Assembly (NCBI GenBank): GCA_903847975.1
Contig: CAINFC010000321.1
Location: forward strand, 1-57,771
DNA from: an uncultured Acidobacteriota bacterium
GTDB lineage: Bacteria; Acidobacteriota; UBA6911; CAINFC01
Reading direction: 5' to 3'
Length of the DNA: 57,771 nucleotides
A model generated the notes under the pieces. That model searched no databases. It worked only from the letters and a program-made list of their open reading frames with translations, and was not told the origin of the DNA. The position numbers and the translations under genes were made by a program. Numbering within the stretch: position 1 is the first letter of the stretch; each line of letters starts with the position of its first letter. This document shows positions 1-57,771 of this stretch, piece by piece.

Positions 1-1266
1 CTCGAGTTGTTCCACTGCCGGCCGGAGCTCCAGCGACTCGTTCTCCCGGCCTTCTTTTTTTTCGGGCACCGCATCGGCCGGGCCTTCGTCGGACGGCATC
101 CCCAGCGGCAGGTCGCGCGGAGTGAGCAGCGTTTCGCGGGCAATCACCACCGCCCGCTCCACGATGTTTTTCAGTTCGCGTATGTTTCCCGGATAATCGT
201 ATTTCAGGAGCAGGTTCCTGGCTGGAGGGGTGAAGCCGGTAATGTTCTTGCGGTTCCCGGCGGCATAAATCCGCAAAAAGTGATCCATCAGCGGGGCCAG
301 ATCCTCCCGCCGGCTGCGCAGCGGAGGAACCTCCAGCGTCACCACATTCAGCCGGTAAAAAAGGTCCTCCCGGAATGTCCCCTCCTTCACGCGCGCTTTC
401 AGGTCCTGGTTGGTGGCGCTGAGTACCCGGACGTCCGCGGTAATCGTCTGGTTGCCGCCGACCCGCTGGAACTCCCGCTCCTGCAGAAACCGCAGCAGCT
501 TCACCTGCACCGAGGCATGCAGCTCGCCGATTTCGTCCAGGAAAAGCGTACTGCCGTCGGCTTCCTCGAAGCGGCCGATACGCCGCCGGTCCGCCCCGGT
601 GAAAGCTCCCTTTTCGTGGCCGAACAGCTCGCTCTCCAGCAGGCTTTCGGTAAGTGCGGCAGCGTTGACGGTAATCATCGGGCGGGTCGCGCGGGGGCTG
701 AGGGCGTGGATAAAGCGGGCAAACAGCTCCTTCCCCGTACCGCTTTCCCCCTGAATCAGCACGGTGGCGCTGCTGGGGGCCACCCGTCCGGCCAGGTTGA
801 CCAGCTCGGCCATCGAGGCGCTCTGGTGAATGATCGGAGAGCTGTCCCCCCCGTGCCGGACCAGTTCCTCGCGGAGCAGGCGGTTTTCGCGGAGCAGGGT
901 TCTCTGGGCTGCCACCCGATCCACGAGAAGCAGCACCAGCTCCAGGTCCACCGGCTTGGTCAGGTAGTCCAGGGCCCCGGCTTTCATGGCCTTCACCGCC
1001 GTCTCGATGGTTCCGAAAGCAGTCATCATCACGATCGGCGTTTCGGGGTTGATCTGCCGGAGCTTTTCCAGGGTGGTCAGCCCGTCCATGCCCGGCATCT
1101 TGAAATCCAACAGGACCAGGTCCAGGCACTGATTCCGGGCGCACTCCAGGCCTTCCAGGCCGTTGCCTGCGGTGAAAACACGGTTCCCCTGCGACTGCAG
1201 AAAATCCCGCAGGAGTTCCCGCTGATTCACGCCATCCTCAATGATCAAAATACTCAATGACTGCAT
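1..1266 (-). CDS. NtrC-family sigma-54-dependent response regulator (ZraR-like), 3' end cut by window edge
   Basis: DNA-binding response regulator that would activate sigma-54 promoters when phosphorylated. The visible 422 codons give a receiver domain (about residues 4-120, acidic pair E10/D11, phosphoacceptor Asp54 in LLDFKMPGMDG) followed by an AAA+ sigma-54 interaction domain with Walker A GESGTGKE near residue 172, the sigma-54-contacting GAFTGA loop near 219 and Walker B TLFLDEIGEL. The C-terminal Fis-type helix-turn-helix lies beyond base 1. The ATG at 1266 is 21 bp after the stop of the sensor kinase, so the two are co-transcribed. Together with the Spy-like gene upstream the set matches the zraPSR arrangement. 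The natural target is the sigma-54 promoter at 3649-3664. Confidence 0.93.
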   Translation of the reverse strand, partial: MQSLSILIIEDGVNQRELLRDFLQSQGNRVFTAGNGLEGLECARNQCLDLVLLDFKMPGMDGLTTLEKLRQINPETPIVMMTAFGTIETAVKAMKAGALDYLTKPVDLELVLLLVDRVAAQRTLLRENRLLREELVRHGGDSSPIIHQSASMAELVNLAGRVAPSSATVLIQGESGTGKELFARFIHALSPRATRPMITVNAAALTESLLESELFGHEKGAFTGADRRRIGRFEEADGSTLFLDEIGELHASVQVKLLRFLQEREFQRVGGNQTITADVRVLSATNQDLKARVKEGTFREDLFYRLNVVTLEVPPLRSRREDLAPLMDHFLRIYAAGNRKNITGFTPPARNLLLKYDYPGNIRELKNIVERAVVIARETLLTPRDLPLGMPSDEGPADAVPEKKEGRENESLELRPAVEQLE

Positions 1267-1287
1267 ACCACCTCTCGGAAATTGAAT

Positions 1288-3057
1288 TCAAATCTGCGGA
1301 GAAACAGGGGAGGAAGAGGTCGAGCCGGACGGTTCCGCGGCCAGCGCGTCCAGGCGGGCCGGATCCAGAGGCGAGAGGGGCAGGAGAATGCGAAACGTGG
1401 TTCCCTCCCCCGGCACGCTCTGTACCTGGATCTCCCCGCCGTGCCCGATGACGATCTCCCGGGCGATGGGCAAGCCCAGTCCGACCCCTTTGTCCTTGGT
1501 CGTATAGTCCAGGTCGAATATCTGACGGACTTCTTCTTCCCTCATGCCAACGCCCGTGTCGGAGAGGGAGATCTCCACCTGCTTTTTCCCGGTCCGGCGG
1601 AGCGCCAGCTCGATGGAGCCCTGTTCCGGTATGGCTTCCAGGGCATTTTTCAGCAGGTTGAGAATGGCCTGCTTCATTTTGTAGGCGTCCATCTGCATGG
1701 GAACCGATAGCTCGGAACAGGAGAAGCGCAGCGGAATTCCCCGGGCTTCGGCTTCCTCGCGGACCAGGTCCAGGATCTGCTCCAGCAGCTCCACCAGGTC
1801 GCGGTTCCCGAAGACCAGCCGGTTCCGGGCCAGGCTCAGGAAATCCTCCAGGAGGCGGTCCAGGCGGCGGATCTCCTCCTGGATCGTTCGGGAAAGCTTG
1901 CCGGGCATCTCCATCTGCAGCCGCTGGGCGGCCATGCTGATGGCGTTCAGCGGATTGCGGATTTCGTGGGCCATGCCGCCGGCCAGGCGGCCCAGGGCAG
2001 AAAGGCGCTCCGCCTGGTAGACCCGTCGCTCCATTTCCTTCAATTGCCGCAGGTAGGCCTGCTGGTTGCGATGCAGGAAAACAATCGCCAGGGTTCCGAT
2101 GGTCAGCATGAAGAGCGCGGAAAGAATCAGCCCGCGGCGGTTTTTTTCGAGCAGCTCGTCCAGCGTGTCCGCGCGGAAGCCAAAGCGGATTTCCCCGGCG
2201 ATGGCCTCTGCGATCTGGACGGGGACGACGACTTCCCGGACGGAAGGCAGGCCCGGCGAAAGCCCGGGCAGAATGGGAACCGCCGTTTGCGGAAGAGCCG
2301 GAGCAAACCGGACAGAGCCCTGCAGCCCGTATTCCCGGTCCGACGCCAAGGCATAGTCCAGATCCGATTCCGAGGCCAGCAGCTTCAGGGCGCGCTGCGC
2401 AGCAAAGCGCACGCAGCGCCGGTGAAATCCGGATCGGCTCAGCACCAGGAGCGTGGCTCCCCCATTGTGGCGGCCGACAGCCAGGTACCCCTGCTTTTCT
2501 CCACGCAAAAGGCGGCTGAACAGGTCGATGCGGATGTCTTCCCTGCCGCCGGTCACCGGGGAGGCCCACTCGGCCCAAGCCTCCGGCGCATTGCCTGCTG
2601 CATGCAGCAGGTTCCCCTCCCGGCTTACGATGCCGAGAAAATCCAGGCTTTCCCGGGTCCGGAAGAGCTCCAGCTCTCCGGCGCCGGCGCGGGAGAGAGG
2701 CTGGTCGTCGTCGAGCTGCCGGCCCAGATCGGTCATTTCGATCAGGAACAGCTCCTGCAGGGAACGGCCGCTGCCGCCGCTACCGCCGGGAAAGCCGGGA
2801 AAAACGGACTCGTTAGCCCGGCGGATCTCCTCCATGTTCATTCGAAAGGCGGTTCCGAAACTGTGGGTCAGGCCGCGGGCCCGATCGAATAGAGTGGTCT
2901 GAAAAATCTGATCCAGGCGCCGCAGGTTGATCCACCCCAGAACCATGGTGACCCCCAGGAATACCGCACAGAGCGAAGCCATGGCCACCAGCTGGGACAC
3001 CGGATGGCCGGTCAGACGGCTCAGAGTCCATCGATCCAGGGGTTTGGGAGATTTCAT
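1288..3057 (-). CDS. Membrane sensor histidine kinase (ZraS/NtrB-like)
   Basis: Sensor kinase, 589 residues, partner of the adjacent NtrC-type regulator. Two membrane segments (about residues 21-44 and 308-328) enclose a roughly 260-residue periplasmic domain that I do not recognise. The cytoplasmic part has an H-box with HEIRNPLN near residue 362, an N-box NLLKNALEAI near 463, G1 DTGVGM near 500 and G2 KGVGLGLP near 523, so both the phosphotransfer and ATPase domains look intact. There is no PAS domain between the second membrane segment and the H-box. It sits 20 bp downstream of the Spy-like gene and 21 bp upstream of the regulator. The periplasmic domain presumably senses metal or envelope stress, by analogy with ZraS. 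Confidence 0.93.
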   Translation of the reverse strand: MKSPKPLDRWTLSRLTGHPVSQLVAMASLCAVFLGVTMVLGWINLRRLDQIFQTTLFDRARGLTHSFGTAFRMNMEEIRRANESVFPGFPGGSGGSGRSLQELFLIEMTDLGRQLDDDQPLSRAGAGELELFRTRESLDFLGIVSREGNLLHAAGNAPEAWAEWASPVTGGREDIRIDLFSRLLRGEKQGYLAVGRHNGGATLLVLSRSGFHRRCVRFAAQRALKLLASESDLDYALASDREYGLQGSVRFAPALPQTAVPILPGLSPGLPSVREVVVPVQIAEAIAGEIRFGFRADTLDELLEKNRRGLILSALFMLTIGTLAIVFLHRNQQAYLRQLKEMERRVYQAERLSALGRLAGGMAHEIRNPLNAISMAAQRLQMEMPGKLSRTIQEEIRRLDRLLEDFLSLARNRLVFGNRDLVELLEQILDLVREEAEARGIPLRFSCSELSVPMQMDAYKMKQAILNLLKNALEAIPEQGSIELALRRTGKKQVEISLSDTGVGMREEEVRQIFDLDYTTKDKGVGLGLPIAREIVIGHGGEIQVQSVPGEGTTFRILLPLSPLDPARLDALAAEPSGSTSSSPVSPQI

Positions 3058-3077
3058 CCATCCACCCGGGAGCTGGT

Positions 3078-3578
3078 CTATTCCGGCTGCTCCGGCCGGT
3101 TGCGGCTATCCGGATTCTGCTCCTGCCGCGGGGGCGGACGAGGGGAATCCTGCCGGAGAATGCGGTCTCCCGCCAGGCTCAGGAATCGCGACAGCTGCTC
3201 CTCGGTCAGCAGGTTGCGGAACGAAAACCAATGATCCACATCCTTTTCCTGAATCTGCCCTTTCAATTCCTGGATTTGTCGCAGCTTCAGCTTGACCTTG
3301 GCGGGGTCGGGGCGCAGCTGCAGCCAGAGCAGACGCAGCTCGGCATTTCTCTCCCGCTCCTGCATGCGCAGCGGACCGGTCTCCTGGTCCCGGATATTGC
3401 GCAACTGGCGCAGCTTTTCCTTCTGCTCCGGACTCAGATTCAGGTAGAGAATGGCCTCATCCTCTTCATTCCTGCCCTCTCCTCTCGGCCGGGAATCCGG
3501 AGGCTGCGCCCATCCGCAAAGGGTGGCTGCGGACAGCAGCAGCAACATCCAAGTGGCAAGGGTTGAGCGATGTCCCAT
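3078..3578 (-). CDS. Periplasmic Spy/CpxP/ZraP-like metal-resistance protein
   Basis: Secreted 166-residue helical protein. The first about 25 residues form a signal peptide (hydrophobic WMLLLLSAATLCGW, then AQ). The mature part is rich in charged heptads and begins with LSPEQKEKLRQLR, which resembles the LTxxQ-type repeats of Spy/CpxP/ZraP; a second such stretch, LTEEQLSRFLSL, is near residue 128. Members of this superfamily act as periplasmic chaperones or metal sensors. The ribosome-binding site AAGGAGG precedes the ATG. The gene leads an operon with the kinase and regulator, and a sigma-54 promoter lies about 70 bp upstream. The proline/arginine-rich C-terminus (PRPPPRQEQ) is not typical of the family. 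Confidence 0.8.
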   Translation of the reverse strand: MGHRSTLATWMLLLLSAATLCGWAQPPDSRPRGEGRNEEDEAILYLNLSPEQKEKLRQLRNIRDQETGPLRMQERERNAELRLLWLQLRPDPAKVKLKLRQIQELKGQIQEKDVDHWFSFRNLLTEEQLSRFLSLAGDRILRQDSPRPPPRQEQNPDSRNRPEQPE

Positions 3579-3648
3579 CAGAAACGCCTCCTTCCTGGTT
3601 GAATCCGCATCTGTTTTCCCAACGACTCCTTACTCGGGGAATAGTTAT

Positions 3649-3664
3649 TGCAATTCACATGCCA
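3649..3664 (-). promoter_or_regulatory. Sigma-54 (-24/-12) promoter of the zraPSR-like operon
   Basis: On the minus strand the sequence reads TGGCAT-N5-TTGCA, against the consensus TGGCAC-N5-TTGCA: the GG and GC dinucleotides and their spacing are exact, with one mismatch. It lies about 70 bp before the start of the Spy-like gene, with transcription expected to begin near 3637. The operon itself encodes a sigma-54 activator, so autoregulation is likely. Confidence 0.75.
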
Positions 3665-3750
3665 TATTGGAAAAAGACCATCGTGGTCGGTAATACAAGG
3701 GAATCATACCTTAATTAGGCCCCACTCCGGCAAAGATTGTCGGCTGCAGT

Positions 3751-3764
3751 TGTCGAATTCGACA
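3751..3764. promoter_or_regulatory. Candidate enhancer (activator) site: perfect 14-bp palindrome
   Basis: TGTCGAATTCGACA is a perfect palindrome about 90 bp upstream of the sigma-54 promoter, in the position expected of an upstream activating sequence for an NtrC-type regulator. A further half-site TGTCG lies at 3739-3743, and a shorter inverted repeat GACCA-TCG-TGGTC at 3675-3687. That the adjacent regulator binds it is inference. Confidence 0.5.
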
Positions 3765-3907
3765 TTTATTGCCGCCCGGGGATTTCCGTTGGCCGGACCG
3801 GGGGAAAACAGGATCTCTTCGCAAAAGACCTGCTCCAGGTCGGGAATGCCCTGACCGCTTTGTCCTTCCTACCTGATCATCTTGTGAAAAATCCGTTTTC
3901 CCTCTCC

Positions 3908-4017
3908 GTCATCCTGAGCGCAGCGAAGGATCTACTCCTTGGGAAACCTGTATCCTTTTGAAAAGAAACCATTACGAACGAGATCCTTCACTACGCTGCG
4001 CTTCGTTCAGGATGACA
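3908..4017. repeat. Inverted pair of GTCATCCTGA...GGATCT repeats (REP-like)
   Basis: The left arm (3908-3933) begins GTCATCCTGAGCG and ends GAAGGATCT. The right arm (3981-4017) carries the reverse complement, with an internal extra segment (AGCGCAGCGTAGTG) lacking in the left arm. The arms are separated by about 47 bp and would form a cruciform or hairpin transcript. It lies 3' of the serine hydrolase gene. Elements beginning GTCATYCTGAGC are common as dispersed palindromes in environmental bacterial genomes (recollection, not searched). Confidence 0.7.
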
Positions 4018-4145
4018 GTTTAAAGGATTTCTGATTTTTGCGAAGCTATCCTTCCTGATCTTCCCGTCTTTCCGTGAAAGGATTGGGCGCACAGGAAGAA
4101 AGGAAGACCGGGTAGAAAAGCGAACGGGCCCGTCGGACCTCCGGG

Positions 4146-5405
4146 CTATTTGCGCCGGAGATGCCGGTAGACGAGCGACTCGACCCCGCGCAGCACACGC
4201 AAGGCCGCCTGGTCGTAAAAGGGGAGAAACTGCATCAGAACGATGACACCGATCTGTTCCCGGGGATCGATCCAGAAGTAGGTGTTGTTGATTCCCGCCC
4301 AGCTCATGCTCCCCGGCCGGCGCATCGCGGGTTCCGGTCGGGAGGGCGACGCCAGCTGGAATCCGAGCCCCCAGACGTCTTCTCCCACGCCCAGGGGAAA
4401 GGGCTGGGAATAATCGGCATTGGCCGTCGGCTGCAGCCGCACCCGGATCGGGCCTGTCTGGTTGCGGCTCATCCCGGCAACCGTTGCCGGCTGCAGCAAC
4501 CGAACCCCTCCCCGCTGGCCCCGGCCGAGTATCATTTGAAGGAAGTGGCTGTAATCGTCCGCCGTGGAGAACAGACGACCGTCGCCCCGGACCTGCGCCG
4601 AAATGTTCTCCGGGTTGGGGATCTCTTCGAGTCGCCCTGCTCTTTTCTGGTGCAGGGTCACCACCCGGTCTCGCCGGGTGTCGGGAACCGTCCAGGCGGT
4701 GTCCTTCATCTCAAGGGGACGGAAGATCCGGTTTTCCATAAATTGATCGAGGGGCTGTCCGGAGATTTTCTCGACAACATTCCCGAGGACATTGGTGCCG
4801 GCTCCGTAAGTCCACTTTTCGCCGGGCTCATGAAGCAGCGGCAAATCGATTTCGCCGGTCCGTTTCGTCCGCCTCGCGATCATGGCCAGTCCGGGGTCCG
4901 ACCAGGAGTAGCCGATCCCGGAGGTGTGGGTGAGCAGCTGCCGGATGGTGATCGGTTGGGTTGCCGGCCGGGTCTCCCAGGTTTCCGCCGTCAGGTCCAG
5001 GCGCCGTATCACCTGCGGGCTCCGGAATGCCGGCAGGTACTTCGACAGCTCATCCTCGAGGGCCAGCTTTTTTTCCTCCACCAGCATCATCACTGCTGTG
5101 GAGGTCAGGGCCTTGGTCATGGAGGCGATCCGGAAAATGGCATCCTTCCTCATTTCCACGCCCTGTGCGCTGTTCATTTTTCCGCAGGCCACATGGCAGA
5201 GTGTGCGATCGGGAGCAGTGATCAGCACTATCACGCCGGGCACCTCGCCCCGGCTTATTTCCTCGTTGAGGAAGCGTGCGATCGCTTCTGCTCCCCGGGC
5301 ATCGAAGTCCGGCCGGGCTGCCGCCAGGCCCGGCAGAACCGTCAGCAGGTAAAGGAAAAGACTATCGAAGAATAAAAATCGATTCGGATTCCATCCTCTG
5401 TTCAT
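4146..5405 (-). CDS. Exported serine hydrolase of the beta-lactamase (class C/esterase EstB) family
   Basis: Serine hydrolase of about 419 residues from the ATG at 5405. From there the protein has a signal peptide (FLFFDSLFLYLLTVLPGLAAA). The active-site motif SMTK (Ser-x-x-Lys) follows IFRIA, the second motif region is KWTYGAGTNVLG, and the C-terminal strand reads WAGINNTYFWIDP, as in EstB-like esterases and D-aminopeptidase relatives rather than true beta-lactamases. The open frame extends upstream to a TTG at 5441 and an ATG at 5417, but neither adds recognisable sequence and no start has a clear ribosome-binding site. The substrate cannot be read from sequence. It seems monocistronic. Confidence 0.88.
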   Translation of the reverse strand: MNRGWNPNRFLFFDSLFLYLLTVLPGLAAARPDFDARGAEAIARFLNEEISRGEVPGVIVLITAPDRTLCHVACGKMNSAQGVEMRKDAIFRIASMTKALTSTAVMMLVEEKKLALEDELSKYLPAFRSPQVIRRLDLTAETWETRPATQPITIRQLLTHTSGIGYSWSDPGLAMIARRTKRTGEIDLPLLHEPGEKWTYGAGTNVLGNVVEKISGQPLDQFMENRIFRPLEMKDTAWTVPDTRRDRVVTLHQKRAGRLEEIPNPENISAQVRGDGRLFSTADDYSHFLQMILGRGQRGGVRLLQPATVAGMSRNQTGPIRVRLQPTANADYSQPFPLGVGEDVWGLGFQLASPSRPEPAMRRPGSMSWAGINNTYFWIDPREQIGVIVLMQFLPFYDQAALRVLRGVESLVYRHLRRK

Positions 5406-5714
5406 GCCGATGAGCATATACGATGACCGGAATCGAATCAAGCCGGCCTCGGCCCCTCTTCACAAACCGGTCCGGCACTTCCATTATCAGGGTGATCAAA
5501 GAAAGACTCCCAATATCCATAGGGAGAGGATGGGCCAAAGGAGGCAGACTTTGCGCAAGGTGTTCATGTCATAGAATAGGGTACTTGATCTGGAAAGAGG
5601 GATCGGAAACTGGATATCTCGCTTCCCATCCCTCCGCAGTTGTAGGATGCAGCGGCATGGAAGTCAAGATGACGGGCGGAAGGGCAGATGAGGGCCGGGA
5701 TTCGATGGCATCGG
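5406..5714. other. Intergenic region without recognised features
   Basis: About 300 bp between the start of the serine hydrolase and the stop of the next minus-strand gene. It must hold the hydrolase promoter, but I see no hexamer pair good enough to name, and no repeat or RNA gene. Confidence 0.5.
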
Positions 5715-7916
5715 TTAGCGGTTGTGAATCTTGATCTTCTGCCCGGTAAGGCAGGAAGCTTCGGAGGCATTCTTTTTTAGTTTGAATCCTATCCGATAAG
5801 AGCCCGCCTCCAGTTCCTCCCGACAGATTATGGAGGAAAAGCCGGCATCGCGGACAGGCAAAGGATGAAAATAGGATTCCACGTCGGGTCTTGGATGCGG
5901 GGACGTCGGGATGACGTAGCTTGCCGCTTCGGAGATCAGGGCAAGGTCGATTTGGATGTTTTCAGCGCCCTCCCCATCGATAAAAGCCCAACCGCTTATC
6001 TCGTAGTAATCCCCTTCCCGCTTGAGCGTATCGATCGAATATTTTACATTCGACTTTCGATCCACAAAGGGTACACTCGACAGTTTCCTGACGCCGGGCA
6101 AGGATGTTCTCGCTGCATCAGGCAAAGAAGGTTGGTTCGAAGGAGAAAAATGCGCCAAGTCGAAAAACGCCATGCGTTGATTGTCGCTTTCCAGCGGGTG
6201 TGTACGGAGCAGAACCTTTAAAGTTTCTATGATTTTATTTCCGCCATCCGGATACCCATAGGTATCGATGTAAAGTCCCTGGAATCCGACGCGCCTTAGG
6301 ATTTCCAGAAATTCGGGCAGCGGTTTCATGGCAACCCATTTCTGCCATTGGGCACCCTCTCGGCCCCAAATGGTCCCATAACTCCAGCGCAGTTGCTTCG
6401 AATGCAAGTACCCCCGAATATGTTGATACATATAAATCTTGTGCACAGCGGGCGTTTCCGGAAACAACATCTGGGGCAGCTGGAAGACCATCGCCTGGTT
6501 CGGCATAAGGGATTCTACGGCAGCAAAAAAACGAGCGTCGCTGGAATACTCTTTTTGGATATACGAATAAGGCGGAATGAAACTGGGCGTGGTTTGGTCC
6601 CATATGCCGAAAAAGGTCAACAGGCTCGCGGCAATGCTGAAAAGAAACGTCGATCCCTTCTTCTGCGGCAACCTTCGCGCTAGGGTTTCCAGAAGCAGAA
6701 CCAGGAAAAAGAGGGCAAAGAAAGCTATAAAGACGCTGATTCGGTTGATCCCCCTGAATTGCGGGAAAAGCGTATAGGCAAAGAGCGATCCGAACCCTCC
6801 GACCGTTGCCCATAACACGGCGGCGATATTCAGGAGGCTCAGATTCCGGAAGACCTCCTTGTATTGCTCCCCAGGGGGATGGAAAAATAATCCAAGCAAC
6901 AGCCCTAAAAAACCGATACTACCGAGAAAACCGAGAGTGGCCGAGCGGTTTTCGTTAATCAAGGGAGCCGTGCGGTTATAGTCCAATTTCCAGCTTGCCA
7001 GCCAGGGAACGCGATGCTGATCCACCGGCGAAAGCAATTGCGTAATTTTGAGTCCCAGACTTTCGGTTTCTTGCGGAGGCCGTCTTGAAAAAATGGGATT
7101 CCTGCCGTGGTTGTATTGGTAAACCAGCGAAGGGGAGAGGCTGGCTAAGGAGGTAAAACAAATCGTAAAAAAGAAAAGAAAGGGAAGTCCCCAATACGGG
7201 CGGTTCTTTTTCGTCAGCAGCACTTTCACGCCGGCCACCAGGAAAAAAAAAGCGGCAAAAAACGCGTAGTAAACACCGGAAATCGCCGTGAGCATACAGA
7301 TCGCAATGCCTGCCGCAATTCTATTCTTGGCGGGACCGACGGCCTTCCCGGGCGAAGAAAAAAATACTTCCTTCTGCATGGTCCAGAGAACCGCCATCAG
7401 AACGAGCGGGACGATGTAATAGGAGGACAGCAGGAGGTGCTTTTCACCCCTGAAAAAATGATACGGAAGATACGTATACAACAAGCTACCAACGGCGGAA
7501 GGAATCAGGGAGCAATGGAATTTTCGGAAAACATAGAAAGAACCGATCGCCGTCAAAGGGAAGCTCAGTAAAAAAAACGCATTCATAACCAACGCCCAGT
7601 CTGCGGTGAACAAGGCAATCAGCTTGAACATCAGAATGTAGAAATCCTCTGCGCCCGTAAAGTCATTAAGGTGAGCGCCGAACGGCATGCCCAGGGATGG
7701 ATTACCCAACGGCCATCCGTGGTCGATGGTTCCTTTTATCAGAGCGGCGTGAAATAATGCGTCGTTGTCGTAGAGCAGAGGTTGATGCAGGTCGGCATCC
7801 CAAACATGCATGATCCATAGCAGCGGCATGAGGCTCAACAAGGCGACGATACCATAAGCGAGTAGGGTTTTTCCTCCCACGGCAGCGGATCGATACTGAG
7901 CCTGACTTTCCGGCAT
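5715..7916 (-). CDS. Large polytopic membrane protein, GT-C/YfhO-like glycosyltransferase candidate
   Basis: A 733-residue integral membrane protein with about a dozen hydrophobic segments in the first 470 residues and a soluble C-terminal part. The first loop carries two acidic residues (DADLHQPLLYDND), and the overall plan (long extracytoplasmic loop after helix 1, many helices, soluble C-terminus) resembles GT-C fold transferases using lipid-linked sugars; this is fold-level resemblance only. The C-terminal part (about 630-733) includes ISGWAFIDGE, a beta-rich motif seen after membrane sulfatase/phosphoglycerol-transferase-like domains. The gene is visibly AT-richer than its neighbours, suggesting acquisition. 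It starts opposite the decayed TPR gene. Function unknown. Confidence 0.72.
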   Translation of the reverse strand: MPESQAQYRSAAVGGKTLLAYGIVALLSLMPLLWIMHVWDADLHQPLLYDNDALFHAALIKGTIDHGWPLGNPSLGMPFGAHLNDFTGAEDFYILMFKLIALFTADWALVMNAFFLLSFPLTAIGSFYVFRKFHCSLIPSAVGSLLYTYLPYHFFRGEKHLLLSSYYIVPLVLMAVLWTMQKEVFFSSPGKAVGPAKNRIAAGIAICMLTAISGVYYAFFAAFFFLVAGVKVLLTKKNRPYWGLPFLFFFTICFTSLASLSPSLVYQYNHGRNPIFSRRPPQETESLGLKITQLLSPVDQHRVPWLASWKLDYNRTAPLINENRSATLGFLGSIGFLGLLLGLFFHPPGEQYKEVFRNLSLLNIAAVLWATVGGFGSLFAYTLFPQFRGINRISVFIAFFALFFLVLLLETLARRLPQKKGSTFLFSIAASLLTFFGIWDQTTPSFIPPYSYIQKEYSSDARFFAAVESLMPNQAMVFQLPQMLFPETPAVHKIYMYQHIRGYLHSKQLRWSYGTIWGREGAQWQKWVAMKPLPEFLEILRRVGFQGLYIDTYGYPDGGNKIIETLKVLLRTHPLESDNQRMAFFDLAHFSPSNQPSLPDAARTSLPGVRKLSSVPFVDRKSNVKYSIDTLKREGDYYEISGWAFIDGEGAENIQIDLALISEAASYVIPTSPHPRPDVESYFHPLPVRDAGFSSIICREELEAGSYRIGFKLKKNASEASCLTGQKIKIHNR

Positions 7917-8021
7917 TTCCGGATTGTAGCGGCCGGTAGTCGGGATGTCAAACGTTTTCTCCGTCCGATCTCCTGCGGCGCAAGGATTCCCTCTCTACCT
8001 TCAGCACGCCGGAGGAGGACG

Positions 8022-9023
8022 CCGGAGGAGGACACCCATCTGGGCCGAACCCGCACCGTAAATCCCGCCACCTATGAAGCCTACCTGAGGGGAATGTCGC
8101 TTCTGAACACGGGAACTCCGGCAGAAATCAAGAAGGGCCTGGGCTACTTTCGAGAAGCCGTAGAGAAAGATCCGGCCGATCCACAGGCCTACGCCGGCCT
8201 GGCACTCGCCTATGTTGAGCTGGCACATGGCACGGAAGCAAGAGAAGACTCCCTGGTACGAGCCAAAGCAGCGGCCATGACCGCGCTCCGCCTGGGCGGC
8301 ACCGTGGCCGAAGCCTTTGCCGCCAAAGCCATGGTAGAAGGGTATTTTAAATGGAATTGGGGGGAGGCTTTCCAGGACTTCGATCGAGCTCTCAAGCTGA
8401 ATCCCAACCTTTCGATCGCCTATTATCATCGGGCATGGTTTCATATCCTCTTCGGAAGATTGGGCCAGGGAGAGGAGGATCAGAAGAGAGCCCTGGAATT
8501 GAATCCGCTCGACTACGTCCAGATTTCCCATCTGGCGCTTCTTTACTCCTGGCAGCGGCGATGGGACGATGCGACTGCCGAAACCCGGAAAGCAATCGAG
8601 ATGGCTCCCCGGTTCCCGCTGGGCTATGCTTTCCTGGCCGAAATCTACCGGGGCAGGGGCATGTTCCGGGATGCCTTGCAAACCGCGCAGAAGGCAGGAG
8701 AGCTCTCCCGTGCCTGGTACTGGACGATCGGCCCCATATTTTCGGCAGCGGGCCGTAAAGAAGAAGCGCGCCGACTGCTCGATGAGTTGAACCGGCAGAA
8801 ACCGTCGCCCTGGCTCGCTTTCTGGCAGGTTCAGGCCTGCACGGCATCCGGGAATATGGATGATGCATTCCGCTGGCTCGATTACCGTCCGCACCATGCC
8901 TGGCTCCCCTGGGTCAGGGTCTGGCCGCACCTGGAGGCCTTGCGCCGGGATCCACGATTTTCCGCCGCCCTGCAGAAAATGAACCTGCCGCCAATCCAGG
9001 AACCGCATGCCATTGAGCCATAA
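8022..9023 (+). pseudogene. 5'-truncated remnant of a Ser/Thr kinase-TolB-TPR gene (TPR part still open from ATG 8094)
   Basis: From the ATG at 8094 the frame encodes 309 residues of TPR repeats (for example ADPQAYAGLALAYVEL). Homology to the kinase/TPR protein at 55890-57771 begins about 24 codons before that ATG, at TPEED and TVNPATYEAYLRG, matching TVNPEAYDAYLKG there. Both proteins also end alike (PRF...LNLP). Upstream of TPEED the kinase, membrane and TolB-like parts are absent, and the 13-bp sequence GCCGGAGGAGGAC is tandemly duplicated (8008-8020, 8021-8033), which shifts the frame. No usable start or ribosome-binding site precedes the homology. I read it as a remnant; the TPR part could still be translated from 8094 as a soluble TPR protein. 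Confidence 0.65.
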
Positions 9024-9214
9024 GAAAACTTCAGCCGGAAGGCATGAGGCGGAGGGAGTGTCCCCTTAACCGGCGTCTGCCCGCGGGATGGCCTGATTGG
9101 GATTTGCCGGGCGTACGGAAGGCCTCGGGGTTTGCCGGAAAAAAGATGGCTTGAGACTTTTTACCGGGTCATCCTGACAGAGAAACCCGGTCCGGCCCCG
9201 ACTGCCTCGAGAAA

Positions 9215-10588
9215 TCAGAGGCCGTACCTGGACTTCAGGGCGGCCTCCACGCTCTGCATTTCGGTTACAGTCAGCAGGCGGTTATAGATGCGTATTTCCG
9301 CGATGTCCCCGTTGAAGCGCCGGGAGGTCCAGACCAGATTCCCTCCTACCGTTAAGGTGACCGGTTCCGAATAGGTATACCCGGTGGCACAGGTTGTGGT
9401 GGCGGTTCGGTTGGTTCCGTCGAGAGCGCTGGAAGCAAGTTTACTGGTAAAATCGAAAGCCTGGGTCAACACCTGGAACCGTGAGGAATCCAGCGTTTTG
9501 ACCGGCAGGCCGAACTGGTTGGTGGCGCTTCCATTCTGCTGGAGGACGATATTCTGGCAGGAGGCATGCGTATAGTCGAGAATGTCGGCATAGGTCGGCT
9601 GAGAAGCACCCGGCTTGACGACAACAAAAACAGTGAAATCCTTGGCACCCTGCATCAGGGAAACAGCCGACATGGTTTTCATCATCGTATAAGCGGCGGA
9701 GGCAAAACGCACCGCCGGCAGCCCGTTGGCGGTGGCGGAGGCAACCAGGGTCGGGGGAGTCCAGCTTCCCGTGCCGATCGGAATCATATGAAAGCCGCTT
9801 CCGCTCTGATCCCCCCACTGGGTAACGCGGCCGGATCCATCCGCGCTCACTCCTTTGTCCGCCTGCAGGTGAAAGACCAGGCCGTTGGTGGGCGTCGGGG
9901 TCTGGAAGGAGCTCAGCACCAGCGGCAGGTAGGCGGTCACCGGTGCGGCAGCCATTCCGGTCGGGATCGTCATCAGGGTGGATTGGCTGCCCCGGGTGCG
10001 CTGGGCACTGCCCGGGGTCAGGAAAATAGTGAGGGACGGCCATGCCGCCAAAGCTGCTTCCGGGGCGCGAATCCCGGATGCCGGATCCGGCACGGCCATG
10101 GCCTCGACGGTGTAATACCCGAAATCCGAACGCTCGAAGAAAAGCACCACTTCGAAAGCTCCGGAGGCATTGCACTGGATCAAGGGAGATACTGGCACCT
10201 GGTTGATGCTCAGCCGCACCCAGGAGAAGGCGGAGAAACCGGATCCCTGAACGGTAAAATAGCTCCCCTGGCTGCCGTTGTAATAATCGGCCGTCAGGGT
10301 GCGACTGGATGCCATGGTGACCACCACCTCGCTCTCGGTCAGGTTATCCGCCCGATCGTAAAGATAGCGGATCGCCGAACCGTCGCCGTTCACTTCACGC
10401 AGAAGACGTCCTTTTATGTCGTAAGTATATTGAACCGAAAAGGAGTCGACCGTTTGTGCCGGAACCACCGGGAAGCAGGCACCAAGCAGCCATGCCCCCC
10501 AGGAACCAACATGGTAAAGAACCCGATTGAAGGACTTGAGCCTGCGCCCGGGGAACCGGTCGCTCCGACATTTCCATTGGCTTTTCAT
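9215..10588 (-). CDS. Secreted protein with a YD repeat and C-terminal LamG-like domain
   Basis: A 457-residue exported protein. The N-terminus has a basic stretch and hydrophobic core ending near FPVVPAQ. Residues about 52-90 contain RHS-type YD repeats (YTYDIKGRLLREVNGDG, IRYLYDRADNL). A beta-rich middle part follows, then a concanavalin/LamG-like C-terminal domain (about 240-457) closing with DIAEIRIYNRLLT. Such domains bind carbohydrate or protein ligands. The ribosome-binding site AAGGAGT is well placed before the ATG. It lies 52 bp after the RHS gene in the same direction and is probably co-transcribed. It may be an accessory of the RHS protein or a trimmed relative. It is not a plausible immunity protein because it is large and secreted. 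Confidence 0.8.
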   Translation of the reverse strand: MKSQWKCRSDRFPGRRLKSFNRVLYHVGSWGAWLLGACFPVVPAQTVDSFSVQYTYDIKGRLLREVNGDGSAIRYLYDRADNLTESEVVVTMASSRTLTADYYNGSQGSYFTVQGSGFSAFSWVRLSINQVPVSPLIQCNASGAFEVVLFFERSDFGYYTVEAMAVPDPASGIRAPEAALAAWPSLTIFLTPGSAQRTRGSQSTLMTIPTGMAAAPVTAYLPLVLSSFQTPTPTNGLVFHLQADKGVSADGSGRVTQWGDQSGSGFHMIPIGTGSWTPPTLVASATANGLPAVRFASAAYTMMKTMSAVSLMQGAKDFTVFVVVKPGASQPTYADILDYTHASCQNIVLQQNGSATNQFGLPVKTLDSSRFQVLTQAFDFTSKLASSALDGTNRTATTTCATGYTYSEPVTLTVGGNLVWTSRRFNGDIAEIRIYNRLLTVTEMQSVEAALKSRYGL

Positions 10589-10640
10589 TTTGACTCCTTA
10601 CGCATCTATTGATCCGCCGCCCACATCCCCGTCCTGTTCC

Positions 10641-13600
10641 CTAATTCCTGCGGGGCTTCTTCTTTAGCCCGTCCAGGTAAGAGTAAGCGGAGCGCTCGCC
10701 CTGGGAGAAAACCCAGTTAAACAGGTACTCCGTTCCGCCGGTGACGTTCCGGAGCCCGCCGATATCGTAAATCGCCTTGACGTTGGGATGGTCGTCCTGG
10801 TACTGATCCCAGCTCTTCCAGCTTTGATCCCTGGAATCCCACACCTGTCCCTGGGACAAGTACACATCGGAAATGAAAAAGCCGTCGAACACACCCGCGG
10901 CCAGCCCCACCGGATTATAGAGCGGGCCGGCCCGAAAGCGGTTGAGCGCTCCGCCCAGAAACCGCTGGGAGCCGCCGACGGTTCTTCGCAATAAGCCCTT
11001 GGCCAGGGGCTTCTCCGCGGCTTCGGCCTCCAGGAAATATGCCTTCCCCATGGTTCCCCGCTTCTGAACCTCCCAGGTCGGCCTGCTTTGAAGAATTTCC
11101 TTCACCGCATCCGGCCTCGCCCCTCCTTCGTATTTCCAGGTTTCCCAATCGGCAAACTTCCTCCAGCGGCTGGCGCTGCCGCCGAACACCTTCGACGCAT
11201 AGCTTTCCTGCATCTCCGGGGTGATCTTGAAGTTTCCAATTTGGATGGGGTTCGTGGAAACGAGCTTGCCGGCATCCCGGTAGCCCAGTTCGGCACCTTC
11301 GTAAAACCAGAAGTGCAGAGCCTCCTCTTCGCTTTTTACCTGAACCGGGATGACCTGCTGAATCCATTCGGCCTCGGCCTGGGCCTCCCCGGTCTGAAGC
11401 CCCTGCGGATCGATATGGCTCACCGGATTTCCGGAAACATAACCGTAAAGGTTCAACCCGGCGGACAGACCGATCGGATCCTCGCTGATGAAGCGCCTCA
11501 GATCCGGATCATAATAGCGGGCCTGCATGTAATACAAACCGTTTTCGTCGGCCATCACCCCGTGGCCGCCGACAAAGCGGAACGGATGGGAGCCCCCGCC
11601 GCTGCTGCCGGTCATCCGCCCGTAGCCGTCGTAGGCATACGACTGCACGATGTTCTGTGCGGCGTCGGTAACCGCCACCACGCTGCCGCGTTCGTCCTGG
11701 TGGTAGACGGCGATATCCCCGGCGGCGCTGAGACTGTAAAGCATGGCGCCGGCGTATATATGATAGGAGGTCACCCCGCCCCCGCCGTCCAGCAGGCAAA
11801 AAACCGAATTTCCGTGGCGCACGTAGCGACTCACGGTTCCATTGTAGGTTTTGGAAAGCCGGTTTCCCGCGGCGTCGTAGGTGTAGGCAGTCGTATCGGT
11901 TCCGTTGCTCACCGAGGTCAGGCGGTTCAGAGCGTCGTACTGATACGTGGTAGTTACCCCGGCGGAGACTTTGGAGGTGAGGTTTCCGCGCAAATCAAAG
12001 GCATAGGACGACGCCGTGCTGTTGACCCGGGAGGAGAGGAGGCGGTTCATCGGATCGTGGCTGAAGCTGGAAGCCGCAGCCGGCGGCGGATTGAATTTCG
12101 GCTTGCTTCCCTGCACGGCGGCTATTTTCCCGTCGGCAAGATAAGTGTAGTTGTACTGTGCGAGGATGGCGCCGCCGGATTTCTGGTACGTGCGGGAGGT
12201 GATCCGGCCGGCGGCATCGTAGAGGAAAAGCGTTTTGGTTCCGTTGGGCAGAGCGATCCCGGTGATGCGGTTGACGGCATCGTACTGGTAGCTGGTCTGA
12301 TTGCTTCGCCAGTCGGTCAGGGAGGAAAGCCGCCCCACGCTGTCATAATTGTAATTGACGGTTTTGCTCCCCGGATAGACGACCGCCGAAAGGCGTCCCG
12401 CAGGGGTATAGGCAAAAGCCACCGTCTTGCCGTGGGCATCGGTGCGGGAGAGAAGTCGCCCCATCCGGTCATAGGTCATGACCGCCGATCCGAGATGATC
12501 CGTGGCGCGGGTCATGTTTCCCATGGAATCGTATTCAAAAGCGATCGTCTGACCGGGCAGGGTAAGGGCCGTCAGACGGCTGTTGGCATCGTAGGCATAG
12601 GTGATTTCGGCGGCATCCCGCAGAACTTTCCGGGTGATCCGGTTGAGGGCGTCATAGGTAAAGTTTTCGGTTTTTCCGTTCGGATCGGTCTGGGAGGTCA
12701 TCCGCCCCAAGGCATCGTAAGCAAAGGTCCAGATGCGGCTCAAAGGATCGCTGACCGCCGTTGCCCTGCCGTTGGCGTTGTATCCATACGAGACAACGCT
12801 CTGATCCGGCATGGTGAGGGCGCTCAGGTTTCCGGCAGCGTCATACAGATAGGCCGTGGTGTCTTTCAGCGGCCCGGTGATGGAGGTAATCTGCCCGGCC
12901 TTGTCGTAGACCAGCCGTGTGGCATTGCCCATCGGATCGGTTTCCCGGATCACCCGGTTTTCCGCGTCATATTCATAACGCCAGGTAGCGCTCAGTTCGT
13001 TTTGGACCGAGGTTACATTGCCGTTGGCATCGTACCCGTAGAAAACGCGGTGGCCCAGTGGATCGGTCTCCGATATCAGGCGGTTGCCCTGGTCATACTG
13101 CCTGGTAATAACGATCCCGTCCGGATCGGTTATGGAAGCCAGGTTGCCGTCGGCATCATAGCCGAAGCGCGTGATCCCTCCCTGCGCATCGGTTGCCGTA
13201 AGCGGCCGATTGGCCCAGTCATAGGTGAAAGAGGTCACCGCGCCGTTCGGAACGAAGGTCTCACGGAGAAGGTTGCCGTTGTCGTCATAATCGTAACTGG
13301 TAATCTGCCCCAGGGGATCTTTTTGGGTCAGCGGCAGCCCGGAATCGTCATAGGTAATTTCCAGCGCCACACCCGCCAGCGGAGTCTGAATCCTGGTTTT
13401 GCGGCCGGCGGCATCATAGGTCAGCGTGGTTACGGTGCTGAGGGGAGACGTAATGGTGACCGGCAATCCGGCGGCATCGTAGGCCAGGCTCCAGGTTTTC
13501 CCCATGAAGTCGGAGACGGCCGCGGGCAGGCCATTGGATCCCACGGTGATGGTGCTTTTGGCCCCGTTCGGATTGGTCCATTCGGTGAGGTTTCCTTTGG

Positions 13601-15668
13601 CATCGTAGGCAAAGGAGTTGCTGCGCAGCAGCGGATCCGTAAAGGCGGTCGGCCGGCGGAGGGAATTATAGGCGATCGTGGCGGCCGCGCCGGTGCGGTC
13701 ACGGGCGCTGACGGCGTTCCCGCTGCTGTCGAAGCCCATCTGCCGGTAGGCATTTTTCTTATCGCGGCCGCTCATCATGAGCCCCCTGGAATCGGAAGAA
13801 AAGGAGGCGGCGTTGCCCAGCCCGTCGATGATTTTGACCAGATTGAACCCTTTGTCATAGTAATGCCAGACGGAATTGCCGGACGGGGGAGTTATCCTGG
13901 TTTTCGTTCCGGAGCTGTCCTCCGTATATTCGAAGGTCGTGGTTTGGGTGCCTCCGTCTTTTTGCTGAATGACCCGCCCGGAACTGTCGTAGGTGTTGGT
14001 CAGCACCGTAATGCCCCTGGCATCGGTCTGGGTCAGGAGGCGGTGCGAACTGTCGTAGCCGAACTGCCAGAGTTTGCCCCGGGCGTCGGTGATTCCGGCC
14101 AGATTGCCGCTGGCGTCGTAGGAAAAAGAAACGCTGTTCCCGGTTTTCAGAGGGGAAGTGATGGAAGTCAGGCGCCCGCCGGTGTAGAGGAAGTTGATCT
14201 GCCGGCCGGAGGTGTCGGTGATCCGGTCCAGCTGCGTGGTATGCGTAAAGGTGATCCCATTGCCGTTCAGGTCGGTAATCGAAAGCAGCTTTCCCGCGGT
14301 ATCGAACAGGTAAGCCGTTTGATCCGCTTCGGTGGCAAGATAGTGTCCGCCATCCGGCATGGTCAGCACCGGGGAAGGCCCGGCATTTAACGGCGTGAAA
14401 TTCCCTGCACCGTCGCCGCGGTAAGTGCTTTCACGCCCGTCCCTCCACTGAATGCGGACGTCCGTGGAAGGGGCGGTCGGCGGCGTGAGGACCATATGAT
14501 AGGAGTGGGTCCAGCCGTAGCCGAGCGGGCCGGTGTGCTGGCTGTCCAGGGAATTGTAAAAGGCTTCCAGGTAAAAAGGAATTCCCTTGCCGGGAAAGGA
14601 AAACAGCTTTTGGGAATAGGTGTAATTGCCCAGGCCGGGATGCACCGGATCGGCAACCGGCATAGCCAGGTTATAGCGCCCGAAGTGGGCCCTGGGATCA
14701 TCGGGGGGGTGATCCACATGCGTGAAAGTGACCAAAGCCGTGCCGGTTCCACCGGGAACGTAGGCTTGAACCATGTCGGGACCGTCCACGCCGGGGGAGG
14801 AAAGGCTGGAAGTGGCAACTCCATTGGAATTGGTTTCCGCGGAAGGCGGATTGAAAATTCCGAAATCCCCGATAAAATCGACCTTCTGGTAGGGCAGGCG
14901 GATCCCGGAGGTAGCCTCCATCACCGTGGCCGTCAGCAGGCTTGCGCTGCCGTCCTCCGGCAGGGTCGACGGATTGGCGGTAAGGTTGACGCTGAGGTTT
15001 CCTCCGTATTTGAAATGGCAGGTGGCATCATAACTCCAGGGGATGCCGAAATTTCCACCGAACGTTGCGGAAATCGGGGTCCAGTAATCCTGACTGGTTC
15101 CGGCATAGGCGGTCTTTGTTTTCAATGTCAGCGTAAACGTGCTTCCCGGACCGAAAGGCCCTTTGGGCGGGCTGAACGGGCAGCCGTCAAAGCTCATGTG
15201 CGTGGCGTGCCCGTCGTTGTAGCAGTAGCAACCGGGGGTAACCCAGTTGGCAGGAGCCTGGGAAGAAAGACTGGTCCAGGTGACGTCCGAGGCACCCACT
15301 TTCACCGAGTGAAATCCATCGGCTTTGGGAGAAAAATCCACGAGGTCGAAGCTCCCGGGTATGGGAATCCGCACCTGGTGAGTGCCGATTTCCGCCCAGC
15401 TACCCCCGATGCAGCCCCAACCGACCTTGTCCGGTTTGATGATGGTGGCCGTCATGGTCACCGTGTCCCCTTTTTGCACCAGAACCGGCGTCAGCCGTAT
15501 CGTCCCCCAATTTCCCCAGTAAAGCGCGGGAGTACACTCCGGCATGGGCGGCAAGGCCCATATCCACTGGTGTACACTTAAGAAAGCAACCAGAAAAGGC
15601 GACAGAAACGAAAGGAGGTAAGGAAATCGTCTTATCCTCTCCAGCATCATGAAAGCATTTTTTCGCAT
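10641..15668 (-). CDS. RHS/YD-repeat secreted protein with unique C-terminal domain (polymorphic-toxin-like)
   Basis: Giant exported protein, 1,675 residues from the ATG at 15668, which has the ribosome-binding site AGAGGAA; the frame continues to a TTG at 15692. Order: signal peptide; beta-rich N-terminal region; bacterial Ig-like domain; a DUF6531-like RHS lead-in (NLAMPVADPVHPGLGNY); several dozen YD repeats (for example YDANGNVTSVQNE); the RHS core-associated motif YYDPDLRRFISEDPIGL; then P-x4-DPxGL as PVSHIDPQGL, ending at residue 1423. The last 252 residues (DNA 10644-11399) are unrelated to the core and differ in style, as expected of an RHS tip or toxin domain. I do not recognise that domain, and no small immunity gene follows it. 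It could equally be a non-toxic surface protein. Confidence 0.9.
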   Translation of the reverse strand: MRKNAFMMLERIRRFPYLLSFLSPFLVAFLSVHQWIWALPPMPECTPALYWGNWGTIRLTPVLVQKGDTVTMTATIIKPDKVGWGCIGGSWAEIGTHQVRIPIPGSFDLVDFSPKADGFHSVKVGASDVTWTSLSSQAPANWVTPGCYCYNDGHATHMSFDGCPFSPPKGPFGPGSTFTLTLKTKTAYAGTSQDYWTPISATFGGNFGIPWSYDATCHFKYGGNLSVNLTANPSTLPEDGSASLLTATVMEATSGIRLPYQKVDFIGDFGIFNPPSAETNSNGVATSSLSSPGVDGPDMVQAYVPGGTGTALVTFTHVDHPPDDPRAHFGRYNLAMPVADPVHPGLGNYTYSQKLFSFPGKGIPFYLEAFYNSLDSQHTGPLGYGWTHSYHMVLTPPTAPSTDVRIQWRDGRESTYRGDGAGNFTPLNAGPSPVLTMPDGGHYLATEADQTAYLFDTAGKLLSITDLNGNGITFTHTTQLDRITDTSGRQINFLYTGGRLTSITSPLKTGNSVSFSYDASGNLAGITDARGKLWQFGYDSSHRLLTQTDARGITVLTNTYDSSGRVIQQKDGGTQTTTFEYTEDSSGTKTRITPPSGNSVWHYYDKGFNLVKIIDGLGNAASFSSDSRGLMMSGRDKKNAYRQMGFDSSGNAVSARDRTGAAATIAYNSLRRPTAFTDPLLRSNSFAYDAKGNLTEWTNPNGAKSTITVGSNGLPAAVSDFMGKTWSLAYDAAGLPVTITSPLSTVTTLTYDAAGRKTRIQTPLAGVALEITYDDSGLPLTQKDPLGQITSYDYDDNGNLLRETFVPNGAVTSFTYDWANRPLTATDAQGGITRFGYDADGNLASITDPDGIVITRQYDQGNRLISETDPLGHRVFYGYDANGNVTSVQNELSATWRYEYDAENRVIRETDPMGNATRLVYDKAGQITSITGPLKDTTAYLYDAAGNLSALTMPDQSVVSYGYNANGRATAVSDPLSRIWTFAYDALGRMTSQTDPNGKTENFTYDALNRITRKVLRDAAEITYAYDANSRLTALTLPGQTIAFEYDSMGNMTRATDHLGSAVMTYDRMGRLLSRTDAHGKTVAFAYTPAGRLSAVVYPGSKTVNYNYDSVGRLSSLTDWRSNQTSYQYDAVNRITGIALPNGTKTLFLYDAAGRITSRTYQKSGGAILAQYNYTYLADGKIAAVQGSKPKFNPPPAAASSFSHDPMNRLLSSRVNSTASSYAFDLRGNLTSKVSAGVTTTYQYDALNRLTSVSNGTDTTAYTYDAAGNRLSKTYNGTVSRYVRHGNSVFCLLDGGGGVTSYHIYAGAMLYSLSAAGDIAVYHQDERGSVVAVTDAAQNIVQSYAYDGYGRMTGSSGGGSHPFRFVGGHGVMADENGLYYMQARYYDPDLRRFISEDPIGLSAGLNLYGYVSGNPVSHIDPQGLQTGEAQAEAEWIQQVIPVQVKSEEEALHFWFYEGAELGYRDAGKLVSTNPIQIGNFKITPEMQESYASKVFGGSASRWRKFADWETWKYEGGARPDAVKEILQSRPTWEVQKRGTMGKAYFLEAEAAEKPLAKGLLRRTVGGSQRFLGGALNRFRAGPLYNPVGLAAGVFDGFFISDVYLSQGQVWDSRDQSWKSWDQYQDDHPNVKAIYDIGGLRNVTGGTEYLFNWVFSQGERSAYSYLDGLKKKPRRN

Positions 15669-16080
15669 AATTCCTCTTGCCCGAAATTCCAACCAGCGAA
15701 TAACCTGACCGGACGAACCGCTTATGAACGTTCCGCACAGGATCCTGTTCCGGGGTCGAACCCCACGTCAGGTCCCGTCCGCTTCCTTTTTCCCGCAACG
15801 GCATCCGCGATGCGCAGGAAAAAGAAGGTCGCGGCGCCGATGCCTCACGGGGTGGACCTGCACCGGATTATGGCACCGGATTATCACCCTGCTTCTTTTA
15901 CACGAGGGGTGTTTAGGAAAGTGTTTAGGAGGGTTGTCCGGAAAATGAATGGGAAGGTGATGCTGCGGCTGCCGGCTCCCAACTGCTCGTGGTCCGGCCG
16001 GAATGGCTTCTGCCCGGGAAAAGCGGGACCGGGCAAACACGGGAAGGTCATCCGTCCGGTGGCCTGTTTAGAATAGGTTA
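15669..16080. other. Intergenic region upstream of the RHS gene
   Basis: About 410 bp between two minus-strand genes. It should hold the RHS promoter, but no good hexamer pair is visible. The only structure seen is a short direct repeat GTGTTTAGGA (about 15907-15930). Nothing else recognised. Confidence 0.5.
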
Positions 16081-19000
16081 TTAAGCCCGGTCTGACCCCA
16101 GGCGCAAACCCGCCTCCAGCTCGTGTGCGATCCGGTCCAGGGTTTTTCCTTTTCCCGGGCGCAGGGCGGAGGAACCGGTTTCGGAAGGTGGAATCCGGAG
16201 CAGGATCGACTCCGCCTCCATCCGCAGGTCGCTTCGGGTGGCCGGATGATGGAGAACCGCGGTGAGCAGCTCCCGCGCCCTCCCGAAGTCCCCCTTGCTC
16301 ACGGACAGCGAGGCATAGGCAATGACAGCCTGAAGCAGAACCACATCGCCGCCGATTTCGCAGGAGACCTCCAGCGATTCCTGTACATAGCGCCGTGCGC
16401 GGGGAACGTCTCCCAGGGCGGAAAAAGCCAGTCCAAGATTGCCGAGATTGATGGCCACCAGAAAGCGGCTGCCGATACTTCGCGCAGCCGTCAAAGCTTC
16501 CGTGTAATGCCGTATCGCCTCCCGGAAGGAGCCGGAGCGGCGGTCGCACTCTCCCAGCAGCATGACTGCCCGGGCTTTGCTGAACGTGTCGCCGATCTCC
16601 CCTGCTACTTCCAGGCCCTCCTGGTAGCACCTCCGCGCTTCGCAAAAATCGCCGTCATGCTCGGCGATATAACCGAGTCCCAGGCAGGCCCAGACCATGG
16701 AGGGCCGGTCCCCCGCATGCCGGGCCAGATGCAGGGCTTCCAGCAGGAATTCGGAGGCGCTGTTGAGCCGATTCCGGAAATAATCGACATAACCGAGGTG
16801 GCTGAGGGTGTAAATCATCAGCGCGATCCATTTCTCCTTCCGGGCCACAGCAAGGCTTTCCAGCAGCCGGCTTCTGGCCTCTTCCTGGTCCCCCAGCTCC
16901 ATGGATACTCTCCCCAGGCGGGAGAGAGCTTCCATGGAACAGCGCGTGTGATCGCTGTGCCGTGAGGCGGCAATACTTTTCTGCAGGTACCGCCGGGCTT
17001 CTTCGTATTTACCCTCCAGCTGCGCGCTGTCGCCGAGATGGAACAGCGCCCAGGCTGCCGTTTCCGCATCCGGATACGACTGGAGGTGCGCCAGACAGGC
17101 GTTCAGCACCTCGGCTGCTCGGGCGTAGCAGCCCATCCGGTTCAGCAGCCGGCCCTGGAACAGCAGCCGCTTCGACTGCAGGGACGGATAGCCGGGACCT
17201 CGCCATGGAGGAGCCGGCAAGAGGTCTCCAATCCGGTTCAGTTTCTCGACGCCTTCCTGCAGCCAGCCTTTCCATTCGCAAAAAGCCGAAAAGCCTTCCA
17301 TGGCATCCCGCAGAAAGGAGATCCGCCTTTCCTGCATAGCCCATTCCCAGGCGGCACGAATGTTCTCAATCTCCTTTTCCACTTCCCGGCCATGTACCTG
17401 TGGCTCCGCGCCCAGCATCATGGAGTATCTTTCCAGCAGAAACCGGCTGAAAAAGCCGGCGTGCCGGATCTGGGCTTTCCGCCCTTCTGTCCCGGTCTCC
17501 TCCCGCTTCCTTTCGGCGTAATGGCGGATGAGTTCGTGAAGCTGAAAACGGCCCTCCGCAGAGTGCTGCAAGAGGGATTTATCATGCAATCCGGCGATGA
17601 CGTCCAGGCCGGTTTGCGCCACGTATTCCCCGGCGGCCAAGGAGAACCCCCCTCGAAAAACCGAAAGGCGGCAGAGAATTTTTCGCTCCCCGGCACTCAG
17701 CCGCTCCCAGGCGGAATCGAAAACGGCCTTCAGGCTGACCTTACGTTCCGTGGTTTCGCGGAAATGGGCGGTCAGGAAATCGAGACTGGAACGAACCCGG
17801 CATTCAATCTCCTCCAGGGTGAGAAACCGGGTAAAAGCAGCCGCCAGTTCGATGGCCAGCGGACTGCCGTCCACCATGCGGCAAACGGCATGCAGGGCAT
17901 TGACTCCACCGGGACCGCCCAATCCGAAATCGGGTTGAACCCGGCGGGCGCACGCGAGAAAAAGGTCTGCGGATGTCGGCTCCGAAGGTTCCGTCGCGGA
18001 GGAGTGGCCGGGAGCCGGAAATCCCTTGATATCGAGTACCCACTCTTCCTTCAGCCGCAGCCGCTCCCGGGTAGTCACCAGCATGGTAAGCCCCGGGCAA
18101 TGATGCAGGAGATCGGTCAAAAGGCGGATCTCCTCCATGCGATGCTCCATGGCATCCAGAAGGAGTAACGTTTTCCGGGTGGTAAGAAACCGAATCACCT
18201 GGTCGCGAGGGCTTTCGGATGGATGGAACCGCTGGGCCAGGGCCGTCGCCAGGGCAAATTCCAGGGCCTGACCGCCTTGGGATTCCGGAACAGAAACAAA
18301 CCATATCCCGTCGGGAAAGAGAGCGGAGCCGGAGTGCCCGGTCGCCAGGATTCGACCTGACTCTAACGCAAGGCGCGTCTTGCCGATCCCCCCCGGTCCG
18401 AGCAGGGTGAGGAGCCGGCAGGCGGGATCCCGCAGGGACCGTAGAATAACCTCCAGATCGGCGTGCCGCCCGACAAACGGGGTTCCCGGTTGCGGAAGAT
18501 TATGCCGCAGCGATGTGTCCGACGAGTCCGTCGAGGCCGACTGTCCGGCCCCGGGGGAGGCAGGCGCCGATTGCTCCTGAAGTCGGATGTTTTTCAGCAG
18601 CAGGTTCGTATCCGCGGAGGGGGAAATCTGCAATTGCTCCGCAAGGAGCCGGTGACAGAGGTCATACTGCCGGAGAGCCGCTGCCGTTTGTCCCTGCCGG
18701 GCAAGGATTTCCATGACCAGGCGATGTCCGGACTCCTCCAGCGGATCCCATTGCAGTATCCTTTTCGCGTGGTGAAGTCCCTTGGCGGGCGCTTCGGTGG
18801 AAAGGTAATACCGCGCCAGACGGATGGACAGCTGTATGGCAAGAAGCCGCAGCCGGTCCTTTTCGGCGCGAGCCCAGTCATCAAATTCCGGGGCGTCCTC
18901 CAGGGTCAGGTTTTCCAGGAAATCTCCCTGGTACAGGGCCAGGGCCTGCTCCAGCCGGACCGGCCAGCCCGGATCGCTCTGCAAATCGGCCGCCGATCCT

Positions 19001-19425
19001 GTTTCCCGCCCCGCTTCTTCGAAGACCTGCACGTCCAGCCAGTGCCGGCGGCGCCGGTTAAAACGCACCTCCTGCGCCGATGTTTCGATGATTTCCGGTT
19101 CACCGACAAAGGAAAGCTTTCGCCGGATTTCCCACAGGGCACGTCGAAGATTGGCCGTAGCGCGCTCCTGCCGGAAGCCTCCCCAGAAGTAAAGCATCAG
19201 CTTCTGGCGGTGGCAGGAATTGCCCTGGAGGGCCAGGTAGGCAAGGAGCGCCGTGATTTTCCCCGATTCGAAATGGACCGGCCGGTTACTCAGGCGGATC
19301 TGCGGCGATCCGAGGAAAGACAGGTGGACCAGCTCCGGGGCCAGATTTCTCCCGACCAGATCTCCCCGTTTTTCCCGTGAAAGGAAAAAGGGATCCGAAC
19401 GTCCTGAAAAGCCTACCACCGCCAA
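16081..19425 (-). CDS. SARP/BTAD-type transcriptional regulator with STAND ATPase and TPR domains
   Basis: An 1,114-residue signal-integrating regulator. An N-terminal OmpR-like winged helix (about 30-130) is followed by a bacterial transcriptional activation domain (about 130-290; QALALYQGDFLENL is typical). Next comes a STAND/AP-ATPase with Walker A GPGGIGKTRLA near residue 342, Walker B TLLLLDAMEH, and then a long TPR array (about 700-1080). Relatives (AfsR, SARP, MalT-like proteins) bind direct repeats upstream of target promoters. Translation appears to start at a TTG with AAAGGA 6-7 nt upstream. It stands alone, so its targets cannot be read from the context; it has no obvious link to the biosynthetic locus 20 kb away. 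Confidence 0.9.
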   Translation of the reverse strand: MAVVGFSGRSDPFFLSREKRGDLVGRNLAPELVHLSFLGSPQIRLSNRPVHFESGKITALLAYLALQGNSCHRQKLMLYFWGGFRQERATANLRRALWEIRRKLSFVGEPEIIETSAQEVRFNRRRRHWLDVQVFEEAGRETGSAADLQSDPGWPVRLEQALALYQGDFLENLTLEDAPEFDDWARAEKDRLRLLAIQLSIRLARYYLSTEAPAKGLHHAKRILQWDPLEESGHRLVMEILARQGQTAAALRQYDLCHRLLAEQLQISPSADTNLLLKNIRLQEQSAPASPGAGQSASTDSSDTSLRHNLPQPGTPFVGRHADLEVILRSLRDPACRLLTLLGPGGIGKTRLALESGRILATGHSGSALFPDGIWFVSVPESQGGQALEFALATALAQRFHPSESPRDQVIRFLTTRKTLLLLDAMEHRMEEIRLLTDLLHHCPGLTMLVTTRERLRLKEEWVLDIKGFPAPGHSSATEPSEPTSADLFLACARRVQPDFGLGGPGGVNALHAVCRMVDGSPLAIELAAAFTRFLTLEEIECRVRSSLDFLTAHFRETTERKVSLKAVFDSAWERLSAGERKILCRLSVFRGGFSLAAGEYVAQTGLDVIAGLHDKSLLQHSAEGRFQLHELIRHYAERKREETGTEGRKAQIRHAGFFSRFLLERYSMMLGAEPQVHGREVEKEIENIRAAWEWAMQERRISFLRDAMEGFSAFCEWKGWLQEGVEKLNRIGDLLPAPPWRGPGYPSLQSKRLLFQGRLLNRMGCYARAAEVLNACLAHLQSYPDAETAAWALFHLGDSAQLEGKYEEARRYLQKSIAASRHSDHTRCSMEALSRLGRVSMELGDQEEARSRLLESLAVARKEKWIALMIYTLSHLGYVDYFRNRLNSASEFLLEALHLARHAGDRPSMVWACLGLGYIAEHDGDFCEARRCYQEGLEVAGEIGDTFSKARAVMLLGECDRRSGSFREAIRHYTEALTAARSIGSRFLVAINLGNLGLAFSALGDVPRARRYVQESLEVSCEIGGDVVLLQAVIAYASLSVSKGDFGRARELLTAVLHHPATRSDLRMEAESILLRIPPSETGSSALRPGKGKTLDRIAHELEAGLRLGSDRA

Positions 19426-19530
19426 GGTTAATCCTTTCGTCTGCTTTCACTGCCGTCCCGGAATTTTAGAGGGCGGTTTCGGTAAAGTCAAGCGGCCGCT
19501 TGTTTCCAAAGGAAGAGGAAGACAGGAAAA

Positions 19531-19564
19531 GGACACCCGTTTTCTTTTAAAAAACCGGGTGTCC
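19531..19564 (-). terminator. Intrinsic terminator after the sugar isomerase-like gene
   Basis: Arms GGACACCCG (19531-19539) and CGGGTGTCC (19556-19564) pair perfectly, with a T/A-rich inner part that extends the stem. On the minus strand the hairpin is followed by TTTTCC. It lies 40 bp past the stop at 19604. The arm sequence recurs at 52216 and 55876. Confidence 0.7.
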
Positions 19565-19603
19565 CATTCCGGTTATACCGGCCTTCCGTACCTGCCTCGG
19601 CTT

Positions 19604-20518
19604 TCAGGCCATGGCCCACTGTTCCCGCAGCAGTTTGACCATGTTCAGGATCAGCTGGGTTTTATCCATTTCCTTCGGGAAGCCGCCTTCGAGACTGACC
19701 GCCCCGCGGTAGCCGAGCAGCTTCAGACCCTTGAATCCGTCCACGTAGTTGTCGGCAGGACCATCCACGCCGGGTACCTTGCGGTTTTTCAGGGAAGCGA
19801 TGTGCACGTGAGAAAGTAGTTTGCCGGCACTGAGGAAGGCACCCATGAAACTGGTTTCCTCCTTGCTCATGTGCCAGAAGTCGCCCATCACCGTGCATCC
19901 CGGCCCGATATCCCGGGCCATCGCCGCGCCGTCGGCCACCTGCCGAAGGAATTTGGTTTCGGCACGCTGCAGCGGTTCGAGCACGATCGAGGTACCCTGT
20001 TTGGCGGCATGCTCCGCCAGTTTCTTTCCGGTGTTGTTTACAAAGTCGTCGCGCAACTCAGGGAAAGGCAGGCCGGGCTTGCTGCGTGCCGGACAGAGGA
20101 TCAGCCCCACGGACTTCAGCGCCCCCAGCACTTCCAGCTGCGGCAGAAACTTCGCGACTTCGGCATCGCGTTTCTCGGCCTCGACATAGGAGAAATCACT
20201 CGGCCCGCAGGCCGTGGCAATAAAGAGCCTGCGGCCTGCCATGGCCTTCTTCATCGCCTCCACGTTGTCGAACAGCCACGGGCCGCTGGGCAGCTCCACG
20301 GCGGCAAAACCGTTGGCTTCCAGGAAGTCCAGCTTTTCTTTCATCTCGGTGCCGGGGATAGCCCCCCACTGGAGACAAAGATTCAGTTCGGCCGGCTTTT
20401 CCGGGGGTGTCAGCCTGGGCATTCCCGCGGTCTGCTCCTGCGCCGAAATACGCTGCGTGGCAGATACGGCGGCGACTCCAGCCGTCGCCGAGCCCAATAG
20501 AAAATCACGTCGCATCAT
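19604..20518 (-). CDS. Tat-exported hydroxypyruvate isomerase-like TIM-barrel protein
   Basis: A 304-residue protein of the xylose-isomerase-like (AP endonuclease 2) TIM-barrel family, closest in style to hydroxypyruvate isomerase: EMKEKLDFLEANGFAAVELPSG near residue 60, the metal-ligand region TSIVLEPLQR near 165, and GDFWHMSKEE and HVHIASLKNRK further on. It begins with a twin-arginine signal (MMRRDFLLGSATAG), so it acts outside the cytoplasm; this is common for relatives in Acidobacteriota, Planctomycetes and Verrucomicrobia. The ribosome-binding site GAGGAG precedes the ATG. The gene is monocistronic, with its own terminator. Sugar substrate unknown. Confidence 0.88.
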   Translation of the reverse strand: MMRRDFLLGSATAGVAAVSATQRISAQEQTAGMPRLTPPEKPAELNLCLQWGAIPGTEMKEKLDFLEANGFAAVELPSGPWLFDNVEAMKKAMAGRRLFIATACGPSDFSYVEAEKRDAEVAKFLPQLEVLGALKSVGLILCPARSKPGLPFPELRDDFVNNTGKKLAEHAAKQGTSIVLEPLQRAETKFLRQVADGAAMARDIGPGCTVMGDFWHMSKEETSFMGAFLSAGKLLSHVHIASLKNRKVPGVDGPADNYVDGFKGLKLLGYRGAVSLEGGFPKEMDKTQLILNMVKLLREQWAMA

Positions 20519-20630
20519 GGTAACTCCTCTTCTCCTAGGCTATTCCGATTGGCAATTTGGTTTTTTCATCTGCGATTAGAACTAACACGGTTGGATGTGC
20601 ACCGTCAAGGTCCGGAGATGCCTGCTGTTT

Positions 20631-20670
20631 AGTAGCGGATCAGTAGTAGCGGATCAGAGTAGCGGATCAG
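20631..20670. repeat. Three tandem 13-bp direct repeats (AGTAGCGGATCAG)
   Basis: Perfect copies at 20631-20643, 20645-20657 and 20658-20670, between the divergent isomerase-like gene and brnT. No associated replication gene is present, so they may be operator copies or slippage products. Confidence 0.85.
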
Positions 20671-20700
20671 AACATCCATTTTCTAATATAAACTGGGTGT

Positions 20701-20741
20701 CCTGAATTACCCTGAATTACCTGAATTAGGCTCTGAATTAC
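20701..20741. repeat. Four short direct repeats (CTGAATTA core)
   Basis: CCTGAATTAC occurs twice back to back (20701-20710, 20711-20720), followed by shorter copies of CTGAATTA at 20721 and 20733. They are about 65-105 bp before brnT. A GGGTGTCC octamer, shared with other intergenic repeats of the window, overlaps the first copy at 20695-20702. Confidence 0.8.
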
Positions 20742-20779
20742 GCTTTTGGTCCGTGATGTCGGAAAACAATAGACGGGAG

Positions 20780-20796
20780 TATAATATGTATATACA
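20780..20796 (+). promoter_or_regulatory. Candidate brnTA -10 box and operator palindrome
   Basis: TATAAT at 20780-20785 is a perfect -10 hexamer but without a good -35. The 10-bp palindrome TGTATATACA at 20787-20796 follows it, 9 bp before the brnT start. BrnA antitoxins are known to repress their own operon, so this is a plausible binding site (inference). Confidence 0.4.
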
Positions 20797-20805
20797 ATAT
20801 ATTGG

Positions 20806-21072
20806 ATGGACTATGAATTCGACTTTGCCAAGGACATTTCCAATAAGGCAAAACACGACTTGTCCCTGGCCGAGGCGAAACACTTTGAATGGGAAACAGC
20901 CGTCGTCAGTGAAGATAGACGCAAAAAGCATGCGGAAGCCCGCTACGTGGCTACCGGCTACATCGGTGACCGTCTGCATGTAATGGTATTTTGCTTACGT
21001 TCGGAAGCGGTGCGGGTGATCAGTTTGCGTAAAGCAAATTTCAGGGAGGTTAAACGATATGCCGAGACCTAA
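20806..21072 (+). CDS. brnT: BrnT-family toxin
   Basis: An 88-residue protein with the BrnT (DUF497) pattern: aromatic/acidic start (YEFDFAKD), AKHDLSLAEAKHFEW, a central ARYVATGYIGDRLHVMVF and the C-terminal RVISLRKANFREVKRY. BrnT is a RelE-fold ribonuclease toxin that inhibits translation. The length is full for the family. It overlaps the brnA start by 14 bp, the usual toxin-first arrangement. The A/T-rich region before the ATG differs from the surrounding G+C-rich sequence, in keeping with a mobile toxin-antitoxin module. Confidence 0.92.
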   Translation: MDYEFDFAKDISNKAKHDLSLAEAKHFEWETAVVSEDRRKKHAEARYVATGYIGDRLHVMVFCLRSEAVRVISLRKANFREVKRYAET

Positions 21073-21400
21073 AAAGGGGACCATTTTCCCCTCCGTGGAG
21101 GAGAATGCGGCTATTTGTGCCGGCATGGCGGCAGATGCGGACAATCCGGAACTTACTGCCGAGTGGTTCGAAAATGCCAAGCCGGCCGGCGAATTCTTCC
21201 CACCGGACACCTACGCCTCGCTGAAAGCGACATGGCGGCCCCGCGGTCGTCCCAAGGTAATCGAAAAAAAGGTTTCGATTGCCATTCGCCTGGATGCCGA
21301 CATACTAAAAGCGTTCCGGGAAACGGGCAAAGGCTGGCAGACTCGGCTGAATTCCGCTTTACGGCGTTATATTTCCGAACATCCCTTGCAAGACAGATAG
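21059..21400 (+). CDS. brnA: BrnA-family antitoxin
   Basis: A 113-residue antitoxin. The N-terminal half binds the toxin in known systems; the C-terminal part is a ribbon-helix-helix region recognisable by VSIAIRLDADILKAFRETGKGWQTRLNSALR, split here as VSIAIRLDADILKAF and GWQTRLNSALRRY. The P-R-G-R-P-K segment just before it is typical of BrnA. It overlaps brnT by 14 bp, so translation is coupled and production balanced. Probably represses the operon with BrnT as co-repressor. Confidence 0.92.
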   Translation: MPRPKKGTIFPSVEENAAICAGMAADADNPELTAEWFENAKPAGEFFPPDTYASLKATWRPRGRPKVIEKKVSIAIRLDADILKAFRETGKGWQTRLNSALRRYISEHPLQDR

Positions 21401-21526
21401 AGGGAATTTTTCGCGTTTCCAAAACCCGGAGCCCGTGGTTGCCGCGATGATCCAATCCCCCTCATACCTGTTTGGAAATACGGGCTTCCCCGATGCCTTG
21501 GCAGCGTGGGCCACGCGAACCTCACG

Positions 21527-23212
21527 TCAGTCGCGGGTCAGCTGGCGGTACTTGATGCGGTGCGGCTGGGTGGCATTGGCCCCCAGGCGGCGGCGCTTGT
21601 CTTCCTCGTATTCCGTAAAGTTGCCGTCGAAAAAGCAGACCTGGCTCTCCCCTTCGAAGGCTAGGATATGCGTGGCGATGCGGTCCAGGAACCAGCGGTC
21701 GTGGCTGATGACCAGCACGCAGCCGGCAAAGTTCTCCAGTGCATCCTCCAGGGCGCGCATGGTGTTCACGTCCAGGTCGTTGGTCGGCTCGTCGAGCAGC
21801 AGCACATTGGCCTCCTCCTTGAGCATGCGCGCCAGGTGGACGCGGTTGCGCTCCCCGCCGGAAAGCATGCCGACCTTCTTCTGCTGGTCGGCTCCCGAGA
21901 AGTTGAACCGGGCCACGTAGGCCCGGGAATTGACCTCCCGGGTGCCCAGCCGGACAACATCCAGGCCCTCGCTGATCATCTCCCAGACGTTTTTATTGGC
22001 ATCCAGCACGTCGCGGCTCTGGTCCACATACGCCAGCCGCACCGTCTCTCCCAGGCGGAAAAGGCCGGCGTCGGGCTTTTCCTGCCCGGTGAGCATGCGG
22101 AAGAGGGTGGTCTTCCCCGCTCCGTTCGGCCCGATGATTCCGACGATGGCGCCCGGCGGCAGCAGGAAAGACATCCGCTCGACGAGCAGCCGGTTTCCGT
22201 AGCCCTTGGAAACTTCGTGGCTCTCGATGACCACGTCTCCCAGACGCGGGCCCGGCGGAATGTAGATTTCCAGCTCGCTGGAGCCCTTCTCCACCTCCTG
22301 GCCGAGAAGCGTTTCGTAGGATTTGATGCGGGCCTTCGACTTGGCATGCCGCCCCTTGGGGCTCATGCGGATCCACTCCAGCTCGCGCTGCAGGGTCTTC
22401 TGACGCTGGCTTTCGGCCTTTTCCTCCTGGGCCAGGCGCTTCTGCTTCTGGTCCAGCCAGGAGGAATAGTTTCCTTTCCAGGGAATTCCCTGCCCGCGGT
22501 CCAGCTCCAGGATCCACTGGGCCACGTTGTCCAGGAAGTAGCGGTCGTGGGTCACGGCGATCACCGTCCCCTCGTAGCGCTGCAGGTGCTGCTCCAGCCA
22601 GGCCACCGTCTCGGCGTCCAGGTGGTTGGTGGGTTCGTCGAGCAGCAGGATATCCGGCTTCTGCAGCAGCAGCCGGCAGAGGGCCACGCGGCGCCGTTCG
22701 CCTCCGGAGAGCACCCGCACCGGGGTATCCCCCTCCGGACACCCCAGGGCGTCCATGGCCATCTCCAGGCGGGCATCGAAATCCCAGGCATCCAGGGCGT
22801 CGATCTTTTCCTGCACCTCTCCCTGGCGCTCGATCAGCCGGTTCATCTCCTCGTCGGACATCGCCTCCCCGAAGCGGGCGCTGATCTCGTTGTATTCCCG
22901 CACCAGGTCGGCGGTGGCCTGCACTCCCTCCTCCACCACTTCGCGGACCGTACGGTCGTTGTCCACCAGGGGCTCCTGCTCCAGGTAGCCGACCGTAAAC
23001 CCGGGCGCCAGCACCGTCTGCCCGTTGAATTCCTTTTCCACTCCCGCCAGGATCTTCAGCAGGGTGCTTTTTCCGGAGCCGTTCAGCCCCAGCACGCCGA
23101 TCTTGGCTCCGTAAAAATAGGAAAGGTAAATGTCCTTCAGGACCGGTTTCTGGTGGTAATACTTGCTGACGCCGATCATCGAGTAGATGACCTTGTTGGG
23201 TTCCACGCTCAT
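21527..23212 (-). CDS. ettA: Energy-dependent translational throttle protein EttA (ABC-F ATPase)
   Basis: A 561-residue ABC-F protein with two nucleotide-binding domains: Walker A GLNGSGKST (about residue 42) with signature LSGGERRRVALC, and Walker A GPNGAGKTT (about 360) with signature LSGGERNRVHLA. The linker has the EttA-type sequence MSPKGRHAKSKARIKSYE. EttA binds the ribosomal E site and gates the first elongation step according to ADP/ATP ratio. There are no membrane segments. Length and motif spacing match E. coli EttA. AAAGGAG precedes the ATG. It is separated from the pao genes upstream by 83 bp and may be transcribed on its own. Confidence 0.96.
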   Translation of the reverse strand: MSVEPNKVIYSMIGVSKYYHQKPVLKDIYLSYFYGAKIGVLGLNGSGKSTLLKILAGVEKEFNGQTVLAPGFTVGYLEQEPLVDNDRTVREVVEEGVQATADLVREYNEISARFGEAMSDEEMNRLIERQGEVQEKIDALDAWDFDARLEMAMDALGCPEGDTPVRVLSGGERRRVALCRLLLQKPDILLLDEPTNHLDAETVAWLEQHLQRYEGTVIAVTHDRYFLDNVAQWILELDRGQGIPWKGNYSSWLDQKQKRLAQEEKAESQRQKTLQRELEWIRMSPKGRHAKSKARIKSYETLLGQEVEKGSSELEIYIPPGPRLGDVVIESHEVSKGYGNRLLVERMSFLLPPGAIVGIIGPNGAGKTTLFRMLTGQEKPDAGLFRLGETVRLAYVDQSRDVLDANKNVWEMISEGLDVVRLGTREVNSRAYVARFNFSGADQQKKVGMLSGGERNRVHLARMLKEEANVLLLDEPTNDLDVNTMRALEDALENFAGCVLVISHDRWFLDRIATHILAFEGESQVCFFDGNFTEYEEDKRRRLGANATQPHRIKYRQLTRD

Positions 23213-23240
23213 CCTGGCTGCTTTCTCCTTTGATTATCCG

Positions 23241-23282
23241 CCGTAGGGAACGCGCCGGGGCACGCCCCCTACGGTTTTTTTT
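23241..23282 (+). terminator. Intrinsic terminator-like hairpin with T8 tract on the plus strand
   Basis: CCGTAGGG (23241-23248) pairs with CCCTACGG (23267-23274), followed directly by eight T residues (23275-23282). On the plus strand it is a textbook terminator, yet both neighbouring genes run on the minus strand and the nearest plus-strand gene (brnA) ends 1.8 kb away. It may stop antisense transcription, or act as a barrier between paoB and ettA. Confidence 0.6.
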
Positions 23283-23295
23283 CCAGATGATGCCG

Positions 23296-24270
23296 CTACG
23301 CCAGCAGGCGCAGCAGCGACTCTTCGACGGCCCCTTTCACCATCTCGACTTTGTAGGCGTTGTCCCGCATGGGTACCGCCCCCTCGGCGGCCGCCTGGCC
23401 GGCCGAAGCGGCCAGCGCCGCGTTGAGCTTTTTGCCGGCCAGCAGCTTCTCCGCAGCCGCCGCCCGCCACGGGGCCGGCGCCACGCCGCCCAGCCAGCAG
23501 CGGGCCTGGGAGACCATCCCCTTGTCCACCTGCAGCCAGAGGGCCACGCTGGTCAGGGCGAAATCCCAGGACTGGCGGGAGCGGATTTTACGATAGCTGC
23601 TGCGCGCCCCGGCAGCCGGTGCCGGAAGATGGATTTCCGTCAGGATTTCCGCCGGCTCCAGGACATTTTCCCTATCGATGGCTTTTTCCGGAGCGAGGAA
23701 AAAGCTCTCGATCGGAACCGTCCGGGTGCCGGCCGGGCCGGCCACCGTCAGCCTGGCCTGCAGCGCGGACAGGGCCACGGCCGTATCCGAAGGGTGCACG
23801 AAGAAACAGGGGCCGTTGCTGAAAATGGCGTGGTTCTGATTTTCTCCTTCCACCGCAAAGCAGGTTTCGCCTCCCTTGCGGGCGCAGGGGAAGTCGCCGC
23901 GATAATACCAGCAGCGGGGCCTCTGGCAGAGGTTGCCGCCGATGGTTCCCTGCTCCCGGAGCTGCGGGCTGGCCACTTCCGATGCGGCCTGGGCCAGCAC
24001 CGCGTACTTTTCCTTCAGGACCGCGCTGGCGGCGATCGAGGCGATGGTGGTCAGGCAACCGATTTTCAGCCCGCCGTCCGGGCGGCCGGTCATGCCGCTC
24101 CACTCCTTGATCCCGCTGATGCTCACCACCTTGTCGACGGTAAAAAGGTGATCATGCAAACAGCCGAGCAGGTCCGTTCCGCCGGCGTGAATCCGGGCCC
24201 CCTTGGAGTTCAGGGCCGCCAGGGCTTCCGCCGGTGTCTTGGCTTTCAGATATGCGAATGGTTTCATCAT
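23296..24270 (-). CDS. paoB: Periplasmic-type aldehyde oxidoreductase, FAD/[4Fe-4S] subunit (PaoB/YagS-like)
   Basis: FAD-binding middle subunit (324 residues) of a xanthine-oxidase-family enzyme. FAD contacts are IHAGGTDLLG near residue 28 and TIGGNL near 109. Four cysteines at 115, 120, 129 and 137 (NLCQRPRCWYYRGDFPC, then TC) form the [4Fe-4S] insertion specific to PaoB/YagS, which ordinary xanthine dehydrogenases lack. It starts 3 bp after the PaoC stop at an ATG-ATG pair. It has no export signal of its own; in E. coli the assembled complex is carried out by the Tat signal on PaoA. Confidence 0.88.
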   Translation of the reverse strand: MMKPFAYLKAKTPAEALAALNSKGARIHAGGTDLLGCLHDHLFTVDKVVSISGIKEWSGMTGRPDGGLKIGCLTTIASIAASAVLKEKYAVLAQAASEVASPQLREQGTIGGNLCQRPRCWYYRGDFPCARKGGETCFAVEGENQNHAIFSNGPCFFVHPSDTAVALSALQARLTVAGPAGTRTVPIESFFLAPEKAIDRENVLEPAEILTEIHLPAPAAGARSSYRKIRSRQSWDFALTSVALWLQVDKGMVSQARCWLGGVAPAPWRAAAAEKLLAGKKLNAALAASAGQAAAEGAVPMRDNAYKVEMVKGAVEESLLRLLA

Positions 24271-24273
24271 GAC

Positions 24274-26583
24274 TCATCCCCTTTTCTTTTTCGCCAGAAG
24301 TTCAAGAATGGTCTTCGGCTCCATGGGACCGTGCGTCGGCCGCACGCCGACGGCATCGTAAATGGCATTGGCAATGGCCGAAGCGGTCGGAATGTGAGCC
24401 GGCTCTCCCAGCCCTTTGCAGCCCACCAGGTTGCACTCCGTGTCCTGCGGATCGACGGCCACCACCTGGTGTTGGACGGGAACGTCCAGCGCGGTCGGCA
24501 CCTTGTAGTCGTGCAGGTTGGCATTGACCATCTTGCCGGTCTGACGATCCAGCACCCGTTTTTCGGTCAGGGCGAAGCCCAGGCACTGCGTCATTCCCCC
24601 GAAAACCTGGTTGTGGAAAGTCTTCTGGTTGATCACCCGGCCGCTTTCGTTGGCTCCCAGCAGCCGCACCACCCGGACTTCTCCGGTCCGGGTGTTGACT
24701 TCCACCTCCGCAAAATGGGCCCCGAACGGATTGATGGCCTTCTTCGGAGGGTTGGGGTCGCGGTTGCCGATGCCGATAACATCCATCACCCCGTTGGCGC
24801 GCAGCAGCTCTTCCAGCGGCTTCTTTTTGTCCGGTGCGCTGCGGCTGCCGATGGCGTTGCCCTTGAGCTCCACATCCTCGGCGGGCACGCCCAGAGCCTC
24901 CGCGCCCCAGGCCAGCAGCTGCTGCTTGACCAGCCAGGCCCCCTTGCGCACCGCGGGAATCAGGCCGGGCAGGGTCATGCTTCCGCCGCTGCTTTGCCCG
25001 TAAGGCGTGACGGCGGTGTCCGCATTTTCAATGCGCACGCTCTCCAGGGGAACTCCCAGCTCCTCGGCGGCCACCATGCAGGCCACCGTCTTGGTGCCGG
25101 TGCCGATGTCCATGGCCCCCGTCTTGATGGTAATGCCGCCATCCACAAACAATCGCACTTCCGCGGTGTAGGGCGGGGAGCCGTTGCCGCCGCTCCACAT
25201 CCCGGCGGCCATCCCGAAGCCCCGCCGGACGGGGCCGTCGGACTTCTTCGCCGCCCGGGCCTCCTGCCATCCGAAGGCCTTGGCCCCCTGCAGCAGGCAC
25301 TCCTTGAGTCCGGTGCTGGTGTACGGCACCTGCCGCGTCTGGCTGACTTCGGTGAAATTTTTAAGCCGAAGCTCGACGGGATCCATGCCCAGCTTGACCG
25401 CCAGCATGTCCATCATCTGCTCCAGGCACCAGTTGCCCGACGGAAATCCCGGAGCCCGGAAAGGTCGGGCGCGCCCGGCATTGCTGTAATACCCGCTTTC
25501 CGAAACCAGGACATTCGGGCATTTGTACAGCTCGGCCACCTGGTACCCGACGGAAGTTCCCGATGCGTAGGCTCCGGGCGTGGACAGGTTGGTCAGCTGC
25601 AGGGCGGTCAGCGTACCGTCCTTTTTCACTCCCGCTTTCAGGGTCATGCGGGCTTCCGGCCGGTTGCCGGTGCACAGGAAGGTGTCCTCCCGCGGCAGCA
25701 TCGCTTTGACCGGCCGTCCCGTCTTGCGGGCCAGTAGGGCGGCGATGATGGAATATTTCCCCACCTCCAGCTTGGCGCCGAACCCTCCGCCCATGTACTT
25801 GCAGATCACCCGGATCTTATTAAAAGGCATATTCAGCGCCCGGGCTGCGCCGAAGAGAACCCCGTCGTACACGCCCTGGGTGGAATCCCAGAGCGTCAGC
25901 TTGTCGCCGTCCCATTTGGCCACCGAGCCGTGCGCTTCCATGGTGGCATGCATCTGCACGCTGGTGTAGAAGGTCTCCTCCAGCACCACGTCGGCTTCCG
26001 CGAAGCCCTGGGCGACATCCCCTCGTTTGACGATGCGGGGCTCGCCCACCGCATTGCCGCCCTCGTACAGCTTGGGGGCGGAGGGTTGCATCGCGGCGGG
26101 ATCCAGGACAAAAGGAAGCGTTTCGTACTCGACGCGGATGGCCCTGAGGGCGTCCGCCGCCTGGTACGGAGTCAGGGCGGCCACCGCCGCCACCTCCTCC
26201 CCCTCATGCCGGCAGTGGGTGTCGAAAAGCTTGCTCTGGGCCGCTTTCCCCCCGTACCAGGGGAGATCCGCTCCGGGCGACTTGCCGCTCAGCACCGCCA
26301 GAACGCCGGGCATTTTTTCCGCGGCCGAAGTGTCGATGCTTTTCACCATGGCGTGGGCGTGCGGACAGCGAAGGATCGCGGCGTAGAGCATATCCGGAAG
26401 AACGATGTCCGCGGTGTACTGCGCCGCCCCGGACACGCGCTCATAGCCGTCCACGCGGGGAACGCCCTTCCCGACCAACTGCGTTTTTTCCCACGGCCTG
26501 ATTTTCGCTTCTGCGACCGGCCCGGGAGCCGGCTCGAAGCTGTTGCGAAAGGACTCTTCCATCTCCTCGTAATAGTGGCTCAT
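24274..26583 (-). CDS. paoC: Aldehyde oxidoreductase, molybdenum-cofactor subunit (PaoC/YagR-like)
   Basis: A 769-residue catalytic subunit of the xanthine-oxidase family. The molybdopterin-binding motif MGGGFGAK is near residue 257, further cofactor motifs are QSSGGSMT and the region GRARPFRAPG, and the catalytic base is the Glu of GCKGLGEPAHIP near the C-terminus. Such enzymes hydroxylate aldehydes to carboxylates. Its ATG at 26583 overlaps the stop of the [2Fe-2S] gene (ATGA), so translation is coupled. The same frame is open further upstream through the antisense of other genes; that part is not homologous and is left out. The substrate is unknown; aromatic aldehydes are the E. coli precedent. 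Confidence 0.9.
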   Translation of the reverse strand: MSHYYEEMEESFRNSFEPAPGPVAEAKIRPWEKTQLVGKGVPRVDGYERVSGAAQYTADIVLPDMLYAAILRCPHAHAMVKSIDTSAAEKMPGVLAVLSGKSPGADLPWYGGKAAQSKLFDTHCRHEGEEVAAVAALTPYQAADALRAIRVEYETLPFVLDPAAMQPSAPKLYEGGNAVGEPRIVKRGDVAQGFAEADVVLEETFYTSVQMHATMEAHGSVAKWDGDKLTLWDSTQGVYDGVLFGAARALNMPFNKIRVICKYMGGGFGAKLEVGKYSIIAALLARKTGRPVKAMLPREDTFLCTGNRPEARMTLKAGVKKDGTLTALQLTNLSTPGAYASGTSVGYQVAELYKCPNVLVSESGYYSNAGRARPFRAPGFPSGNWCLEQMMDMLAVKLGMDPVELRLKNFTEVSQTRQVPYTSTGLKECLLQGAKAFGWQEARAAKKSDGPVRRGFGMAAGMWSGGNGSPPYTAEVRLFVDGGITIKTGAMDIGTGTKTVACMVAAEELGVPLESVRIENADTAVTPYGQSSGGSMTLPGLIPAVRKGAWLVKQQLLAWGAEALGVPAEDVELKGNAIGSRSAPDKKKPLEELLRANGVMDVIGIGNRDPNPPKKAINPFGAHFAEVEVNTRTGEVRVVRLLGANESGRVINQKTFHNQVFGGMTQCLGFALTEKRVLDRQTGKMVNANLHDYKVPTALDVPVQHQVVAVDPQDTECNLVGCKGLGEPAHIPTASAIANAIYDAVGVRPTHGPMEPKTILELLAKKKRG

Positions 26584-27212
26584 GCCATACCCCCTTTCTT
26601 CTTCCGCTCCGCGGCTCGGGTCGCGGCGCTGAAAATGTGCTGGTAGGCCGCGCAGCGGCACAGATTGCCGCTGAGCCCCACCCGAACCTCCTCCATGGTG
26701 GGGCTGGCATTGCGCCGCAGAAGCCCCTCCACCGCCATGATCTGGCCGGGCGTGCAGAATCCGCATTGAAAGGCGTCCTCCTCCACAAAGGCCTGCTGCA
26801 CCGGTCCGAGGTTCTCCCCGTCCATCAGGCCTTCCAGAGTGGTGATCTCCTGCCCCTGGGCCTCTACCGCCAGGGTCATGCAGGCGTAGCGCGGCTTCCC
26901 GTCGATGAGCACCGTGCAGGCCCCGCACTCTCCGCGCTCGCAGCCGATCTTGGTGCCGGTCAGACCGAGGACCTCGCGGATGACGAAAAGAAGGGACCAG
27001 CGGGGCTCCACCTGGATCTTGCGGGTGATGCCGTTGATTTTCAGCTGGATGGGGAGCACGGTCCCCACCGCTTCGATGACCTGAAAGGAGGCGGCATTCG
27101 CCTCCCGGAGTGCCGTGGAGGCCGCGGCTCCGGCGCTGACCGAGGAGATGAAGCCCCTGCGGCTCAGGCCGTGCGGACCGCCGGCACAATTGTTTTCCGG
27201 TTCCTTGGACAT
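26580..27212 (-). CDS. paoA: Aldehyde oxidoreductase, Tat-exported [2Fe-2S] subunit (PaoA/YagT-like)
   Basis: A 210-residue iron-sulfur subunit. It has a twin-arginine signal (LSRRGFISSVSAGAAAS) and two [2Fe-2S] clusters: CERGECGACTVLIDG with a later Cys, and QCGFCTPGQ with GNLCRCAAY. The export signal makes the whole PaoABC-like complex periplasmic. I choose the ATG at 27212 because GGAGG lies 8 nt upstream; a GTG at 27245 is in frame but overlaps trpA. It follows trpA by 29 bp in the same operon. Confidence 0.9.
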   Translation of the reverse strand: MSKEPENNCAGGPHGLSRRGFISSVSAGAAASTALREANAASFQVIEAVGTVLPIQLKINGITRKIQVEPRWSLLFVIREVLGLTGTKIGCERGECGACTVLIDGKPRYACMTLAVEAQGQEITTLEGLMDGENLGPVQQAFVEEDAFQCGFCTPGQIMAVEGLLRRNASPTMEEVRVGLSGNLCRCAAYQHIFSAATRAAERKKKGGMA

Positions 27213-27241
27213 ATCTGTATCCTCCGTTTGCTTGTAATTAT

Positions 27242-28036
27242 TCACTCGTCCAGCGCCAGACGCAACTCCCGGACCAATTCACCGACCTGCCGGATGGCGT
27301 CGGCCCTGTCCGCAGCCGCTCCGACCCGCCGGACAATGGCGCTGCCGACGATCACCCCGTCGGCATATTCCTTCAGGGCGCGGACCTGATCGGCCGATGA
27401 GATGCCGAAGCCGAGCGCCGTGGGCATGCCGGTGTGTTTCCGTATTTCCTCCTGGAAGCTCCGGAAATCGGTGGAAAACTGACCGCGGACCCCGGTGACC
27501 CCCAGCGAGGAGACGCAGTAGAGAAATCCGCGGGCCTGCCGCACGATGGGGCCGATCCGCTCCCCGGAAACGGGCGTGACCATGGAGAGGAGGGCCACCC
27601 CGGCCTGGTCCGCCAGCGGCGCGAGCTCCTCGCGCTCCTCCAGCGGCAGGTCCGGAATGATCAGCCCGTCGATTCCGCTTTCCAGGCACTCCTTCAGGAA
27701 GCGCTCCGGTCCGTATTGCAGAATGCAGTTGAAATAAAGAAGGTAAACCAGCGGGGCGGAGACGACGGCCCGGATTTCCGCCGCGGTGCGCATGATATCC
27801 GGGAGGTGGATCCGGTTGGCCAGGGCCCGGAGATTGGCAGCCTGGATGACCGGCCCTTCGGCGATCGGATCGGAGTAGGGCACGCCCAGCTCGATCAGGT
27901 CGGCGCCGGCGCGCTCCATTTCCCGGCAGAGGTCCACGGTGGCCGCCAGAGTAGGGTCTCCGGCAGTCACGAAGGTAATCAGCGCCTTTCTCTTTTCCGC
28001 CCGGAGCCGCGCGAACAGGGAATCGATGCGGTTCAT
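27242..28036 (-). CDS. trpA: Tryptophan synthase alpha chain
   Basis: A 264-residue TIM barrel cleaving indole-3-glycerol phosphate to indole and glyceraldehyde 3-phosphate. Catalytic Glu and Asp are in [16 protein letters not shown]; the phosphate-binding loop region is GFGISSADQ with VIVGSAIV. Length is standard (about 268 in E. coli). The ATG overlaps the trpB stop (ATGA). No other trp gene occurs in the window: downstream comes an aldehyde oxidoreductase and upstream of trpB comes cstA. The start is set by homology ([12 protein letters not shown]). Confidence 0.96.
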
Positions 28037-29217
28037 GATAGTTCCTCCCCCATGTATCGGGCCACCGACTGGACGTCCTTGTCGCCGCGGCCGGAAAGGT
28101 TGACCACCACGACCTGATCCGGGGACATCCGCGGCGCCTCCTTCCGGACCCAGGCCACGGCATGGGCGCTCTCGATGGCCGGAATGATCCCCTCGACGCG
28201 GGTCAGGTAGCGGAAAGCATCGACCGCCTCGGCATCCGTGGCCGGAACGTATTCGGCGCGGCCGGAGGCGTGCAGCTGAGCGTGCTCCGGCCCAATGCCC
28301 GGGTAGTCCAGCCCGGCGGAAATGGAGTGCACCGGCAGGATCTGCCCTTCGGCATCCTGCAGGAAATAGGAGCGCATCCCGTGCAGGACTCCGATGCTGC
28401 CGCGGGTGATGGTCGCCGCATGGCGGTCGGTCTCCACGCCCTCCCCTCCGGCCTCCACACCGACCAGGCGAACGGAGGGCTCCGGAATGAAATCGTAAAA
28501 CAGGCCCATGGCGTTGCTCCCTCCGCCCACGCAGGCCACGCAGCAGTCGGGAAGCCGCCCCTCCCGCTGCAGGATCTGCGTGCGGACTTCGCGGCCGATG
28601 ACCGCCTGAAAGTCGCGCACCATGGTCGGGTAGGGGTGCGGGCCCATCACCGAACCGAGCAGGTAGTAGGTTTCTCCCACCGTGGAAACCCAGTCGCGCA
28701 TGGCTTCGTTGACCGCATCTTTCAGGGTTTGGGTGCCGGAGTCGACCGGGGTCACCCGGGCCCCGAGAATGCGCATCCGGAACACGTTGAGCGACTGTCG
28801 TTCGGTGTCCTCGCGGCCCATGAACACTTCGCACTGCATTCCGAAAATGGCCGCCGCGGTGGCCGCCGCCACCCCGTGCTGCCCGGCCCCGGTTTCGGCG
28901 ATGATTCTCTTCTTGCCCATGCGCTTGGCCAGCAGGGCCTGCCCCAGCACGTTATTGATCTTGTGCGATCCGGTGTGGTTGAGATCCTCGCGCTTGAGAT
29001 AGATGCGCGCCCCGCCCAGGTCGCGGGTCATCCGCTCCGCAAAGTAGAGCATGGAAGGCCGCCCGGCATACTCGCGGAACAGCCGCTCCAGGTCCTCCCG
29101 GAATCCGGCCTCGTCCCGAAAGCGGAAATAGGCCTCCTCCAGCTCCCGCAGGGCATTCATCAGCGTTTCCGGGACATACTGCCCGCCGAATTCGCCGAAA
29201 CGGCCTTTCCTGCTCAT
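28033..29217 (-). CDS. trpB: Tryptophan synthase beta chain
   Basis: A 394-residue PLP enzyme condensing indole with serine. It is the standard TrpB1 type: start [19 protein letters not shown] lysine in HTGSHKINN, catalytic Glu in ETGAGQHG, phosphate cup GGGSNAMG. Length matches the E. coli enzyme. The ATG at 29217 overlaps the cstA stop (ATGA), so trpB translation is coupled to cstA, which is unusual. The open frame continues far upstream antisense to nothing and inside cstA; that extension is not coding. Confidence 0.96.
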
Positions 29218-31070
29218 GATGCAAATTCTCCCTGCCGGGTGGCCCGGCGCTCGTGTTTCGGTTCTTCGACCACCGCCAGGACCAGGTCCCCCGTGGAGTC
29301 GGGGCGGGGCTCGGCGATCCGCAGCAGCTGCATCCATTTCAGGAACGCTCCCCCAAAAACCGCGGCCATCAGAACCATGATGATCAGGCTGAGCACCGCC
29401 AGCAGGTAATTGCTCTTCGGCAGGTAGTTGGTGAACACGTTCAGGTAACCCGCGTAGAGGGTGATGCCGGCCATGAAAACGCCGGGAATGGCGGTCAGCA
29501 GCGCATAGCGCCCGCGGTTGAGGCGGATCAGCATGGTGGTGGCCACAATCAGCGCGCAGGAGGCCAGCAGCTGGTTGCTCATGCCGAACAGCGGCCAGAC
29601 GGTGGAAATGTCCCCGGTGTAGACCAGGTAGCCCCAGGAGGCGGTGAACAGGGCGCTGGTCAAAAGAATCCCCGGCCACCAGCGCTTGTCGTTGAACCGC
29701 GGAAAGACCTTGCCGATCATCTCCTGCACGAAAAAGCGCCCCACCCGGGTTCCGGCATCGACTGCGGTGAGAATAAAGACCGCTTCGAACATGATGGCGA
29801 AGTGGTACCAGTAGCCCATCAGGTGCTTCATGAAAGGGATGGAAGAAAAAATATAGGCCATTCCCACCGCCAGGGAGACCGCGCCCCCCGGCCTCCCCTG
29901 GATGTTTTCCTGGACTGCTTCGGCCAGAGCGGGCAGGTTCTGCACCGGCATCCCCAGCTGGGCGAAGGCTTCCGGGCGGGCGTTGATGGCGAAATAATCG
30001 GCCGGCACCAGGACGCAGGCGGCGATCAGGGCCATGATGGCCACCGCCCCTTCGGTCAGCATGGCTCCGTAGCCCACAAACAGAATGTCCTTTTCGCTGC
30101 GGATCATTTTGGGAGTGGTGCCGGTAGCGATAATGGAGTGAAACCCGCTGATCGCCCCGCAGGCGATGGTTATAAAAAGGAAGGGGAAGACCGGACCGGG
30201 GATAATCGGGCCGCCTCCGGAAACGAAGCGGGTCACCGGCTCCATCTGCAGGGTGGGCCGCAGAAAAACGATCCCCATGGCCAGCAGGGCGATGGTGCCG
30301 ATTTTCAGATAAGTGGACAGGTAATCCCGCGGGCAGAGCAGCAGCCATACCGGCAGCACGGAAGCGATAAAGCCGTAAATGGGCACGAAGAGGGCGATCT
30401 GCTCCCGGGTCAGGGTGAAAAAGGGCGCCAGCACGGGATTGGCGACCACGTAGGGCCCGGCCAGCACCGCGGCCAGCAGCAGGACCACCCCCATGAAGCT
30501 GGCCCCGAAGACGTCGTTGCGCCGCCATTTTTCCATGTAGAGACCCATCAGCACGGCGATGGGCATGGTGGCGAAGACGGTGAAGGTCCCCCAGGTGCTT
30601 TCCGCCATGGCATTGACGACCGCGATGGACAGCCCGGAAAGGGTCAGCAGCAGGATGAACAGGATGGCCCAGGAAGCCGCCTGGCCGATCCGGGGGCTGA
30701 TCTCGCTTTCGGCGATGGCCGCCAGGCTGCGCCCGTTGTGCCGCACGGAGCAAAACAGGATGACCATGTCGTGAACCGCTCCGCCCAGCACTGCGCCGAT
30801 CATGATCCAGAGGGCCCCGGGCAGATACCCGAACTGGGCCGCCAGAACGGGCCCCAGCAGCGGCCCGGCGGCGGCAATGGCCGCGAAATGGTGGCCGAAG
30901 AGCACGTACCTGTTGGTCTCGACAAAATCGTGGCCGTCGGCCAGCCGCAGGGCCGGGGTGGTGCGCTCCGGGCGCAGCTGCAGCACGCGACGGGCCAGAA
31001 ACAAGCCGTAAAAGCGGTACCCGATGGCAAAACAGCACAGGGCGGCAAACAGAAGCGTCAGGGCATTCAT
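29214..31070 (-). CDS. cstA: Carbon starvation protein CstA (pyruvate/peptide transporter family)
   Basis: A 618-residue integral membrane protein with about 16 hydrophobic segments. The family signature is the N-terminal [37 protein letters not shown] region, seen here as [16 protein letters not shown] and later [15 protein letters not shown]. CstA proteins import pyruvate, and peptides have been proposed. It is somewhat shorter than E. coli CstA (about 700) but close to other bacterial members. The ribosome-binding site AGGAAGGA precedes the ATG. It leads an operon with trpB, trpA and paoACB. Its upstream region is made of palindromic repeats. Confidence 0.94.
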
Positions 31071-31109
31071 TCTTCCTTCCTAATTCCGGATCGTTATGTC
31101 TGATGAAAG

Positions 31110-31360
31110 TGTGAAAAGTAGCTGGAACCCCAAAGGGGTTCCGGAACACAGCCTGGGGTTGCGCCGCAGGCGCTACCCCGGGTAGGCGGTGTTTTCACAA
31201 GCAGCCCTGTCAGGGCTGCGCAAGCACCTGCCACTGCTGGATTTAGCGTAACCCTTTCAGGGCTGTCTCCTCCGCACATTCCTACCCGGGGTAGGCGCGA
31301 AGCGCGCCAACCCCGGGCTGCGATCCGAAGCCCTTTCAGAGCTTCCGAGACTTTTCGCCG
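31110..31360. repeat. Mosaic of palindromic repeats upstream of cstA
   Basis: The sulfatase-cstA gap is filled with short inverted repeats: GGAACCCC-AAA-GGGGTTCC (31124-31142), GCAGCCCTG-T-CAGGGCTGC (31201-31219), a degenerate CCCTTTCAGGGCT (31252 onward), and two inverted copies of a CTACCCcGGGTAGGCG-like module (about 31175-31192 and 31287-31305) beside GCGCCGCAGGCGC or GCGCGAAGCGCGC. Small open frames here are artefacts of the repeats. The cstA promoter must lie within or beside it. Confidence 0.75.
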
Positions 31361-31365
31361 GTTCA

Positions 31366-33126
31366 TCATGTCTGACTTCCCGATTTTACGGTAAGCGGCA
31401 GATAGGTGCGGCAGCCGGCGTCCCCGGCGGTCATCTTTTCCGACTCCAGCGCCGCCAGGGCGGCTTTCAGTTCCAATTCCTTGCTGTGGTAAAGGACCTT
31501 GCCCGCCTTGTTCTCCAGCTCGTCCGGATCGTCCGGGCTGCCGTCCGATTTGTACAGCCGGTACATTTCATACTGCTCGGCGGCCTGGCCGGATGGATCG
31601 AAGTAGCGGGCGTATTTCCAGACAGCACCCTGGCTGTCCTTCATGCGGATGCAGCGGATATGATTCGGCTGTTCGATGGGAAATCCCGGCTCCGGCGGAG
31701 CCGCCAGGCCGGACTTTTCGTCGTCGAACACATAGAGCACGCGGTCCTGCACCGTGAGGGCCGGGTTGCTGAAAACCGGCGTCAGGTCGTACCCCTGGAA
31801 ACGATAGCGATCCCGGTTGGGGACGTTGGCCAGGGAGGCCAGGGTGGGCATCACGTCCGCCAGGGAGGCCCAGGAATCGGTGGTCCGGGCCGCCGGAAAC
31901 AGAATCCGGTTGGAAAAGACCAGGGGCACATGGATGGCCTCCTCGTAAACGTTGAACATTTTCTGCCGCAGCTGGTGGGAAAGCCCCATTTCGCCGTGGT
32001 CGGAAAGGCGCACCACAACCGTGCTGTCGGTCAGGCCCCGGCTGTCAAGCCGGTTCAGGACGTCCATGATGTGGCCGTCGACCAGCTTCTGCAGGTAGGC
32101 ATAAAAATTGAAATAGTTTTTTTGGTCCTGGTCGCTGGTGAGGCTACCCAACCCCAGGTAAAGCTGCCGCGACTGGGCCTGTACCGTCGGCTTGGTGCCG
32201 AGGTCGTCGCTGTAGTTGCTGAGATAGCTGCCAAACGACCCGCTGATCGGGATACGATCGAACATGTTCGGCGTATCCCGGTAATTGAAGCAGCCGGGGT
32301 GCTGGGGGTCTTCGTTGTTCCAGGTGAGCGGATAGGAAAGCACGTCGTGGGGGTTGGCCAATGACAGGATCAGACAAAACGGGCTCGAAGCGGTCCTCTC
32401 CACGGTTTCTCCGTTGAGAAACTCGAGGGCCTGACTTTTGATGTCTTCGTCGTGGTTGGCGCAACCGCCGCCGAAATCCTGCATTTCGGTGGCTTCCCCG
32501 GCCGTGTTGGCCTTCAGCCAGGTGAATCCGTATTTTCCGACGTCGGCCACGGAGGGAGCTCCGCCCGAGTCACTCTTGCTCAGGTGCCACTTTCCGGCCA
32601 GCACCACCCGGTAGTTGGCCGAAGCCAGCATGCGGGCCATGTTCTGCACGCAGACCGGCAGCGGCGTCTCCTCGACGGACCAGCTGCCTCCGTAAGTCAG
32701 GGTCCGCTTCACACGGTGCTGCTCGGAAAAGAGCCCGGTGAAAAGCGTGGCCCGGCTCGGCGAGCACATCGCCGAATTGCAGAAGGCGTTGCGGAAGGTC
32801 AGCCCGTTGGCCGCCAGCCGCTGCCGGGCTGGAAAATTGGCATCCAGCCAGGAGGAATCGGTGGGCCAGTGCTGCGGGTAGCGCTCCTGATCGGTAATCA
32901 CCATCAGCAGGTTGGGACGTGCCGGCAGCCCGCCGCCCTTCGGCGAGCCGATCGTCCGAAGGGTCGCCGGAGCTCCGATGCCCAGCGCCCCGGCCACCGA
33001 GGCCGCGGCCCTCAGGCAGTCCCGCCGGCCCATAGCAGCGGCCGTCCTGCGGCTCGCAGGCGGCCGACTTCTTTCTCTATTCCCTGTCTCCGGCACCTGG
33101 ACCCTTTTGCCGTTCGTTGCACTCAT
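31366..33126 (-). CDS. Tat-exported type I sulfatase
   Basis: Arylsulfatase-family enzyme, 586 residues. The formylglycine motif is CSPSRAT (Cys-type, C-x-P-x-R), preceded by metal ligands in LLMVITDQ. LAGKWHLSK and RLSDHGEMGL are the other conserved active-site segments. A long basic N-region precedes the twin-arginine sequence GRRDCLRAAASVAG, so the enzyme is exported folded. The ribosome-binding site GGAGGAG and a good promoter (33160-33188) support the start at 33126. It is divergent from the fucose/mannose operon, which hints at sulfated glycans as substrate (inference). The maturase for the Cys is not in the window. Confidence 0.92.
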   Translation of the reverse strand: MSATNGKRVQVPETGNRERSRPPASRRTAAAMGRRDCLRAAASVAGALGIGAPATLRTIGSPKGGGLPARPNLLMVITDQERYPQHWPTDSSWLDANFPARQRLAANGLTFRNAFCNSAMCSPSRATLFTGLFSEQHRVKRTLTYGGSWSVEETPLPVCVQNMARMLASANYRVVLAGKWHLSKSDSGGAPSVADVGKYGFTWLKANTAGEATEMQDFGGGCANHDEDIKSQALEFLNGETVERTASSPFCLILSLANPHDVLSYPLTWNNEDPQHPGCFNYRDTPNMFDRIPISGSFGSYLSNYSDDLGTKPTVQAQSRQLYLGLGSLTSDQDQKNYFNFYAYLQKLVDGHIMDVLNRLDSRGLTDSTVVVRLSDHGEMGLSHQLRQKMFNVYEEAIHVPLVFSNRILFPAARTTDSWASLADVMPTLASLANVPNRDRYRFQGYDLTPVFSNPALTVQDRVLYVFDDEKSGLAAPPEPGFPIEQPNHIRCIRMKDSQGAVWKYARYFDPSGQAAEQYEMYRLYKSDGSPDDPDELENKAGKVLYHSKELELKAALAALESEKMTAGDAGCRTYLPLTVKSGSQT

Positions 33127-33159
33127 CTTGATCTTCTCCTCCCCTCCCGTTGGAACTCA

Positions 33160-33188
33160 ATTGTAAAGAATTGATCCCGCCAAATCAA
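33160..33188 (-). promoter_or_regulatory. Sigma-70-type promoter of the sulfatase gene
   Basis: On the minus strand, -35 TTGATT (33183-33188), 17-bp spacer, -10 TACAAT (33160-33165). Transcription would start near 33153, giving a leader of about 27 nt with the ribosome-binding site. Confidence 0.6.
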
Positions 33189-33329
33189 GCGCCGCCCCCA
33201 CTCGGGGCCCCGAGCCCTTCCGGTTTCCGCCGCATCGTGTCGCCGTCGCTGTCGCCATCGTAAAACAGCGGCGTGCCGTGAGAATAATGAGCCGACACGC
33301 AGTCCTGCCGTGAACCAGTCCAGGCACTC

Positions 33330-33358
33330 TTGATTTCACGGAAGACGCGACCTAAACT
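33330..33358 (+). promoter_or_regulatory. Candidate promoter of the FAD oxidoreductase-fucose operon
   Basis: -35 TTGATT (33330-33335), 17-bp spacer, -10 TAAACT (33353-33358). The same two hexamers recur before both operons of the biosynthetic locus. The -10 ends only 6 nt before the ATG at 33365 and no ribosome-binding site is seen, so the transcript would be leaderless. Confidence 0.4.
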
Positions 33359-33364
33359 TGCATC

Positions 33365-35038
33365 ATGAAAAACATACAGCAAAAAACATTTTGGATCGGC
33401 AGTCTTATTTTTCTGTGCTTCTCTTCCCTGCACGCCGCGGAATACGATGTGGTCATCTACGGCGGCAACAGCGCGGCAGTCATCGCCGCCGTGCAGACCC
33501 GCCAGATGGGCAAGTCCGTGGTGGTGGTCTGCCCGGAGCGCCACCTGGGAGGATTGACCAGCGGCGGCCTGGGCTGGACGGACACCGGCAACAAGGCGGT
33601 CATCGGCGGCCTGGCGCGCCAGTTCTATCACCGCATCTGGCTGCACTACGATAACCCGGCGGCCTGGCGCTGGCAGAAGAAAGAGGAATACGGCAACAAG
33701 GGGCAGGGCACACCGGCCATGGACGGAGCGCAGCGCACCATGTGGATCTTCGAGCCGCATGTCGCCGAAAAGGTGTTCGAGGACCTGGTGCGGGAAAACC
33801 GGATTCCGGTGATGCGCGATGAGTGGCTGGACCGGGCCAGGGGTGTGCAGAAGAAGGACGGGAGAATCGCAGCCATCACCACCCGGAGCGGAAGGACCTA
33901 CCAGGGGAAAATGTTTATCGACGCCACCTACGAGGGGGACCTGATGGCCGCCGCCGGGGTGGACTATCACGTGGGCCGCGAAGCCAACCGGACCTACGGC
34001 GAAGAGCACAACGGCGTGCAGACCGGCGTTCTGCACCACCGCCACCATTTCGGAGTGCTGGCCGAAAAGATCAGCCCCTACCGCGTGCCGGGCGACCCGA
34101 AGAGCGGCATCCTGGCCCGAATCAGCGCCGAACCGCCGGGTACCTTCGGAGAGGGGGACAAAAAGGTCCAGGCCTACTGCTACCGCATGTGCCTGAGCAA
34201 TCACCCGGAGAACCGCATCCCCTTTGCCAAGCCGGACGGGTACGACCCCTCGCAGTACGAGCTGCTGGCCCGCATTTACGCCGCCGGCTGGAAGGAGACC
34301 TTCGACAAGTTCGATCCCATCCCGAACCGCAAGACGGACACCAACAACCACGGACCGTTCAGCACCGACAACATCGGCATGAATTACGACTATCCGGAAG
34401 CCGGCTACGAGCGGCGCCGGGAAATTCTGGAGGAGCACCGGAATTACCAGCGGGGCTGGCTCTACTTTATCCTCACCGATCCGCGCGTGCCCCGGGACGT
34501 CCGGGAAGCCATGAGCCAGTGGGGCCTGGCCAGGGACGAATTCGCGGACAACGGCGGCTGGCCCTACCAGATTTACGTTCGCGAGGCCAGAAGGATGATC
34601 GGTTCCTACGTCATGACCGAAAACGAGCTGCGCAGGAAGAAGACCACGCCCGATTCCGTCGGCATGGGAAGCTACACCATCGATTCCCACAATATCCAGC
34701 GTTACATCACGCCCGAAGGCTACGTCCAGAACGAGGGGGATATCGGCGTGCCCACCGGCGGCCCTTACGCCATCGCCTATGGCTCGCTGGTTCCCAAGCG
34801 CGGGCAGGCCGACAATCTGCTGGTTCCGGTCTGCCTCTCCAGCTCCCACATCGCCTTCGGATCCATCCGCATGGAGCCGGTGTTCATGATCCTCGGCCAG
34901 TCCGCGGCCACAGCGGCGGTGATGGCCCTGGAGGGCGGCCAGGCCGTCCAGGACGTACCCTATCCGCAGCTGCGCGACCGGCTGCTGAAAGATGGACAGG
35001 TCCTGAGCTACACCTCGTCCCCCGCGGAAAAAAAGTAG
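33365..35038 (+). CDS. Secreted FAD-dependent oxidoreductase (FAD_oxidored family)
   Basis: A 557-residue flavoprotein with a signal peptide (KTFWIGSLIFLCFSSLHA). The dinucleotide-binding motif is VVIYGGNSAAVIAA with the basic/acidic strand end VVVVCPERHLGGLTSGG; further family segments are FIDATYEGDLMAAAGV and the C-terminal GSIRMEPVFMILGQSAATAAVMA. This family is common in Planctomycetes, Bacteroidetes and Acidobacteriota, usually beside glycan-degrading genes; its reactions are mostly unknown. It begins a four-gene operon and is followed after 6 bp by the fucose-1-phosphate guanylyltransferase. Confidence 0.87.
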   Translation: MKNIQQKTFWIGSLIFLCFSSLHAAEYDVVIYGGNSAAVIAAVQTRQMGKSVVVVCPERHLGGLTSGGLGWTDTGNKAVIGGLARQFYHRIWLHYDNPAAWRWQKKEEYGNKGQGTPAMDGAQRTMWIFEPHVAEKVFEDLVRENRIPVMRDEWLDRARGVQKKDGRIAAITTRSGRTYQGKMFIDATYEGDLMAAAGVDYHVGREANRTYGEEHNGVQTGVLHHRHHFGVLAEKISPYRVPGDPKSGILARISAEPPGTFGEGDKKVQAYCYRMCLSNHPENRIPFAKPDGYDPSQYELLARIYAAGWKETFDKFDPIPNRKTDTNNHGPFSTDNIGMNYDYPEAGYERRREILEEHRNYQRGWLYFILTDPRVPRDVREAMSQWGLARDEFADNGGWPYQIYVREARRMIGSYVMTENELRRKKTTPDSVGMGSYTIDSHNIQRYITPEGYVQNEGDIGVPTGGPYAIAYGSLVPKRGQADNLLVPVCLSSSHIAFGSIRMEPVFMILGQSAATAAVMALEGGQAVQDVPYPQLRDRLLKDGQVLSYTSSPAEKK

Positions 35039-35044
35039 GGCTTT

Positions 35045-36676
35045 ATGGACGTGGCCCCTGCTGCTCCTCTTTGGGATTACCTGATCGTCACCGCCTCGAA
35101 TGACGCCCAGGGCCGGATTTACGACCATCAGCTGAAACGGAGGAGGGAGGCCGGACTGCTCCAGGAAGCCCGCCAGGTGCTCGTCCTGGCCGATCCCGGC
35201 GGAAAGCGGATCGGCAGCGGCGGCAGCACCCTCTGCTGCCTGGCCCGGGTGATTCAGGCGGAGCGCAGCCGCGGCGGCCCGCCCCGGGAGCCGGAAGAAA
35301 TCCTCGGACCGCTGCGCATCCTGATCGTTCACGCCGGCGGGGACAGCAAGAGGCTGCCGGCGTACGGCCCTTGCGGCAAGATTTTCGTCCCGCTGCCGGG
35401 CGGAAGCGGCTCCCCGCTGGGATGGACTCTTTTCGACCGGGCCGTTTCCATCCTGCGGCAGCTGCCGCCTCCGGAAAATGGAAAAGGGCAGACGGTGGTG
35501 GTCTCCGGCGACGCCCTGCTGCTTTTCGATCCGCGCCTTTTCCGGCCGGCGGAAGCCGGAGTCACCGCCCTGGGGAACCTGGCCGATATGCAGGCCGCCA
35601 GCCGGCACGGGGTTTACTGCACCGACGATCGCGGCCGGCTGCGCCTCTACCTGCAGAAGCCGTCCCCGGAGGAGCAGCGCCGCTATGGCGCCGTCGGCCC
35701 CCAGGGGAAGACGGTCATGGACCTGGGGCTGATGAGCTTCGACGCGGCCACCGCGGCCCTCTGGCTCGAGGTCTTCGAATTCGCCGCCCGCCCGGACGGA
35801 TCTTTCCTCTGGTCGGATGCCATGGGCGAGGTCATCGGCCGGTGCGGGCTGGACATCTACCGGGAAATCTGCTGCGCCATGGGAATGGAAACGGACCAGG
35901 CCTTTTACCTCCGCGCAGTGCGCTCCAGCGGCTCGCACTGGGAAGAAGACCTTTTGCTCCCGCTCTTCCGACGACTGCAGCAGGTTCCCATGCAGGTGCT
36001 GCCGGCTCCGGAGTGCCGCTTTCTGCATTTCGGAACCTCGCGGCAGCTGCAGGAAAGCGGGCTGCGCCTCCTGGAGCACGACGGACAGCCGGTTCCCGTG
36101 GGATCGGTTTTCCTGCTCAACAGCCGGGTCAAAGAAAACGGAAAGGTGACCGGAACCGACTCCTGGGTCGAAGGCTGCCGGATCGCCGCGCCGCTGACGC
36201 TCGGGGGGCGCAACCTTCTGGTGGGCGCCGATGTGGACCACCCGCTGCGATTGCCGCCGGAATTCTGCCTGGACGTGCTGGCGGGAAACAGCCGGCGGGG
36301 AGAAGCGGTTCACTTCATCCGCTGCTATGGTCTCCGGGATTCGTTCAAGGAAACGGTGGCCCAGGGCACGCTTTACTGCGGGCGGCCGCTTGCCGACTGG
36401 CTGGCCGCCATGGAGGTGGAACCGGCGGAAATCGGCCCGGAGGGCGTTGCGCCGGATAAGCTGACCCTGTGGGAGGCGCGCATCTTTCCGGCGGAAATTC
36501 ATCCCGACGACTTTTCCCGCTGGCTGTGGATGGCCGCACCGGAGACCGCCTCGCGGGAGCAGAAGAAAATGTGGCGGGATGCCGACCGCTACAGCGCCTC
36601 GGAAATCGCCCTCTTTGCGGACCAGGAAAAATTCCATGAACGCCGGGTGGCCCTCCGCCAGGGGCGGACATCCTGA
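35045..36676 (+). CDS. Fucose-1-phosphate guanylyltransferase (FKP N-terminal-half-like), lacking the kinase half
   Basis: A 543-residue cytoplasmic protein matching the pyrophosphorylase half of the bifunctional L-fucokinase/GDP-fucose pyrophosphorylase. The nucleotide-binding signature is HAGGDSKRLPAYGPCGKIF near residue 98, with GSGGSTLCCL upstream. The C-terminal part has the beta-helix-like stretch (GSVFLLNSRV, GTDSWVEGC). Bacteroides Fkp is about 950 residues with a GHMP kinase C-terminus; here the gene simply ends, and no GHMP kinase is in the window. Expected reaction: fucose-1-phosphate + GTP to GDP-fucose. The same operon makes GDP-mannose via manC/manA. Confidence 0.82.
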   Translation: MDVAPAAPLWDYLIVTASNDAQGRIYDHQLKRRREAGLLQEARQVLVLADPGGKRIGSGGSTLCCLARVIQAERSRGGPPREPEEILGPLRILIVHAGGDSKRLPAYGPCGKIFVPLPGGSGSPLGWTLFDRAVSILRQLPPPENGKGQTVVVSGDALLLFDPRLFRPAEAGVTALGNLADMQAASRHGVYCTDDRGRLRLYLQKPSPEEQRRYGAVGPQGKTVMDLGLMSFDAATAALWLEVFEFAARPDGSFLWSDAMGEVIGRCGLDIYREICCAMGMETDQAFYLRAVRSSGSHWEEDLLLPLFRRLQQVPMQVLPAPECRFLHFGTSRQLQESGLRLLEHDGQPVPVGSVFLLNSRVKENGKVTGTDSWVEGCRIAAPLTLGGRNLLVGADVDHPLRLPPEFCLDVLAGNSRRGEAVHFIRCYGLRDSFKETVAQGTLYCGRPLADWLAAMEVEPAEIGPEGVAPDKLTLWEARIFPAEIHPDDFSRWLWMAAPETASREQKKMWRDADRYSASEIALFADQEKFHERRVALRQGRTS

Positions 36677-36710
36677 TTTTCCTAAATAAGAAATAAAGAA
36701 AGGACTTCCT

Positions 36711-37805
36711 ATGCGCTACGCGCTGATCCTGGCAGGCGGTTCCGGAGTCCGGCTCTGGCCGATGAGTCGCCGGAGCCTGCCCAAACAGCTGATCCCTTTT
36801 CTCGACGGGAAAAGCCTGCTGGAGGCTTCCGTGGAACGCCTGGCGGGCCTGGTCCCCGATTCCCATCAGTACATCTGTGCCGGAGAAGCCCATCGGGACC
36901 TGATTCTGCAGACCCTGCCGTCCTGGTCCCGGGACCGGTTTCTGGGGGAGCCCATGGGGCGCGACACCCTGAATGCCATCGGGCTGGCCACCGCGGTAAT
37001 CGCACGCCGGGACCCGGAGGCGATCGTTGCGGTTTTCACCGCCGATCACCTGATCCAGCCGGTGGACCGGTTCCAGCAGATCGTGGCCCGCGGCTACGCC
37101 CTGGTCGAGCAGCGGCCCAATGCCCTGGTCACCTTCGGCATCGAGCCCAGCGGGCCTTCGACCAGCTACGGGTATCTGGAGCTGGCGGAGGAAATCGCCC
37201 CGGGCGCCCGGCGGGTCCGGCAGTTTCGGGAAAAGCCGGGATCGGGCCTGGCCGGCCAATACTTTCAGGCCGGCCCGGAGAGCTACCTCTGGAATTCGGG
37301 GATGTTTGTCTGGAAGGCATCCACGCTGCTGGACTGCATCCGGCGCTACGAACCCGAAATCTTCTCCTCCCTGAGCGGCCTGGCGGAGCACTGGGGAAAG
37401 GAGTCGCTGGCCGGACTGCTCGATCGCACCTATCCCGCGCTCAAAAAAATCAGCATCGACTATGCGGTCATGGAGCCCGCCTCCGGCGACGGGCAGGTCA
37501 TGGTGGCCGCCATTCCCATGCCGCTTTTCTGGATGGACGTCGGCAGCTGGCCGGCCTACGGCGATACCTGCCGCCGCGACGAAGCCGGCAATGCGCTGGC
37601 CGCAGAAAAAACAGTGCTGCGCGACGCGGCCCACAACCTGATCGTTTCCAGCCGGCCGCATCACCTGATTGCGGTGATGGGCTGCGAGAACCTCACCGTG
37701 GTCCATACCGCGGATGCCACCCTGATCTGCCGCAGCAACCGGTCGGAAGACCTGAAGGCTTTGTGCGCGGACATCGCCGGGCGCTTCGGAGAGGAGTACC
37801 TGTGA
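36711..37805 (+). CDS. manC: Mannose-1-phosphate guanylyltransferase
   Basis: A 364-residue nucleotidyltransferase making GDP-mannose from mannose-1-phosphate and GTP. The start MRYALILAGGSGVRLWPMSR carries the pyrophosphorylase signature, followed by LPKQ, EPMGRDT, FTADHLI and FREKPG. It ends before the phosphomannose isomerase domain of long-form ManC proteins, and that activity is supplied by the next gene. The ribosome-binding site AAAGGAC is well spaced. The stop overlaps the manA GTG start (GTGA). Confidence 0.94.
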   Translation: MRYALILAGGSGVRLWPMSRRSLPKQLIPFLDGKSLLEASVERLAGLVPDSHQYICAGEAHRDLILQTLPSWSRDRFLGEPMGRDTLNAIGLATAVIARRDPEAIVAVFTADHLIQPVDRFQQIVARGYALVEQRPNALVTFGIEPSGPSTSYGYLELAEEIAPGARRVRQFREKPGSGLAGQYFQAGPESYLWNSGMFVWKASTLLDCIRRYEPEIFSSLSGLAEHWGKESLAGLLDRTYPALKKISIDYAVMEPASGDGQVMVAAIPMPLFWMDVGSWPAYGDTCRRDEAGNALAAEKTVLRDAAHNLIVSSRPHHLIAVMGCENLTVVHTADATLICRSNRSEDLKALCADIAGRFGEEYL

Positions 37806-38623
37806 GCCGGGGCCCGCTGCATGCGCTACCGCCGGTCTTTCACGAAAAGATCTGGGGATCGGAGCAAACCGCCCCCTGGTTTCCCTCCGCGATAAAAAAG
37901 GTCGGCGAGGTCTGGTTCCAATCCCCGGAAGTCGCCCTGCCGCTGCTGGTCAAATTCATCTTCACCTCGGAGCGCCTTTCCGTGCAGGTCCACCCGGACG
38001 ACGCCTACGCGCAGGCTGTGGAAGGATCGCCGGGAAAAACGGAGATGTGGCATATTCTGCGCGCCGAGCCCGGGGCTGCTGTGGCCGTGGGTCTGAAGTC
38101 CGCCGTTTCCCGGGAAGAGCTGCGGCAGTCGGCGCTTAGCGGCGAAATCGAACATCGGCTGCGCTGGATCGCGGTCCATCCGGGAGATTCCATCCTGGTC
38201 CCCGCGGGAACCGTGCATGCCATCGGCGGAGGGCTGGCCCTGTGCGAAATCCAGGAGGTTTCCGACGTCACTTACCGCCTGTACGATTACGGAAGACCCC
38301 GGGAATTGCACCTGGAAAAAGCCCTGCAGGTCGCTTTCCCCGGGCCTCACCCGGGTCTGTCGGCCCCGGAGATCCTGTCGCCGACGGAAGCGCGCCTGGC
38401 GGCCTGCTCCCACTTTGTGACCGATCGGATTGCCGTCGACGCGCCGGACGCGCTTCCGCTCCACCCGGAGCGCGCTCAAATCTGGGTGGCCCTCGAGGGG
38501 TGCGGTCAGGTCGGAGACCTTGCGTTTCGCCCCGGATCCGCGTGGTTAACGGATCCGGGAGCGGGAGCCCTCCTGGTGGTTCCGGACGGCTCCTGCCGGC
38601 TGCTGCGCACCCGCCTCCCCTGA
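37802..38623 (+). CDS. manA: Mannose-6-phosphate isomerase, class I
   Basis: A 273-residue cupin enzyme interconverting fructose-6-phosphate and mannose-6-phosphate. Zinc ligands lie in SVQVHPDD, GKTEMWHIL and VPAGTVHAIGGG. I place the start at the GTG overlapping the manC stop, with GGAGAGGAG just upstream; the frame is open further up but overlaps manC by 43 bp. Together with ManC it gives GDP-mannose, which could be turned into GDP-fucose de novo or used in glycan synthesis alongside salvaged fucose. Confidence 0.93.
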   Translation: MSRGPLHALPPVFHEKIWGSEQTAPWFPSAIKKVGEVWFQSPEVALPLLVKFIFTSERLSVQVHPDDAYAQAVEGSPGKTEMWHILRAEPGAAVAVGLKSAVSREELRQSALSGEIEHRLRWIAVHPGDSILVPAGTVHAIGGGLALCEIQEVSDVTYRLYDYGRPRELHLEKALQVAFPGPHPGLSAPEILSPTEARLAACSHFVTDRIAVDAPDALPLHPERAQIWVALEGCGQVGDLAFRPGSAWLTDPGAGALLVVPDGSCRLLRTRLP

Positions 38624-38659
38624 CGACACCCGAGGCAAAGGACAAGGGCCAGGAAACCG

Positions 38660-38795
38660 TTCCTTCGCGCAGGAAAGGCGGAAACGGCCGATTTGGGGCG
38701 GACCACAGCGGACCGGATCGGCTTTCATCCGTCCTTTCCGCTGTTTCCGCTGTATCCGCGTAACTTTCCGAAAAAGAGAAAGCAGGTCACCTTAC
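38660..38795. repeat. Dispersed palindromic intergenic repeat, copy A
   Basis: It contains CCGCTGTTTCCG, a second CTGTATCCGCGTAACTTTC unit and the hairpin remnant CTTTC-CGAAAAAGA-GAAAG. The part from 38739 to 38791 aligns closely with 52230-52280 and 55830-55880, all in the same orientation. Its left part (GGCGGAAACGG, CACAGCGGACCGGATC) is an imperfect inverted copy of its right part. It follows manA. Confidence 0.65.
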
Positions 38796-38909
38796 CCATA
38801 TCGCTCCTTTTTTTCCGTGCTTCCGTCCTGCTCCCGGGCTACGCAGAAAGTTCTCTATCCAGGGAGGCTTCTGGCTTGAGGGGAATGGGAAAACTCGGGC
38901 TTCCATGTC

Positions 38910-38939
38910 TTGATTTTTACGGTCTTCGTCCGGTAAACT
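38910..38939 (+). promoter_or_regulatory. Candidate promoter of the plus-strand biosynthetic operon
   Basis: -35 TTGATT (38910-38915), 18-bp spacer, -10 TAAACT (38934-38939). Both hexamers equal those before the opposing ketosynthase operon at 52090-52118. Transcription would start near 38946, about 65 nt before the first gene. Confidence 0.45.
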
Positions 38940-39011
38940 GCATTTACTCATTAAAAGCGCAATGATTCCGATTGACCCGGTTCTGGCATTCCAAAGAAAG
39001 TCGAAACGGAA

Positions 39012-40325
39012 ATGGCGGAAAAGGATATAAGCCGAAGTTCAATTCAATTACCCGTCCAGTTCAGACACCTTCCGGTACTCCGGGCTTTCGTCGAGCAATC
39101 CTCTACGGCTTACGATTTTCCGGCAGAGGACTCTACTCGTCTCGTTCTCGCGACGGAAGAGCTATTCGCTCATGTTTGTGCCCTGCCTTCCGAAGGAAAG
39201 GAAATGAAGGTAGTTGTACTGCCGCAACCACATCAGATCCGGCTCGGCTTTTTTTTCCACGGGGAGCAATTTGATCCCTGGTCTTTTAATATCGGCGCTC
39301 GAATTTCCGCCGACGACGATACTTCTCTGGAAGGACTTGGGTTGCTTCTGGCCGCCCGTTCTGTCGATAGCTTCACGATCCGTCCCCAGGAGCTGGGAAA
39401 TATCGAGGTCTGGATGACCAAAAAAAGGACCTATCCGCAAACGGCACCAGCCCCACGGGAGTCGAGAACTTTCACCGGCCCGCTCACTGTTGGTTCCGCT
39501 TCCCAGGAATCCATTCGCATGTTTGTGGGAAACCTCCAAGCCTTTTACCCGGAATCCGCCTTCCCCGCCTTCCTGAATTCCGCCGGCCGGCTGATCGATA
39601 TGCTGTCCGCCGGGGAATATGACCTTTGTCTGGCGCTCGACGACAGGGGGCAGGTCGCAGGCGGAATCCTATGGAATTTCCTCTCGGACCGTGCCGTAGA
39701 ATGCTGCGGTCCCTATCTTTTCGGTCCGGAGCTGGAGGCTTGCGCTCAGGATCTGATGGATGCGGTGATCAACCGGATTGCTAAAACCAGTGCAGTATGC
39801 CTGGTTTCCCGCTGGGCAACCCCGGACGTACCCCATGGTACGTTTGAGGTACTGGGAAAGATTCACTCCTTCACCCTTGCGGAGGGGATGGCCGAAGTGC
39901 CTGTCCTGGGCCGCTTTCTGAAAGAGGATGAAGGCCTGTATGTGTGGACAACACCCGAACTGGAAAAGTACTTGGGAGAGCAATATGGCCGCCTTTGCAT
40001 CGCCCGCCGTTTGCTGCCGGCCCGGGAAGAGGGGGAAAGAAGACGAAGGCATTCGGTCATCGCCGCTCACATCGATCAGCAGCACCAGTCCGCCTTGTTG
40101 ACGCTGGCGCTGGATGGAGAGGATTTGGAATCCAACATCCTTCAGCAGGTTGCTTCCCTGCTGCTGCATGGGGTTTGCGTGATTCATTTCGAACTGGATC
40201 TCGCCTCAGCCCAGAAAGCCCGATTAGCGCCTATCCTGATGAGAAACGGATTCGAACCTCGTCTGGTATTGCCTCATGCCGGGGCCGGAGATATTGTTTT
40301 GCTGGAAAAGGTCCTTCACCCATGA
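39012..40325 (+). CDS. RsbW-like ATPase domain fused to a GNAT-like acyltransferase domain
   Basis: A 437-residue cytoplasmic protein. Residues about 10-135 look like an anti-sigma/RsbW-type histidine-kinase-like ATPase (RAFVEQSSTAYDF, LATEELFAHVCAL, GLGLLLAARSVD). The N-box position usually held by Asn reads His (EELFAHV), and the G1 box is poor, so ATP binding may be altered. Residues about 150-437 form one or two GNAT-like folds, ending with LMRNGFEPRLVLPHAGAGDIVLLEKV, which is similar to the end of the 46364-47422 protein. It is the first gene of a seven-gene operon whose members overlap. Role unknown: regulator, acyltransferase, or both. The ribosome-binding site is weak (GGAA). Confidence 0.7.
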   Translation: MAEKDISRSSIQLPVQFRHLPVLRAFVEQSSTAYDFPAEDSTRLVLATEELFAHVCALPSEGKEMKVVVLPQPHQIRLGFFFHGEQFDPWSFNIGARISADDDTSLEGLGLLLAARSVDSFTIRPQELGNIEVWMTKKRTYPQTAPAPRESRTFTGPLTVGSASQESIRMFVGNLQAFYPESAFPAFLNSAGRLIDMLSAGEYDLCLALDDRGQVAGGILWNFLSDRAVECCGPYLFGPELEACAQDLMDAVINRIAKTSAVCLVSRWATPDVPHGTFEVLGKIHSFTLAEGMAEVPVLGRFLKEDEGLYVWTTPELEKYLGEQYGRLCIARRLLPAREEGERRRRHSVIAAHIDQQHQSALLTLALDGEDLESNILQQVASLLLHGVCVIHFELDLASAQKARLAPILMRNGFEPRLVLPHAGAGDIVLLEKVLHP

Positions 40326-41446
40326 TGCGGCCCAATACGCTCAACTTGGAATCTTTGGTGCCCCGCCATGTCCAGCGGTTCGAACCGTATATCCCCAGTC
40401 GGCCGGAGGAAGAGCTCCGAAAGCTCTATCGCTTTCAAAAGCTTTACCGCCTCAATAATAATGAAAACCCGCTGGGCCCCTCGCCCCAGGCACTGGAGGC
40501 CATTGCCGGCTTCCATCCTGCATCCGGATGCTACTATCCAAGCGGTGATTGCTTTTATCTGCGGCAGGGCCTAGCCGAACGTTTCCAGCTCAACCCCGAC
40601 CAGTTTATTGTCGGTAATGGGGCCAATGAGGTCATTGGCATGGTAATCCATGCTTTCTGTCAGGAAGGGGATAACATTGTAACCGCGGACAAGACCTTTG
40701 CGGTTTATGAATGGGTGGCTTCCTTTAGCGGCCTCGAAACCCAACTGGTACCCTTACAGGGTTTTTCTTACGATGATCCGGAACTGCTCCGGCGAATGAA
40801 TGGGAAAACCAAGATCGTCTTTCTCTGTAATCCGAATAATCCGACCGGAACCTATTGGGATCGATCCCGTTTATGCCGGTTTCTGGATGCGGTTGGGATA
40901 CAGCATCTGGTTGTCCTGGATGAGGCTTATGCGGAATACGTGCAATGTCCGGACTTTCCCGATGGAATCAGCCTGCTCCATGAATACCCCAATCTGATTG
41001 TTTTCCGGACCTTTTCCAAGATTTACGGCCTGGCCGGGTTTCGTATCGGATATCTGGCCGCCTCCGGCTCGCTGACCGACATGATCCGCCGTACGGCGGT
41101 GGTTTACTCCGTAAACGCTTTGGCCCAGGTCGCGGCCTTGGCGGCGCTTGGCGATAACGAGCATATCCAACGAACCCGAGAAGTGGTTCAAGAGGAAAAG
41201 AATTTCCTGGTTCCGGCCATCCGAAAAAAGGGAATTCCTATCCAGGCCGACCAGGGGTGCTTCGTGATGCTGCGCATGCCGATCAACGACACCCTGGTGT
41301 ACAGGAAAATGCTGCAGCGAGGGATTATGATTCGAAGCATGACCGGATTCCGGTTTCCCAACTGGATCCGAGTCAGCATCGGACAGCATGAAGCCATGGA
41401 GGCATTCCTGGCCGCCCTGAATGAGGTTCTCGACGATGCCCAATAA
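40322..41446 (+). CDS. HisC-like class I/II PLP aminotransferase
   Basis: A 374-residue fold-type I PLP enzyme of the histidinol-phosphate aminotransferase group. Visible motifs are LNNNENPLGPSP, FLCNPNNPTGTYW, VLDEAYAEY and the PLP lysine Lys233 in TFSKIYGLAGFRIGY; a C-terminal Arg in NWIRVSIG binds the substrate carboxylate or phosphate. The ATG at 40322 overlaps the preceding stop (ATGA). No histidine genes are nearby, so it probably serves the local pathway by aminating a keto intermediate. CobD-like or phenylalanine-type specificity cannot be excluded. Confidence 0.88.
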   Translation: MMRPNTLNLESLVPRHVQRFEPYIPSRPEEELRKLYRFQKLYRLNNNENPLGPSPQALEAIAGFHPASGCYYPSGDCFYLRQGLAERFQLNPDQFIVGNGANEVIGMVIHAFCQEGDNIVTADKTFAVYEWVASFSGLETQLVPLQGFSYDDPELLRRMNGKTKIVFLCNPNNPTGTYWDRSRLCRFLDAVGIQHLVVLDEAYAEYVQCPDFPDGISLLHEYPNLIVFRTFSKIYGLAGFRIGYLAASGSLTDMIRRTAVVYSVNALAQVAALAALGDNEHIQRTREVVQEEKNFLVPAIRKKGIPIQADQGCFVMLRMPINDTLVYRKMLQRGIMIRSMTGFRFPNWIRVSIGQHEAMEAFLAALNEVLDDAQ

Positions 41447-43763
41447 AGGATGTGAGCCTGTGCGGCTGGAATTGGGAGCTCGCATCCCGAGAGCCGATGG
41501 CCTTTCCAAAGTCACCGGGACCGAGCCTTATGCCGTCGATCTCTACCCTCCCAATCCCCTCTGGGCCGGGGCTAAGCGCGCCGGCATTCCCCACGGTCTC
41601 ATCCGGGGAATCGATAACGCCCGGGCCCGATCTCTTCCCGGCGTCATGCGAATTCTGACTTCCGCGGATGTCCCCGGCTCCAATCGCCATGGCATCATTC
41701 ATCAGGATATGCCCGTTTTGGCGGATGGCAAGGTGCGCCATGGCGGGGATGCCGTTGCCTTGGTGATTGCCGAGAGCCGGGCAGCTCTGCGGCAGGCTTT
41801 GGAAGCGATTATCGTACAAATCGATCCCCTGCCCATCGTCGCCGGGATTGACGATGCGCTCGATCCTCAATCCCCCAAAGTTCATGAAGAACGCCCGGAG
41901 GGGAACATTCTGGTGCATGCCAGGATAGAAAGGGGGAAAGTCGACCAGGCTTTCGAGTCGTGTGCCGCCGAAGTCAGCGAGGTCTTCGTCACACCGGTGC
42001 AGGCTCACCTTTTTCTGGAAACGGAAAACGGACTGGCCTTCCTGGCTGAGGATGGGACCCTGGAAATCATCGCCTCGACACAGGCGCCGTTTCGCGACCG
42101 TTTCGAGATTTCCCGCGCGCTTTCCATTCCCTTCGAAAAGATCCGGGTGAAAGCTCCCTATCTTGGCGGGGGATTCGGAGGAAAAGATGGAGCCACCGTG
42201 CAATGCCTGCTGGCACTGGCTGCCCTGGCCGTTCCTCTGCGGTGGATCAAAATGGTGTGGGAGCGGGAAGAGAGCATGCTGGCCGGCTATAAACGCCACG
42301 CCACCAGGCTCCATTATCGTGCCGGGGCCCTTGAGGACGGGACTTTATACGCCCTGGACTGCCGCTTATTTTACGATACCGGGGCTTACGCCCATTTGGG
42401 GGGCGAGGTTCTGGAACTGGGAATGGAACATGCGGCCGGCCCCTATCGCATCCCTCATGCCCGGGTGGAAGGCTGGTGTCTCTATACGAATAATCCGATC
42501 GCCGGAGCGATGCGAGCCTTTGGCGTTTGCCAGGTGGCTTTCGCCATCGAGCAGGTCATTGATTTGCTCGCCGAAAAGCTGCATATCGACCCCCTGGATT
42601 TTCGATTGCGAAACGCTCTACGTTCCGGAGATGAAAACCTCTCCTCCCTGCCGGCAGCGGATTCGACGGGAATGCAAGCCTGCCTGCGGCAGATTGCCGA
42701 TCACCCACTCTGGACCGGTAGGGAAAACTGGAAATCCTCCGCTTCGGCCCATACCCGAAGAGGGGTTGGGATCGCTTCCGTTTTTAATGCCATGGGCTAC
42801 GGCAAGAACGTGAGAGACTCGGCCATTGCCCGCATCGAGCTGATGACCAGCGGGGAATTCATGGTTACCAGCGCCGTTGCGGATATGGGCCAGGGAAACG
42901 CCAGCACCTACGCGCAGATTGCCGGATCGATTCTCCACCAGAATGAGGGACAGGTCCATGTAACTCAGCCGGACACCGCTCATGCCTATCCGTCCGGATC
43001 TTCCTCCGCGGGCCGCACGACTTACACGTTCGGGAATGCCCTGTTTCAGGCCGCCCATGAACTTCGGAACCGAATTCTGAACCGGGGCGGAATGATGCTT
43101 TTCACGGAGGATGACCGCCATCTGGAGCTTCGCCCCGGCTGCATCCGTCATGCGCCAAGCGGCCGGGAACTCCCCCTCTCCCGTCTTGCCTCGCTTATGC
43201 GGCCGGAGGAAAGAGTTTCCTTGGCTCACTTTGTGGCCCCCGTCGTCGAGCCCAAACCGGGAACCTATGAAGGATTGCGCATCGGGTTTCCCCATTTGCT
43301 TTATGCCTACGGAGCCCATTTAGCCGCCATCGAAGTGGATCTGCTCAGCGGAGCCATCTCCGTGCTCCATTATGTGGCCGTCACCGATGGCGGAACGGTT
43401 CTCAATCCCACTCTTTTCGAACAACAGATTGAAGGCGGGATTGCCCAGGGGATGGGTTTTGCGCTCCTGGAGGACCTTCTGATCCGGCAGGGGATCATTC
43501 TAAATCCGGACCTGAGCACGTATCTGATTCCAACTTCCCTGGATCTGCCCACCATGGAAACCTCCTGGGTAAACGGCTCCGACAACTCCGGCCCTCTGGG
43601 AATGAAGGGGGTGGGAGAGGTCGCCATGAACGGACCGCTGCCGGCCATAGCCAATGCCTTCGCGCATGCCACCGGCCGGCGAATTTTTCAGGGCCCTTTG
43701 CATGCCGAGCGGGTTTTCTGGACGCTGGCCGGATCCCAATGCGACCAGGAGGAAAAGCGATGA
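41436..43763 (+). CDS. Molybdenum hydroxylase large subunit (CoxL/XdhA family)
   Basis: A 775-residue catalytic subunit from the ATG at 41436. Cofactor-binding motif YLGGGFGGKDG is near residue 243, followed by GAMRAFGVCQ, SSSAGRTTY and the catalytic Glu in MKGVGEVAMNGPLPAIANA. There is no Tat signal, unlike the pao set, so it is cytoplasmic. It overlaps the aminotransferase by 11 bp and the [2Fe-2S] gene by 4 bp. Such enzymes hydroxylate N-heterocycles or oxidise aldehydes and purines with water as oxygen source. The cysteine/selenocysteine loop of carbon-monoxide dehydrogenase is not evident, so CO oxidation is unlikely. Confidence 0.9.
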   Translation: MPNKGCEPVRLELGARIPRADGLSKVTGTEPYAVDLYPPNPLWAGAKRAGIPHGLIRGIDNARARSLPGVMRILTSADVPGSNRHGIIHQDMPVLADGKVRHGGDAVALVIAESRAALRQALEAIIVQIDPLPIVAGIDDALDPQSPKVHEERPEGNILVHARIERGKVDQAFESCAAEVSEVFVTPVQAHLFLETENGLAFLAEDGTLEIIASTQAPFRDRFEISRALSIPFEKIRVKAPYLGGGFGGKDGATVQCLLALAALAVPLRWIKMVWEREESMLAGYKRHATRLHYRAGALEDGTLYALDCRLFYDTGAYAHLGGEVLELGMEHAAGPYRIPHARVEGWCLYTNNPIAGAMRAFGVCQVAFAIEQVIDLLAEKLHIDPLDFRLRNALRSGDENLSSLPAADSTGMQACLRQIADHPLWTGRENWKSSASAHTRRGVGIASVFNAMGYGKNVRDSAIARIELMTSGEFMVTSAVADMGQGNASTYAQIAGSILHQNEGQVHVTQPDTAHAYPSGSSSAGRTTYTFGNALFQAAHELRNRILNRGGMMLFTEDDRHLELRPGCIRHAPSGRELPLSRLASLMRPEERVSLAHFVAPVVEPKPGTYEGLRIGFPHLLYAYGAHLAAIEVDLLSGAISVLHYVAVTDGGTVLNPTLFEQQIEGGIAQGMGFALLEDLLIRQGIILNPDLSTYLIPTSLDLPTMETSWVNGSDNSGPLGMKGVGEVAMNGPLPAIANAFAHATGRRIFQGPLHAERVFWTLAGSQCDQEEKR

Positions 43764-44239
43764 CCGACTTTTGGCTCAATGGAGAAAAGATCGTTTGGGA
43801 AGGCGATCCCGCGATCCGGGTCATCGACCTCTTACGGGAAAAATTGGGACGGACGGGAACCAAGGAAGGGTGCGGCACCGGCGAGTGCGGTGCCTGCGCC
43901 ATCCACGTGAATGGGGAGCTGCACCTCTCCTGCCTGATGCTGGCGGGACAATTGCAGGGATGCCGGGTGACCACCATTGAGGGTATGGCCCCCGCGGGAG
44001 GCATCCATCCCCTGCAGCAGGCCTTCCTCGATTCGGGAGCCGTACAGTGCGGCTTTTGTATCCCCGGCATGGTTATGGCAGGTGCCGCTCTGCGGGCCAA
44101 GGTACCCGATCCCTCCGAACGCCAGATCCGGGAGGGGCTGAGCGGCAACCTCTGCCGCTGCACCGGGTACGGGAAAATAATCCAGGCGGTTCGTTCCCTG
44201 TCCCTTTCTGGATCTGCGGCTGAAGAAGGTAATCCGTGA
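43760..44239 (+). CDS. Molybdenum hydroxylase [2Fe-2S] small subunit (CoxS/XdhC-type)
   Basis: A 159-residue iron-sulfur subunit. The N-terminal plant-ferredoxin-like cluster uses CGTGECGACAIHVNG with a later Cys (HLSCLML); the C-terminal helical cluster uses QCGFCIPGM and GNLCRCTGY. All eight cysteines are present. It has no export signal. The start at 43760 overlaps the large-subunit stop (ATGA) with AGGAGG just upstream. It hands electrons from the molybdenum centre to the FAD subunit encoded next. Confidence 0.94.
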   Translation: MTDFWLNGEKIVWEGDPAIRVIDLLREKLGRTGTKEGCGTGECGACAIHVNGELHLSCLMLAGQLQGCRVTTIEGMAPAGGIHPLQQAFLDSGAVQCGFCIPGMVMAGAALRAKVPDPSERQIREGLSGNLCRCTGYGKIIQAVRSLSLSGSAAEEGNP

Positions 44240-44349
44240 TAAAGACGCCAGGAAGGATTTCCGCCGGAAAAGGCAGCACCCTTGCACATCGCCGCGACAT
44301 GGTGTGTTTTTGTCCGGCCGGCTCAGAAAGAACGTAGTATTTGACGCCC

Positions 44350-45183
44350 ATGATACAACTATTTTTTCCATTGTCCTTGCGGGAACTCTGGGAGATACGG
44401 TCCCGTTTTCCGCAAAGCCGCCTGTTCGCCGGGGGGACCGACCTTTTTGTCCAGCGGCGGTATCAGACCCAGGATGAGTCTCCCCTGATCGGCCTGGAAA
44501 GGATCCAGGAACTTCGAACGACGGCTTGGGAAGGGGATACCTTCACCGTCGGCGCCGCCACTCCTATCCGACAGCTGCTGGAGGATGATTCCGTGCAGAC
44601 CTTGCTGCCGGTACTGGCGCAAGGGCTGGCTTGTATGGGAGGACCGGCCCTGCGGAATATGGCTACGATCGGTGGAAACCTCTGTACCGCCTCCCCCGCG
44701 GGAGACAGCCTGCCTCCGCTTTACGTGCTGGGAGCCGATGTCGTCCTGCATTCGGAGTTTGGCCGGCGCAGCCTTCCCATCAAGGAGTTCATTCTCGGTC
44801 CCGGGAGCACCTCGCTGCGCTGCGGCGAAATCCTGCATTCCATTAAAATTTCCCGCCCGCCGCCCGGTTCCGTACAATGGTACCAGAAGGTCGGGCAACG
44901 GAAAGCGAATGCCATCGCCATCGTCTCCCTCGCTGTTCTGGGCCGTTCCGCCCCTGACGGGGGCTTCCAATCGATACGGCTCGCCTGGGGAAGCGTTGGC
45001 CCGACGGTAATCACTTCCCGGGAGGCGGAAGCCTGTCTTGAAAGTAGCCCTCTCACCATGGAAAAGGTAAATTCCGCCGCCCAAACAGCCCGTCAGGCGG
45101 TCGCGCCCATCGATGATATCCGTGCCTCTGCCGAATACCGGCGAATGCTCTCCGGCAATTTGGTCTACCGGCTGCTGCGATGA
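44350..45183 (+). CDS. Molybdenum hydroxylase FAD subunit (CoxM/XdhB-type)
   Basis: A 277-residue FAD-binding subunit. FAD contacts are LFAGGTDLFV near residue 28 and TIGGNLCTASPAGD near 106. The [4Fe-4S] insertion of PaoB is absent, so this set is of the xanthine dehydrogenase/CO dehydrogenase type. A TTG at 44341 is also in frame. A 110-bp gap separates it from the [2Fe-2S] gene, the only real gap in this otherwise overlapping operon. Its stop overlaps the transporter start (ATGA). Confidence 0.92.
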   Translation: MIQLFFPLSLRELWEIRSRFPQSRLFAGGTDLFVQRRYQTQDESPLIGLERIQELRTTAWEGDTFTVGAATPIRQLLEDDSVQTLLPVLAQGLACMGGPALRNMATIGGNLCTASPAGDSLPPLYVLGADVVLHSEFGRRSLPIKEFILGPGSTSLRCGEILHSIKISRPPPGSVQWYQKVGQRKANAIAIVSLAVLGRSAPDGGFQSIRLAWGSVGPTVITSREAEACLESSPLTMEKVNSAAQTARQAVAPIDDIRASAEYRRMLSGNLVYRLLR

Positions 45184-46367
45184 CTCCCAGTGAATCCGAG
45201 GAAAAACTCTGGAATATCGAATTTGCTGTGGTCGCCCTGATTTTGTTCTGTTGCGCATCCGGGCTGGCCATCTTTTTCGATTTTCATAAATACCTGGAAA
45301 GCCTGCAGGTACCTCCTTCCTGGATAGGTCCGTTAATCGGAGCCGATGGTCTGTCAGGCCTGGCCGCCTTGCTTTGGGCCACCCTGATGCTCCGGAAACG
45401 CCATATACAGCGGGCCATAACCGGAGGAGCCGTGATCTTCTGGCTATCCCTCTGGTCCTATCTTTGGGTTGACAAACCGCTCACGATCCTGCTGGTTCGC
45501 CTGCTGCACGGCTGTGGATTTGCGTTGCTGTTGGCTGCTCTTACTCTGCGATTGTCAAAGGCTATTCCTCGGCGGTGCAGTGGAACGGCTTTCGGTATCA
45601 TCGCCCTGGCGCGCCTCTTGCCATATGCCGTCATCCCTCCCCTTTTGAACTACCTTTCCCCGGGTTCTCTGAATTTCCGTTCCGTGGTTTTTTTTAGCGC
45701 TGTTTTCCTTACCCTTCTTTTCCCGATGATTTTCATTCTGGGCAGGCCCAAGGGGGAGGATTCCGGAACTGCGGTACCCCACCATTCCCCAAGGGATCTC
45801 TGGAGAAACCTCCGACAGAGGACAATCGCTTTCCTGCTGGCAGTTTGCCTGCTGATGCAGTGCAGCTATGTCATTGTCTTCTTCTACATCAACGTCTATG
45901 CCAGGAGGCTGAACCTGTCTAACCCCGGACTCTTTTTCGGCGTGGCCAGCCTCCTGATGATTCTCACACGACTGGCGGGCGCCGCTTTGGGGGACCGCTT
46001 CGAAAAAAGGAGGCTGGTCATCCAAGCCCATCTGCCGCTCCTGATCGCCTTCGGATGCCTGGCGGTCGGGCGGGGCGAACCGGCTTTCCTTTCGGCTGCT
46101 TTCCTGTTTGGGGTTGGGTGGGGAGTGGGCATGCCGCAGCTCAACGCTTTGCTTTTTGACCGTTCCCGTCCTGAATTTCGGGGTCCCAATCTAAACACCT
46201 CCATGATCGCGATTCAGGTCGGATTTTTCCTTGGCCCCTTGGGGGGCGGGGCCATTCTGGCTCGATTCGATTATGGCGTGCTGTTTCATGCCTGCGCCGT
46301 CCTTTCGCTTCTATCCATTTTTCTCCTGCTGGGTATCCCACGGGAATTGCAAAAGGAAAGAGAATGA
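45180..46367 (+). CDS. MFS transporter, probable exporter of the locus product
   Basis: A 395-residue membrane protein with about 12 hydrophobic helices. It has MFS features such as the cytoplasmic basic loop after helix 2 (MLRKRHIQRA), a long loop after helix 6 and GAALGDRFEKRRLV at the repeat of the signature between helices 8 and 9. Its start overlaps the FAD subunit stop, and its stop overlaps the next start, both by ATGA. Position in a biosynthetic operon suggests product export or precursor import; the direction is inference. Confidence 0.88.
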   Translation: MTPSESEEKLWNIEFAVVALILFCCASGLAIFFDFHKYLESLQVPPSWIGPLIGADGLSGLAALLWATLMLRKRHIQRAITGGAVIFWLSLWSYLWVDKPLTILLVRLLHGCGFALLLAALTLRLSKAIPRRCSGTAFGIIALARLLPYAVIPPLLNYLSPGSLNFRSVVFFSAVFLTLLFPMIFILGRPKGEDSGTAVPHHSPRDLWRNLRQRTIAFLLAVCLLMQCSYVIVFFYINVYARRLNLSNPGLFFGVASLLMILTRLAGAALGDRFEKRRLVIQAHLPLLIAFGCLAVGRGEPAFLSAAFLFGVGWGVGMPQLNALLFDRSRPEFRGPNLNTSMIAIQVGFFLGPLGGGAILARFDYGVLFHACAVLSLLSIFLLLGIPRELQKERE

Positions 46368-47422
46368 ACAAGCAAGAAGCTATTCAACGATTGATTCAGG
46401 AAGGTTACCGGATTGAGCCGGGCCAGGAATTCGAGATTGATCGGATGAAACCGGAAGATGCCTGGGGAGCTGTCCGCTGCTTTTATTCCGTTTATGGCGA
46501 CGAATATCCATTTGAGGTTAACTATGTTCCGGAGCTTCTAATGGAGGAAAACAGGCAAAAAAAGCTTCAAACCGTCGTAGCGCGGACCCCATCGGGGGAT
46601 ATTATTGCCTGCGGGGCTCTCTTTCTCAGTTCCGCCTATTCTCTCAAGGTTTATGAAGTGGGCCAGGTGGTAGTGGTGCCGGAGTATCGCAGCACGTTTG
46701 CCGCTTTGTGCATCCAGGATTACATCTACCGGGTTCTGGCTCCCGAGGAGGATATCCACACGATTTTTGGGGAGGCGGTCTGCAATCACCTTATCATTCA
46801 GAAAATGTCCCGGCTGGCGGATTTCAGGGAAAGCGGCCTTGAAGTCGGACTCATGCCCGCAGCGGCCTATCCCATGAAAGACTTCCCCGGGGAAAGGGTC
46901 TCAACTCTTCTGGGTTTCAAAGTAATTCAGGACCAGCCGCAAACGGTTTTCCTTCCCCGGCGCTATGCCGCCATTTTGAAGTCCCTGGTCGATGATATGG
47001 ATGTCCGCAGGGATTACCAGGTTTCCGAGGCAGGAATCCCTCCCGGTTCCCCGACGGTAATCCAGAAAAAACTGTTCGAATTCGCACAGGTCGCCCGATT
47101 CAACCTGTTTCGGGCCGGCGAAGATTTCCCTTTTCGGCTGGAAGCCGAGGAGCAGGAAGCGGACCAGGCCGGCTGCCAGGTGAAACAGGCATTCGTAAAT
47201 TTGGGGGAAGCCTGGTCCGGTTGCACGGTGGACTGCCTCAAAGATCACGGCTATTTCTTTGGAGGATTCCTTCCGCGCTGGTTCGAAACGGATGGTTTGC
47301 TCATGCAAAAACTCATCCGTGTGCCGGATTTTGCCTCCATTCAGCTGGAATCGGATCGTTCTCGCCGTATTCTCCAATTCATACGCCAGGATCTGGCGGA
47401 CCATCCAGCAGGCACGGGCTAG
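46364..47422 (+). CDS. GNAT-like acyltransferase protein
   Basis: A 352-residue cytoplasmic protein. Residues about 20-200 resemble a GNAT N-acetyltransferase (IDRMKPEDAWGAVRCFYSVYGDEYPFE, then VGQVVVVPEYRSTFAALCIQDYI as the acyl-CoA-binding region). The C-terminal part (CTVDCLKDHGYFFGGFLPRW) resembles the end of the RsbW-GNAT fusion that opens this operon, so the two share ancestry in that half. Last gene of the plus-strand operon, overlapping the transporter gene (ATGA). It could acylate the amino group introduced by the aminotransferase (inference). Confidence 0.72.
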   Translation: MNKQEAIQRLIQEGYRIEPGQEFEIDRMKPEDAWGAVRCFYSVYGDEYPFEVNYVPELLMEENRQKKLQTVVARTPSGDIIACGALFLSSAYSLKVYEVGQVVVVPEYRSTFAALCIQDYIYRVLAPEEDIHTIFGEAVCNHLIIQKMSRLADFRESGLEVGLMPAAAYPMKDFPGERVSTLLGFKVIQDQPQTVFLPRRYAAILKSLVDDMDVRRDYQVSEAGIPPGSPTVIQKKLFEFAQVARFNLFRAGEDFPFRLEAEEQEADQAGCQVKQAFVNLGEAWSGCTVDCLKDHGYFFGGFLPRWFETDGLLMQKLIRVPDFASIQLESDRSRRILQFIRQDLADHPAGTG

Positions 47423-47459
47423 GCCCAACCGACGTCCTGGTTGTACCAAACAGAAAGGA

Positions 47460-47488
47460 CCGGAAGCTTAAACCAATCCCGCTTCCGG
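47460..47488. terminator. Hairpin between the convergent biosynthetic operons
   Basis: CCGGAAGC (47460-47467) pairs perfectly with GCTTCCGG (47481-47488) across a 13-nt loop. It is 38 bp past the plus-strand operon's last stop. The tract after it is only weakly T-rich (GTTTGACTTTTC), so termination may be partial. The minus-strand operon ends 120 bp away at 47608. Confidence 0.5.
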
Positions 47489-47607
47489 CGGAGTTTGACT
47501 TTTCATAAAAAGGGGGAGGAATGCGGCGTCCCCTGGTTCTTCCTTTTCGCTCGCCCCCCCCCTTTCCGCGGGCACCGGTCCGCGCAGATCCATGCGAGGG
47601 ATTCGTC

Positions 47608-47853
47608 TTAGGCGTTGATCACTTTGTGCAGGGTATCGACCAGGGCATTGGTGCATTTCACATTGGCCAGTTCGTTGATCGGAATCTTGACCTGAAGCTC
47701 TCGCATGGTGGCGGTGATAATCTGAACCAGATCGAGACTATTGATATCGTAATCGCTATAGTTTTTGTTCAGGTCCAGTTCCGCCGGATTCAGGTCGGGA
47801 ATCACATCCTTGAGGTTTTTAAGAACAACGGCCAGTACTTCTTCTCGGGTCAT
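47608..47853 (-). CDS. Acyl carrier protein of the beta-branching cassette (AcpK/donor-ACP-like)
   Basis: An 81-residue carrier protein. The phosphopantetheine serine is Ser39 in DYDINSLDLVQI, with Asn rather than Asp before it, as is common in donor ACPs of polyketide HCS cassettes. The C-terminal region (LQVKIPINELANVKCTNALVD) also resembles AcpK. AAGGAG lies 8 nt before the ATG. It overlaps the end of the ECH1 gene by 35 bp. It would carry malonyl, then acetyl, to the HMG-CoA-synthase-like enzyme. No phosphopantetheinyl transferase is in the window. Confidence 0.9.
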   Translation of the reverse strand: MTREEVLAVVLKNLKDVIPDLNPAELDLNKNYSDYDINSLDLVQIITATMRELQVKIPINELANVKCTNALVDTLHKVINA

Positions 47854-48628
47854 TGGTATCTCCTTCTTCAGTTAGTGGTGAATGGGAGGGAACAGAACCC
47901 GTGTTGGGCAACATTCCTTCCAGGTAAAAACTACGAAAATTCATTTTTACCTCATCCCGTGAAAGGATTGCGGAAGCGATTTCAGTTCCACGGCTGATCC
48001 CGTCGGCAACGGAAAGGGTCGCCGCGTCCGCCAGCCAGTGTTTCCACAGGGATATGGTATCCGATTTGGGCCGCGTCAGTTGACGCGACAGGTCTCTTAT
48101 CCGCTTCGGCAATTGCGGACCCGGGACGACGAAATCGGCAAGTCCGAGAGTTTTGGCTTCCACGGCATCGATGGTGTGACCACACAGACAAAGAGCCCGA
48201 AGCTTTTGGGGCAGCATGCGCTGCAACAGGATCGGTGTGATCATTGCGGGGATAATATCGAAGATCATTTCGGGAAGCCCGAATAGGGCGGAGTCGGAGG
48301 CCACAACGATATCGCAGGCCGCCGCCAGGCCCAAACCTCCGCCAATCGCTTCTCCGGTCACTTCCGCAAGGACCGGTTTGGGAAAGAAGTAGATCTTGCG
48401 CAGCAAAGCGGCAAAACCCTCGACGGCCGGCCGGACCGCGCCGGCCTGCATTTCATTCTCCAAGGTAAACAGGTTCGGATCCAGGCCACGACAAAAAACG
48501 TCTGTGGTGCCCTCCAAAAGGACGAGGCGCAGGGAGGCGTCATCTTCCACCTGGTGCAAGTTTCGCTGCACGGCAGCGATGGTTTCCGCATTCAGGCAAG
48601 CGGGCAGGGAGATCCGGAAAAGACTCAT
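47819..48628 (-). CDS. Enoyl-CoA hydratase-like ECH1 (PksH/CurE-type dehydratase)
   Basis: A 269-residue crotonase-fold protein. The oxyanion-hole regions are LEGTTDVFCRGLD and EVTGEAIGGGLGLAAACDIV. The VFCRGLD form of the first site matches ECH1 enzymes of beta-branching cassettes, which dehydrate the HMG-like intermediate to a 3-methylglutaconyl-like one. The C-terminal 25 or so residues are hydrophilic and run into the ACP gene, so they may be an overhang. Its start overlaps the ECH2 stop (ATGA). Confidence 0.82.
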   Translation of the reverse strand: MSLFRISLPACLNAETIAAVQRNLHQVEDDASLRLVLLEGTTDVFCRGLDPNLFTLENEMQAGAVRPAVEGFAALLRKIYFFPKPVLAEVTGEAIGGGLGLAAACDIVVASDSALFGLPEMIFDIIPAMITPILLQRMLPQKLRALCLCGHTIDAVEAKTLGLADFVVPGPQLPKRIRDLSRQLTRPKSDTISLWKHWLADAATLSVADGISRGTEIASAILSRDEVKMNFRSFYLEGMLPNTGSVPSHSPLTEEGDTNDPRRSTGRCS

Positions 48629-49383
48629 GGTGTGTCCTCATCCTCCGTTTGTAAATAATTCCGCTCAACCCAGTCCCTGGTGGACGGGCAGGCGAAGCAT
48701 ATCCGGTGCATCCGATCTTCCTGCTGCTGGGCTTCCGCCAGCAACTTTTTTTTCCGGGAAGCCAGTGCCCCCTTCAACAATTGCATTGCAATTTTTTCCT
48801 TTTCGACCATCTGCGTGGCCAGATTCCGGGCAAGCCCGACTACCTCCTGGCGAGCGACAATATAGTTAATGTTCGTCTGGCGCAGGGAAAGCTCGCTCCC
48901 CCGATACGTTCGGGCGGTGAACATCATTTCCGCGGCCAGGTAAGGCCCCACCAGGTCCGCCAGGAGAGCGGTACATCCCATCCCTGGAGTAAATCCCAGG
49001 GACAGGAAGGTAGCGCCGTATCGGCTTTCCTTTGCGGCAATCACAATGTCGCAGCAAAGAGCCAGCATGAGGCCTCCTCCCACAGCATGTCCCTCCATGG
49101 CCGCAATCACCGGACAGGGAAGGTTCAGGATCTGCTCGCTGAGGGTCAAGTCGCGTACCGCCACTTTCCCTTCGCAAAGATTCAGAAGGTTCCGGCGGCA
49201 GGCTCCGGCAGAGAATACTTCGGGCGTGCCCTGCAAAAGTAATACTTTAGGCTCCTTGACCCGGATGAGTTCCAGCTCGGCCTGGAGGCGGTTCAGAAAG
49301 GCCGGGTGAAACGTATTGCCATTCCGGGCATCAAGCATGGTCAAACTGGCAATCCCGTTCTCTTCGAAAATGGTTTGGATCAT
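48625..49383 (-). CDS. Enoyl-CoA hydratase-like ECH2 (PksI/CurF-type decarboxylase)
   Basis: A 252-residue crotonase-fold protein that closely matches the PksI pattern: GTPEVFSAGACRRNLLNL, then CEGKVAVRDL, PCPVIAAMEGHAVGGG, FTPGMGCTALL and TARTYRGSEL. In known cassettes ECH2 decarboxylates the 3-methylglutaconyl-ACP to the beta-methyl-branched enoyl product. AGGAA precedes the ATG at 49383, which is 20 bp past the HMG-synthase stop. Assignment of ECH2 versus ECH1 rests on motif recall, not an alignment. Confidence 0.88.
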   Translation of the reverse strand: MIQTIFEENGIASLTMLDARNGNTFHPAFLNRLQAELELIRVKEPKVLLLQGTPEVFSAGACRRNLLNLCEGKVAVRDLTLSEQILNLPCPVIAAMEGHAVGGGLMLALCCDIVIAAKESRYGATFLSLGFTPGMGCTALLADLVGPYLAAEMMFTARTYRGSELSLRQTNINYIVARQEVVGLARNLATQMVEKEKIAMQLLKGALASRKKKLLAEAQQQEDRMHRICFACPSTRDWVERNYLQTEDEDTP

Positions 49384-49403
49384 GGCGCCGAATTCCTATT
49401 GAT

Positions 49404-50636
49404 TTAGCACCATTCATATTCCCGACGATAGCCGGCAATCCGCTTCAGGATCAGCCGGTTCCTTCCCTGGTACATCGTCTCGAAGCAACCTTGGGGAACA
49501 TCCAGGGACGGGAGGTAATCCATGCTCTCAGTGGAATGATCCCGCTCATTCTCAATCTCTTCGTATTCTTCCACCGTAACGCGCCGTCTCGAAGAAAAAT
49601 GCCGCTCCAGATCCAGGGCAGCGATGACTTCGACGGCGCCAGGCAGCAGGATGCCGCTATAGAATTGGCCGATCGAGCCGGAACCATAAGAATAAAATCC
49701 GATTCGATTTCCGGATTGGAGGCGATCTCTTTCTTGGTGAATCAATCCGCAGAGACCGATTGCATTGCTGGCGCCGTAGGAGCCGCCCATCTGGGAAGCA
49801 AAGTGCAGGGAGGGCAGTACTTTCCGCTGAAAACTGGCCAGAATTTCTTTTTGTCCTCTTTTTTGGGCCAGGCTGAGCAACGTGCGGTGTGCCTGGTAAG
49901 CCATGCCGGCAAACGGCATGTGGTAAATCAGGTAATCGAAGTGGCTTTCGGGGTCGATCCCGGAACCCACCTTTTCTGCGTATTGACGATAGGCTCCCTC
50001 CAACGCTTCGAGATAGGCAAACAGACTCAGGGAGCTGTCCACGAGTTCCAGTCTTGCCGTCGGCCGAAAAAAGTCGTATTCCTGCCGTGAATAAATTCCG
50101 GTATGCAACCGTTCCCAGGCCATCACTTCAGGATGCCAGCTCAATAAGATCGCCGCGGCGCTGCAACCCGCCACCATTTCCTCGGGCTGCCGAAAATGCT
50201 TTCGGCTGAGGTCGGCGATAAGAACCAGGGCTTTCTGATCGAGGCGATTCCCGGCCTCCAACCAGTCCATCGCGATGTCCGTGGCGGCAACGCCGGCGTA
50301 GCAGGCAAATTTGATCTCAAAATTCCTGACATGGGGCGACAGCCCCAGGGCCCAGTGGGCCATTGCGGAGGCCGGCGCGGAAAAGTCTGCAGAACTTTCC
50401 GTAGCGAAAATCAGGAGACCGATCTGTTGTTTGTCTTCCGGGGTTAGAATCGCACTGGCCGCATTGACCGCCATGGTCAGGGTGTCTTCAAACGTCGGGA
50501 TCAGAGACCTGTTTTGGAGCCGGTATTCTCCGGTAAATAGGGGGCTGTCCCAGCCTCGGGCTTTGGCCAGCTCTTCCTGGGAAAGATAAAGAGGAGAAGC
50601 GTAAATGTTTATTTTCTCTATGCCGGCCTGATTCAT
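49404..50636 (-). CDS. HMG-CoA synthase-like beta-branching enzyme (PksG/CurD-type HCS)
   Basis: A 410-residue thiolase-fold enzyme. Start MNQAGIEKINIYAS and length agree with PksG. The catalytic triad is visible: Glu80 in FATESSADF, Cys112 in KFACYAGVA and His239 in YHMPFAG. It would condense acetyl-ACP onto a beta-keto-acyl thioester. The ATG at 50636 has GGAA upstream and lies 40 bp after the ketosynthase stop; an upstream in-frame start would overlap that gene and adds no homology. A mevalonate-pathway MvaS is a less likely reading because of the neighbouring ACP, KS and ECH pair. Confidence 0.93.
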   Translation of the reverse strand: MNQAGIEKINIYASPLYLSQEELAKARGWDSPLFTGEYRLQNRSLIPTFEDTLTMAVNAASAILTPEDKQQIGLLIFATESSADFSAPASAMAHWALGLSPHVRNFEIKFACYAGVAATDIAMDWLEAGNRLDQKALVLIADLSRKHFRQPEEMVAGCSAAAILLSWHPEVMAWERLHTGIYSRQEYDFFRPTARLELVDSSLSLFAYLEALEGAYRQYAEKVGSGIDPESHFDYLIYHMPFAGMAYQAHRTLLSLAQKRGQKEILASFQRKVLPSLHFASQMGGSYGASNAIGLCGLIHQERDRLQSGNRIGFYSYGSGSIGQFYSGILLPGAVEVIAALDLERHFSSRRRVTVEEYEEIENERDHSTESMDYLPSLDVPQGCFETMYQGRNRLILKRIAGYRREYEWC

Positions 50637-50676
50637 GATTTCCAAACGACCCGGGAAGTCCGTCCGTGGGGCGCGC

Positions 50677-51999
50677 TCAACGATCCCGTTGGGGCAGGTC
50701 GCCGGCGGAGTTGCGGTCGGAGGCGCGGGCAATAAGACTGGCGGTATTGAACCCCCCCATGCCGAAGGAGTTTTTTATCATGGTACGGATGGAGTGATCC
50801 ACCGGCTGATTGGCGCATACGTCCAGATCTACCTCGCGGTCCAGACGCTCGATGTTGATCGAGGGGTGCAGGCGACCGGCTTGCATTTGCAGAATGGCGG
50901 CCACGGTTTCGACGACGGCCGCCGCGAGATAGCAGTGTCCAAGAATGGATTTGGGAGCATTGATTTTAAGCCTGGAAGCATGCTCGCCGAATACTTTCTT
51001 GATCGCACGGATTTCGGCCAGATCCCCCTGTTGCGTGGAAGTGGCGTGAGCGGAAATGAAGTCCACTTCCTGAGGAGCGATTCCTGCATGGCGCAGGAGA
51101 CTTTCCATGACCCGCACCTCGTGCTCTTCGGAAGGACTGGGAGCTCGGGAAGCATTGGAATTGATCTCTACCTCCAGGATTTCGGCATAAATGCGGGCCC
51201 CGCGCGACAGAGCATGTTCCCGCTCCTCGAGCAGCAGGGCTCCGCCGCCCTGACAGAAAACGAAGCCTTCGCGATCCACATCGAAGGGTCGGCTGGCCCG
51301 GGTCGGCTGTTCGTTGAAGTGCTGGCAGGATAAGGCTCCGATCTGCACCAGGGAGTGCAGGGTCGCGGCGCACACATCATGCACGGGGCTCAGCACCAGA
51401 GCCAGCTTCATGTCGTGGTACCGAATCTCGTCCAGGGCGCTCCGCAGGGAGATATTGCCGGTGCCGCAGGTTCCGCCATTGAGGTAGACGGGGCCCTGGG
51501 CATTCAGGGTCTCGGATACGCTGCTGGCATGATCGGAATCCGCCCCCTTGAGGACCATGCCGGCATCCGCCAGGGCAGGGTCCCTGGCGAACTGGCTCAG
51601 ATTCCGCTCCATGTATTGCTCGTTTAAATCATAGCCGCCGATGATGACTGCGGTCTGCCTGGGATCCAGATCTGCCCGGAAGGCATCCGCATCCAGAAAA
51701 GCATCCACGGCAAGCAAATTGGAAAGTTGTACGGACCAGGCCGCGTTGCGCGTCAGACGATTCAGCCACCGATTTGTTTTTTCGGGGATCCGCTCCCGCA
51801 GTCGAGAGAGTTTTCCCTGCACATCGTATCCCGTCAGATCGCCCCCGATTTTGCAGGCAATGTTGGAGGTGTCGATTCCTTTCCAGGCGGTAATAGCGGA
51901 GTGGCCCAAAAGAAGGTTCCGGATAAACTCCTCCAGGGTATCGCCTAAAGGAGTGTTTACCGCCATCCCAGTGACTACGATCTTTTTTCTCTCCGGCAT
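50677..51999 (-). CDS. Ketosynthase of the beta-branching cassette (PksF/CurC position)
   Basis: A 440-residue FabF-like ketosynthase, first gene of the minus-strand operon. In beta-branching cassettes this enzyme decarboxylates malonyl-ACP to give acetyl-ACP. The nucleophile region reads GGTCGTGN with Cys178; the two histidines are His318 (ISAHATST) and His355 (KSILGHCYLAAA), with Lys350. Cassette ketosynthases described so far generally carry Ser in place of the Cys, so a complete Cys-His-His set is noteworthy: the enzyme may also condense. A promoter (52090-52118) and an inverted repeat (52041-52056) lie upstream. Confidence 0.9.
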   Translation of the reverse strand: MPERKKIVVTGMAVNTPLGDTLEEFIRNLLLGHSAITAWKGIDTSNIACKIGGDLTGYDVQGKLSRLRERIPEKTNRWLNRLTRNAAWSVQLSNLLAVDAFLDADAFRADLDPRQTAVIIGGYDLNEQYMERNLSQFARDPALADAGMVLKGADSDHASSVSETLNAQGPVYLNGGTCGTGNISLRSALDEIRYHDMKLALVLSPVHDVCAATLHSLVQIGALSCQHFNEQPTRASRPFDVDREGFVFCQGGGALLLEEREHALSRGARIYAEILEVEINSNASRAPSPSEEHEVRVMESLLRHAGIAPQEVDFISAHATSTQQGDLAEIRAIKKVFGEHASRLKINAPKSILGHCYLAAAVVETVAAILQMQAGRLHPSINIERLDREVDLDVCANQPVDHSIRTMIKNSFGMGGFNTASLIARASDRNSAGDLPQRDR

Positions 52000-52040
52000 G
52001 CGAAATCCCCGGCTGTTAACCTGAAACCTTGTGGAGGCCT

Positions 52041-52056
52041 CCTATCAACAGATAGG
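52041..52056. promoter_or_regulatory. Candidate operator in the ketosynthase leader
   Basis: Perfect inverted repeat CCTATC-AACA-GATAGG, overlapping at its left end a second palindrome GGAGGCCTCC (52033-52042). It is 42 bp upstream of the ketosynthase start and downstream of the predicted transcription start (about 52083), a typical repressor position. No copy is seen before the opposing operon, and no dedicated repressor gene is in the locus. Confidence 0.45.
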
Positions 52057-52089
52057 TTAATGGATTTTCGGCGTATCGCCCATGGAGGG

Positions 52090-52118
52090 AGTTTAGGGTA
52101 GCTTCCTGGAAAAATCAA
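52090..52118 (-). promoter_or_regulatory. Candidate promoter of the beta-branching operon
   Basis: On the minus strand, -35 TTGATT (52113-52118), 17-bp spacer, -10 TAAACT (52090-52095). Identical hexamers precede the plus-strand operon at 38910-38939 and the flavoprotein operon at 33330-33358. The expected leader is about 84 nt. Confidence 0.5.
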
Positions 52119-52209
52119 GCTGATCATCGGTATACGCGGCGAAGCCTTCACCTCTGCCTGGCCGATCCTGGGTGGTCCCGGTAAAGAGATCAAAAAGGAA
52201 AGTAAAAAA

Positions 52210-52280
52210 AGGGAAGGACACCCGTCCGATCCGCTGTTTCCGTGTAACTTTCTGAAAAACAGAAAGCGGGAGTCCTTACC
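52210..52280. repeat. Dispersed palindromic intergenic repeat, copy B
   Basis: Outer arms AAGGACACCCG (52214 region) and CGGGAGTCCTT (52268 region) pair with one mismatch. An inner perfect hairpin CTTTCTG-AAAAA-CAGAAAG occupies about 52249-52267. The sequence between (CCGATCCGCTGTTTCC) is shared with copies A and C. It follows the TonB-receptor stop and could act as its terminator. Confidence 0.7.
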
Positions 52281-52304
52281 CTTTATTCTTTTTTTCCCGC
52301 CGGC

Positions 52305-55300
52305 CTAAAACACCAGGCGCATGCCCACCTGGATGGTGCGCGCCGCCATACTGGTGCTGGAAACCACACCGAAACCGGCTCCGCCGTATGCCCGACCCGG
52401 CAGGCCGAAATTGGCGTGGTTGAACAGATTGAACAGCTCCACCCGCAGCTGGAAATTCTTGCTGTCGCCGAAGGGGACATTCTTGAGCAGCGACATGTCG
52501 AAATTGACGATGCCGTCGCTGCGCAGAATGCCGCGGCCGCCGGTCCCGAACTTCAGAGCCGCCGGCTGGGCAAAGGCGGAGGTGTTGAACCACCGCGCAA
52601 TGCTGCGCTGATCGCCGGAGAGCAGCGGATCGCCGACCAGGTCGGCGCGCAATCCCCCGGTCGAAAAAGCATTCGTGGTATTGGTCTGGCAGGTTACGGT
52701 AAAAGGAGCTCCGGACTGAAAAAGGCTCAGCAGGCTGATGCCCCAGTTTCCGACCAGATGGCGCAGGGGGCTGGTCTGCAGGTATTTCCGGCCGCTGCCG
52801 AAAGGCAGCTCATAGACCGAACTGAGCGTTACCCGGTGGCGGATATCGTTGGCCGAAGGGCCGTAATCGGACTTCCGGTCATAGAAATTGGAATAAACTC
52901 CGGTATCCCCCAGGTTCGAGCCGCCTTCGTCTGTGTCGTTGAGGAACTTGGCCCAGGTGTAGGTGCCGAGAAAATTGAAGCCGCCTGAAAAACGCCTCTC
53001 CATCCGCAGCACCATGGCATGATAATTGGAAAGGCCGATGCCGGGAAAGAGAATCGATACGTTCGAGTACTGCGGGAAAGGTCGGTCCTTCTGCGTCGAC
53101 TGCGCAGTCAGCTTGGAGGGATGGATCTGGTTGATGCTCAGGTTGGGCCCGGGCAGGTTCCGGGAAAGATTGGCCAGGTAGCCGATATCCAGCAGCAGCT
53201 TGCCGGGCATCTCCTGCTGCAGATTCAGATTGAATTGCTGGGAATACCCTGCCTTGCGGTTCTGTTCGAAGAAGGTCACGGCCGTGGTGGTGGATTTGCC
53301 GACGGCCACCGCCCCATATCCGGGCACGCGGGGTGCGGAAGAAAGCCCGGAGGCGGGGACGCCATCCCGCAGGTAGAAAGGTGCCGTAACGCCGTTGTCG
53401 GGCGAACTCAGAGTTAAGGAGTTCGAGAAACCCAACGCCGCGGAATTGGGTGCGCCGTGATCGAAGGGATGCGCAAAAAACATTCCGCCGCCGCCGCGAA
53501 TGACGGTCTTTCCGCTGGCCAGCGGCTTCCAGGCAAAGCCGATGCGCGGTCCGAAGTTTTTCCAGTCGGTCTTGTAGGGAGAGGAGGGCCACCCGTTCAG
53601 CCCGGCAAAGCGGACATCCCCCAGGGTGCCGGAGACCGGATTCATCGCCGTCGGATCGAAGCTGTTCATGCGATTATCCTTGTCGATGATGGGCGTGTCG
53701 GTTTCCCAGCGCAACCCCAGGTTGAGAGTCAGCGCGTGGCTGACGGTCCAGTCGTCCTGGAAAAAGCCGGCCAGGTACCAGCTGGAGCGATCCAGGGGCT
53801 CGGTCTCCAGAACCGAAAGGTTGGTGGGAAAACCCAGAAGCAGGCTGGCCAGGCCGACCCCGGTCGTGCCGGTCCCGGGCAGGCCGGTCGGCGTTGTGGG
53901 GAACGTATACTGACCCGAAATGGAAGTGCGCTGGACTTCGAAGTTCAGCGACTGGCGAAGCTCGAGACCGGTTTTCAGGGCATGCCGGCCGCTAAGAATG
54001 GAAAGGTTGTTCACCAGCTGGTGCTGCTTGATGGGAAACTGCTGCCTTTCGTGGTTGGTGTTGCCCAGGGCAACCATCCCGGAGACATTAATGTAAGGGA
54101 AAGCCTGGTCCGTGACTCCCTTGAGCCCCAGACGGGACGGCCAGGGGTCCTTGACACCGGGAACCTGCTGGTGGTTGATGCGGTTGCCGTAGGTGTAGCG
54201 GAATTCGTTGATGGTCGTGGCGGTAAACAGCCGGGTGTAGCCGAAGTAAAGGTAGTTTTGATGCCGCAGGAGGATCTGGGCGACGGGGTCGGCGGCTTTG
54301 TCCGGAAAAACGGTGGTGAAATCGGCATTGTCGCTGTTGTAGATGTAGCGGCCGTTGATTTTGTCTTTGGAGGTCAGCTGGTGGTCCACCTTCACGGTAA
54401 AGTTGTTGCGGACCATGATGTTCTGATAGTTGGCGCTGAAATTATTGGCCCCGGAAAGATTGTCGGCCGCCTTGTTGGGCTGCGGGTAATAGGGCATGAT
54501 CTTCACGGCGACCGGGTCCAGACGGTTGGCCGGAATGATATTGTTGGGAAAAGGATCGCGGACCGTTTTCCCGCCGACCACCTGGGTGGTGGCCGGATCG
54601 TAAATGCGGATCAGCGCGCCCTGGGTATTGAAGGTCTGGGAAAAATCCCCCTTCTGCTGCAACAGGGAGGGAACCGTCAGAGTGCGCACGGCACCTTCGC
54701 TGCGGCGCGAACCCTCGTAGGCAAAGAAGAAAAAAGTCTTGTCGTGGCCGTCGTAGCCCAAAGGGCCGAACGCTTTTTTCGGCGTCCAGACCGGGCCGCT
54801 GAAGGTTCCCCCGAAAACATTGTAGCGCAGCGGCGCTTTGTTCTTTTTGCCGCCGGTAACCGGCGCAAAGAAGTTGGCGGCATCCAGGGCGTCGTTGCGC
54901 AGATATTCGAAGAGCCCGCCGTGGAAGCGGTTGCCCCCCGACTTGGTGGTGGCAATGATCACTCCGCCGGCGGATCCGCCGTATTCCGCGGAGTAGTTAT
55001 TGCTGAGGACTTTGACTTCCTGCACCGTTTCCACCGGCGGGTCTACATCCACCTGTCCGATGCCCAGGCGCATATTCTGGCCCGCCCCGCCGTCGATCCA
55101 GAACATCTGGCTCTGGGTACGCCCGCCGGCAATGCTGAAGTTGGGCTTGGCGCCGTTGTCGTAATTGACGAATACCGCGCCTCCGGTCATCTTGACGATG
55201 TTCATGGTGCGCCGGTCGCCGAGCGGCAGATCTTCCACCGTCTTGGATTCCAGCAGCTGCCCGACATCGGAAGTGCGGGTTTGCAGGAGCGGAGCCTCAT

Positions 55301-55673
55301 CGGTCACGGTGATTACGTTGCTCACCGATCCGACTTCCATCTTCACATCCAAAGCCACGGTGGCCGCCGTGGTCAGGGTGATCCCCGTCCGGATGTACTT
55401 GCTGAATCCGGAGATTTCCGCCTCGACCTTGTAGCTGCCGATCGGCAGCTGGCTCAGCACGAAAAATCCCTGGTCGTTGGTCACCGCAACCGTGCGGTGG
55501 TCGGTGGAAAGACTGATCGCCGTTACGCTGACACCCGGGATCACCGCCCCGGAGGGATCGGTTACAATCCCGGAAATCGTAGCCTGCGGCGATTGAGCCA
55601 GGACGGAAACCAAGCTACAGAAAAAGCAAGCGAGGGTCAGGAACAACAACGCAGCACGAGCACGACGCACCAT
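52305..55673 (-). CDS. TonB-dependent receptor with carboxypeptidase-regulatory domain (Oar-like)
   Basis: A 1,122-residue outer-membrane protein. Order: signal peptide (ALLFLTLACFFCSLVSVLA); a transthyretin-like carboxypeptidase-regulatory domain (about 30-110, ISGIVTDPSGAVIPGVSVTA); plug domain (about 115-240, SDVGQLLESKTVEDLPLGDR then SAEYGGSAGGVI); and a long beta-barrel ending in the aromatic residue of MRLVF, as outer-membrane proteins need. This architecture is abundant in Acidobacteriota. The ligand is unknown. Promoter at 55714-55742 and AAGGAG before the ATG. It is divergent from nothing and probably monocistronic. Confidence 0.93.
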   Translation of the reverse strand: MVRRARAALLFLTLACFFCSLVSVLAQSPQATISGIVTDPSGAVIPGVSVTAISLSTDHRTVAVTNDQGFFVLSQLPIGSYKVEAEISGFSKYIRTGITLTTAATVALDVKMEVGSVSNVITVTDEAPLLQTRTSDVGQLLESKTVEDLPLGDRRTMNIVKMTGGAVFVNYDNGAKPNFSIAGGRTQSQMFWIDGGAGQNMRLGIGQVDVDPPVETVQEVKVLSNNYSAEYGGSAGGVIIATTKSGGNRFHGGLFEYLRNDALDAANFFAPVTGGKKNKAPLRYNVFGGTFSGPVWTPKKAFGPLGYDGHDKTFFFFAYEGSRRSEGAVRTLTVPSLLQQKGDFSQTFNTQGALIRIYDPATTQVVGGKTVRDPFPNNIIPANRLDPVAVKIMPYYPQPNKAADNLSGANNFSANYQNIMVRNNFTVKVDHQLTSKDKINGRYIYNSDNADFTTVFPDKAADPVAQILLRHQNYLYFGYTRLFTATTINEFRYTYGNRINHQQVPGVKDPWPSRLGLKGVTDQAFPYINVSGMVALGNTNHERQQFPIKQHQLVNNLSILSGRHALKTGLELRQSLNFEVQRTSISGQYTFPTTPTGLPGTGTTGVGLASLLLGFPTNLSVLETEPLDRSSWYLAGFFQDDWTVSHALTLNLGLRWETDTPIIDKDNRMNSFDPTAMNPVSGTLGDVRFAGLNGWPSSPYKTDWKNFGPRIGFAWKPLASGKTVIRGGGGMFFAHPFDHGAPNSAALGFSNSLTLSSPDNGVTAPFYLRDGVPASGLSSAPRVPGYGAVAVGKSTTTAVTFFEQNRKAGYSQQFNLNLQQEMPGKLLLDIGYLANLSRNLPGPNLSINQIHPSKLTAQSTQKDRPFPQYSNVSILFPGIGLSNYHAMVLRMERRFSGGFNFLGTYTWAKFLNDTDEGGSNLGDTGVYSNFYDRKSDYGPSANDIRHRVTLSSVYELPFGSGRKYLQTSPLRHLVGNWGISLLSLFQSGAPFTVTCQTNTTNAFSTGGLRADLVGDPLLSGDQRSIARWFNTSAFAQPAALKFGTGGRGILRSDGIVNFDMSLLKNVPFGDSKNFQLRVELFNLFNHANFGLPGRAYGGAGFGVVSSTSMAARTIQVGMRLVF

Positions 55674-55713
55674 GGCACTCTCCTTGGAAAAAGAATTGAT
55701 CTTTCAGAGCAGG

Positions 55714-55742
55714 ATGATATTGGAAAAATACACCCAAGTCAA
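55714..55742 (-). promoter_or_regulatory. Sigma-70-type promoter of the TonB-dependent receptor gene
   Basis: On the minus strand, -35 TTGACT (55737-55742), 17-bp spacer, -10 TATCAT (55714-55719): five of six matches in each hexamer. The start would be near 55707, with a 33-nt leader carrying AAGGAG. Confidence 0.7.
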
Positions 55743-55769
55743 CGATAGAGTGATTCCGGCCATCGACTG

Positions 55770-55885
55770 ACTTTGTTCTTCCGGTTACACGGAAACGGCG
55801 GATGGGACGGATGAAGGACGATCCGATCCGCTGTAATCCGGAAATTCCGCTGTTTCCGCGCGACCGGGAAAGCGGGTGTCCTTCC
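55770..55885. repeat. Dispersed palindromic intergenic repeat, copy C
   Basis: The right part (CGATCCGCTGTAATCCGG, then CCGCTGTTTCCGCGCGACC and GCGGGTGTCCTTCC) matches copies A and B. The left part (GTTACACGGAAACGGCGGATG) is an inverted copy of the same core. It lies directly 3' of the kinase-TPR gene, whose stop is at 55890. Confidence 0.65.
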
Positions 55886-55889
55886 TTGC

Positions 55890-57771
55890 TTACTGCGGTA
55901 GGTTCAGGCGGCGCACCAGCTCCTGGAAGCGCGGTTCGGTGCGTATGGGATCGAAATAAGGCATTCTTCCTATATAGGGCATGTTCGGATCGCGCAGTTC
56001 GAATCCCTTTTCCAGCCACAGTAGAGCGTTGGCCTTATCCCCGGCACCGACAAACAGAGAGGCAATATCGAACGGACTTGCAAAGGCCTCGGGCATCCCG
56101 GCAACCAGTGCCTCAGCCGCCAGCTGATAGCCGGCCCTGGGCCCTCCTTTTGCCAAGCCACGGTCAAACGCCTCGGCAACCTTAGGACTGCCATACGTAC
56201 CCATAATGTAGGTTCTGGCCGTCGAATAGGAATCCTGTTCCATTCCTTTCAGGGCCAGGGCAAACCACAGATTGTTCAGGGCCACAGGTTGTCCTGGTTC
56301 CGCCTGCAACGCAAGGCGGAATTGTTCGATGGCATCGTCATACCGTCGCAGAAACAGCAGATCGACTCCGTAGAGTGTTTTGAAAAGTGTGTTCAGCGGA
56401 TCCAATTCCAGGGCACGATCTATGTGTACCATCGCCTCCCGGGGGCGTCCCAGAATGTTCAGATAATGCGAGTAAAGGGCCCGGGCTTCGGCAAGGTCGG
56501 GATTCCGTTCGAAAGTCCGGTTCCACTCCAGCTCTGCGGCCGGCCAGTTCCAGTCGTGCCAGGTTCCGGACAAGGCCAAAACGTAATGAGCCTCCCCCAT
56601 ATCAGGATCCAGTTGCAGCGCCTGCCGGGCGGCGCTGACAATTTTAGGTACGGCCTCGCCGGGAGTTGCCATTCCAGACTGGTTGCGACAGCTCCAGACC
56701 ATGGCGATACCCACATAGGCCAAAGCGTAGTTCGGGTCTTTAGCCAACGCCAATTCAAAATACTGTTGGGCCGTATCGAGATCCGCCTTGGTCATCTTGG
56801 GCCAGAGATGAGATCCTTTCAGATAAGCATCATAGGCTTCGGGATTTACCGTGCGGACATTGGCAAGCCGGGCCTGTTCCGTCGGGAACAGCTTTAGCGC
56901 CAGAGCCCCGGCCACCTTGCGTGCCACTTCGCTCTGCAGCACCAGAATCCCCGCCATCTCCCGCTCGTAGGACTCCGCCCAGAGCTGCGTCTGGTCCAGC
57001 ACTTTGATCAGTTCCGCCGTGACCCGAATCCGCCCTCCGTCCCGCCGCGCGCTCCCTTCCAGGATAAATCCCACCCCGAGTTCCTGCCCGATCTGAGCCA
57101 CCGATTTTTCGGTCTTCTTGTAAAGCATTGCCGAAGTCCTGGCGATTACGATCAGCCTCTGCGGCGCCAGCCGTCCCAGCTGTACGATCATCTCCTGCGT
57201 CAGGCCGTCGCTCAGGTATTCCTGCTCGGGATCTCCGGTCATGTTGGCAAACGGCAGCACCGCTATCCGGATCGCCTGTGCCGGGAATCCCATCTCTCCC
57301 GTAATCCACCCACGCAATCCGCCCGGATCCAGGGCTACCAGGATTCCCGCCAATAGCAGCAGAATCACCAGCACGACAGCCGCCACCCGCCGGTGGTTCC
57401 GCGTCAGCCGGTTGCGCCAGGCTTCCCGGAACGACACGGTCCCCGCCCGCACCGCCTCCAGCGACGCCCGCAGCTCCGCATCCCGCTGGTATCTCTTTTC
57501 CGGATCCTTCTCCAGGCAGCGCCCGATCACCGCTCCCAGCTCCGACGGGACCCCCGGGGGCAACGGCCGCGGCGGTTGATTCAGAATCGCCGAGCTGATT
57601 TCAAATCCGCTTTGCCCTAAAAAAGGCCGGGCTCCCGCGGCCATTTCGTAAAGCGTCACCCCCAGAGCCCAGAGATCGCTCCGCTCGTCCGCGGTCTGCC
57701 CCCGCAGCTGCTCCGGCGACATGTAGGCCAGGGTTCCCACCACCATCCCCCGCTGGGTCAGTTCCGTTTCC
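55890..57771 (-). CDS. Ser/Thr protein kinase with TolB-like and TPR domains, 5' end cut by window edge
   Basis: The visible 626 codons begin inside the kinase activation segment (TELTQRGMVVGTLAYMSPEQ), so the N-lobe and catalytic loop lie beyond base 57771. The rest of the Pkn-type kinase C-lobe follows, then a single membrane helix (VAAVVLVILLLLAGILVAL), a TolB/FlgO-like domain (IAVLPFANMTGDPEQEYLSDG, later GVGFILEGSARRDGGRIRVTAELI) and about eight TPR units. Such receptor kinases with a presumably external sensor part are typical of Acidobacteriota. The C-terminal half is paralogous to the remnant at 8022-9023. Confidence 0.93.
   Translation of the reverse strand, partial: ETELTQRGMVVGTLAYMSPEQLRGQTADERSDLWALGVTLYEMAAGARPFLGQSGFEISSAILNQPPRPLPPGVPSELGAVIGRCLEKDPEKRYQRDAELRASLEAVRAGTVSFREAWRNRLTRNHRRVAAVVLVILLLLAGILVALDPGGLRGWITGEMGFPAQAIRIAVLPFANMTGDPEQEYLSDGLTQEMIVQLGRLAPQRLIVIARTSAMLYKKTEKSVAQIGQELGVGFILEGSARRDGGRIRVTAELIKVLDQTQLWAESYEREMAGILVLQSEVARKVAGALALKLFPTEQARLANVRTVNPEAYDAYLKGSHLWPKMTKADLDTAQQYFELALAKDPNYALAYVGIAMVWSCRNQSGMATPGEAVPKIVSAARQALQLDPDMGEAHYVLALSGTWHDWNWPAAELEWNRTFERNPDLAEARALYSHYLNILGRPREAMVHIDRALELDPLNTLFKTLYGVDLLFLRRYDDAIEQFRLALQAEPGQPVALNNLWFALALKGMEQDSYSTARTYIMGTYGSPKVAEAFDRGLAKGGPRAGYQLAAEALVAGMPEAFASPFDIASLFVGAGDKANALLWLEKGFELRDPNMPYIGRMPYFDPIRTEPRFQELVRRLNLPQ

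Follow-up and report, generated by a model that had tools for sequence, protein, structure and literature searches.

The window analysed here, a single stretch of DNA of 57,771 nucleotides, carries a plus-strand operon for a molybdenum (Mo) hydroxylase, an aminotransferase, two GNAT-like proteins and an exporter, and this operon converges on a second one with the functions of a beta-branching (HMG-ACP synthase, HMGS) cassette. The question raised by this locus is whether the two operons encode a single pathway, as the initial annotation proposed, or whether the plus-strand genes are a system of their own.

Organisation of the plus-strand operon

The operon consists of seven genes at positions 39012-47422, here called g1 to g7:

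39012..40325, plus strand, g1: HATPase_c_2 (RsbW-like) N-terminal domain with a degenerate GNAT-like C-terminal half (Pfam PF13581 and a HATPase-GNAT profile)
40322..41446, plus strand, g2: HisC-fold PLP aminotransferase (PF00155, E 1e-52)
~41436..43763, plus strand, g3: Mo hydroxylase large (Mo-cofactor) subunit of the XDH/nicotinate-dehydrogenase branch (PF02738, PF20256, PF01315); alternative start at 41421
43760..44239, plus strand, g4: [2Fe-2S] subunit (PF01799, E 1.8e-30)
~44350..45183, plus strand, g5: FAD subunit (PF00941, PF03450)
45180..46367, plus strand, g6: MFS transporter, probable exporter (PF07690, E 1.3e-29)
46364..47422, plus strand, g7: stand-alone GNAT-like half of the HATPase-GNAT family (family profile 148 bits; no Pfam match)

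The gene order, positions and domains named in the initial annotation were confirmed by the open reading frames and Pfam matches, and the description of g7 as GNAT-like, although it has no Pfam match, was upheld by the family profile. It had also been stated that six of seven junctions were tight and that most were ATGA overlaps. Most are indeed of this type, with 4-bp ATGA-type overlaps at g1/g2, g3/g4, g5/g6 and g6/g7, but seven genes have only six junctions and five of these are tight: g2 and g3 overlap by 11 bp if the preferred g3 start is used, and a gap of 110 bp separates g4 from g5. The convergence on the beta-branching operon was as described, with 185 bp between the end of g7 and the stop of the convergent ACP gene at 47608.

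An orthologous plasmid-borne operon in a purple sulfur bacterium

An orthologous operon was found at ~291.6-300.5 kb of plasmid pTs417 (NZ_CP020371.1) from Candidatus Thiodictyon syntrophicum, a purple sulfur bacterium of a different phylum. pTs417 was the best or only plasmid match for g1, g2, g5, g6 and g7, and the order of the genes on it is g1-g2-g6-IS607-g3 remnant-g4-g5-g7, with the following identities to the window proteins:

g1 ortholog: 32% over 427 aa
g2 ortholog: 60%
g6 ortholog: 31%
g3 remnant: ~55%
g4 ortholog: 62%
g5 ortholog: 48%
g7 ortholog: 39%, including the shared stretch GGxLPRWFxTDGLLMQKL

Its recurrence outside the phylum, on a plasmid, marks the gene arrangement as more than a chance assembly. 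The Mo large subunit on pTs417 is broken into two pieces beside the IS607 genes, so that conservation of the full gene set rests on two loci, one of them with a broken Mo subunit, and complete function at pTs417 is only putative. The operon is not mentioned in the passages of the Thiodictyon genome paper that were consulted. Genes for a SpoIIE phosphatase, a STAS protein and an RsbW-like protein lie beside it on the opposite strand, and two solute carrier family 23 genes are located ~7-16 kb away.

No HMGS-operon genes were detected in the 40 kb surrounding the pTs417 operon. HMGS matches were obtained in 47 plasmid records altogether, and pTs417 is not one of them. The plus-strand operon can therefore exist without a linked HMGS cassette. 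We conclude from this comparison of sequences that it constitutes an independent cassette found in more than one phylum.

The aminotransferase and the Mo hydroxylase

g2 scored above the NCBIfam hisC cut-off (TIGR01141; 291.5 against 276.55). Two more HisC proteins over the cut-off are encoded in the same genome, which makes g2 a third HisC paralog; because one of the others adjoins a hisB-like gene, g2 is probably not the housekeeping copy of the histidine pathway.

The best NCBIfam model for g3 was pucD (502.6 bits, cut-off 783.65); XdhA gave 475 bits (cut-off 780) and the CoxL models gave 232-272 bits with cut-offs of 950-991, and g3 is below every NCBIfam cut-off. The catalytic Glu motif GMKGVGE is kept, and among solved structures the closest chain is that of nicotinate dehydrogenase (3hrd_A). 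It can be seen that the site residues of g3 (REES, AMRAFG) follow those of E. coli XdhA (REEC, AMRGYG) and not those of the aldehyde-type PaoC (RPSI, AMRAPG), which makes a ring more likely than an aldehyde as substrate. A CO dehydrogenase (CoxL) label was ruled out by the curated cut-offs and by the loop at the CoxL active-site position, which reads AGAMRAFGVCQ and is not a CoxL loop. A label of purine XDH was likewise rejected, since the scores are under the curated XdhA and PucD cut-offs. Among the phylum and class genomes searched, no relative of g3 exceeded 38% identity except g3 itself.

The genes g3-g5 resemble the XDH/nicotinate dehydrogenase family (E. coli XdhABC, B. subtilis PucCDE) in their three separate subunits, their domains and their XDH-like site residues. 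They differ in scoring under all curated cut-offs, in the order large-FeS-FAD, and in being accompanied not by purine genes but by genes for a transaminase, an exporter and GNAT-like proteins. The operon could nevertheless be a catabolic, xanthine-dehydrogenase-like pathway for purines or N-heterocycles, with g6 as an importer, an explanation that draws on the XDH models being the best for all of g3, g4 and g5 and on the XDH-like site residues. We regard it as improbable: in addition to the sub-threshold scores, purine catabolism involves neither a HisC-type transaminase nor two GNAT-like proteins, we noticed no XdhC, allantoin or uricase genes in the nearby ORFs (the flanking genes being partly annotated), and neither locus has a clear purine or CO context, though the two solute carrier family 23 genes do lie near the pTs417 operon. 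XDH-type Mo hydroxylase genes (pau46-48) also occur with an aminotransferase in the paulomycin cluster region (PMC4425429); there, however, the Mo enzyme is of the Yag type and near purine genes (allantoinase), the HATPase-GNAT pair is lacking, and the organism and product class are different.

g1 and g7 belong to one HATPase-GNAT family

Ten HATPase_c_2-GNAT fusion proteins found with g7 as query were used to build a family profile. This profile matched g7 over its GNAT half (148 bits) and g1 with both ends (46 bits), and two of the ten fusion homologs passed the Pfam Acetyltransf_1 cut-off, in line with the GNAT-like description of g7. The PF13581 match of g1 (E 2.9e-5) is below the gathering cut-off. 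The profile places g1 and g7 in the same HATPase-GNAT family. The acetyl-CoA loop of g7 appears degenerate from its sequence, and g7 may be catalytically inactive.

Fusion homologs of ~490 aa are encoded directly upstream of MFS-like genes at two loci in other genomes of the window's phylum, L052, where the neighbours are AMP-ligase and LuxE genes, and L053, where a STAS gene precedes the fusion gene. Further g7-like genes in Pseudomonadota are solitary or within AMP-ligase clusters. The HATPase-GNAT and GNAT-like genes of such LuxE/AMP-ligase clusters belong to the same protein family as g1 and g7; however, instead of a transaminase and a Mo hydroxylase they have an acyl-protein synthetase and AMP ligases as partners, and g7 is only ~24% identical to these members. 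No close g7 ortholog was present in 396 genomes of the phylum and 38 genomes of the class by sequence search. Scans of viral contigs with a g7+HMGS concatenate, with g2 and with the pTs417 g7 gave nothing, and g7 was not found in the phages searched.

The HATPase_c_2 domain of g1 raises the possibility that g1 and g7 are signalling proteins of the RsbW-like partner-switching kind, and the operon a module for stress or redox responses. The SpoIIE phosphatase, STAS and RsbW-like genes next to the pTs417 operon, albeit on the other strand, and the STAS gene at L053 would fit such a role. Against this, the N-box Asn is lost both in g1 (EELFAH) and in its pTs417 ortholog (EEIFIY), the HATPase part is entirely absent from g7, and partner genes of this type were not seen around the window operon. 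We consider a signalling module very improbable.

The convergent HMGS operon

The operon on the opposite strand comprises five genes, all with intact reading frames:

47608..47853, minus strand: ACP, probable donor/carrier (PF00550, E 2.7e-8; ~27-47% identical to ACPs of relatives)
47819..48628, minus strand: ECH1-like dehydratase, PksH type, a weak assignment (PF00378; PksH 3hp0, E 3.6e-16)
48625..49383, minus strand: ECH2-like decarboxylase, CurF/PksI type, with conserved His (NF005496 over cut-off; CurF 2q2x, E 3.5e-37; PksI 4q1i, E 4.6e-34)
49404..50636, minus strand: HMG-ACP synthase, CurD/PksG type (CurD 5kp5, E 1.3e-59; PksG 4yxq)
50677..51999, minus strand: ketosynthase (KS) of condensing type with intact Cys178-His318-His355 (active-site alignment with relatives and Ser-type KS)

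The same five functions (ACP, KS, HMGS, ECH1 and ECH2) make up bacillaene PksF-I/AcpK, curacin CurB-F and bongkrekic acid BonF-I/BonN. The window HMGS, in which the Glu-Cys-His active site (E80, C112, H239) is invariant, is nearest CurD/PksG and the decarboxylase is nearest CurF/PksI; for the ECH1-like protein, general enoyl-CoA hydratases outscore PksH among solved relatives.

The KS of polyketide beta-branching cassettes has a Cys-to-Ser substitution (PMC3075265), and that of the canonical cassette is designated KS0 (PMC12560621). The Cys is kept in the window and in 46 aligned relatives, and Ser was found at four other loci (L086, L154, L158 and L165), one of which is a Sandaracinus plasmid locus adjoining NRPS genes. 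As its KS Cys is intact, the window cassette is not of the typical polyketide beta-branching type. It differs further from the HMGS (HCS) cassettes of modular synthases in that no modular PKS is nearby and in that its nearest relatives, from Spirochaetes, Aminicenantes, Bacteroidetes, Yersinia and others, are free-standing clusters. Of just five KS matches in the genome, one belongs to its only modular PKS, a 3781-aa NRPS-PKS encoded on another contig; the window itself has a single, free-standing KS, and no modular PKS with an acceptor ACP is present in the same cluster. The best reading of these sequence features is that the HMGS operon is a separate module of a stand-alone, non-modular family with a condensing-type KS.

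Among the 46 Cys-type relatives, several of whose loci are cut by contig ends, an SDR gene is adjacent in all 46, a second SDR in 38, a FabA-like dehydratase in 37 and a PLP oxoamine-synthase-like enzyme in 32. None of these genes is present in the window. By gene content, the reductases, the dehydratase and the PLP oxoamine synthase that go with its stand-alone relatives were lost from the window cassette. By analogy with polyketide synthase chemistry, the stripped cassette alone could make a 3-methylcrotonyl-type, beta-branched C5 acyl-ACP; no product descriptions for PKS-free HMGS clusters were found in the literature searched.

Relationship between the two operons

In the pathway originally proposed, one locus would build a beta-branched acyl unit and go on to aminate it, oxidise it with the Mo enzyme, acylate it and export it. 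Co-occurrence of the two operons in other genomes was not seen. The plus-strand operon accompanies none of 80 related HMGS loci, and g7 is absent from all 50 genomes examined that carry the HMGS family, while the same g7 query recovered homologs in other genome sets as a positive control. Among the sets tested, both operons are together in the source genome (8.13 Mb) only. A Planctomycetota contig (L156) is the only one of the 80 HMGS loci with a Mo hydroxylase and a HisC nearby; it was rejected as a second joined locus, the Mo enzyme being a fused, XdhC-linked XDH type (30%), the HisC being 28% identical and a nadB-like gene lying between. A homologous operon without HMGS was encountered once, on pTs417, and not regularly, and it has no clear purine or CO context.

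The composition of the locus was also compared with its surroundings. GC3 of all twelve genes of the two operons is 0.59-0.70, against 0.76-0.86 for ten flanking genes that were chosen for a clear reading frame and partly for high GC3. The low GC3 common to both operons but not to the flanks suggests that they were probably acquired as a single island. Low GC3 is not unique to the locus, as the stretch at ~5.7-19.4 kb is lower as well; what carries weight is how even it is over the two operons. A direct repeat (38726-38816 / 52219-52300) was considered as an insertion scar and rejected, having ~45 matches in the genome.

Thus the domains, structure, convergence and common composition behind the single-pathway proposal all stand, whereas the notion that the operons form one required pathway is not supported, given pTs417 and the 80 HMGS loci. 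The proposal takes further weight from the HMGS operon having neither a dedicated PKS in this genome nor the PLP release enzyme of its relatives, which the plus-strand operon might replace. The Mo active-site residues, however, resemble those of heteroaromatic hydroxylases, and enzymes of that kind are unlikely to act on an acyl chain of the saturated or enoyl type. On balance we find a single pathway of this kind doubtful. In general, the plus-strand operon seems able to do without the HMGS operon; in this genome only, the two modules may feed one product, and a link of the plus-strand operon to a C5-branched acyl unit is possible.

Proposed function of the seven-gene cassette

The explanation that we favour, with a little better than even confidence, is that the seven genes form a cassette that works autonomously, has moved horizontally, and serves to make and export a small nitrogen compound after transamination and Mo-dependent hydroxylation. 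In this scheme the HisC-fold transaminase g2 would install an amine, and the Mo enzyme g3-g5 would hydroxylate the compound, from its active-site residues more likely at a heteroaromatic ring than at an aldehyde. The product would then be acylated by g7 and exported by the MFS protein g6, with g1 as a related, probably non-kinase HATPase-GNAT partner in an acyl-transfer or regulatory role. The uniform GC3 of the locus counts against autonomy, pointing instead to both operons as one unit in this genome.

What is known of Mo hydroxylases comes mainly from catabolic pathways. A conserved operon that combines such an enzyme with a transaminase, acyltransferase-like proteins and an exporter would therefore indicate biosynthetic use, and a new metabolite. 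The statement that no described cluster has this combination held for the literature searched, most subscription papers being outside its coverage. A more elaborate version, which we judge unlikely as a whole, is a previously undescribed system that would combine a transaminase, a Mo-dependent ring hydroxylase and a HATPase-GNAT pair to yield an exported N-heterocyclic metabolite; the cassette would have moved between phyla (plasmid-borne once) and, here, its GNAT-like transferase would receive a branched C5 acyl group from a PKS-free HMGS pathway. The HMGS cassette itself belongs to a wide family that works without a modular polyketide synthase and whose KS looks competent for condensation.

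Related operons and clusters in other genomes

HMGS clusters that lack a modular PKS form a wide family, with 46 loci that carry a ketosynthase (KS) with an intact catalytic Cys (within L087-L161, among the related HMGS loci). Genes of this family encode a condensing-type KS, two SDRs, a FabA-like dehydratase, an ACP and a PLP oxoamine synthase, and the hosts include Spirochaetes, Aminicenantes, Bacteroidetes and Yersinia, among others. Literature searches gave no description of this PKS-free family.

The following features lie outside the island or in other genomes:

L209:15628-24567, copy of the g1-g7 operon on Thiodictyon plasmid pTs417
L210:5133-10891 and L218:987-6749, g7-like GNAT genes
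G000:C232:14956-26301 (L020/L021), NRPS-PKS of 3781 aa, same genome as the window
window 38726-38816, 52219-52300 and 55784-55813, intergenic repeat
window 23296-27189, minus strand, second Mo-hydroxylase-like gene set

In the Thiodictyon copy, IS607 transposase genes lie between the MFS gene and the remnant of g3, of which only two pieces are left. SpoIIE, STAS and RsbW-like genes adjoin this copy on the opposite strand. Two other loci (L210, L218), one from a Salmonella plasmid and one from a different genome of the Pseudomonadota, have g7-like GNAT genes that come after LuxE/AMP-ligase-type genes.

Other features of the genome

The NRPS-PKS consists of two NRPS modules and one KS-DH-KR-ACP-TE module which, judged from its sequence, seems to have no AT of its own; transporter-like genes adjoin it. 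The intergenic repeat, which contains a short hairpin-like core, belongs to a genome-wide family (~45 matches), and copies happen to flank the island. The second Mo-hydroxylase-like set includes an FAD subunit and probably also a large subunit. GC3 is also lowered at window 5715-19425, where there are long ORFs.

Follow-up and report, generated by a model that had tools for sequence, protein, structure and literature searches.

The window, i.e., the whole of contig C321 (57,771 nt) from the genome of an uncultured Acidobacteriota bacterium, carries a five-gene minus-strand operon for polyketide-type beta-branching, and this operon is a reduced member of a lineage of type II clusters. Its gene content, catalytic residues and lineage were established directly, as was the absence from the genome of HMG-CoA reductase and of a well-fitting polyketide synthase (PKS). 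Judged from the sequences of the operon and its relatives, the best explanation, which we hold at a probability of roughly 0.6, is that it would work as a free-standing type II beta-branching cassette on one discrete acyl carrier protein (ACP), with housekeeping enzymes as its partners. The genome comprises 8.13 Mb in 326 contigs and is 99% complete, and statements about it as a whole rest on profile and protein searches.

The operon and its proteins

The cassette runs in the order KS-HMGS-ECH2-ECH1-ACP (Table 1), and in the ORFs of the window its members are set apart by gaps of 40 and 20 nt and then overlap by 4 and 35 nt. The earlier note had described five adjacent minus-strand genes with gaps of 40 and 20 bp and then overlaps, which proved exact to the base when checked against the ORF coordinates, and its naming of them as a full beta-branching set was borne out by the Pfam, NCBIfam and PDB matches. 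All five ORFs are intact and interlocked, with their catalytic residues kept; the HMGS ORF can also be read from an upstream TTG at 50732. Chance alone could hardly bring together five interlocking homologues of a single known set in one orientation.

Table 1. Genes of the beta-branching cassette in the window, with the evidence for the placement of each protein
Feature	Position	Strand	Evidence
KS, beta-ketoacyl-ACP synthase with complete Cys-His-His condensing triad	50677..51999	-	Pfam PF00109/PF02801; active-site alignment; groups in the tree with KSs of type II clusters and apart from modular-cassette KS0s
HMGS (HCS/HMGS), HMG synthase homologue of the beta-branching kind	49404..50636	-	PDB matches CurD and PksG; invariant Glu, Cys and His in alignment; tree position inside type II clade
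ECH2, decarboxylase, crotonase family	48625..49383	-	NCBIfam PRK07110 above cut-off; best PDB matches CurF and PksI; PksI His230 equivalent kept
ECH1, dehydratase, crotonase family	47819..48628	-	PF00378; PksH Asp68 and Glu137 equivalents kept; type II ECH1s outscore modular ones
Discrete ACP with phosphopantetheine Ser (INSLDL)	47608..47853	-	PF00550, PRK07117; SLD[IL] and MREL motifs common to type II cluster ACPs

All five proteins were placed from sequence, by Pfam, NCBIfam and PDB matches, alignments and trees. The KS was matched by Pfam at E-values of 1e-25 to 1e-31, and the top PDB matches of the HMGS were CurD (5e-60) and PksG (3e-57). For ECH1, the polyketide ECH1 model PRK07112 came second and below its cut-off, and PksH (3hp0) was one among many crotonase matches in the PDB; the match of the ACP to PRK07117, at an E-value of 1e-12, was likewise below cut-off, and CurB was among its PDB matches. 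The residues whose equivalents were found by alignment in the window ECH1 and ECH2, i.e., Asp68 and Glu137 of PksH and His230 of PksI, have been tied to catalysis by mutagenesis (PMC7501309).

To the right of the cassette are an Oar-like TonB receptor and a Ser/Thr kinase and to its left a GNAT-like/MFS/xanthine-dehydrogenase-type operon, and because these unrelated genes bound it on both sides, the cassette is not truncated by a contig end. The left-hand operon (GNAT-like proteins, a HisC-like aminotransferase, a xanthine-dehydrogenase-type trio and an MFS gene) was considered as a part of the cluster for its similarly low GC3, and was left out: its GNAT-like protein had only rare, weak matches in the phylum outside the genomes with a cassette orthologue, and the two units are convergent. 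Promoter and terminator scans gave no promoter above chance.

Relatives of the cassette

Among 396 sampled genomes of the phylum, three had a clear HMGS orthologue (46, 38 and 37%), in each case within a compact type II cluster and not with a modular PKS. Most other HMGS matches in the phylum, at 29-33% identity, were set aside as mevalonate-type by score, and the few that were placed in the tree fell outside the type II clade. A scan of an HMGS alignment over 84,980 species genomes yielded 59 loci, to which the Serratia fonticola plasmid pSF001 was added, and from these, 25 distinct loci form one HMGS clade. Their records are labelled as Aminicenantes, Spirochaetes, Acidobacteria, FCPU426, Firestonebacteria, Bacteroidetes, Nitrospinae, Yersinia pekkanenii and Edaphovirga cremea, besides the Serratia plasmid; the locus labelled Lokiarchaeota (L073) clusters with those of Spirochaetes and was probably misbinned.

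The better-covered loci have a recurring order, i.e., KS, FabG-like SDR, HMGS, ECH1, ECH2, a second SDR, ACP, oxoamine synthase and FabZ-like enzyme (or the FabZ-like gene first), to which some add a FabF-like second KS or an AT, and some clusters also carry fatty acid desaturase or hydroxylase genes. Family searches support a FabA/FabZ fold for the FabZ-like enzymes, a FabG-like first SDR, and an oxoamine synthase, absent within the flanks of the Enterobacterales clusters, that is like BioF and serine palmitoyltransferase. The best model for the second SDR was FabL, below cut-off, and all members checked have a Y-x6-K motif, the spacing of FabI/FabL-type enoyl reductases. Across loci L058-L080 (3.7-21 kb long) no modular PKS was seen, the sole ORF of at least 950 aa being one with a kinase-like start at the edge of L076. 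Four loci (L071, L075, L081 and L065) hold only parts of the gene set; many of the lineage loci are MAG contigs, several of which end inside the cluster, so that nothing can be concluded from a gene missing there. The earlier note had said that a free-standing use would be a new role for this chemistry; the close relatives were found in PKS-free type II clusters, and such use is the rule in the whole lineage and not peculiar to the window.

The window proteins were placed in this lineage by trees, scores and motifs. The KS tree (IQ-TREE) resolved 16 type II KSs as one group (100/99), with the window inside it, and eight modular-cassette KSs as another (99/97). The HMGS tree also unites the type II rows (98/95), with the window among them and within a 15-row set supported at 100/100; the window HMGS has a long branch and lies apart from mevalonate and myxobacterial HMGSs, and that of L027, one of the 29-33% matches from the phylum, is a misaligned or fragmentary long branch outside the clade. 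The best type II relative outscored the best modular relative for the KS (439 vs 187 bits), HMGS (414 vs 244), ECH2 (287 vs 152), ECH1 (129 vs 89) and ACP (75 vs 45), where the modular comparison set was small and plasmid-borne, its cassettes adjoining modular PKS or NRPS genes on plasmids of Enterobacter ludwigii, Methylosinus, Sandaracinus, Eleftheria, Ensifer and two Streptomyces and on pTML1. The window and type II ACPs share SLD[IL] and MREL, whereas the modular donor ACPs have S[VI]DR or similar. By these sequence measures, all five window genes are closer to the type II lineage than to the cassettes of modular PKSs.

The KS sets the two groups apart at its catalytic position: the window and 16/16 type II KSs keep Cys there, as part of Cys-His-His, while 8/8 modular-cassette KSs have Ser or Met instead, counts that through shared descent are not independent. 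The KS in described cassettes is a non-elongating KS0 that converts malonyl- to acetyl-ACP (PMC12560621), and a decarboxylating KS class is listed in NaPDoS2 (PMC9582728). Since it keeps Cys-His-His, the window KS probably condenses, providing a beta-ketoacyl-ACP that the other enzymes would branch; a KS with Cys could still act chiefly as a decarboxylase. The alternative raised in the earlier note, that the set acts on a distant synthase, fits less well with a KS of this kind, which is not the usual decarboxylating KS0.

Candidate acceptors and a proposed route

There is no linked modular PKS with branching acceptor ACPs in the window, and the lack of PKS genes near the cassette, as first noted, extends to most of the genome. 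Its PF00109 matches number five, i.e., FabF on contig C311, a pair on C198, one on C232 and the window KS, and its single PF00698 acyltransferase, on C311 near FabF, we infer to be FabD. The C198 pair, which is accompanied by an ACP and a thioester-reductase-like gene, was weighed as a possible partner for the cassette and rejected: one of the two (KSa) does not have the first catalytic His, the accompanying ACP resembles that of FAS, and nothing ties these genes to the cassette.

In the route that we propose, FabD would load malonate onto the cassette ACP and the cassette KS would form a beta-ketoacyl-ACP, in the simplest case acetoacetyl-ACP; the KS may also provide acetyl-ACP via decarboxylation. 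HMGS would then add acetyl at the beta-keto carbon, after which dehydration by ECH1 and decarboxylation by ECH2 would give a beta-methyl enoyl-ACP, which with an acetyl primer would be 3-methylcrotonyl-ACP. In relatives, the next steps on the product would fall to the cluster-encoded FabL-like reductase and, in many of them, to an alpha-oxoamine synthase. The window operon has no FabG-like SDR, FabZ-like enzyme, FabL-like second SDR, AT or oxoamine synthase, and the best matches in the genome to the relatives' oxoamine synthase and second SDR are at 36% and 26%, the level of general BioF/Kbl and SDR enzymes and not of close orthologues. With the reductase and oxoamine synthase missing from the operon and matched in the genome only at that level, the product is probably handed to housekeeping enzymes, and the full relatives may not predict what it is. 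One fate, offered tentatively and at odds well short of even, is that the housekeeping fatty acid enzymes would start chains from it as an iso-branched acyl primer made de novo, which would be an ACP-borne equivalent of the myxobacterial Aib route to isovaleryl-CoA. The earlier claim of free-standing use without a PKS thus draws support from the want of a fitting acceptor PKS and from the PKS-free relatives, while the PKS-independent chemistry itself, like every reaction, the acceptor and the product fate, is what we infer from sequence.

An unlikely alternative, though the foremost among them, is that the cassette puts methyl branches mid-chain in long fatty acyls, acting on beta-ketoacyl-ACPs from the fatty acid synthase or from its own KS with long primers, which would leave methyls on odd carbons. 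The pairing of the set in relatives with FabG-, FabZ-, FabL- and FabF-like genes and a serine-palmitoyltransferase-like oxoamine synthase is in keeping with such a role, as is the presence of the desaturase or hydroxylase genes in some of their clusters; however, no lipid-modifying genes adjoin the window cassette, and chain length is not given by sequence.

A shade less probable again is action in trans on the genome's only PKS module, as in a trans-AT system whose genes have been separated. The module is part of a 3781-aa NRPS-PKS on C232 (C-A-T-C-A-T-KS-DH-KR-T-TE) that, invitingly for this view, has no AT, has a RhiE-like linker and is without a cassette of its own within its 49-kb contig. 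It would nevertheless be an unlikely acceptor, since its last carrier domain, LGGDSIAAIDLLERF, is single, is without the Trp flag and belongs to a module with DH and KR; Trp flags most branching acceptors and is a strong but not absolute predictor of them (PMC10006238). The Cys-His-His of the window KS, unlike all eight modular-cassette KSs, and the membership of all five genes in a PKS-free lineage argue in the same direction. The possibility, raised at the outset, of a PKS elsewhere in the genome with a Trp-flagged acceptor was therefore answered in part: no fitting acceptor was found, but one AT-less module, unflagged, does exist.

At longer odds, the operon could be what is left of a larger type II cluster after the loss of its partner genes, with no function today. 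About five cluster genes are missing relative to the full relatives, its occurrence in the phylum is sporadic, and its GC3 is below that of neighbouring genes such as the one for the Oar-like receptor, which suggests that it was acquired from another source. Against decay are the five intact, interlocked ORFs with their catalytic residues, and the existence of another reduced set (SDR-HMGS-ECH1-ECH2-ACP, with no KS) at locus L071 of a Spirochaetes MAG. That the genes are instead an ordinary HMG-CoA synthase and degradative enoyl-CoA hydratases of mevalonate or leucine metabolism, pathways that share the HMGS and crotonase folds, is highly improbable, and the cassette was found not to belong to either, given that the genome has no PF00368 match to HMG-CoA reductase (control genomes were positive), so that the HMGS is not part of a mevalonate pathway, that the HMGS stands apart from those of mevalonate and myxobacterial origin, that a KS and an ACP share the operon, and that HMGS and ECH2 match CurD/PksG and CurF/PksI, with ECH2 passing the polyketide model PRK07110.

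Known systems and significance

The HCS/HMGS cassettes of modular PKSs, e.g., AcpK-PksFGHI of bacillaene, CurB-F of curacin and BonF-I of bongkrekic acid, have the same five protein kinds as the free-standing cassette of the window, the same catalytic residues in HMGS, ECH1 and ECH2, and a discrete ACP. The window differs from them in having no fitting modular acceptor PKS, in a KS with Cys in place of a non-elongating KS0, in the separate KS and HMGS clades to which it belongs, and in its ACP motif. The Aib pathway of Myxococcus (MvaS, LiuC, AibAB, AibC) makes isovaleryl-CoA from acetyl-CoA with CoA-bound intermediates (PMC9131029), and resembles the proposed route in that HMG is formed, dehydrated and decarboxylated to yield a 3-methylcrotonyl thioester with no PKS involved. 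However, it uses CoA and an AibA/AibB decarboxylase and has no KS or ACP, whereas the window operon has ECH2 instead, and lone myxobacterial HMGSs are a clade separate from that of the window in the HMGS tree.

Type II fatty acid synthesis (FabF, FabG, FabZ, FabL/FabI, AcpP) also relies on discrete enzymes, including a condensing KS, acting on a discrete ACP, and the full relatives carry FabG-, FabZ- and FabL-like genes; the cassette adds HMGS, ECH1 and ECH2 to this scheme, and the KS and ACP are the only FAS-type genes of the window operon. The 3-methylglutaryl supply for caprazamycin uses the HMG-CoA synthase Cpz5 (PMC9636800), which by description is similarly an HMG synthase in a biosynthetic cluster that is used outside a PKS assembly line, but its product is CoA-bound and there is no ECH2-type decarboxylation. 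In the open PMC papers, no description of type II or oxoamine-linked beta-branching clusters was found, which is weak evidence of novelty.

A bolder and doubtful proposition is that branching cycles (HMGS, ECH1, ECH2) alternate with reducing cycles (FabG, FabZ, FabL-like), yielding acyl chains that are methyl-branched, or even isoprenoid-like, but contain no isoprene units and that would often be ended by condensation with an amino acid; the system would be widespread and undescribed, and the window organism would have kept its branching half, joined to its own fatty acid synthesis. More generally, the family of free-standing type II units is scattered over several bacterial phyla, and its members seem to run branching with fatty-acid-type enzymes and no assembly line. 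HMGS-type beta-branching is regarded as an add-on to modular PKS assembly lines, and a lineage with a condensing KS and fatty-acid-type partners, present in uncultured phyla as well as in culturable Enterobacterales, would give this chemistry a second setting. Such a lineage would be a potential source of branched lipids or aminoketones, and would offer a simple one-ACP system in which to study and engineer beta-methyl branching.

Other systems in the window organism's genome

Elsewhere in the genome of the window organism, contig C232 encodes a large NRPS-PKS, which adjoins an ABC transporter as well as a substrate-binding protein of the ABC type. Since the genome holds only one AT, FabD would have to load this synthase. 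On contig C198, a KS pair in which KSa lacks the first catalytic His, together with an ACP and a thioester-reductase-like gene, is possibly a small type II system in its own right. Left of the cassette in the window itself, an operon that is rare within the phylum has a GC3 as low as that of the cassette, and one of its two GNAT-like proteins carries an RsbW-like ATPase domain.

Features of the window, the organism's other contigs and loci of relatives
Feature	Location	Strand	Remarks
NRPS-PKS, 3781 aa	C232:14956-26301 (L016, L017)		AT-less KS-DH-KR-T-TE module
KS pair, ACP, thioester-reductase-like gene	C198, L019:4604-10882		adjoins glycosyltransferases
Two GNAT-like proteins, HisC-like aminotransferase, xanthine-dehydrogenase-type trio, MFS transporter	window 39012-47422	+	operon
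Lipocalin-like gene	L079:13535-14017		PF13924; in the Edaphovirga cluster
Lipocalin-like gene	L080:13595-14035		in the Yersinia pekkanenii cluster
Fatty acid desaturase/hydroxylase genes	L072:12022-13752, L076:11659-12540		in or adjoining clusters, Bacteroidetes MAG and Acidobacteria MAG

A probably misbinned contig and a separate HMGS clade

Part of a cluster lies on a contig titled Lokiarchaeota (L073, JAFGBX010000424.1), which is probably misbinned, as its HMGS groups with those of Spirochaetes. The HMGSs of Corallococcus, Archangium and Pyxidicoccus (L082-L089) formed a separate myxobacterial clade; no other cassette genes were recognised near them, and they may correspond to MvaS in the Aib route to isovaleryl-CoA.

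Predicted products of the PKS-free clusters

The desaturase/hydroxylase genes hint at lipid products. In the Edaphovirga and Yersinia pekkanenii clusters, a lipocalin-like gene is present and no oxoamine synthase was seen within the flanks, and the end product is therefore probably different. At seven loci (L052, L059, L060, L062, L064, L066 and L067) from uncultured Aminicenantes, Spirochaetes and others, an alpha-oxoamine synthase (BioF/serine-palmitoyltransferase-like) is combined with a discrete ACP and with enzymes of beta-branching, apparently a cluster type not yet described, whose predicted product would be a branched alpha-aminoketone.
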